Virus record (IMG/VR): IMGVR_UViG_3300003322_000067
Coordinates: 1-34,446 of that record
Source: a virus
Length of the DNA stretch: 34,446 bases
Direction: 5' to 3' (one strand)
Under the pieces are notes generated by a model. It did not search any database. It was given only the letters and a program-made list of their open reading frames with translations, and was not told where the DNA came from. Both the position numbers and the translations under genes were made by a program. This document shows, in pieces, positions 1 through 34,446 of this stretch (position 1 is its first letter; each line of letters opens with the position of its first letter).

Positions 1-1382
1 GTCTATTACTTAATGGAGGTCAAACTTATTTAGGTTCTATATCCTTAGAAAAAGGTAATATCTACATATCTAGCTATGGCTCAGGTAAGGCTACTATATC
101 TTCTGACCTAGAAGAAGGAATATATTTTAAGAATTCTTCCAATATTACTATTAAAAATTTAATAATAAAGGGAGCAGGATATACTACTACTTCAATGTAT
201 ACAAGTGGAATAAATATTTATATTTCTCCTGATGCTGTATCTAGTGAACAAAACATTACTATTGATAATGTAGATGTTTCTGGTTATGGATATGTAGGTA
301 TCTCTATTTTCTCTGAAAATCTCTTATATGGGTTAGAGAATGTAAGTATATCTGGTTCTATGGTTCATGATAATGGACTATCTGGTATTTGGGTAAATGG
401 TTCATGGGATGGAGCCAAGATTAATAGAGTAAATAAAAATATTACCATCTCATCCTGTAAAGCATATAATAACTATGGTTTACTTTCTTATAAAGATAAT
501 TGGTCTGGTAGTGGAATATTAATTGCTGGCACTATATCTGGTTTAATAGAAAAGTGTGAGGCTTATTCTAATGGTAGAGATAATGGATCTACTTCTTCTG
601 GTCCAGTAGGAATTTGGGTAGATGATTCTAAAGATGTTATAATACAAAATAGTATTAGCCATCATAATTTAGGAGGTCCTGGTAAAAGAGACGGTGGTGG
701 TTTTGATATAGATGGGGGTTGTGAAAATTGTATTATACAAGATTGTGATAGTTATTATAACCAAGGACCAGGATATGCTTGTTTTCAATGGACTACAGCT
801 AATATTTGGACTAATAATATTATTAGAAATAATACATCTACAAATGATGCTTTAAATACCTTATATGGAGCTTTAAGCTTTTGGGGAGAAAATAATACTC
901 ATAAAGTAACTAATGCTGAAATATATGGTAATAGGGTAAGTCTTGAAACTGGTTATGCTATAGTAGCTATTGGATCTAATATGAGCAATATTTCTATCCA
1001 TGATAATGCTTTTTGTATAGGTGTTCCTGTAGTATTTAGCAAGGGTATTACAAGTGCTTTTACCATAGTTAATAACTCTTTTCCTTGTACTATACTATCT
1101 ATAGATACATCTTCTCCTTACAGACCTGAGGTACCAAGGAAAGAGTTTTTTACAGTATCTCCTAATCCTATAGGAAATAGATTTATAGTAAAATTCAATG
1201 CTTCAAGAACTGGAAGCTATAAACTAAGAGTATTAAATTCTATAGGACAGATAGTTCTTCTAAGAGAGATAAGTAATCAGAGTACTATTATAGTAAATTC
1301 CTCTATATGGTTCAAAGGATTTTATATAGTGCAATTAGTTTCTGAGAATACTATAACCAAAAATATTAAAGTTCTAAAATAA
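1..1382 (+). CDS. Parallel beta-helix protein with T9SS-like C-terminal domain (5' partial)
   Basis: The reading frame is open from base 3, so the gene begins before the window and the first internal ATG (195) is not a convincing start. From about 130 to 1080 it encodes short repeated strands rich in N, G, I and V (for example NITIDNV, NVSISGS, VIIQNSIS, NISIHDN), the pattern of a right-handed parallel beta-helix as in phage tailspikes and polysaccharide lyases. From about 1143 to 1379 there is a separate domain: SPNP near its start, RFIVKF, then YKLRVLNSIGQIV, then GFYIVQL and a final KNIKVLK. This order matches the Por secretion tail (type IX sorting domain) of exported Bacteroidota proteins. 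It lies 6 bases before the lysozyme gene. Role inferred: a receptor- or glycan-binding, possibly depolymerising, virion or secreted protein. No catalytic residues were assigned. It ends in TAA. Confidence 0.82.
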   Translation, partial: LLLNGGQTYLGSISLEKGNIYISSYGSGKATISSDLEEGIYFKNSSNITIKNLIIKGAGYTTTSMYTSGINIYISPDAVSSEQNITIDNVDVSGYGYVGISIFSENLLYGLENVSISGSMVHDNGLSGIWVNGSWDGAKINRVNKNITISSCKAYNNYGLLSYKDNWSGSGILIAGTISGLIEKCEAYSNGRDNGSTSSGPVGIWVDDSKDVIIQNSISHHNLGGPGKRDGGGFDIDGGCENCIIQDCDSYYNQGPGYACFQWTTANIWTNNIIRNNTSTNDALNTLYGALSFWGENNTHKVTNAEIYGNRVSLETGYAIVAIGSNMSNISIHDNAFCIGVPVVFSKGITSAFTIVNNSFPCTILSIDTSSPYRPEVPRKEFFTVSPNPIGNRFIVKFNASRTGSYKLRVLNSIGQIVLLREISNQSTIIVNSSIWFKGFYIVQLVSENTITKNIKVLK

Positions 1383-1388
1383 CAAACT

Positions 1389-1835
1389 ATGGAACCTTCA
1401 GTTGCCTGTATAAACCTTATAAAATCTTTTGAAGGACTATCCTTAAGACCTTATTTAGATACTGCTAGAATACCAACTATAGGATATGGTACTATAAAAT
1501 ATCCATCAGGTAAGAGAGTTACTATGCAAGATTCAAGAATAACAGTATCTGAAGCTTTTTCATATCTTATGAATGATGTAGCTAACTTTGCTAAAAGCAT
1601 AGACAAATTAGTGAAAGTTCCTCTTACACAAAATCAATATGATGCTATAGTGAGTTTTACTTATAATGTAGGTATAGGAGCATTAAAATCATCTACTCTC
1701 TTAAGAAAGCTAAATGTAAATCCTAATGATCCTAGTATAAGAGCAGAGTTTAGAAAGTGGGTACGTGCTGCAGGTTTAGTTATTAAAGGTCTTCAAAATA
1801 GGAGAGAAAAGGAAGCTAATTTATACTTCTCATAA
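1389..1835 (+). CDS. T4-type lysozyme (glycoside hydrolase family 24)
   Basis: This 148-residue protein should cut the N-acetylmuramic acid to N-acetylglucosamine beta-1,4 bond of peptidoglycan, for lysis or for local wall opening by the virion. The N-terminus carries SFEG with E15, then D24 and T30. The spacings of 9 and 6 residues equal those of the T4 lysozyme catalytic triad (E11, D20, T26). The motifs PTIGYGT, LTQNQYDAIVSFTYNVG and the C-terminal LQNRREKEANLY are all typical of the family, and the length is normal. No signal peptide or membrane segment is visible at the N-terminus, so export would need a separate holin or it acts from the virion. It follows the beta-helix gene by 6 bases and probably shares its transcript. 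Confidence 0.95.
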   Translation: MEPSVACINLIKSFEGLSLRPYLDTARIPTIGYGTIKYPSGKRVTMQDSRITVSEAFSYLMNDVANFAKSIDKLVKVPLTQNQYDAIVSFTYNVGIGALKSSTLLRKLNVNPNDPSIRAEFRKWVRAAGLVIKGLQNRREKEANLYFS

Positions 1836-1923
1836 GAAATGTTTGTATATTTAAAAAAAATTGATTAGATTTAATTAAACTAAAAGGCTTCTTGCATTGG
1901 CCTTACAAATGCATGCTTAATTT
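1836..1923 (+). promoter_or_regulatory. Intergenic gap with candidate promoter-like motif
   Basis: This 88-base AT-rich gap between the lysozyme and the next gene contains TTTG (1842-1845) followed at once by TATATTTAA (1846-1854). Almost the same string (TTTGT then TATATTTAA) occurs at 4656-4669, also about 60-70 bases before a start codon. It also holds the 10-base palindrome TTTAATTAAA (1870-1879). It does not match the Bacteroidota housekeeping promoter (TTTG and TAnnTTTG) well. A phage-specific promoter is possible but unproven. Confidence 0.25.
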
Positions 1924-2160
1924 ATGAAAGATAAAGTTTTTGTAGATGGTATCATCAAAACTGTAGACATTAGTGCTAAAGAAAATAAACACTACTTTGG
2001 TATCAGAAAACTCTTCAGAGATTACCTTACTAAATTGAATGTAATCTTCTTTGATGGTTGTTGTGATAATGAAGATACTGTGAGATTTCCTCTGACTTAC
2101 AACACTGAGACTGATACTACACAATATTATAATGGTACTGAATGGGTAGATGTACCATAA
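1924..2160 (+). CDS. Small hypothetical virion-type protein
   Basis: This is a 78-residue protein of unknown function. The C-terminus (TQYYNGTEWVDVP) resembles the short beta-strand endings of phage fibre and head-decoration proteins, in which a 'YNGTEWV' type turn is common. It has no signal peptide, membrane segment or catalytic motif, and it has two adjacent cysteines in FDGCCDN. The ATG at 1924 is the only reasonable start and has no Shine-Dalgarno site. Its TAA overlaps the AAGGAGG that serves the next gene, so the two are probably translated from one message. A role in the head or tail fibre region is inferred only from its ending and its neighbours. Confidence 0.6.
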   Translation: MKDKVFVDGIIKTVDISAKENKHYFGIRKLFRDYLTKLNVIFFDGCCDNEDTVRFPLTYNTETDTTQYYNGTEWVDVP

Positions 2161-2166
2161 GGAGGT
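2159..2166 (+). promoter_or_regulatory. Strong Shine-Dalgarno site AAGGAGGT
   Basis: AAGGAGGT lies 4 bases before the ATG at 2171. It is unusual here because most starts in the window have only A-rich leaders, as is common in Bacteroidota and their phages. It supports 2171 as the true start and suggests high expression of that protein. Confidence 0.6.
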
Positions 2167-2170
2167 ATAA

Positions 2171-2659
2171 ATGAATTTTAATATAATAACATCATTTCTA
2201 AATACAATTAAATGTAATGTTGCTTCTATATTAGGTTATACTCAACCAATTAATGATAAATTGGATGAGCTTAAAGATCTTGTAGGAGGAATAAGTGCAG
2301 AAAATCCATCCATGCTTAGAGTTTTAAATGCAGTACAAACTGCTATACCAATAGAAGATACCTCAAGTACTAACTACTTTATAGCTAATACAGATACTAC
2401 TTATGTACTTACTAATATGATAGTTAAGTTTGGTACTATTACTTCTCCTACTGGCACTATTATACTTAGTATAAGTTATGATGGTACTCCAGCTTTAGAA
2501 AATATAGAAGTTTCTATATCCTCTTTAAAATATCAGAACATTATACTAACAGACCTAGCAATAGTTCCTGGAGATACTACTGTATCTATAGAAGTAACTA
2601 CTGCAGCAGGTAGCTCAACAGGGAATATAACTGTTGATTTAGTAGGTTATACACTTTAA
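2171..2659 (+). CDS. Hypothetical beta-rich structural protein
   Basis: This 162-residue protein is not assignable to a family by eye. The first 60 residues look helical (FLNTIKCNVASILGYTQPINDKLDELKDLVGG). The remainder is a run of short T/S/I/V-rich strands (TTYVLTNMIVKFGTITSPTG, TVSIEVTTAAGSSTGNITVDL) that resembles a small beta-sandwich. A helical stem followed by a beta head is a common plan for phage head-fibre or decoration proteins. It has the best ribosome binding site of the local genes, consistent with a protein made in many copies. Position and composition suggest a virion role; nothing enzymatic is visible. Confidence 0.65.
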   Translation: MNFNIITSFLNTIKCNVASILGYTQPINDKLDELKDLVGGISAENPSMLRVLNAVQTAIPIEDTSSTNYFIANTDTTYVLTNMIVKFGTITSPTGTIILSISYDGTPALENIEVSISSLKYQNIILTDLAIVPGDTTVSIEVTTAAGSSTGNITVDLVGYTL

Positions 2660-2680
2660 AAAAATAAAACAAGATAAACA

Positions 2681-2884
2681 ATGAACCAAAAATTTACATT
2701 TGTACTGAGTGTACAGGAAACTCAGACTTTGATGGACTTAATTAGTGCATCCACATTACAATTCCAAGTAACTAAAGGGTTATTTGATACTGTTGCTAAA
2801 CAAATTAATGAACAGCAGCAGAAAGCTCAGCAAGCAGCTAAAAAGGCTGCAGTTCCTCAGGAAATAGAGGTTGTTGAGAATTAA
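2681..2884 (+). CDS. Small helical hypothetical protein
   Basis: This is a 67-residue protein. The N-terminal half (FTFVLSVQETQTLMDLISAS) is a beta strand followed by helix. The middle to C-terminal part is a long Q/A/K-rich helix (about residues 40-58) with an acidic tail ending VVEN. Small phage proteins with this plan (a strand, a helix around ETQ-L-L, then a Q-rich helix) are frequent in phage structural modules and have no agreed function. It begins 21 bases after the previous gene and ends just before a hairpin and T-rich run, so it is probably the last gene of its unit. Confidence 0.6.
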   Translation: MNQKFTFVLSVQETQTLMDLISASTLQFQVTKGLFDTVAKQINEQQQKAQQAAKKAAVPQEIEVVEN

Positions 2885-2913
2885 AATTATTGGTTTTCTT
2901 GTTCAAATATACA

Positions 2914-2945
2914 GGGTAAGTTTTCTAACTTTTGCCCTTTTCTTT
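2914..2945 (+). terminator. Probable intrinsic terminator after the small-protein unit
   Basis: GGGTAAGTT (2914-2922) can pair with AACTT (2927-2931) and GCCC (2934-2937) around a TTCT loop, with a two-base bulge. A T-rich run (TTTTCTTTTT) follows. The stem is weaker than those at 3213 and 4631. Confidence 0.5.
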
Positions 2946-2987
2946 TTACTTTTCTATTTTTTATTAAAAAATATTTGGAAATGGCAA

Positions 2988-3007
2988 AATAAAGTTATAA
3001 CTTTATT
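2988..3007. promoter_or_regulatory. 20-base perfect palindrome before the HTH gene
   Basis: AATAAAGTTATAACTTTATT is a perfect palindrome ending 13 bases before the ATG at 3021. The full dyad symmetry suits a homodimeric DNA-binding protein, and the gene directly downstream encodes an HTH-like protein, so an autoregulatory operator is possible. In RNA it could instead fold at the 5' leader. Confidence 0.4.
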
Positions 3008-3020
3008 GAAATAAAAAAAT

Positions 3021-3206
3021 ATGAACAAGCAAAACATCAGAGCAACTATAGCTCAAAAATTTAAAGATTGTCCGTCATATTTAAGATAGTCAGCAAAGGC
3101 AGTAGCTAATTATTTTGGATGGAATGTTAAAACAGTTACATCAGTTAAAAATGAATTGACTAAGAACTTCTCTAGCTATAGAGAAGCTTATAGAGCAAAA
3201 GTCTAA
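3021..3206 (+). CDS. Small HTH-like protein with an in-frame TAG codon
   Basis: This 61-residue gene is absent from a standard-code reading because codon 23 (3087-3089) is TAG. With TAG read as an amino acid (Q assumed) the frame runs from ATG 3021 to TAA 3204-3206. The part after the TAG, SAKAVANYFGWNVKTVTSVKNEL, has the length and spacing of a helix-turn-helix. It aligns with the N-terminus of the phosphoesterase encoded downstream: IAQKF...P.YL...A..VA..FGW here, IVQKF...P.YL...A.LLA..WKC there. It therefore looks like a free-standing relative of that DNA-binding domain. It is bounded by a palindrome before the start and a perfect hairpin terminator after the stop, so it forms a one-gene unit. 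Role inferred: DNA-binding regulator. The alternative is a decayed gene, but similarity on both sides of the TAG argues against that. Confidence 0.7.
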
Positions 3207-3212
3207 CTTTCT

Positions 3213-3242
3213 AAGGTTGGTAGTGTCTTCTACCAACCTTTT
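3213..3242 (+). terminator. Intrinsic terminator, 11-bp perfect stem
   Basis: AAGGTTGGTAG (3213-3223) pairs perfectly with CTACCAACCTT (3230-3240) around a TGTCTT loop, followed by TTCT. It lies 7 bases after the stop of the TAG-containing HTH gene. The T run is short, so termination may be partial. Confidence 0.8.
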
Positions 3243-3260
3243 CTAATTTAAAAACATAAT

Positions 3261-4610
3261 ATGACAATAGAGGAAATAGTACAAAAATTTATACAAAGAC
3301 CAGTATACTTGACTAATGGAGCTGGATTATTAGCTAAATTATGGAAATGTTCTAGAGAGGATATAGTTAAGGCTAAAAGGATAGCTAAAGGTAAAAAAGT
3401 TCTAGATTCATCTAAAAAAGATAGTAAACCAGTAAGTAGTTCACCTAAAATGAGTATAGAACTACCTTTCTCTCCAGAAGATGTAATAGAAAGTGCTGGA
3501 AAGTTTAATACTGAAAGAGTAAATGTAGAAAAAGGAGAGAAAGAGTTATCTAAAGTATGTAGTACTTCTCCTAAAAGTGCAAAGGAAATAAAAGAACTAT
3601 TTACTATAGATGATGTTACTACTAGTTTATCTTCTTACTGGATTAAAGAACAATCTAATGGATTCTTAGTAAGTGCTTTAGTTAAAGTAATAACTAAAGA
3701 CTTCTATTCTAAAGAAGAACTTAAAGATAAACTTAAAGAGCTATTTCCTAAGGAACATATATTTGCTGTAAGGACTAACAAGATTGAAAGTACTCCTACT
3801 AAGGATACTTTAGTAATTTATATTTCTGATGATCATGTGGGTATGTTATTGAAAGAAGAGAAATCTATATATCAGAATTCTAATTCTGAAGAGAATTATA
3901 GTGAGAGATTAACAAAAATAGTAAAAGAAGTAATTAATCTTCCTTATACTTTTCAAGAAATACTTGTAGTATCCTTAGGAGATCAAATGAATGGTTATAA
4001 TCAATTTACTACAAGAGGTGGGCATATAGTGCCTTCTTTAAGTAATAAAGAGCAATTTGACCAATATGTTTCTGCTAGAAAGAAATTCTATGATCAGTTA
4101 TTTAATACAGGTAAAGCATCTGAATATGGTATATTAGAGGTTAACAATTCAAATCATAGTGGTAATGGATTTTCTTATATGGCTAATGAATATCTTAGAT
4201 TGTATATAGAAACTAAATATCCTGAAGTAGTTATAGAGAATTCAGAATCCTTTATTCAAGCAGCAGAAACTTATTCTGGACATATACTAATATTAGTTCA
4301 TGGTAAGGATGAACAACATCAGAAAGCTGGATTTCCTTTAAACTTAGATGCTAAAACTGAAGTATTCTTTACTGATCATATATTAGAGATGGGATTTAAT
4401 CCTAAGACTCAATTCTGTCATGTAGTTAAAGGAGATTTACATAAGTTTAATGAGAATGAAGGTAAGAACTTTAGATATGTTAATGTAGGTTCAATAGCTA
4501 ATGGCTCTTATTGGCAGGAAGCTAATTTTGGTAATTCTTCCCCAGGAGCTCTATTAGAGATATATGATTCAGCTTATAGGGAACCTATAAGACAAATAAT
4601 CAGGTTTTAA
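3261..4610 (+). CDS. Calcineurin-like metallophosphoesterase with N-terminal HTH
   Basis: This 449-residue protein is probably a two-metal phosphodiesterase or nuclease. The metallophosphoesterase signature is complete and in order: D190-D191-H192 (block DxH), G240-D241 (GDQMNG), N298-H299 (SNHSG), H347 (VHGKD) and G391-D392-L393-H394 (GDLH). These would bind the two metals. Residues 1-45 look like an HTH (QKFIQRPVYLTNGAGLLAKL), also found alone in the gene at 3021, so substrate or operator DNA binding is likely. A K/S-rich low-complexity linker (about 46-75) joins the parts. Promoter-distal signals include the terminator at 4631. The substrate is unknown: DNA end processing, cyclic nucleotide cleavage for anti-defence, or an RNA role are all open. 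Confidence 0.85.
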   Translation: MTIEEIVQKFIQRPVYLTNGAGLLAKLWKCSREDIVKAKRIAKGKKVLDSSKKDSKPVSSSPKMSIELPFSPEDVIESAGKFNTERVNVEKGEKELSKVCSTSPKSAKEIKELFTIDDVTTSLSSYWIKEQSNGFLVSALVKVITKDFYSKEELKDKLKELFPKEHIFAVRTNKIESTPTKDTLVIYISDDHVGMLLKEEKSIYQNSNSEENYSERLTKIVKEVINLPYTFQEILVVSLGDQMNGYNQFTTRGGHIVPSLSNKEQFDQYVSARKKFYDQLFNTGKASEYGILEVNNSNHSGNGFSYMANEYLRLYIETKYPEVVIENSESFIQAAETYSGHILILVHGKDEQHQKAGFPLNLDAKTEVFFTDHILEMGFNPKTQFCHVVKGDLHKFNENEGKNFRYVNVGSIANGSYWQEANFGNSSPGALLEIYDSAYREPIRQIIRF

Positions 4611-4630
4611 ATGTATTAAGTTATTTTTAT

Positions 4631-4658
4631 TGGGACTTAGATAGTCCCATTTTTTTTT
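4631..4658 (+). terminator. Intrinsic terminator with T-tract
   Basis: TGGGACT (4631-4637) pairs with AGTCCCA (4643-4649) around TAGAT, followed by nine T residues (4650-4658). It is a canonical rho-independent terminator 20 bases after the phosphoesterase stop, separating it from the tail gene cluster. Confidence 0.88.
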
Positions 4659-4669
4659 GTTATATTTAA
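4656..4669 (+). promoter_or_regulatory. TTTGT-TATATTTAA motif, candidate phage promoter
   Basis: Directly after the terminator, TTTGT is followed by TATATTTAA, nearly repeating 1842-1854. It lies 60 bases before the first gene of the tail cluster, a reasonable place for its promoter. Two copies in AT-rich DNA are weak evidence. Confidence 0.25.
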
Positions 4670-4696
4670 TTAGGACAATAAACTTATAAGATTTTA

Positions 4697-4715
4697 GTAA
4701 ACTTAATAAGTTTAC
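4697..4715. promoter_or_regulatory. Inverted repeat before the tail gene cluster
   Basis: GTAAACTT (4697-4704) and AAGTTTAC (4708-4715) form a perfect inverted repeat with a 3-base spacer, ending 14 bases before ATG 4730. Its placement mirrors the palindrome at 2988-3007 (13 bases before its ATG). It may be an operator or a leader hairpin setting mRNA stability or translation of the long downstream operon. Confidence 0.4.
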
Positions 4716-4729
4716 AATAAAAAAGTACT

Positions 4730-5281
4730 ATGGTTAATGATCTAAATGCCCCAAGATTTAACCCAAGAAAGTTTAGATATAGTGTAATATCTAAAGAACT
4801 TTGGTTAAGGTGGAAGAAAGAAACAGGACTTAAAAAAATACCTTATCAAGATTTTGCTTATATATGGAATCTAATAGGTAATAAGATTACACAGAAAGTT
4901 GTAGATGAGAGAGATGGTATAAAACTATCACATAATATAGGTGAAATATATGCAGGTTACACTATATCTAAAAAAACTAGGGTCAGTTCTAATGATCCTA
5001 TAATTTCTCAAGAAATAGGAAAACCATTTAAATATGAAAACTGGCATAGCAATAATAAGTATATAAAAATCATATTTGGTACAGCTAAGAGAAAGTATAT
5101 ATATGAAAATAGAAACCTATGGGGATTTATACCTCATAGAGACTTTGCTAGATCTATAGCTGCTCAAGCTAAAGAAACACCTGAAAGATATAAGTTGACA
5201 CAAGAAAAGAGGTACAATGTTACTGATCTAACTTCAGATCCAGAAATAATAAAAAAGATTCTTAAAAAAAGAAGAAAATGA
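4730..5281 (+). CDS. Basic head-tail junction candidate protein
   Basis: This 183-residue, strongly basic protein is of unassigned function. Motifs that can be seen are NAPRFNPRKFRYSVISKELW near the start, WNLIGNKITQKVVDERDGIKLSHNIGEIY in the middle and a lysine/arginine-rich end (KKILKKRRK). The short 'WNLIGN.I...V.ERDGI.L..NIG' segment reads like a structural phage protein that contacts nucleic acid, perhaps at the portal or connector. It opens the tail gene run after a terminator. Its TGA overlaps the next ATG in ATGA, implying coupled translation with the ring-type protein. No enzymatic motif is visible. Confidence 0.7.
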   Translation: MVNDLNAPRFNPRKFRYSVISKELWLRWKKETGLKKIPYQDFAYIWNLIGNKITQKVVDERDGIKLSHNIGEIYAGYTISKKTRVSSNDPIISQEIGKPFKYENWHSNNKYIKIIFGTAKRKYIYENRNLWGFIPHRDFARSIAAQAKETPERYKLTQEKRYNVTDLTSDPEIIKKILKKRRK

Positions 5282-5994
5282 GTGAATTCTTGCAAACCAG
5301 AGGTGGTTTAATATCTCAGGTTAGAACACAATTTAAAGAGCTAAATGCTGATTCTTCATTAACAGATAGACAAATATGGTCTGTTATTGATAAACATGCT
5401 AGATGGCTTATTAGCAGAGAAGCTAAGAATCTTCAGCTAATGAGCTATGATACTATATTTCAAACATTTAAGTGTGCTGAAGTAGAGGATGCTCCTGCTA
5501 TAGATGATTGCTGTGGAGTAAGAAGTAAGTGTCTTGTTAAAAGAACTAAAGATAAGTTACCAGATATGTATGAAGGTGAAGATGGTGTACTTATTAAAAC
5601 TGTTTTCACTATAGATGGATCCAAAGAATTTGTTCCTATTAAGATACAAGAATATATGAGAAAATTGGAGAATCCTGATAGTAGATTTGATAGAAGTTTA
5701 TATGTATATTTTAACAATGGATATCTTTACTTTCCTAAAGTTAATACTATAGATAAATCTATAGTTAACCAAACTCATCTTAGAAAAGTTATGATTAAAG
5801 CTATGTTTATAGATGAAGTAGTAAATCCTTGTGATAAAGATTCACCTCCCTGTATATCAGCATTTGATATGAAGATAAGATTTCCTAAAAAACTAGAGGG
5901 AGAAATTATGTCTCATGTATTCCAAGAGTTTGGAATATATAAACAAGTTCCTAATGACGCTCAAATTGACAAGAATGAAAACAGAAAAAATTAA
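5278..5994 (+). CDS. Putative tail ring / connector (P22 gp4-like) protein
   Basis: This is a 238-residue protein. The N-terminal 60 residues (TRGGLISQVRTQFKELNADSSLTDRQIWSVIDKHARWLISREAK) are the helical 'one helix for i, one for the wall' start typical of head-completion or tail-tubular adaptors. The C-terminal third has KVMIKAMFID followed by a proline/cysteine stretch and MKIRFPKKLEGEIMSHVFQEFGIYKQ, again as in P22 gp4/T7 gp11-like proteins, where a strand is followed by a lower helix. Cysteine pairs (DDCCGVRSKC, NPC...PPC) are notable and could bind metal or form disulfides. Size and place in the cluster match the ring proteins between portal and tail hub in crAss-like phages. The assignment rests on pattern, not on a search. 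Confidence 0.65.
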   Translation: MSEFLQTRGGLISQVRTQFKELNADSSLTDRQIWSVIDKHARWLISREAKNLQLMSYDTIFQTFKCAEVEDAPAIDDCCGVRSKCLVKRTKDKLPDMYEGEDGVLIKTVFTIDGSKEFVPIKIQEYMRKLENPDSRFDRSLYVYFNNGYLYFPKVNTIDKSIVNQTHLRKVMIKAMFIDEVVNPCDKDSPPCISAFDMKIRFPKKLEGEIMSHVFQEFGIYKQVPNDAQIDKNENRKN

Positions 5995-6091
5995 AAATCT
6001 TTTTAAAGCTATTCTAGACTGGATATTTGAGGTTTGTGAAGCTTTATCAGAAGCTTTTGAAAATGAGTTTAAACCCTATAAAAATGACTAA
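5975..6091 (+). CDS. 38-residue overlapping microprotein
   Basis: This short ORF overlaps the end of the ring-type gene by 20 bases and the ATG of the next gene by 8. It encodes a compact amphipathic helix rich in W, F, L, E and K (KIKNLFKAILDWIFEVCEALSEAFENEF). Such nested placement, with its TAA covering the next start, is what translational coupling looks like. It also fills the only gap between these genes. A short helix bound to a tail component is one possibility. It has no membrane segment long enough to be a holin. It could be non-coding by chance. Confidence 0.5.
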   Translation: MKTEKIKNLFKAILDWIFEVCEALSEAFENEFKPYKND

Positions 6092-6935
6092 TAAACACTT
6101 ATCATATAGAACCTTTGATTCTTTAATGGCTTCAGTAGAGTCTGATCTTACTAATATGTCTGATGAAGGTATTATAGACAGAGGTAAGTGCATTAAAATA
6201 GCTCAATATGTTAATGAGGACTTAGGACTAAAAATTAATAGTATACGTGAAACAGTAGTTGATATAGAAAACTATAGAGCTGAAATTCCTCTAGACATAT
6301 ATAAAATCAACTATGCACTTATATGTGGTTCTCCTATTTATGTGAGAGAACCTGGTGAAATATTCGGAACTCATACAGAATTTCATGAAGTCCTTCCTTG
6401 TGATAGTTGTCTTATACAAAATAATGCCTGTGTTAATGAATGTGGTAGTAAGTATTGGATATCTAGAAGATGGAAGGATAATATAGTACGTTATACTACT
6501 ATGTATCCTATTAGAATATCTGAAAGATCTAGAAAAATATGTACTAGTGGGTGTCCTAACTTAGGAGATAGGAATCTTTCTTATGAGGTTGATTTTAGTG
6601 AAGGATCTCTTACTACTAATATTAAAGAATGTAGTATCTATATAAATTATATAGATTCTATGATAGATAGTTCAGGAAATTTAATAATTCTTGATCATCC
6701 TAAAGTAAGACCTTATTATGAATATGCTATCAAAAAGCATATAATAGAGAATGCTTATGTTAATAAAGAGGGAGATTATATTCAAACACTTCAATGGTAT
6801 AAGAATGAACTTAGAGAGGCAAGAGATCAAGCTATTTCATTTGTTTCAGTTATTGAACCTTCAGAGATACATAAAGCTATAGAATATAACAGGTGGGTAA
6901 ATTATTATAAGTTTGTTAAACCAATTACTGGATAA
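6084..6935 (+). CDS. Putative tail ring / tube-associated structural protein, Cys-rich
   Basis: The protein is 283 residues from ATG 6084. The frame is open farther back to a TTG at 6027 and an ATG at 6063, but 6084 gives the natural N-terminus (MTNKHLSYRTFDSLMASVE) and couples to the microgene stop. The start resembles phage ring or connector proteins (SYRTFDSLMASVESDL...GIIDRGKCIKIAQYVNEDLGL). The middle has cysteine clusters (CDSC...CVNEC at about 106-121, CTSGC at about 153-157) that could hold a structural metal. No catalytic motif is seen. TAATG overlap with the next gene suggests co-translation. I place it with the tail ring proteins by size and context. Confidence 0.65.
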   Translation: MTNKHLSYRTFDSLMASVESDLTNMSDEGIIDRGKCIKIAQYVNEDLGLKINSIRETVVDIENYRAEIPLDIYKINYALICGSPIYVREPGEIFGTHTEFHEVLPCDSCLIQNNACVNECGSKYWISRRWKDNIVRYTTMYPIRISERSRKICTSGCPNLGDRNLSYEVDFSEGSLTTNIKECSIYINYIDSMIDSSGNLIILDHPKVRPYYEYAIKKHIIENAYVNKEGDYIQTLQWYKNELREARDQAISFVSVIEPSEIHKAIEYNRWVNYYKFVKPITG

Positions 6936-7312
6936 TGATAACAAAAGAATTCTTTATTGATATATATGATACTAATATAACTCTGGTATTATCAGATACT
7001 GCTAAGAAAACTTCTGAAAACATTAAAAAAATATACAAACTAGAGAAAATAAAGAGAGAAAAAGATGATGTACCTAAAGCTTGTGCTGGATATGTACTAG
7101 AGCCTAAAGGAAGAAAATATTATATTTTCTTATGTGAAGAATATGCTGATGAAAATACTATATCTCATGAGTGCTACCATTTAACAGAGTTTATAGGAGA
7201 CTATAATGGTTTATCAACAACTGATGCTAAAGAGGATAGAGCTTATCTTAATGGATATTTAAATATTAAGATAAGAAGATTACTTAAAGAAATGAATGTT
7301 ACTATAAAATGA
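6935..7312 (+). CDS. Small HExxH zinc-peptidase-like protein
   Basis: This 125-residue protein contains ISHECYHLTEFIGDY, with H78-E79-x-x-H82 in an aromatic helix, the zinc site of gluzincin/metzincin-type peptidases. A further acidic pair at E100-D101 (KEDRAYLNGYL), 18 residues after H82, is the right type for the third ligand. The upstream strand KYYIFLCEEYADENT would be the edge strand of the site. Small phage proteins of this sort are known beside tail genes and are presumed to process virion proteins or act on the host. It starts inside the stop of the previous gene and its TGA overlaps the ATG of the homing endonuclease. Confidence 0.75.
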   Translation: MITKEFFIDIYDTNITLVLSDTAKKTSENIKKIYKLEKIKREKDDVPKACAGYVLEPKGRKYYIFLCEEYADENTISHECYHLTEFIGDYNGLSTTDAKEDRAYLNGYLNIKIRRLLKEMNVTIK

Positions 7313-8145
7313 GTGATACACAAAATCCAAATATAAATACTAATGTCTTTAACAAAGGTTTAATATTTTCAATACCATTAGAATATTCAGGAGTATATAA
7401 AATTACTAATATAATTAATGGAAAATGTTATATTGGTAGTTCTCTTAACCTATATAATAGGTTGGGGGTACATAAAACTAGTCTAAAATATAATAGACAT
7501 GAAAATGAATATTTACAGAAAGCTTATAATAAATATGGAGTACAAAACTTTACAATAGAAATATTAGAAAAATATAAAAGAATTGAGGATGAAGATTTTA
7601 GAAATTTTCTCTTATTAAGAGAACAAATATTTTTTGATAGAATTTGTAATCTCTCAAATCAATAGAAAAGTTTATCTTATAACATAAGACCTTGTGCTTG
7701 GGATGCTACAGGAAGTTCTATAACTTCTTCTGCAAAGGTTAGAATAAAGGAAGAAAGATTAAAAAATCCTAGAAATACGAAAGTGTGTTACCAATATGAT
7801 GAGAAAGGTAATATAATAAAAGAGTATAGTAGTGTTGCAAGTTGTTGTAGAGAGACAAAATTCACACCTTCTAAGGTTCAAAGTGCTTGTAGAAATAATA
7901 CTTACTATAAAAATTATTTCTGGTCTTACATTAGAGATTATAAGTTTGAAAGTTTAGAGAATAATTCTAGATTATTAGCATATTTAAAGAGTAGAGGAAG
8001 AGAAGTATACATTAAAGAGACTGGAGAGAGGTTCATTAGTATATTAAGTCTATCAAAAAAGTACAATATTACTTTAAGTAAAATAAAATGGGCAATGAAG
8101 AACAATAAGTCAGTTGATAATCTTACAATATTTTATGGAAGATAA
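7309..8145 (+). CDS. GIY-YIG homing endonuclease with NUMOD domains and an in-frame TAG
   Basis: The protein is 278 residues once the TAG at codon 119 (7663-7665) is read through; under the standard code it would break into a 118-residue nuclease and an orphan fragment. Residues 26-90 are the GIY-YIG nuclease: GVY (28-30), YIG (41-43), R51 and E105. The frame then continues past the TAG into QKSLSYNIRPCAWDATG, a NUMOD3-type stretch. After that comes a NUMOD1-like DNA-binding repeat (VCYQYDEKGNIIKEYSSVAS) and a second such unit (YIKETGERFISILSLSKKY). The first 19 residues copy the start of the downstream tail protein (N..I.TN..NKGLI). That suggests insertion at the tail gene's 5' end. It starts in ATGA coupling with the previous gene and its end overlaps the tail gene start at 8135 by 11 bases. 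Confidence 0.9.
7351..7365 (+). repeat. 15-base direct repeat, left copy (homing endonuclease boundary)
   Basis: AACAAAGGTTTAATA (codons for NKGLI) occurs here and at 8168-8182, in the same codon phase of two different genes. The two copies mark the ends of the inferred endonuclease insertion. Confidence 0.75.
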
Positions 8146-8182
8146 TAGTATTAAAACAAATTTATTAAACAAAGGTTTAATA
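7366..8182 (+). mobile_element. Inferred homing endonuclease insertion in the tail gene
   Basis: This 817-base segment lies between two in-phase copies of the NKGLI-coding 15-mer. Removing it would fuse MSDTQNPNINTNVFNKGLI (encoded at 7309-7365) to the rest of the tail protein beginning TDLKEDLV, giving a continuous frame with an ATGA-coupled start. It lacks room for a group I intron core, so it behaves like an inserted free-standing endonuclease gene carrying a replacement 5' end for its target. Confidence 0.55.
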
Positions 8183-11100
8183 ACTGATTTAAAAGAAGAT
8201 CTTGTTTCTTCTGAAAGTTGGTCATATGCCAGAAATGCTACATTAAATAGTAATACTGGCCAACTAAACTTTATGCAGTTTGAACAAGGTACACTTAAAT
8301 GTGTACTACTACCTTATACTTTAATAGGCTGCACCAGAATTAAAGGTACTAGATGGGTTTTGTTTATGACTAACAATACTCATTCAGAAATAGGTATTTT
8401 TGATGAAGCTACATGTACATATACTAAAGTAGTAAATGATGATTGTTTAAACTTTAATAAAGGCTACCCTATACAAGCTAAATTTAGAGAATTAAGTGAT
8501 TGTACAGAAGTAGTATATTGGACTGACGCTTATAATCCTAGAAGATATTTGAATCTTCAAAATGTACCTTATAAGTTTACTACAAAAGATGATGTATGTA
8601 AAACTAAAGAATTTACAGAAGATCTTGATTGTGATAGACTTTTAGTAGATAAGAATATAACTATTCCTAAGTTAAATGTATTTAAAAGTTCATCAGGACA
8701 ACTTAGAAATGGACAGTACTCCTTTGCTGCTGCATATAGTATTAATAAACAAAGAATATCTGATTTTTATAGTCTTACACAGCCTATAAAAATATGGACA
8801 CATATAAACATTGGACAGAGTATAACTGTTCAATTAAGTAATTTAGATAGAGATTTTGATGAGTACCAACTAGCTGTAGTATATACTGTAGATAATGTAA
8901 CATACTATAAGAGCTTAGGATTCTTTCAAATAGGAAGTACTTCACATATTGTATCTAATGTTAATAGACCAGAATATGATTCTATTACTTCTTCTGAACT
9001 TATAATTTCAAGACCTAAATATCCTTATGCTGACCTAATAGAGTCTAATGACCTATATCTTATGTGGGCAGGTCTTAAAACTCAACCTGATCTTAATTAT
9101 CAACTTCAAGCTATGAAAATAGTTCCTGAATATGTAGTTAATAGATTAGATGCTGATGCTTACAGAAAAGGAGAACAGAAGCAAGGTTATATGGGTGATG
9201 AAAGATATGCATTTGGTATCCAATGGTTATTTGATAATGGTGAATGGTCAAGTGTATTTCATATACCTGGTATCAAACCAGAAGCTTCATTTATAGGACC
9301 TGCTAGTGGAGGAGATTTATTTGAAGATGCTGTGGTTGAGAATAGAATTATACCAACATTTGAAGTATATGAAACTGCTAAAGCTCCTACTTATAATGAT
9401 AATACAAGCACAGGAGTAGTGGCTACTGGAACTATGGGATATTGGCACAGTTCAGAATTATATCCTAACAGACCAGACTTATTTGGTGATAGTGCATGTA
9501 CACCTATTAGACACCACAAGTTTCCTGATGATAGCTTAGTAGCTAAGTTTTCAAATGGAGGAAAATATATTAACATCCTTGGAATAAGATTTAAGAATAT
9601 AGAACATCCTAGAGATGTAAATGGTAATGATATACCTAATATCCAAGGATATAGAATTTTAAGAAGTAATAGAGAAGGTCAAGAAAGTGTTATAGCAAAA
9701 GGAGTACTCACTAATGTAAGAAAGTATAAAGAAAATAATGAAGAGGTACTTTATGCTAACTATCCTTATAATGACCTAAGGGAAGATACATTTATATCTT
9801 CTAAACAGACAGAATCTAAATTTGGAGAAAAGAACTTTCAACCTCTTAAAGATTATTCAAAGACAGAATTTAATTTCTATTCACCTGAAACACAATTTAA
9901 TAGAATTGGTTTAGGTAATGAACTTAAAATATATTCACACCTAAGTGCTAAAACTGATGGATTCTTTGATTATGTACATAATCATCCAAAACAAAAGATG
10001 ATTACAGAGGCTGCTTTATGGTTTTCTATAGTAGTTGGTGTTTTAGATGGCTACTTAGAGACTAGAGGTAAAAGATGTTATGTAAGAAGAAATAGAAGTA
10101 GTGCTAATAGTGCTGACTTTGTTACTAATGCTAAATTTAAAGGTAATGGACTAGGTGGTATAACAGATAGTGATAGTGATACTACTGAAAGTACTACAAT
10201 TGAAATAACTAATAATAATATTAAAACTCAAGAACAAACTCAAGAAGAACAATTATGTGATTCTATTGCTACAGGTATTAACTCTGCTACTTTCAAAGAT
10301 GGACCTGTAAAGTTCTTATTTAAAGCAGTTCAGACTCTTGCTAAAGCAGGTATGTTTGTATACTTTGCTCTTAAAGCTGCTCAAGATACTTATGATATAA
10401 TCTATAATTTTTCTCCTTGGCAGAAATATGCATTACAATATAATTCTCATGCATTTTTTACTCAGAGTAAAGCTGCTCCTAAAGACTTTAGAAGAAGAAG
10501 AATAGAGTACTATCAGTACTTATCAGGAGGTTTAAATACTGTAGAAGGTAAGACTTTTAATAACTATAATAGAGAAGAGAGTGTATATCTAAGAGTAAAT
10601 AAGGAGCTTAGAGATCCTGAAACAATAGATAAATCTAGAAATACATTAAATGACTTAAAAGCTTGTAAGAAGATATTTGATAAAATAGTTACAGATGCCA
10701 CTGTATACTATGGTGCTATTAAAAGATATATACCTAATCAATACGGTACCTTAGAAAGTATTAACTACTTAGATACTGGATTTCTAGATACTACTTTAAA
10801 GAATGATCCTAATAACCCTAATACAAAGTATAACTCTGAACCTATATTTGGTGGTGATGTTCTTGTCACTAGAATGACAGTAAAAAGAACACATCATTTT
10901 TTCTCTCAATTTACACATAATGTACCTGATGGATTTATATATAATTATAGAAACTTTAGAAATATAGGGTATCCTAGATATTGGATGGATAGTACACCTT
11001 ATGATGTATTTGGTGTAGTTAAATTTCCTCCTACTAAGGCTAAAACACCTAAGAATAGTTATAATCTTGATTGTGGAAGTAATAAAAATGAAATTACTGT

Positions 11101-12769
11101 TGTAAAGGATAAATATTTTTATCTATTTAACTCAGGTGTACTAGATTTCTTTGTAGAAAGTCCTTATAATCTTGAATTTAGAGATTGGAAAGATGAATAT
11201 CCTAATTTCTATTCTTCATCAAATACAAACCTTAAAGATCTTTTTAGAGCTGATAGAATAGAAGCTGAGGAAGATAAAATCTTTGATAATACTTATTTAA
11301 GACAGTTAACAGAAATAGCTGCTTTTCAACAGTCTTTAGATTTTAGCATAGATAAAGAACTCTCATGTAATTCTTATATAAGAAACCATGTAATATATTC
11401 TATGCCTGCTAACCAAGAGCAAAAAGGTGATAGTTGGTTAACTTACTTACCTCTTAATAGACATATATTTAGTATAGGTGACTTTGGTAATCTAACTACT
11501 ATGAAAGCTATTGATAATCAAAGAATTATGTTCTTATTTGATAGGGCTGCCCCTTATATAACTCCTGGTAGAGATCAATTACAATTAGATGGTTCTGGTA
11601 GTTCTATTACTTTAGGCAATGGAAACTTATTTGAAAGAACTCCTATTCCTATTGCTTATACAGATATGTATTATGGAGGTAGTCAGTCTAAATGGGCATT
11701 TATAAATACACAATATGGAGCTTATTATCCTTCTCAAGATCAAGGAAGATTATTTCAGTTTGGTGGAGGACTTAATGAAATTGGCATAAATGGTATGAGC
11801 TTTTGGTTGAAGAATAATATGCCATCTCATTTACTTAAAGATTTTCCTAATTATCCTTATAAGGATAATCCTATTAAAGGTAATGGATTTCAAATAGCCT
11901 TTGATAATCACTTAGAAATATTATACATCACTAAGAAGGATTATAAAGTAGTAGAAAAGTATAGAGAGAATATAAGCTTTAATACATCTAGAGATACTTT
12001 TATGCGTAATTCTACTCCAATAGAACTTACTAATTCTAAATACTTTATAGATTGTTCTTGGACACTATCTTATGATCCTAAGCAAAAGGTATTTGTTAGT
12101 TTTCATGACTGGCATCCAGATTGGATTATGCAATCAGATAAACATTTCTTTAGTGTAAAAGATAAGACTATATGGAAGCATAATCAGAATTGTAAAGAGT
12201 TTTGTAAATATTATGGAGTACAGTATCCATTTCAAGTAGAACCTATAGTAACTAATGGACAGAATGTATTTATACTTAGAAGTTTAGAATTTCAAGCAGA
12301 ATGTGGATTCTATCATCATAATTGTAGTGATTTTCACACATTACTAGATGAAACATTTGATTATTTAAGAGTATATAATGCTGAACAGGATAGTGGACTA
12401 CTTAAACTTCATTTACAGTCTAAGAAAGATATGAGACAGTTAACTGCATTTCCTTATTATGATCCAATAAATGAATATATAAATATACTTTATGAAAAAT
12501 CTGAACAAAAGTTTAGAATAAATCAATTTGATGATATTATAAAGGATAGAGGAGAGTTTACACACAATGCTTATCCAATATATAGTGTTCATCCTAATGG
12601 TTATATAAGAGAGTTTAATCCTAATGCAATAGATTATTCTAAACCTACTCAGCTTAGAAAGAAGTTTAGAAATACTTGGCACAAAGTACTTTTAACTAAA
12701 GAAAATCCTGGAGATAAGAATATTATAATGAAGTTCCTTAATAGCAAGCAATTAATATCTATAAGATGA
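8135..12769 (+). CDS. Large tail protein (crAss-like stabilization/muzzle type)
   Basis: The protein is 1,544 residues from ATG 8135; a TTG at 8114 is less likely. The start TNLLNKGLITDLKEDLVSSE followed by SWSYARNATLNSNTGQ matches the N-terminus I associate with the long tail 'stabilization' or muzzle proteins of crAss-like phages. The first 350 residues are strand-rich (GCTRIKGTRWVLFMTNN, VVYWTDAYNPRRYLNL), suggesting a propeller. Around 622-642 and 725-752 are hydrophobic stretches on either side of a Thr/Asp/Gln-rich linker (about 675-705). They may be internal helices rather than membrane spans. The C-terminal half has many W/Y/H-rich motifs (FVSFHDWHPDWIM) typical of receptor or assembly surfaces. 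The ATGA end couples it to the M15 peptidase gene. Role inferred: tail nozzle component. Confidence 0.75.
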   Translation: MEDNSIKTNLLNKGLITDLKEDLVSSESWSYARNATLNSNTGQLNFMQFEQGTLKCVLLPYTLIGCTRIKGTRWVLFMTNNTHSEIGIFDEATCTYTKVVNDDCLNFNKGYPIQAKFRELSDCTEVVYWTDAYNPRRYLNLQNVPYKFTTKDDVCKTKEFTEDLDCDRLLVDKNITIPKLNVFKSSSGQLRNGQYSFAAAYSINKQRISDFYSLTQPIKIWTHINIGQSITVQLSNLDRDFDEYQLAVVYTVDNVTYYKSLGFFQIGSTSHIVSNVNRPEYDSITSSELIISRPKYPYADLIESNDLYLMWAGLKTQPDLNYQLQAMKIVPEYVVNRLDADAYRKGEQKQGYMGDERYAFGIQWLFDNGEWSSVFHIPGIKPEASFIGPASGGDLFEDAVVENRIIPTFEVYETAKAPTYNDNTSTGVVATGTMGYWHSSELYPNRPDLFGDSACTPIRHHKFPDDSLVAKFSNGGKYINILGIRFKNIEHPRDVNGNDIPNIQGYRILRSNREGQESVIAKGVLTNVRKYKENNEEVLYANYPYNDLREDTFISSKQTESKFGEKNFQPLKDYSKTEFNFYSPETQFNRIGLGNELKIYSHLSAKTDGFFDYVHNHPKQKMITEAALWFSIVVGVLDGYLETRGKRCYVRRNRSSANSADFVTNAKFKGNGLGGITDSDSDTTESTTIEITNNNIKTQEQTQEEQLCDSIATGINSATFKDGPVKFLFKAVQTLAKAGMFVYFALKAAQDTYDIIYNFSPWQKYALQYNSHAFFTQSKAAPKDFRRRRIEYYQYLSGGLNTVEGKTFNNYNREESVYLRVNKELRDPETIDKSRNTLNDLKACKKIFDKIVTDATVYYGAIKRYIPNQYGTLESINYLDTGFLDTTLKNDPNNPNTKYNSEPIFGGDVLVTRMTVKRTHHFFSQFTHNVPDGFIYNYRNFRNIGYPRYWMDSTPYDVFGVVKFPPTKAKTPKNSYNLDCGSNKNEITVVKDKYFYLFNSGVLDFFVESPYNLEFRDWKDEYPNFYSSSNTNLKDLFRADRIEAEEDKIFDNTYLRQLTEIAAFQQSLDFSIDKELSCNSYIRNHVIYSMPANQEQKGDSWLTYLPLNRHIFSIGDFGNLTTMKAIDNQRIMFLFDRAAPYITPGRDQLQLDGSGSSITLGNGNLFERTPIPIAYTDMYYGGSQSKWAFINTQYGAYYPSQDQGRLFQFGGGLNEIGINGMSFWLKNNMPSHLLKDFPNYPYKDNPIKGNGFQIAFDNHLEILYITKKDYKVVEKYRENISFNTSRDTFMRNSTPIELTNSKYFIDCSWTLSYDPKQKVFVSFHDWHPDWIMQSDKHFFSVKDKTIWKHNQNCKEFCKYYGVQYPFQVEPIVTNGQNVFILRSLEFQAECGFYHHNCSDFHTLLDETFDYLRVYNAEQDSGLLKLHLQSKKDMRQLTAFPYYDPINEYINILYEKSEQKFRINQFDDIIKDRGEFTHNAYPIYSVHPNGYIREFNPNAIDYSKPTQLRKKFRNTWHKVLLTKENPGDKNIIMKFLNSKQLISIR
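8168..8182 (+). repeat. 15-base direct repeat, right copy
   Basis: Second copy of AACAAAGGTTTAATA, coding NKGLI (residues 12-16) in the present tail protein. Confidence 0.75.
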
Positions 12770-15411
12770 TTAGAAAAAAGAAATATGGTATAGGAGGTAT
12801 TAGTGATAAAGAAGCTTTACCTTATAGTAGAGACTCTAATTATAGAGCTAGTACTACATATGGTCCTAACTGGGATAATATTCTTACCTCTCAAGTTTTG
12901 ATGAGTGGATTAACAGCTATATCTAATGCTTCTGAGAATTCTAGAGAAAATGCTGTTCTTAGATTTAATCAACAGCAATTTAATCCTTTAAATTATTTAC
13001 CTCAAACAGCTAATATAAGTCACCAAGCTTTATATGGTATGGGTGAAGGTGGAGAATTTGATGATCAAGAAGATTTAGATGCTTACAACCTTATATTTGG
13101 TGAAGACACACCCACACCCACACCTTCTGATCCTATAAAAGAATCTGAGAAAGCTATAGATGATACTTTTGAGACTCCTATGAACTTTTATAATCCAAGA
13201 ACTACTTCTAGGTGGCAGATGCCAAGCTTAGATTCTCCTATAGAAGAAAGTTCCTTTCATATAAAAACTAAGGGAAGTCAAGTAAATCTTGATTTAGTAC
13301 CAGGAATGAAACAAGCTCTTAGTTCTTTATCTAATATGTTTCCAGGATTAGTAGTTACTTCTGGTAAGGATAGTAAGCATATGGAAGGAAGTAGGCATTA
13401 TGAGGGTAAAGCAATAGATATTGGAGCTAATAGTTCTGATAGAAAAGCTTATGAAGCATTTAAAAACTTTATAAATACTCCTGAAGGATCTAAATTTAAA
13501 CAACAATATGGACTTGAGGATATTATAGATGAGGGCAACCATGTACATTTAGAATTACCTAAATGGGATAAAGGTGGTATACACATTAAATCAGAAAATA
13601 GAGGCAAGTTTACAGCTTATAAAAAGAGAACAGGTAAGACTACAGAAGAAGCTTTACATTCTAAAGATCCTCATGTAAGACAGATGGCTAATTTTGCTAA
13701 AAATGCTAAAAAGTGGCATCATGAAGAAGGTGGTTATGTAGAAGGTCAAGAATATGACTTAGATCCTAGAGAAGTACAAGCTCTAATAGATCAAGGATAT
13801 GAAATAGAGTCTTTTGATAAAGGGGGTAAAGTAGAAAGAATGATACCTACTCCTGAAGATAAAGCTAATCATTCTGAAGAGACTTATAATCCTAATATAG
13901 ATTATTCTAAGAAGAAGATAGTAGCAGATAAAAACTTAAGAGATAGAAGACAATATCAAGCTACTCACCCTACTACATATTTTAAAGCTGCTCCTATACA
14001 AACATTAAAAGAGCAAGAAGCTAATGCTAAAAAGTTAACACAATTACAAGAGGAATTTGTAGATCAGTCTAGTGGTAATTATAGTTTAGTAAATGGTAGA
14101 ATAGTAGCTAATCCTAAGAGACAAGCTTTTAATAACTTTACTGAAAAAGTAGCTGAAAGTCCTATAGGTAAAGCTATTGAATATACTGGCTATATAGATA
14201 CTGGTATAGGATTAGGTAAATGGGCTACTAAAGCTGCTCCAGTTGTAGAAAGAAGTGCTTTAAAAGCAGATGAATTCTTAGATAAATATATTGAAACATC
14301 ATACAATGATTATGGAGAAAAGCAATCTAGTATACATGCAGGAAAATTTGCAGATTTTCTTAAAAGAAATCCAGATATAGATATTAATAAAATAAAAGAC
14401 AGTGGATTTAGGAATATAGCTATTGAGCTAAGAGATATGGGAGAGTTACTTAATGAAGGTGATGATTTTGCTAGATATAGATGGAATTCTAAATCACCTA
14501 CAACTATTGATAATCTTAGGTTTGCAGCTAAAGATATTATTGATAGATTTATCAATGATCCATTATCAAAAGTTATAGAAAAAGGTAAAGAGGTCTATCA
14601 TACTAGTTTTCCTATTAGTGATATTAATAAGATTAATATGAACAACTACAAGTATTATATAGATAAGTCCTTTGCTGAATTTGGTGCAAATAATAGTGGA
14701 GCCTACTCATTTAAAGCACCTTTAGATAAATATTTTGCAAAATTTGAAGATAGTAAAAGACTTTCTCAATACTTTAATGGTTATGATCAATTTAATTTTG
14801 CTAATGAAATGAAAGATCTTCCTTCTAAAGAAAATATTGCTAAAGTAATTAAGCAGTTAGATAAAGGAAAAGATAGAATGTTACTTATGAATAAAGTAGA
14901 AGGTATACCACTCGATGAGTTAACTCATTCTCAAGTAAGAAAAATACCTGATACTGCTTATGAGCAATTCTTCAATGATGCTAAAGAAATAAAGAAAAAA
15001 GGCTTTGGAGTAGATTTTATGGGAAATAATATATTATATAATCCAACTAAGAAAGAATTTTCTATGTTTGATTTATCTCCTCAGAAACTAGCTAATCAGA
15101 GATGGAAAGAGGATGTAATGGCTGGTGTAACATCTGATAGATCACCAGAAGATGCAGCTAAGGCACTACAAATAGCTATTAGAGATAAAATGTTTGAGAG
15201 TATAGATAACCAACTTTGGAGTCTTCCTTCAAGCATAAGGTCTAATCCAAGGTTACAGAAAGTGATTAAAGGTACTACTGAAAAAGTACTAGATAACATG
15301 TCTCAAGCATTTGATAGAGTAAATCCTTACAAGGAAGGAGGAACTTATAATATTTCTAGGAAAGAACTACAGAACTTAATCAATCAAGGTTATAAATTTG
15401 ATTTAATATGA
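12766..15411 (+). CDS. Virion protein with M15-type peptidase and kinase-like C-terminal domain
   Basis: This is an 881-residue protein. Residues about 175-265 form an M15/VanY-type D,D-peptidase: H211 and D218 in SRHYEGKAIDIG, then H259-V-H261 in NHVHLEL. H211, D218 and H261 are the expected zinc ligands, implying cutting of peptidoglycan cross-links during entry. Residues about 280-350 carry KRTGKTTEEALHSKDPHVRQ and the turn LDPREVQALIDQGYEI; a shorter copy (ISRKELQNLINQGYKF) ends the protein. Residues about 600-775 fit a kinase fold: K659 (YFAKFE), E681, a hinge-like KVEGIPL (710-716), D750-xxxx-N755 (VDFMGNNIL) and D769 (MFDL). The spacings are close to those of protein kinases (K to D 91, D to N 5, N to D 14). 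A TPTPTP linker lies near residues 114-119. The gene is ATGA-coupled on both sides. The kinase assignment is an inference from motif spacing. Confidence 0.8.
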   Translation: MIRKKKYGIGGISDKEALPYSRDSNYRASTTYGPNWDNILTSQVLMSGLTAISNASENSRENAVLRFNQQQFNPLNYLPQTANISHQALYGMGEGGEFDDQEDLDAYNLIFGEDTPTPTPSDPIKESEKAIDDTFETPMNFYNPRTTSRWQMPSLDSPIEESSFHIKTKGSQVNLDLVPGMKQALSSLSNMFPGLVVTSGKDSKHMEGSRHYEGKAIDIGANSSDRKAYEAFKNFINTPEGSKFKQQYGLEDIIDEGNHVHLELPKWDKGGIHIKSENRGKFTAYKKRTGKTTEEALHSKDPHVRQMANFAKNAKKWHHEEGGYVEGQEYDLDPREVQALIDQGYEIESFDKGGKVERMIPTPEDKANHSEETYNPNIDYSKKKIVADKNLRDRRQYQATHPTTYFKAAPIQTLKEQEANAKKLTQLQEEFVDQSSGNYSLVNGRIVANPKRQAFNNFTEKVAESPIGKAIEYTGYIDTGIGLGKWATKAAPVVERSALKADEFLDKYIETSYNDYGEKQSSIHAGKFADFLKRNPDIDINKIKDSGFRNIAIELRDMGELLNEGDDFARYRWNSKSPTTIDNLRFAAKDIIDRFINDPLSKVIEKGKEVYHTSFPISDINKINMNNYKYYIDKSFAEFGANNSGAYSFKAPLDKYFAKFEDSKRLSQYFNGYDQFNFANEMKDLPSKENIAKVIKQLDKGKDRMLLMNKVEGIPLDELTHSQVRKIPDTAYEQFFNDAKEIKKKGFGVDFMGNNILYNPTKKEFSMFDLSPQKLANQRWKEDVMAGVTSDRSPEDAAKALQIAIRDKMFESIDNQLWSLPSSIRSNPRLQKVIKGTTEKVLDNMSQAFDRVNPYKEGGTYNISRKELQNLINQGYKFDLI

Positions 15412-17387
15412 AAATAAAAATAAAAAGTGTACCTACAAGTAAAGGAGAACAGTTCTTCAATACTATGACACAGTTTCCTAATCTCTATCATAATGTTACT
15501 AGTGCAGGTTTAACAGAATCTGATACTACTGGTACTAATGATGAGCAGATTAGTGATACTCTTAAACCTATAGAAAGAGAAAATGCCAATATTGAAGCTG
15601 AGATAGGAGAAGTGTTAGTTAGACCTGGACTAGCTGGTATGTATAAAATAGGTGGTAAGACTCATGAGAAAGGTGGTACACCTCTAGCAGCAGATGAAGG
15701 TTCTTTTATCTTTTCTAATGATAGAGATTTAGCTTTTAATAAGAAAGAACTTAAGTCTTTAGGAATAGATACTAATTTTAAAAGAGGAGAAGCTACTCCA
15801 GCTAAAGTTCTTCTTAAGAAAGTCAAACCTAAAGACTAGTATAATATGTTGAATCTTTTAACTAGTGATAGTACAGATGAAATTACTAAAACATCTGCTG
15901 CTCTTATGTTAGATAAACATCAGAAAGATATAGGTGAAGTAGCTTTCTTACAAGAATCTAAGAAAGAAGATAAGATGCCAGACTTTGCTTTACCTCCTAA
16001 TAATCCTGATATGGATGCTATAGATGATGTAGCTAATCAATATATGAAATATGGTGGTAATGTTTTTGATATTGGTGGATGGACAGGTGATAAATTTTCT
16101 GGTAGAAAGAATGCTACTAAATACTCAGATCAGGATTGGAGAAGGTTTGCTAAAGATGTTGGATATACAGGAACTACTAATAAAGGATTTCAGAAATATC
16201 TTTATGGATATAATAAAGGTCAATTTAAACCTCTTATAGATAAACTTCATAAAGATTACTTACCTGGACCTAATGGTGGTATGTTTGATGATAAATTAGG
16301 GTATAGGTGGGATGCTGTACTAGATAATTTCTATGGTACAATACCAGCTTTAGGTGGAGATGCTATAGGACCTGATCCTGGTGCTCCAACTGGTTATTCT
16401 CCTAATATAGATGGTCCAATAAAAGAACCTACCTATTATCCTAAAGGAATGGAAAGTCCTAAAGAAAAAGTAAATAAGATAGGATGGCAAGGCTATGACT
16501 TTGCTCCTAATGGTATGGAAGCTTTGACTGCTGTATTACCTGGTTTACAATCTTTAGCTTTAGAGAACTTTTATGCTGCTCCTTTCTTAAAACCCAAGAA
16601 TACTATTAGATTAGATAGAATTAATTTAGAAGATGCTAAGCAAAGAGTTCAAGAAAGTGCTAATCTAGGTACTAGAGAGGCTTATGATAATGCTCCTGCT
16701 AAAGTAGCTCAAAGCATAGCTGGTAATATAAGAGGTCAAGCTAATAATCAAATAGTATCTTTAGATAATCAAGAAGAAAATACAAATAGTCAAATAGGTA
16801 ATCAGGAAAGTCAAATCAATTTTAATACTGAGCTTGATAGACAAAATTGGAATACACAACAATTTGCTCAAACATATGAGAAAAATAATCTAACTTTACA
16901 AAGAAGAAATGAGCTTAGAGCTAATGGACTTACTCAAAGTATTAATAACTTAGGAACTCTTACAACAAATCTTGAGAACTTAAGTAACTATGCAACTATG
17001 ATGAGTCTACCTTATGTAACAGGAGAAAAGAATGAAGATGGTAGTGATAAAACATTTAGAGGAAAAGATGGTAAATTATATCAAAGACAAGGAGTACCTT
17101 TTGGATTTGATGGTAGAAGAAGACCTAACTTTAATCCTTCATTTGGCTCATTAGATACTTTTGGAGTTAGTATGAATGCTAGTTCTATACAAAGCCAAGA
17201 ACTTGTAGGTATGGCTAATGATTATTTGAAGCAAGCTTATAAATCAGGAGACCCTAAATCTATTGCTGCTGCAGCTATGTTTTATAAAGCTATTCTAGGA
17301 GGTGCAGGTAGAGGTAGTTCACCTATAGAAAATGCAAATTCTATGTATCAAAATATGCTTTCACTATTTCAACAAAGAACACCTTAA
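15408..17387 (+). CDS. Internal virion (cargo-type) protein with an in-frame TAG
   Basis: The protein is 659 residues when the TAG at codon 144 (15837-15839) is read as an amino acid. Under the standard code it would be two ORFs (143 and 513 residues) in the same frame, separated only by TAG and two codons. The second has no ribosome binding site. The N-terminal part has a conserved-looking block: EAEIGEVLVRPGL, then YKIGGKTHEKGGTPL, then EGSFIFSND and LGI. The central part is G/N/P-rich. Residues about 400-530 are helical and Q/N-rich (QEENTNSQIGNQESQI, RQNWNTQQFAQTYEKNNL), and the C-terminal 60 residues are Ala/Met-rich helix. It starts in ATGA coupling with the peptidase gene and precedes another large helical protein. 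This fits an injected cargo or internal scaffold role; no enzyme motif is seen. Confidence 0.78.
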
Positions 17388-17390
17388 TAT

Positions 17391-20357
17391 ATGCCAAGCT
17401 ATTTAGAAAGAGAACAATTAATACCAGTACAGCAAGTATTACCTGCTTCTGATAGTATATTAAAGCTATTTCAGAGTAAGTTAGACTTATATGGTAGAGG
17501 TGCAGGTCAGTTAAAAAGTAAGTTTAATGATCTTCAACAGACTAGCCTTACAAAAGATTACAATAAGGATATACTTGCTAAAACAATGAATCAGGTAGAT
17601 AGTAATCTTACTAAAGCATCTACCATGGATTTCAGTATAATGGATAATGTGCAAGATGCTGCCCAATCATTTAATCCTATGTATGCTAATACAGAAGATA
17701 TAAATAATATGTGGGGTGATCACTTTTTTACTGAGAAAGTAGGTAAAGAATTAGCTCTTGCAGAATCTCAGAAAGGTACTTCTAAGTTTAATCAAGATGC
17801 TTATGATAGTATTATATATAGTAAGGAACAGTTTAGGATGGACCCTGATAACTCCTCATGGAGATCCTATATGAATTCTGTAGGAAATTATAGTGAGTAC
17901 TATGATGTATCTAAGGAGATGGGTGATCTTACTAAAAGATTTAAAGATGTAGTTGATAGTATAGAACTTACTCAACCTACTAATAATGGCTATATGCTAC
18001 ATACTAAGGATAGTTCTTGGTATAAAGAGAGATTCTCTGCATTTGTACAAGCCAATGCTAGTCCTCAACTTCAGCAACAATTAAAATATCATGCATTAGC
18101 AGAATATAGAAAAACATATGTAGGATTACATAATAGTCTTCCTCCTGAGGTTGCAGATGCAGCTTTAACTAAAATATATAAGGACCAATTTGAAAATACA
18201 AAAGCATTTAAAGTAGCTGAGGCTAAAGCTCAAAAATTATATGGTGAAGTAATGCTTGAAGGTCTTGATAAAAACAGTAAAGATTATACTGAGAGACTAA
18301 AGGAACATATGAACTTTAATGCTAAAGCAAAAGAAGTATTAAAGCAAGTACAGGATCAACAATTTTTACCAGAGTTTGGTAAACAAGGCTATAATTCTGA
18401 AAGTGAACATTTTGCTGTTAATCAATATACTCATGATTGGTTAGATAGAATAGGTCAATCTTATGCTCATAAAGAAGTAGTAAAAAAATATGAAAATGAT
18501 CCTTCTTACTGGAATGCTAAAAACTATAATCTTGCTGTTACAAAGACTCAATGGGATCAACAGATGGATAAGTTAGACAATCAGTACAAAAATAAATTAC
18601 TTAATTTCCAAATAGATAAAGCTGATAAGGATAGAGAATTAGAATATATTAAACTAGGGTATAAGTATAATAATAAAACAGGCCAATGGGATAGTCCTAC
18701 TGATTTGTATGCTATAACAGATACTGATGGTAAAAGTGCTGATCCTGAGAAAGTAGGACAAGACTTATTAAGTACTAGATCTGAACTAAATGAGACATAT
18801 GAAGCTGGTGCTTATAATGCTTTATTAGGACAGTATTTTAATAATAGTGAGTTCTTTAATAATATTAAAGATCCTAATACTAAACTTAAGGATATAACAA
18901 CTAACTCTAGTGCTAAAACTAGAAATGATACTATAGAGGCAATAGCTAATTATCTTATAAAAGTAAATAGTACTCCTGGTATGCAGCTTCCTTTATATAA
19001 TAATTTTGTTGATGTATATGGAAATAATGATCCTGCTATATTAAGGGAAAGAATTAAAAATATGCCTGCTGCTAGAGTTCAGCAATTATTACATCAAACT
19101 TTAACTGATCCTAAAATGAGGGAAATATTTCTGGAAACTCTTAAAAATAGACCAGATAAAGGTGTAGAAATAAGATTAAGTTTAGAATCTGCTGGTCAAA
19201 GAGTATCTAATTATAATAAAGAATTTGATGATAAATATGGATATGTTACATCAGAAGTGCTTTCTAAATATAATTATCCTGCTGTAGTAGATCCTATTAA
19301 AGATAAAGCTTTATGGGATCAAGGTATAAGGGGATATAAGCAAGATGGTGAACATTATAGAGTTCCTAGTGAGGATGAAATAGGTACATTTGCTAACTTT
19401 GTTAAAAAAGAACAATTACCTGGAAGTTATGATCCTTTAACAGGGACAATTGTAAGAGATGAAAATCCTGGTTTTAGAGATCCAAAAAATATGATGAAGG
19501 AAGTAAATGAAGCTATAGGTAAAAATGGTACTCCTTCATTAAATAGTCTTGAGAGAACTATTCATGTAACAGATGGAGAAAATGGTAATAGACAACAGTC
19601 TATTACTAGTATTAATAGTATTATTGATAATATGAGTGATCAAGATTATGAAAATGATAAAAATACTAGACTTACAAAAGAATTAATACATAAATATCCT
19701 GGAGCTATAGATTATTATAGAGAAAGAGGTAATTTAGTAGATGGAACCTCTAAATTAATTGTTCATTTTGATATAAATAAGATACCATCAAAAAATACAA
19801 CTGATAGAGAAAATGCTGATGCTATTAATACTCAGCTAATAGCTATTAAAACTAATGATAGTGCTATTATAGATCCTATATTTAAGAAAAAGGATCCTGT
19901 ATATATAGAAGCTATAACTAAAGGATTAACTGACTCTAAGGATTGGAATAATGATATGCCTAGTACTACTCTTACTTTAGAGAATATGGGTGGTTTTGGT
20001 GGAGCTGTTAGTACTCCTCCTAAGTTTGAAATTAAAGGTAAATTATATAGACCTATAATAAATCAACTAGGTGAGTTTAGACAATCTCTAGGTAAAGATG
20101 TTAATGGTAAAGATATATTATCAGATGTTAAATATGAGACACTTACTAGTAGGGACTTTCCTGAACTTATGAATATGAGTCAAAAACAATTTGATGATAT
20201 GTTGAGAACAAATCCTGTAGATCTCTATGAATCACTACTCAAGAATATAAACAGGTGGTATATTATGACAGATATACTTGAAAGGAATAAAAATGCTAGA
20301 AAGATAAGTGATATTGAAAATGATGCTCAATTTCAAAGTCTACCTAACTATAAATAA
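17391..20357 (+). CDS. Large helical internal virion (cargo-type) protein
   Basis: This 988-residue protein is not assigned to a family. It is mostly long charged helices (QSKLDLYGRGAGQLKSKFND, EYIKLGYKYNNKTGQWD), with no signal peptide, membrane segment or catalytic motif visible. It starts 3 bases after the preceding stop and ends 7 bases before the giant polymerase gene. The C-terminal third is globular and has GGFGGAVSTPPKFEIKGKLYRPIINQLGEF, which could be a small beta domain. In crAss-like phages the genes just before the virion RNA polymerase encode proteins carried in the capsid and tail and released into the cell, and I infer the same here. The short MPSYLEREQLIPVQQVLP start is a natural N-terminus. 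Confidence 0.7.
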   Translation: MPSYLEREQLIPVQQVLPASDSILKLFQSKLDLYGRGAGQLKSKFNDLQQTSLTKDYNKDILAKTMNQVDSNLTKASTMDFSIMDNVQDAAQSFNPMYANTEDINNMWGDHFFTEKVGKELALAESQKGTSKFNQDAYDSIIYSKEQFRMDPDNSSWRSYMNSVGNYSEYYDVSKEMGDLTKRFKDVVDSIELTQPTNNGYMLHTKDSSWYKERFSAFVQANASPQLQQQLKYHALAEYRKTYVGLHNSLPPEVADAALTKIYKDQFENTKAFKVAEAKAQKLYGEVMLEGLDKNSKDYTERLKEHMNFNAKAKEVLKQVQDQQFLPEFGKQGYNSESEHFAVNQYTHDWLDRIGQSYAHKEVVKKYENDPSYWNAKNYNLAVTKTQWDQQMDKLDNQYKNKLLNFQIDKADKDRELEYIKLGYKYNNKTGQWDSPTDLYAITDTDGKSADPEKVGQDLLSTRSELNETYEAGAYNALLGQYFNNSEFFNNIKDPNTKLKDITTNSSAKTRNDTIEAIANYLIKVNSTPGMQLPLYNNFVDVYGNNDPAILRERIKNMPAARVQQLLHQTLTDPKMREIFLETLKNRPDKGVEIRLSLESAGQRVSNYNKEFDDKYGYVTSEVLSKYNYPAVVDPIKDKALWDQGIRGYKQDGEHYRVPSEDEIGTFANFVKKEQLPGSYDPLTGTIVRDENPGFRDPKNMMKEVNEAIGKNGTPSLNSLERTIHVTDGENGNRQQSITSINSIIDNMSDQDYENDKNTRLTKELIHKYPGAIDYYRERGNLVDGTSKLIVHFDINKIPSKNTTDRENADAINTQLIAIKTNDSAIIDPIFKKKDPVYIEAITKGLTDSKDWNNDMPSTTLTLENMGGFGGAVSTPPKFEIKGKLYRPIINQLGEFRQSLGKDVNGKDILSDVKYETLTSRDFPELMNMSQKQFDDMLRTNPVDLYESLLKNINRWYIMTDILERNKNARKISDIENDAQFQSLPNYK

Positions 20358-20364
20358 ATAAAGA

Positions 20365-23300
20365 ATGCCAGATATTTTAAGTGGATTTAATCCCTCAGGA
20401 CTTGGACAATTAGAAGGAACTCTTAATGAACCTACTAGTAAAGTTATAGACTTTGCTGAGGTAGTTGCATGGGAACCTGATACAACTCCTGATTTAGCTA
20501 ATAATAAGGACGCACAAAGCTATATTAGATTTAAATCAATGTTTGATAATCCTTTAGAGGGAGCTACATTAAGACCTACTGAACCTTTGCCTTTTAATAC
20601 TAATGAAGTAAAGAAACTACAGAATTCTGGCGTATATGATAAACTAGGATATAATAGATGGTCTAATGAGGAAAGAAGATATAATCCAGAAACATCTAAT
20701 TGGAGTGATGTATGGAATTCTACTGTTAAATTCTTAGATAAAACATGGAGTTCATTTAGTTCTTTTTGGGAACAGAATGCTGATACTTTTAAATCTATAA
20801 GTGATTCAGAATCTTCATCTTGGATGAATTCTAATACTATGGATAGAATAGCTCATGAACAAAAAATGGAAGAGTTGTTTCCTACTTTTACTGATCCTCA
20901 AAAAAGACATTGGTATTCATTTATTCCATTTACCACTGGTCATGGAGATTTCTTAGAGACTTTTGTTCCTCAATTAGGGTTTACTGTTGGTACTATGTTA
21001 GGTGCTATAGCTGAAAATGTAGTTATAGATGCTTTAACTGGTGGTACTGCTGCTCCTATAGAAGCTAGTAACTCTATAAGAAAGATTTATACTGCTCTCA
21101 AAGAATTTTCTACATTAGGTACTAAAGCTAGGTTATTAGGTAATGCTTCTAAAAATGTAGCCATTAGAGGGTTAGATGTAGGACTGCATGGTTGGTCTAT
21201 GTGGAACACTGCTGCTTCAGAAGCTTCTTTAGAAGCTGGTATGATGTATAATCAAACTAAGCAAGAAATATTAGATCAATATCAAAAAATACACGGACAT
21301 CCTGCATATGGTACTGATTTAGAGAATATTGAGAGTAATGTTAAGAAAGCTGGAGATGATACTTTTGGATGGAATATGGCTATCCTCTTACCATCCAATT
21401 ATATAATGTTCAGAAATGCATTACTTCCTTCTTTTGCAAGAAAAGCTGCCTTAGAAGAAAGTGTAAAGGGCTATGCATTTAAACCTACTGTAGATGGCTT
21501 TGTAGAGGTTGTCAAAGAGTCTTCTAAGGGATTTAAAGATCTCTGGAAGATGGGTAATATGGGTAAAATAAAAGCCTTAGGTACTATAGTTGACCTTGAA
21601 AGGTGGAAGTTCTTAACAGAAGGTTTTGAAGAAAGTTCTCAAGCATATGTAAGTAATTATTTTGGTTCTAGAAGTAAGAGTAGCTACTTTAATAAATTAA
21701 ATAAATCTCATGCTGATGCTATAGATTATGTATTCTCAAGTGATGGTTTACAAGAGTTTATAGGTGGTGCTATGGGTGGATTTATATTTAATAAATCTGG
21801 TCATATTCTTAGAAGATTTTCTACTAAAGAAGTAGAAAAAAAAGATGAGAATGGAGAATTAACTGGTGTAGACTTTAAAGATAATTTCTTAGCTAGAATA
21901 GTTGGTTCTTCTGATAGAGCTAAAGATAGACAGAGGAATATAAGAGCTAATATTATAATGGACTCCCTTAATAAGCAGAATGCTCTTGATCTCTTTAAGG
22001 AAGAAGGCATTATTAATATGCTTGCTAATAGTAATACTGGAGGTAAGATGGAGGCTTACTATAAGAATAATGATATATTCTCTATGGAGAACTTACATAG
22101 CAACCAGTTAAATAAATTCTTATATTCAGGGCTTGTACTTGGTAAATTAGACTTAAGAATTAATCAACTAAAGAAAATAGCTGAATTAAGTGATGAAGAT
22201 ATTGCCAAAGAATTAAGTCTACCCAATCCTGTAGAAGGTCTACAACAAAGTATAAAGGAGTTTGCTAATCATTTAGAGTCAAGAGTTCCTGCATTTAAGC
22301 AAATTTATGAAGAAGAAAAACATAGATATACTGAACAGATAAATAACCTTACATTAAAGTCTCTACAATCTGATAAAGAGCATAGAGATTATGTAAATGA
22401 AATAGTAAAAAAGTATAATCTTGAATCTCCTGAAGATATACCAGGTATATATGAAGAGACTATTGATAAAATTATAGCTCTTAAAGAGAAGTATGATAAC
22501 TTAAGTAAATCTAGTAGTACTGATGAAGATTTACAAAAAGTCACAGATATTACTATAGAGAGAGCCAAGTTAGAAGAAGATGAAAAGTATAAAGAGTTTA
22601 ATAAATTAAATGAGTTAAAAGATAAATCATTTAAAGATTCTCTATTTTTATTAGGTGTAACAGAAGCTAGAAAAGCTGCAACTTTTGCTGCTCATAATAT
22701 GTTACTAGATAAAGATAGAATGAGTGATACTTTTAGAGAGCTTAAGAAAGGTCCTTTTATTACTGCTGGTATATCTGATCTTGTTACCCTTAAAGGGGTG
22801 CAAGAAAAACTTAAAGTACTTAGAGCAGAAGATGAGGGTAATATTCCTGCTATAAAAGTAACACTACCTGATGAAAGAGCTCTAGCAGTTAAAAAACAAA
22901 TTAAATCTCTTGAAAAATTAGAAAAACAGTATCAGAATAGAGATAGTATAAACTACAGTACTGCTGCTAAAAATATATTGGAGTATCTAAAAAATAGTTA
23001 CAGTGCTGAAGAATTTAATTCTGAAGAAGACAAACAAGAGTATTTAAACAAATTGTCTAATGTAGTCAAACTTGAAGATAGAAATATAGCCAATTTAGAG
23101 CTCTATAACTTACTTACTGATTCTGATAAGATGATGAATGATGAGAGTTATGCTCATTATTTCTCTACTAAAGCTTTCAAATTTATTAATGATATAGGAG
23201 AACATATATTAAATGATTTTGAAAAGCCTCAAGAGGAAGAACTAGAAGAGCCTTTAGAAAAACCTCTCACAAGTAATGCTGAGGTTAATGATATTCTATC

Positions 23301-26300
23301 TAAATATTCTAATGGTGAAGAATTAAATGAAGGTGAAATAAATACTCTTAAGTTAGCAACTACATTAAGTGATTCTCAAGGTAATTTATTATATCCTTTA
23401 GCTGTTAATGCTCTTAATGATATCCTCAAGCCTAAAGTAGAAACTCCTCTTGAAGGAGAAGTAAAACCTCCTGTAATTACTCCAGAAGAACAAGAAGTGT
23501 TATCACAGGTAATTGTTCCTGGTAATTTTGATGAACAAGTAGAAACTAGAGATAATTTATCTGTAGTTACTGTAGGTAGAGATGCTGATCTAGTAACCTC
23601 TATGCAAGAATTACCTGGAGAGCAAAGGGGTGAAGATTCAGGTGTAGAAATTCCTGAAATAGAGAATAATTATTCTACATTTAGACAAGGATTTATAGAT
23701 AGATTAAAAATGTTTCCTCAACTCCAAAGAGGAGTTACTTTTCATGTTCAGCTATTAACCAAAGAGCTATACCCTTCTGAATCTGAAGGTAAGTTTACTA
23801 ATGCTCAACTTCAGATAGATAAAACTGAAAACAATAAGTATGCTGGTATAGTAATAAAAGATAATCAAGGAAGAGATTTGTTCTTTGATAATGAATATAG
23901 ATCTTCTTTAGATCCTAAGGATGGTGTAAGGATAATTATTCCTTTTGCTATAAGAAATATTCAAGGTGAAGGACAAATGTCTATATTACTAGCTGATGCA
24001 CTTAAGTATAGTGGACTTACTAGTTTTCCTATTGAACTTAGTGCTATTAATCAAGGATTTATGCCTAAGTCTAAGAATTTTACTAGACTTTCTGATATAG
24101 AGAAAAAAATAGGATTCTTAACTTATAGGCCTTATATAGCTGGTGTTGAACAAAGGGAAAAGGGAGTTACTTATGTAAAGAATCTAAGAACAGGAGAAAA
24201 AGAAAGAAATGGTTCTATGAACCTTGTTATAGATGGTCAATACTTAATGAAATTATGGCCAGTAAAAGCTATAAATCTAAATATAGGTGAAGCTAAGAAT
24301 GCTGATGTTATAGGATTATTAAATAAGACATTTAAGGATTTTGATCAAACTAAGAGAGCTGCTTTATTTCTTACTAAATTATTCTTTAGTGAGTATACTG
24401 GTGGTGTACAATTTATTCCTCAATCTAATAATACTATCAGAGTATTACAAAACAACCTTGATGGTACTTTTAATTATGATAAACCTTCTATAGTAGAGAA
24501 TTTAAAGGGTCAAAGAATAAACTTTTTAAATACTACCTGGGATAATGTATTAAATGCTTTTTACGTAGACACTGAAGGAAATATAGTAGAGGTAGAAACT
24601 ACCTATGGTGAATTCTATGTTAATAACTCAGCAACTAATAAAAAGGTTGTAAAAGATAGAAATGGTGAATTAGTACTTAAAACTGCTAACAAATTCTTAG
24701 TATTTAAAGGATCATTTAATGATCTCAGAGCTGCTATGTATGAACATATTAAGCAGAAAGTTCTAGCAGGAATAGAACAAGCAGAACCTGAAGAAGGAAC
24801 TATAGTAGTAAAAGTAGGTCAAAAGGTAAAAGTACTTACTGAAAAAGATGGTGAAGGTATAATTAAAGAACTTAGAGGAGATAAAGTACTTCTTGAGGAT
24901 GGTAGACAAGTATCTGTTAGAAACTTACAAATACTAGAGGATACCATTATAACTGAAGAACCAATTGGAAGAGTTGATACTTCAGATGCTTCTGAGTTTG
25001 ATGAAGAAGAAGGGGAAAAAGGTAATCTTGGAGGATTTAAACCTCTAGTTAGATCTACTAGTTTAACTATTGATGATATTAAGGAGATTTCCCAAGAAGA
25101 AAAAGATTTTCTTGAAAATTTACCTGGAGCTACTGTAAGAATAGCTAATATTATAAATTCTGATGCTTATGCTACTTGGGAAGGGGGTTTAATTACTTTA
25201 TTTAAAAATGCTGTAGAAGGTACTGGTTATCATGAAGCTTGGCACCATTTTTCTCAAATGTTACTTTCTAAAGAGCAGAAAGAAGAATTGTATAATGAAG
25301 TAAGAAAAGCTGTACCTAGTTTAGAAGGTAAGAGTAATCTTGAAGTAGAGGAATTTACTGCTGAAGACTTTAGAAATTATATGAAAGGTACTTCAATTCT
25401 TGCTCCTAAAAAATCACTTAAAGATAAAATATACGAGATATTAAGAAGAATTATTAACTTCTTAATGGGTAAGAGTAATAAAGGTATAACTAGGATACAG
25501 AAGTATTACAGAGATTTAAGAAAGGGTACTCTGAATAAATATACTCCTTCTAAGTCTAATATAATGTTTGGTAGACTTAATAGTTCTGTTATTAGAGATA
25601 AACAAGGCGAAATTCTATTTAACTTACAGAAAACAAGTAGGTTATTAAACCAATTTTATTCATCTGCAGGTAAAGTATTAGCTGCATCTGGTAAAACTTT
25701 CTCTGTACTTAAAACAAGTAGTTCTGCTGCTAGAAATGTAGTCTTTAATAACTTGAAAATTGCTCTTAAAAGTGAATTCAAACAAATAGGTAGAGATGTA
25801 GTAAAAAGTATTAAGGATTTTGAATCATTAAATCCTGGATTAGTTTCTTCACAATCTGAGACCTTCTTAGACTTAAAGAAATTACTTCAAGGAGATAATT
25901 TTGATATTGTATTTAATGAATTTTTGAAGGACCTAGGAGCATCTACTAAAGATATAGATACTGATAGAGTTCCAGAAGAAACTATTACTGATGAAACAGA
26001 GGTAGTAGGAGAAGATGAAGAAAAAGAACAAACAGGTGATGAGGAACTATCCTCTGATACTTTTACTGATAGTTCTAGAGATACTGGCTTTGAGAACCCT
26101 GGTAATAATGTATCATTAATTAAAAATGCTTCTCAGGAAACTAAGTTCTTAATAAGAGGATTATCTAAAGTAGAAGTGGATCCTACTACAAACAGAGCTA
26201 TAAAAGATCCTAGTGGTAAAGTAGTACTTTGGAAAAATAAACATGGACTTAATGAGCCTGTAGATTTTTCTAAATTATTTAATAATTTAGGTATTATATT

Positions 26301-29300
26301 ACAGAGTTCTAAGTCTGTTACAGAAATGTATAACAAGTTAAAAGATCCAACTACATTAAGTATTTTACCTGAAATAGAGTTATTATTAGAAAGATTAGGT
26401 GATGTTCCAGTAAATCCTACTAGTTTAGGAGAGGTTACTAGTATTACACAGTTTTTTAAGGACTTTAATAAGTTTGCTATTGATATTAATACTCTCTTAA
26501 TGTTTAGAGAGAATGGTAAACTTGATGCTAGACCTAAAAAAGAAACTAGAAGAAGTGCTGATAACATTATTAGAAAATGGGCTAATAACTTTTTAGAAAG
26601 TCTTGATAAGGATGATTTCTTGGGTATAGATAGAAATAAAATTATACTAGATGAAGATAGTAATAAACCTATGCTTAATCCAGCAATTACTTATGATTTT
26701 ATATTCACTATACCAGAAGATAGAGAAAGATTTTTAAAGATATTAGGAATAACTTTTAGTCCTCAAACAAGGATATCTAAAGAGTATCAGGAGTTTGATT
26801 TTATTAATGTTCTTGGTAACTTACAGACTAGTATAAATCTAAGATTAGAAGTAGGAGAAAAGATATTTGCTCCTGTTAGAAATTTATCTAAAGCTAGAAA
26901 AAATGAAAAAGGAAGATTTATTAAAGGTAGTGATGAGAAAGGTAATATTGATAAGTTAGCTGCTTTAGAGGCTAATTACTCTACTGACACTCCTTCTATG
27001 TCTTATAGAGCTCCTACAGGTAATATGATGTATGGTCTTATGTTACCTAACTGGTTAAATATACAAAGTACTTACTTAAATCAGTTTGAAAACTATCATG
27101 ACCTTCAAAGATCAGGTCCAATGTTTGCCCATTGGAATTTTATGAATAATGTAGATGTAGAACATTCTTTATTTCTTAATTCTATGTTTATGATGGATAA
27201 AAACATAGATATTAGAAGAACATTTAAAGATAGAACAGGTATTAATAACATATTACTTGAAGTAGGTAATTATACAGGCATAAGGGAGGAAAATAAGGAT
27301 AAAAATGAAGTTCCTAAGGGTAAAATGACAACCTCTCTTACTAGAAGAGAGAAACTATTAATGGATATTCATTCTTTGTTAGGTTCAGGGAAAGTAGAGA
27401 TACCTAGAACTGAAAGCTCTTCTTCTGCATTTTTTGCAAAGTTGAACAGATATGCTGTTATAAATGAAAATCCTGATACAGGGGTTATAAACTATGTAAT
27501 TCCTGATGGAAATAGAAGTGTTCCCTTTCCTATAGATAAAGGAGAAAAAGGATTTTTATCTTATATAAGATTGCAACTTAAATCTGAAATGAATTTTATT
27601 CAGAATATTTATAATTCTAATTTACCTGGGTATGAGAAATATCAAAAGTGGGGATTATTTTCTGATATATTTGATAAAGAACTTGGAGATAAGCTGTTTA
27701 GTAAGCTTTTATTAGGTAATCAGAGTACAGATGAAAAGAAAGCTAATACTGAGGCTATTATTAAGGAGTATAAGGCTGAGATAAATGAAGCTATAGATAA
27801 CTATATTATTCAGCAAATAGATGCTCAAAGAAGAGAGTTTAATGAATTAGGTATTACCAAAGATGATCTAGCTGATAATATATTTCCTATAGATGAGAAT
27901 AAGAATGTAGATAAAAATATGGAGAGATTAATAAGAAATTATTTCATTAATGATTGGGTAATGAATATAGAATATATTAAACTCTTTGAAGGACCTATAC
28001 AATTTCATAAAGCATATCATAAGAGAGCTAAGGCTTCTATATCTACAGGATATATGCCTGTTACTGATGATTTTCTTGAGAATTTTATAAAATCTTCTTA
28101 TTCAAGAACACTTTCCTATAGTTTAGGTTTACCTGTTAGTTCAGTAGATATAAAGACAGCAGTAACTGCAAACTTTAGTGATTATGAGAAAGATTCTCAA
28201 TTCTATGATATACTTTTTAGAGATTACAAAGCAGCAGATACTTCAGGTAAATCTAATGATGATATAACTAAATTATTTAAAGCTTATAAGGGAATGAATA
28301 TAGCTGATGGACAAGGATATTGTACATTAGATTTTTATAGGAAATTTAGAATGCAAGTGTCTAACTGGTCAGAAGATGATGAAATAGCTTATATGATTGA
28401 GGTAATTAATTATAGAAGAGATAATAATCTATATGATAAGTTAGGTGAGCAACAAAAAATAACTGATGATGAGTTTTATAAATTAGTTTGGGATGATATA
28501 ACTCCTGAAAATAGAGTAAATACTTATTGGGTACCTATTAAAATGGGTCACAATGGATTTATAGCAGGTGATATAACAGGTGTAGCTGCTCCTGTAATGG
28601 ACAAATTCTCTATAGCTCCTCTAATACCCAGTGTTATTAAAGGAAAAGCTCATGAAGTTCTAAATAATAAGCTTTTAGAAGAAGGAATAGAGTATGCTAA
28701 GTATGAATCTGGAACTAAAAAATATAAGTATACTCTTAATACCTTGTATGATAAGTCTGGTAATTTTGTTCTATCTAAAGATAAAAAATCCCAACCTTTT
28801 AGTAAATATAAGTTATGGAGTATAAATCTTAAAGAGCAGTTGCTTACTCAAAATAAGGTTAAAGATGAGGCTATTTGGGGTACTCAGATGAGGAAACTCT
28901 TTATATCTAATATGTATGATTTAGGTATAGCTAATAATGAAAAATTCAAAAATATACTTGATGATTATATTAATCTTTTAGATACTATTACTCAGTCTGC
29001 TGAAAAGAAATTGTTCAAATCTCTTGGTTTAAAAAAGACTGAGGATAGAATAGAAATTAGTAATGTGGATCATCTACTTCAAGAACTTAGAAAGCAAGCT
29101 GAAGTAAGGGATCTTCCTATTAATATAATAGATGCTATTAAATATGATCCTCTTACAAAAAAACCTTACTATTTATTAGAAACACTTCCTAATAGAGGTG
29201 ATATTCAAAATATGATTAGTGGGCTCTTATTTAAAAAACTGATCAACCTTAAGATTAATGGAGATATGTTGATTCAAATCTCTGGTGCAGGTTATGAGGA

Positions 29301-30555
29301 TCAAGGATTTAGATATACAAAAGCTAATGAGGCTCAAGTAAAAGAATTTGGTACTGGTGGATTATCTTATTATCATTTAGAATATGATAGAGATGGTAAA
29401 CCAGTAAGAACTAGAGCTATGGAAATTAAAGTAGCTCTTACTAAAGATTTTAAGAATATATTAAGTTTAAAACATCCAGATGGACAATCTATAGGAAATA
29501 TTGATAGATTAAATGAGCTGTTAAAAGATAGAGAATGGTCTGATGCTCATAAGGAAGTTCTCACTATTATAGGTTATAGGATACCAACACAAGGACCTAA
29601 CTCTATGGAAGTTATGAGAGTTAAAGAGTTTTTACCTGAAAGAGCTGGCTCAGTAATTATACTTCCTTATGAAATAGTAGCTAAATCTGGATCTGACTTT
29701 GACATAGATAAAATGACTATTATTAGACCTAGTATAGGTTCTAGTGGAGAATTATTATCTCAGGACTCTAAAGAGAAGTTAGAATCAAGGTTAGATGAAC
29801 TTAGATCAAGGATTGATTCTCTCAAAGACTTTAGTTTAGATAAAAGATCAGATGAAAGTATACAGGATTTTCTAGATAGAAAAAGGATTGAAAAAGAAGA
29901 TTTTGTAAGAACATTTACTGCTGAAGAGGAAAGACTTCTTGATGATTATGATAAGATATCTGATAATAATACTAAAGTATTATATAATAAAGTAATTGCT
30001 ATATATGAACAAGCTCTTACTTCTCCAGAAATGTTTACTCAACTAATCACACCTAATAATACTAATGATATTCTTGATATAGCAGCAGAAGTAGCTAGAA
30101 TATTTAATCCTGAACTTAAAATAGTTAAAAAAGGTGAAGAATTTAATGATATTGCTGGTACAGGTATAACTCTTCCAAGAATTCAAAATGAAAAATTCTA
30201 TCAGTTCTTAGCAGGTAAAAGAGCTCTAGGTATATTTGCCTTGAATAATACTCTTTCACAAATACTTCAGCAATCAGGTATGATGATCAATGAGTTATAT
30301 GGTGAAGGTATGAGTGTTACTGCTGAAAAAGGTATAATTCAGAACTTAGAAGATAGTAAGAGAGAGGATGCTATATTAAAAATGGTAGCCAACAGAAGAG
30401 ATCTTAATTCTATGAATATAAATAGTGAAGATGTTAGTAGATTTGAAGAATTAAAAAGTATATCTTTAGATGATTACTTTAGACAAAAATTCTTAATAGA
30501 TTCAGATTATTCATCAAGAGATTTAGTAATTGATATTTTAGAAACAATTTGTTAA
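20365..30555 (+). CDS. Giant virion RNA polymerase protein (catalytic DFDID) with zincin domain
   Basis: At 3,396 residues it is the largest gene here. The catalytic loop is SDFDIDKM with D3111, D3113 and D3115, the metal-binding aspartates of double-psi beta-barrel RNA polymerases. DFDID is the form known from the crAss-like phage phi14:2 virion polymerase. Supporting blocks are MDKFSIAPLIPSVIKGKAHE (from about 2743), KINGDMLIQISGAG (from about 2960) and GKRALGIFALNNT (from 3284). Earlier regions are a likely cargo or ejection part (1 to about 1450), a small KOW/SH3-like segment with GEGIIKELRGDKVLLEDG (about 1480-1525), and an acidic linker. Then comes a zincin motif, HEAWHHF with H1623-E1624 and H1627, which may process this or neighbouring proteins. 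The chain ends about 280 residues after DFDID, earlier than expected; the rest seems to be in the next gene. It should start early phage transcription after injection. Confidence 0.88.
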   Translation: MPDILSGFNPSGLGQLEGTLNEPTSKVIDFAEVVAWEPDTTPDLANNKDAQSYIRFKSMFDNPLEGATLRPTEPLPFNTNEVKKLQNSGVYDKLGYNRWSNEERRYNPETSNWSDVWNSTVKFLDKTWSSFSSFWEQNADTFKSISDSESSSWMNSNTMDRIAHEQKMEELFPTFTDPQKRHWYSFIPFTTGHGDFLETFVPQLGFTVGTMLGAIAENVVIDALTGGTAAPIEASNSIRKIYTALKEFSTLGTKARLLGNASKNVAIRGLDVGLHGWSMWNTAASEASLEAGMMYNQTKQEILDQYQKIHGHPAYGTDLENIESNVKKAGDDTFGWNMAILLPSNYIMFRNALLPSFARKAALEESVKGYAFKPTVDGFVEVVKESSKGFKDLWKMGNMGKIKALGTIVDLERWKFLTEGFEESSQAYVSNYFGSRSKSSYFNKLNKSHADAIDYVFSSDGLQEFIGGAMGGFIFNKSGHILRRFSTKEVEKKDENGELTGVDFKDNFLARIVGSSDRAKDRQRNIRANIIMDSLNKQNALDLFKEEGIINMLANSNTGGKMEAYYKNNDIFSMENLHSNQLNKFLYSGLVLGKLDLRINQLKKIAELSDEDIAKELSLPNPVEGLQQSIKEFANHLESRVPAFKQIYEEEKHRYTEQINNLTLKSLQSDKEHRDYVNEIVKKYNLESPEDIPGIYEETIDKIIALKEKYDNLSKSSSTDEDLQKVTDITIERAKLEEDEKYKEFNKLNELKDKSFKDSLFLLGVTEARKAATFAAHNMLLDKDRMSDTFRELKKGPFITAGISDLVTLKGVQEKLKVLRAEDEGNIPAIKVTLPDERALAVKKQIKSLEKLEKQYQNRDSINYSTAAKNILEYLKNSYSAEEFNSEEDKQEYLNKLSNVVKLEDRNIANLELYNLLTDSDKMMNDESYAHYFSTKAFKFINDIGEHILNDFEKPQEEELEEPLEKPLTSNAEVNDILSKYSNGEELNEGEINTLKLATTLSDSQGNLLYPLAVNALNDILKPKVETPLEGEVKPPVITPEEQEVLSQVIVPGNFDEQVETRDNLSVVTVGRDADLVTSMQELPGEQRGEDSGVEIPEIENNYSTFRQGFIDRLKMFPQLQRGVTFHVQLLTKELYPSESEGKFTNAQLQIDKTENNKYAGIVIKDNQGRDLFFDNEYRSSLDPKDGVRIIIPFAIRNIQGEGQMSILLADALKYSGLTSFPIELSAINQGFMPKSKNFTRLSDIEKKIGFLTYRPYIAGVEQREKGVTYVKNLRTGEKERNGSMNLVIDGQYLMKLWPVKAINLNIGEAKNADVIGLLNKTFKDFDQTKRAALFLTKLFFSEYTGGVQFIPQSNNTIRVLQNNLDGTFNYDKPSIVENLKGQRINFLNTTWDNVLNAFYVDTEGNIVEVETTYGEFYVNNSATNKKVVKDRNGELVLKTANKFLVFKGSFNDLRAAMYEHIKQKVLAGIEQAEPEEGTIVVKVGQKVKVLTEKDGEGIIKELRGDKVLLEDGRQVSVRNLQILEDTIITEEPIGRVDTSDASEFDEEEGEKGNLGGFKPLVRSTSLTIDDIKEISQEEKDFLENLPGATVRIANIINSDAYATWEGGLITLFKNAVEGTGYHEAWHHFSQMLLSKEQKEELYNEVRKAVPSLEGKSNLEVEEFTAEDFRNYMKGTSILAPKKSLKDKIYEILRRIINFLMGKSNKGITRIQKYYRDLRKGTLNKYTPSKSNIMFGRLNSSVIRDKQGEILFNLQKTSRLLNQFYSSAGKVLAASGKTFSVLKTSSSAARNVVFNNLKIALKSEFKQIGRDVVKSIKDFESLNPGLVSSQSETFLDLKKLLQGDNFDIVFNEFLKDLGASTKDIDTDRVPEETITDETEVVGEDEEKEQTGDEELSSDTFTDSSRDTGFENPGNNVSLIKNASQETKFLIRGLSKVEVDPTTNRAIKDPSGKVVLWKNKHGLNEPVDFSKLFNNLGIILQSSKSVTEMYNKLKDPTTLSILPEIELLLERLGDVPVNPTSLGEVTSITQFFKDFNKFAIDINTLLMFRENGKLDARPKKETRRSADNIIRKWANNFLESLDKDDFLGIDRNKIILDEDSNKPMLNPAITYDFIFTIPEDRERFLKILGITFSPQTRISKEYQEFDFINVLGNLQTSINLRLEVGEKIFAPVRNLSKARKNEKGRFIKGSDEKGNIDKLAALEANYSTDTPSMSYRAPTGNMMYGLMLPNWLNIQSTYLNQFENYHDLQRSGPMFAHWNFMNNVDVEHSLFLNSMFMMDKNIDIRRTFKDRTGINNILLEVGNYTGIREENKDKNEVPKGKMTTSLTRREKLLMDIHSLLGSGKVEIPRTESSSSAFFAKLNRYAVINENPDTGVINYVIPDGNRSVPFPIDKGEKGFLSYIRLQLKSEMNFIQNIYNSNLPGYEKYQKWGLFSDIFDKELGDKLFSKLLLGNQSTDEKKANTEAIIKEYKAEINEAIDNYIIQQIDAQRREFNELGITKDDLADNIFPIDENKNVDKNMERLIRNYFINDWVMNIEYIKLFEGPIQFHKAYHKRAKASISTGYMPVTDDFLENFIKSSYSRTLSYSLGLPVSSVDIKTAVTANFSDYEKDSQFYDILFRDYKAADTSGKSNDDITKLFKAYKGMNIADGQGYCTLDFYRKFRMQVSNWSEDDEIAYMIEVINYRRDNNLYDKLGEQQKITDDEFYKLVWDDITPENRVNTYWVPIKMGHNGFIAGDITGVAAPVMDKFSIAPLIPSVIKGKAHEVLNNKLLEEGIEYAKYESGTKKYKYTLNTLYDKSGNFVLSKDKKSQPFSKYKLWSINLKEQLLTQNKVKDEAIWGTQMRKLFISNMYDLGIANNEKFKNILDDYINLLDTITQSAEKKLFKSLGLKKTEDRIEISNVDHLLQELRKQAEVRDLPINIIDAIKYDPLTKKPYYLLETLPNRGDIQNMISGLLFKKLINLKINGDMLIQISGAGYEDQGFRYTKANEAQVKEFGTGGLSYYHLEYDRDGKPVRTRAMEIKVALTKDFKNILSLKHPDGQSIGNIDRLNELLKDREWSDAHKEVLTIIGYRIPTQGPNSMEVMRVKEFLPERAGSVIILPYEIVAKSGSDFDIDKMTIIRPSIGSSGELLSQDSKEKLESRLDELRSRIDSLKDFSLDKRSDESIQDFLDRKRIEKEDFVRTFTAEEERLLDDYDKISDNNTKVLYNKVIAIYEQALTSPEMFTQLITPNNTNDILDIAAEVARIFNPELKIVKKGEEFNDIAGTGITLPRIQNEKFYQFLAGKRALGIFALNNTLSQILQQSGMMINELYGEGMSVTAEKGIIQNLEDSKREDAILKMVANRRDLNSMNINSEDVSRFEELKSISLDDYFRQKFLIDSDYSSRDLVIDILETIC

Positions 30556-30559
30556 TACG

Positions 30560-33283
30560 ATGGCATATTGCATACAAACTGAACACCCAGGATTTAAAGT
30601 CTTATTAGAGAAAGAAAGAAGTAAAATAAGTAATGATGATCCTCTTAAAGAACAAAAAGCTTTAAGAGAAGTCAGATACTTATGGCATATAAATGAGGGT
30701 AGATATGATAATAATGGTAGACTTATAGGGCCTACTAAAGAAACTTTAGAAGCTAAACCTAAAGATAGAAAGCTTCTTACTGTTGAAGATAGGAAGATAC
30801 CTTTTTCTTCTACACTTAATCCATTTGGACTATCTAAGCAAGATTTACTATCTCAATTTCTTAACTCAACTGTGGATATTGCAACTAAACCTTATTTTGT
30901 TCAATTTAATTTTACTACTGAAAATATAGGTTCTGCAGTATATCTATTGCATTTTGGTTGGCATCCAAGGACAATAACTTTTCTTATGAATCAACCAGTC
31001 ATAAGAGCCTATAATGATGAGGTAACTAAGCTTACAGATAGTAGAATGAAAAGAGATGTTAAACTCAAATATTTGACTGGTGAAACAAAGCCAAATTTTA
31101 ACACTTATAGAGAACAATTAAAAAATGAAGGATATGATATTCCAAAGGGTACAGTTGGTATTGATAAAATTCTTGATATTCTTGCTCAGCAGATTGATAA
31201 GGGTCAATCAATATTTAAGAATGAAAACCTTAAATCCAATATGGTTAACTATATTGCAAATAATAAGGTATATGTAAGTGATTTAGCTCAAAGACAAATA
31301 TTTGCTTTCTATTTAAAGACTCAAAAACAAGCAGAACATCTTAGAACTTTACAGACTACTGCTCAAATGGATACTAGAAAGATTGCTAGTCCCATAGAAG
31401 CTATACAAGCTCAAATAACTAGAGATCAAGTATTAGAAGAAGGTTTATTTGATGAAGAAGCTGTTATGAAGATTTGGAATAATAGTATGGTATCTTCATT
31501 TGATACCTACGATACTATCATAGGAGTATTTAAAGCTCTTATGCCTGTAGCTATGGATGAAGAGGTTATTAAATTAGGTGTAAAACTGCTTAGTGAACTC
31601 TATGGTAATGACAAGAAAAAAAGATTTCCTAAAATATTCTTTAATGATTGGATGGAATTTCTTATAAAAAACTATGCTAAAACACCTGATGGTATAAATA
31701 TACAGACCAAAGGTAATATGCTTAGATTATATGATAGAGCAAGCCATAATATTACTCTTACTGATACTCTTAAGAATATTAAACTTAGATATCCTGATCT
31801 ATTGAATACTATATTTCTTAGTAAATTATATCCTCTTATAGATGATCTTATAGTAACTATTGAAGGTAGACCTAAAGAACTTAGAAATATTGAACTCTCT
31901 ACAGGTTTAGAATATACTACAGAGGCTAAAAATATAATGACTGAAGAGTTTAATATGTTATTAAACTTTCAAGGTACAGAAATACTTAAACAAGATGGTA
32001 AACCTTATACAGCAGAGGAAGCTTCTAATATAAGAAGATTTGCTAATGAGCTTAGATTCTTAGCTTTTGACCAATCTGGCTTTAATATGAGTCCTATATC
32101 TTTTTTTAATTTAGTTCCTTATCAACAAATGATGGATATATTTAAAGAAGCACTAGATGAGTATCAAGCACAGGCTAATGAAACTCCTGGATTTAAAGAA
32201 ACTCTGATATCTGAGTTTGAAAGACTGTTTAAATTACAAAATAAAACTTTTGAGTTCTTTAAGTTTAATGAAGAAATGAAAGCTTTAGTAAATCCTAGAC
32301 CTCATAAAGGTAAGTTCTATAATATAAATGCTAGATTCTTAAAAGTAGCTAAAAGGTATATACCTAGTCCTATAAGACCTATAATAGATATAACTTCTAC
32401 ACCTGTAGTAGGTATTGATATATCTAGTAGATCTACTGACCCTCTAGGAAGAGCATTAACTAATCCTACTTGGGGTAGTGTAAAAGATGGTAAGAATTAT
32501 CTTGATGTAGAAACTATATATAAAGCCAATAAAGCTAAGATAGGTACAGATGAAGAAAAATTAAAAGCTGATATGAATACTATGTACAAGCTTATAGTAC
32601 AGAAGTTTAAGCAGAATCCAGAGCTTATAGATGAAGTTACTAAAAGAGGAGGGATACCTTTCTTGGAAGCATCTTCACATATAATTGGAGTTAAGAATTC
32701 CAGATGGGAAGGTAAGGGTACAGAATCTAATTTCATTAAAGTACTTATAGAGGCTTATGAGACAGCTAGTAAATTAGTCGAAAATAAAAGTATTGGTACT
32801 TCAGAGGATATATACTCTCAATTAGGAGATAAAACTAAATCAGAAAATGTAAGAATTCATTCATGGAGTGATTTAAAAGATGCAACTAGTCCATATGTTA
32901 AAGTACATGGAATAATAGCTCATATTATTTCTACTAGAATTAAAAACTCAAATGAGCACTTTGGTAATCTTTTTAGTTCTGATGAAACTATACTAAAAAA
33001 TAATCCATCTCTAATTAGAGTAAATTCTACTAAAGAAGCAGTTGAAAGATATATAGATTGGGTAATTAATTCACAAGATACTAGAGCTAAATGGATTAGA
33101 AGTCAATTAGAAACAGGGGAATTGAAAGGTAAAAATATTCTATATTATAAAGAACTAGGAGAGCCTTCTCATGCTACAGCATTGGATTACTTAATAAATA
33201 AATATAATTGGAATATAGAAGAGGATATTAGTGATGGAGCTATTCAAGATAAAATGAATGACTGTTTGGGAGGAGGTATATAA
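30560..33283 (+). CDS. Virion RNA polymerase C-terminal part with NADAR-like and DUF4326-like domains
   Basis: This is a 907-residue protein. Residues about 90-150 (LSKQDLLSQFLNSTVDIATKP...FLMNQPVIRAY) match what follows the catalytic loop within single-chain crAss-like polymerases, so this is probably the second polymerase subunit. Residues about 627-730 resemble a NADAR-type fold: DPLGRALTNP (627-636), LDVETIYKANKAK, KFKQNPELIDEV, EASSH, and RWEGKG (715-720) with SNFIKVL. Residues about 800-895 resemble DUF4326: HFGN (800-803), STKEAVERYIDWV, GKNILYYKEL and EPSHATALDYLIN. NADAR proteins remove ADP-ribose from modified nucleic acid, so an anti-defence role is possible. It starts 4 bases after the catalytic ORF and ends in TAATG with the next gene. 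The domain calls are from memory of the families. Confidence 0.72.
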   Translation: MAYCIQTEHPGFKVLLEKERSKISNDDPLKEQKALREVRYLWHINEGRYDNNGRLIGPTKETLEAKPKDRKLLTVEDRKIPFSSTLNPFGLSKQDLLSQFLNSTVDIATKPYFVQFNFTTENIGSAVYLLHFGWHPRTITFLMNQPVIRAYNDEVTKLTDSRMKRDVKLKYLTGETKPNFNTYREQLKNEGYDIPKGTVGIDKILDILAQQIDKGQSIFKNENLKSNMVNYIANNKVYVSDLAQRQIFAFYLKTQKQAEHLRTLQTTAQMDTRKIASPIEAIQAQITRDQVLEEGLFDEEAVMKIWNNSMVSSFDTYDTIIGVFKALMPVAMDEEVIKLGVKLLSELYGNDKKKRFPKIFFNDWMEFLIKNYAKTPDGINIQTKGNMLRLYDRASHNITLTDTLKNIKLRYPDLLNTIFLSKLYPLIDDLIVTIEGRPKELRNIELSTGLEYTTEAKNIMTEEFNMLLNFQGTEILKQDGKPYTAEEASNIRRFANELRFLAFDQSGFNMSPISFFNLVPYQQMMDIFKEALDEYQAQANETPGFKETLISEFERLFKLQNKTFEFFKFNEEMKALVNPRPHKGKFYNINARFLKVAKRYIPSPIRPIIDITSTPVVGIDISSRSTDPLGRALTNPTWGSVKDGKNYLDVETIYKANKAKIGTDEEKLKADMNTMYKLIVQKFKQNPELIDEVTKRGGIPFLEASSHIIGVKNSRWEGKGTESNFIKVLIEAYETASKLVENKSIGTSEDIYSQLGDKTKSENVRIHSWSDLKDATSPYVKVHGIIAHIISTRIKNSNEHFGNLFSSDETILKNNPSLIRVNSTKEAVERYIDWVINSQDTRAKWIRSQLETGELKGKNILYYKELGEPSHATALDYLINKYNWNIEEDISDGAIQDKMNDCLGGGI
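33271..33276 (+). promoter_or_regulatory. Shine-Dalgarno site AGGAGG
   Basis: AGGAGG lies 6 bases before ATG 33283, inside the end of the previous gene. It is one of the two strong ribosome binding sites noted in the window and supports 33283 as the start. Confidence 0.6.
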
Positions 33284-34446
33284 TGAGTTGTCCTAATCTA
33301 CAAAGTCCTCAATGGAAGGCATTAGTTAGCAAAATAGGTACTTTTGAAGCATTTAGAGAGTTTGTTAGAAATAATGAACAGATTCCTGATGCTTCAAATT
33401 ATGAACATACACTTAAAGGTTCATACACTCCTTTAAAAATAATAGAATCTTTGTCTAATCCTAAAATAGAAGACTATTTTAATAGATTCTATAGAAAAGG
33501 TAATAAAGATAAATTCTTTAGTGAAGTAACTAGTGTACTAGGAAAGCAGCAAACAGAGTTACTAATACAATATGATAATAATAATCCTTCAAGAACTCTT
33601 AATGAGATATTATTAGGAGTAGTAGGAGAGATGAATTATGTAGTTGAAATTAATACTGCTAAAGGTGCTCCTATAAGAGAAGGGTTAGCTGGTGTTGATA
33701 ATGGCTTTGATTATGGTTCAAGATTTACTGATTTTGAATATAATGGTAGTAAATACACTACAGGAAGAGAATTAGAATTTGATGGAGAATATCATAATTT
33801 CTATAAAAAAGATGGTAAAAATATAAGAAAGAGTGAATTTGAAGAGGCAGCTAAAAAATTAAAAGAGAGTAAAGAAGCTCCAAATACTCAATACTACTCT
33901 AATCTAACAGTTCCAGGAGGAACTAATTATACAGAGAATGAAATAGCTACACCAGCTATTACTCCTTCTATTAAAGGCCATGCACAATTTAGTACAGAAA
34001 ATGGCATAGGATGGTTTAGATCAGATGAGCAAAAGAATTATATTGAAGAAGGATATGGAACTTATGAAAATTTATCTAAAATTAAGGAAATAAGAAACAG
34101 GGGTAAAAACAGACGTATTCTTGAAGTACAATCTGATTTATTTCAGAAGGGTAGAACACATAAAGATTTAATAGGTAATAAAGAAGCCATAAAGGAAAAC
34201 TTTCCTGATGAAATGGGGGGAGATTTAGAAATATTCAATCCTCAAGCTGGAAGTAAGCCTACAAATGACAAACAAAATCAATTTCTACAACTCCTAAACA
34301 AAGACAACAATTGGGCAACATTCTTTGTTAAATCTATTATACAAGATAGTGCTAAGAAAGGTTATGAAAAAGTATTATTCCCTGTAGGTGATACTGCTGC
34401 TAAGATTGAAGGACATGAAACTGTTAAAGAATTTATTAGGAACAAA
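33283..34446 (+). CDS. Large virion protein, polyvalent-type N-terminal domain (3' partial)
   Basis: The frame is open from ATG 33283 to the window end, giving 388 residues, and the gene continues beyond. Residues about 220-380 carry a pattern familiar from large phage 'polyvalent' proteins: GHAQFST, then RRILEVQSDLFQKGRTH (E281, Q283, S284, D285), then NWATFFVKSIIQDSAKKGYEKVLFPVGD. In relatives the EIQSD box is followed by W, a helix and 'AxxxGYxxVxxxxG'. That domain is found in proteins injected with DNA, but I know no settled activity. The first 100 residues (MSCPNLQSPQWKALVSKIGTF...) contain a helical start that looks like a capsid-cargo or protein-interaction segment. It overlaps the previous stop in TAATG and has a good ribosome binding site. 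It probably also belongs to the set carried in the virion. Confidence 0.75.
   Translation, partial: MSCPNLQSPQWKALVSKIGTFEAFREFVRNNEQIPDASNYEHTLKGSYTPLKIIESLSNPKIEDYFNRFYRKGNKDKFFSEVTSVLGKQQTELLIQYDNNNPSRTLNEILLGVVGEMNYVVEINTAKGAPIREGLAGVDNGFDYGSRFTDFEYNGSKYTTGRELEFDGEYHNFYKKDGKNIRKSEFEEAAKKLKESKEAPNTQYYSNLTVPGGTNYTENEIATPAITPSIKGHAQFSTENGIGWFRSDEQKNYIEEGYGTYENLSKIKEIRNRGKNRRILEVQSDLFQKGRTHKDLIGNKEAIKENFPDEMGGDLEIFNPQAGSKPTNDKQNQFLQLLNKDNNWATFFVKSIIQDSAKKGYEKVLFPVGDTAAKIEGHETVKEFIRNK

Follow-up and report, generated by a model that had tools for sequence, protein, structure and literature searches.

In the present study, we analysed in full a viral record of 34,446 bases (the window; 30% G+C, with the main genes all on the + strand), which is a fragment of an uncultured crAss-like phage (Crassvirales) and represents a late module. 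Single in-frame TAG codons were observed directly at 3087-3089, 7663-7665 and 15837-15839, one in each of three ORFs. The best explanation, to which we give slightly better than an even chance, was incipient, low-density amber recoding, in which UAG would be translated as a sense codon at a handful of positions in the late genes. The relevant features of the window were as follows.

3021..3206, + strand: 61-aa ORF with the TAG read, its first half weakly similar to the N-terminus of the gene at 3261
3087..3089, + strand: in-frame TAG, codon 23 of ORF 3021-3206, which has no later start codon
7309..8145, + strand: GIY-YIG homing-endonuclease-like gene, 278 aa with the TAG read (Pfam PF01541)
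7663..7665, + strand: in-frame TAG, codon 119 of the GIY-YIG gene, with the family-invariant Y124, N125 and R127 downstream
8135..12769, + strand: muzzle protein gene, homologue of phiCrAss001 gp44 (Pfam PF25731, crAss_MUZ; PDB 7qok gp44 by profile)
15408..17387, + strand: crAss-like structural protein gene, 659 aa with the TAG read, two genes downstream of the muzzle gene
15837..15839, + strand: in-frame TAG, codon 144 of 659 in the structural protein gene, the strongest of the three sites
20365..30555, + strand: giant late protein, 3,396 aa, with no in-frame TAG (4,065 aa in the orthologue of the sister phage G001)

The phage was placed in the Crassvirales because 8135-12769 is the muzzle protein gene. 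Its neighbours encode a lysozyme, a homologue of the ring protein and giant late proteins, and the virion-protein homologues (muzzle, ring protein and giant late proteins) follow the conserved order. No TerL, portal or major capsid protein gene was identified within the 34-kb record. The product of 20365-30555 combines in one chain two motifs, HEAWH at residues 1623-1627 (metalloprotease-like) and DFDID at residues 3111-3115 (RNA-polymerase-like), and the latter suggests that the protein is an RNA polymerase. At positions 3-1382, the window encodes a right-handed beta-helix protein with a C-terminal Por_Secre_tail (type IX secretion sorting) domain. This domain is unusual for a phage, pointing to a probable Bacteroidota host.

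The structural protein gene was compared with its homologues. The first-pass annotation had proposed aligning homologues at the TAG columns, and of the 85 relatives aligned across the 15837 column, none terminated there and all had a residue at that position. The orthologue in the sister phage is one uninterrupted ORF (G001:118282-120333). Conserved residues, given with the share of the relatives' commonest residue, were found before the TAG (T130 99%, P131, A132 100%) and after it (N145 87%, D157 94%, A164, Q182 98%, E183 100%, K186 100%). In the AlphaFold model, for which Gln was placed at the TAG and 49 sequences were aligned, residues 51-185 formed one compact domain (pLDDT mostly >90). 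Residue 144 lies within a predicted helix of this domain (141-152; pLDDT block means 92-96), and a stop at this residue would therefore be expected to cut the domain, removing most of two helices. The fold search with this domain gave no PDB match at E <= 0.001. Judged from the related phages, at least one TAG-bearing gene must be read through, or its protein would be broken. An in-frame ATG is present at 15846, 6 nt past the TAG (TAG TAT AAT ATG, 15837-15848), and re-initiation of a split protein is therefore possible. The 15837 column, which lies in an indel-containing region, is occupied by L, I or V in most relatives and by Tyr in the sister when read without gaps, so the homologues gave no support for glutamine at this position.

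The product of the GIY-YIG gene has homologues in crAss and Flavobacterium phages, and its match to PHROG 314 covers residues 26-221, across the TAG. The frame is continuous in four phage homologues, and the window retains the Y, N and R that are invariant shortly past the TAG; the TAG column itself falls in a variable loop. The proteins of relatives were thus seen to continue across two of the three sites. After the 7663 TAG, 39 codons pass without a start codon, the next start being at 7783, and 159 codons run without a frameshift or a further stop, with the coding signal retained. Homing endonucleases are mobile genes that often decay, and the presence of GIY-YIG elements varies among the relatives; decay of a mobile gene is possible at 7309-8145. 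For the 61-aa ORF at 3021-3206, no homologue was found in phage records. Paralogy with the N-terminus of the gene at 3261 was considered and rejected: it involved the pre-TAG half only (shuffle P ~0.005), and the post-TAG part alone showed no similarity to that gene. As a recoding site, 3087 is weak. An in-frame TAG in a gene that is uninterrupted in homologues, a feature of code 15, was therefore found at 15837, with supportive results at 7663 and weak ones at 3087. The equal weight formerly given to the three sites did not hold, as 15837 was the strongest and no homologue convincingly spanned the TAG at 3087.

The recount of in-frame TAGs gave three in the 11,311 codons of the window (0.27 per 1,000 codons), in agreement with the earlier figure of three in about 11,000; neither the muzzle gene, with 1,544 codons, nor the 3,396-codon gene contains one. 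At each of the three sites, the codon log-odds, which measure the in-frame coding signal, were still positive beyond the TAG. Under random one-step nonsense substitutions with the window's codon usage, TAA accounts for about half of the changes to stop, and the probability that all three interruptions are TAG was 0.010-0.019. In the conserved genes of the relatives, 13 in-frame stops were found among 373,937 aligned residues, of which 3 were TAG and 10 sit in one poorly aligned gene. These counts predict ~0.4 in the window, giving a P(>=3) of ~0.008, a rough value since two of the window's three TAG genes lie outside the relatives' conserved set. Above chance are the homology across 15837 and 7663 and, more weakly, the all-three-TAG pattern.

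Two other quantities were rejected as evidence. The first was the absence of TAG stops, from which recoding had been argued. The count of zero TAG ends was correct, although the recount gave 18 ends (TAA 14, TGA 4) rather than 19 (15 and 4). TAG ends 102 of 1,728 late-module genes of the relatives (5.9%), and 0/18 against this background has P=0.33; likewise, zero TAG ends occur in 33 of the 91 relative loci having at least 12 genes. The missing TAG stops are thus expected by chance, and the argument from stop usage carries no weight. The second was the number of ORFs merged by reading TAG, as unrecoded relatives give comparable counts (0.29 per 1,000 codons in the window vs 0.16-1.57), mostly from gene junctions and false upstream extensions. 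The coding density of the window rose from 0.926 to 0.931 once TAG was read, short of the gain of at least 5-10% that serves as the operational criterion for code 15 (PMC10879173).

Single-protein scans of IMG/VR found no close relatives. Muzzle-protein profile scans found ~140 relatives and just one near sister, L056, whose record is G001. In the tree of 154 muzzle proteins, the window and L056/G001 branched deeply as a pair, separate from all other sequences, with a support of 100. G001 comprises 155,657 bases, its muzzle protein is 48% identical to that of the window, and its synteny covers most of the window. No second copy of the window's phage was found by exact-pattern searches or by a near-identity search in phage records. 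Two other crAss-like contigs contain single in-frame TAGs: L053 has one in place of a conserved Trp (NQFWD) close to the end of its muzzle protein (L053:14540-14542), and L068 has one within a seemingly single coherent fibre-like protein (VETG*VGFGLNSNT; L068:424-426).

Suppressor tRNAs were sought in the window, in 23 muzzle relatives and in W04, a recoded gut phage; the latter 24 phage genomes were scanned whole or to within ~1 kb. The 34,446-base window contained no tRNA gene and no Rfam RNA (theta ribozymes or others), and the only Rfam RNAs in G001:60001-100000 were tRNAs. Apart from G001, nine of the 23 muzzle relatives carry tRNAs; a tRNA with a CTA anticodon was observed in one of the 24 genomes, namely G001, the closest known relative.

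G001:83117-83190: CTA-anticodon tRNA (Rfam tRNA, 55 bits), with two acceptor-stem mismatches

The tRNAs nearest to it are a relative's tRNA-Trp(CCA) and tRNA-Lys(CTT), and the ten nearest do not include G001's own tRNA-Gln. The wording "recent, low-level" of the first-pass annotation fits the findings; the alternative term "regulated" was neither supported nor contradicted. In G001, TAG is an ordinary stop codon and ends 23 of 171 ORFs (~13%), with no evident tandem back-up. No convincing in-frame TAG was found in G001, where the extensions after TAG resemble the ones that follow TAA or TGA, and its TAG stops did not differ significantly between early and late genes (1/25 vs 19/123, P=0.20). 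On the minus strand of G001, a 73-aa ORF (36486-36707) contains a GGQ motif (PYGGQQVN). Its similarity to the release-factor domain PF00472 was weak (28.1 bits against a cut-off of 35), and the PF00472 search gave no match in the other 28 relatives.

Amber recoding is established in crAss-like phages as code 15, with TAG read as Gln (PMC7886860), including by proteomics (PMC9523058). The window resembles these phages in being a Crassvirales late module with a TAG within a structural gene that relatives carry in one piece, and differs from them in that it shows no coding-density gain, gives no support for glutamine and is a fragment without a suppressor tRNA. The human-gut crAss-like phage W04 (L244-L250, MT835492.1) is fully recoded, with 601 in-frame TAGs and a coding density that increases from 0.44 to 0.87; no CTA tRNA was detected in its record by ARAGORN. 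Its 19.4 TAGs per 1,000 codons indicate that amber decoding is feasible in Crassvirales, and the window, with 0.27, has ~70-fold fewer. Incipient TAG accumulation was described in the beta-group crAss-like genome OFRY01000050, which has its own TAG-suppressor tRNA (PMC7886860). As in that genome, TAGs are beginning to appear in conserved genes that are uninterrupted in relatives, but OFRY01000050 carries the suppressor tRNA in the same genome, whereas in the present case a CTA tRNA was found in the sister phage alone. Zeta crAss-like phages have been reported to carry CTA tRNAs without amber suppression, and their TAG stops are rare and soon backed by another stop (PMC12386605). G001 is like these phages in having a CTA tRNA with no in-frame TAG detected, and unlike them in using TAG as a stop in ~13% of its ORFs with no evident tandem back-up. 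G001 matches the "suppressor without reassignment" state of crAss-like phages (PMC7886860, PMC12386605). The window fits a known kind, amber recoding in crAss-like phages, at its sparse end, where an incipient case has already been described (PMC7886860). Because its coding density stays below the criterion and its homologues do not support glutamine, we did not file the window as a code-15 phage, and we claim more narrowly that it behaves like a case of sparse amber recoding.

The same observations could arise under the standard code from three unrelated local causes: gene fission in the structural gene, with re-initiation at ATG 15846 yielding two coupled polypeptides; a decaying homing endonuclease, in which the GIY-YIG gene is a recent pseudogene; and a doubtful ORF, with 3021-3206 decayed or spurious. 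We regard this main rival as quite possible, though somewhat below an even chance. The TAG TAT AAT ATG arrangement resembles those at true gene junctions in relatives, GIY-YIG elements are mobile and variably present, the 61-aa ORF lacks a homologue, and isolated in-frame stops are known in relatives, such as the muzzle TAG of L053. The small number of sites, three with one of them weak, also speaks against recoding, as does the finding that G001 has a CTA tRNA with two acceptor-stem mismatches yet uses TAG as an ordinary stop. However, fission would split a helix of a conserved domain that is kept whole in 85 of 85 relatives, the endonuclease has no frameshift or other stop in its 159 post-TAG codons and retains its coding signal, and three of three lesions being TAG has a probability of only 0.01-0.02.

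Sequencing or assembly errors in the metagenomic contig are improbable as the source of the TAGs. Other contigs do show isolated in-frame stops at a low rate, and the searches gave no second copy for comparison, but random substitutions to stop would favour TAA, and three errors that are all TAG, without a frameshift, in conserved genes of 34 kb are unlikely. Very improbable is programmed readthrough at specific sites, in which near-cognate host tRNAs would act in place of a suppressor tRNA: the few sites in separate genes would suit it, but the stop contexts (AGA TAG TCA, CAA TAG AAA and GAC TAG TAT) all differ, and no readthrough-promoting context is shared. The first-pass proposal of amino-acid decoding of TAG stood as the best single explanation, carried mainly by a structural gene that is continuous in 85 aligned relatives and has its TAG mid-domain, although the argument from stop usage, glutamine insertion and equal site weight found no support.

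Under incipient amber recoding, the most likely agent is an amber suppressor tRNA with a CTA anticodon, encoded by the phage or its host, which would compete with release factor 1; this competition and the late timing are suggested by analogy with the known system. The TAGs may be only beginning to accumulate, leaving few genes with one, and the coding density under the standard code would therefore be hardly affected. A suppressor tRNA of the phage's own, the readthrough itself, its late-specificity and the identity of the inserted amino acid are the parts of this explanation that we infer. Tentatively, and on the unlikely side, the window and its sister may represent two early steps of a code switch in one clade, with the CTA tRNA appearing first in a lineage that keeps TAG as a normal stop (G001), and a few TAGs then entering the late genes of a relative ahead of any global change. 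If sparse amber recoding is confirmed, the window would be a further case of stop-codon reassignment near its start, and the order of tRNA first and TAGs later would become testable. It would also show that sparse recoding escapes the standard screens by coding density and has to be sought by aligning homologues across single stops, and low-density recoding could exceed its reported frequency.
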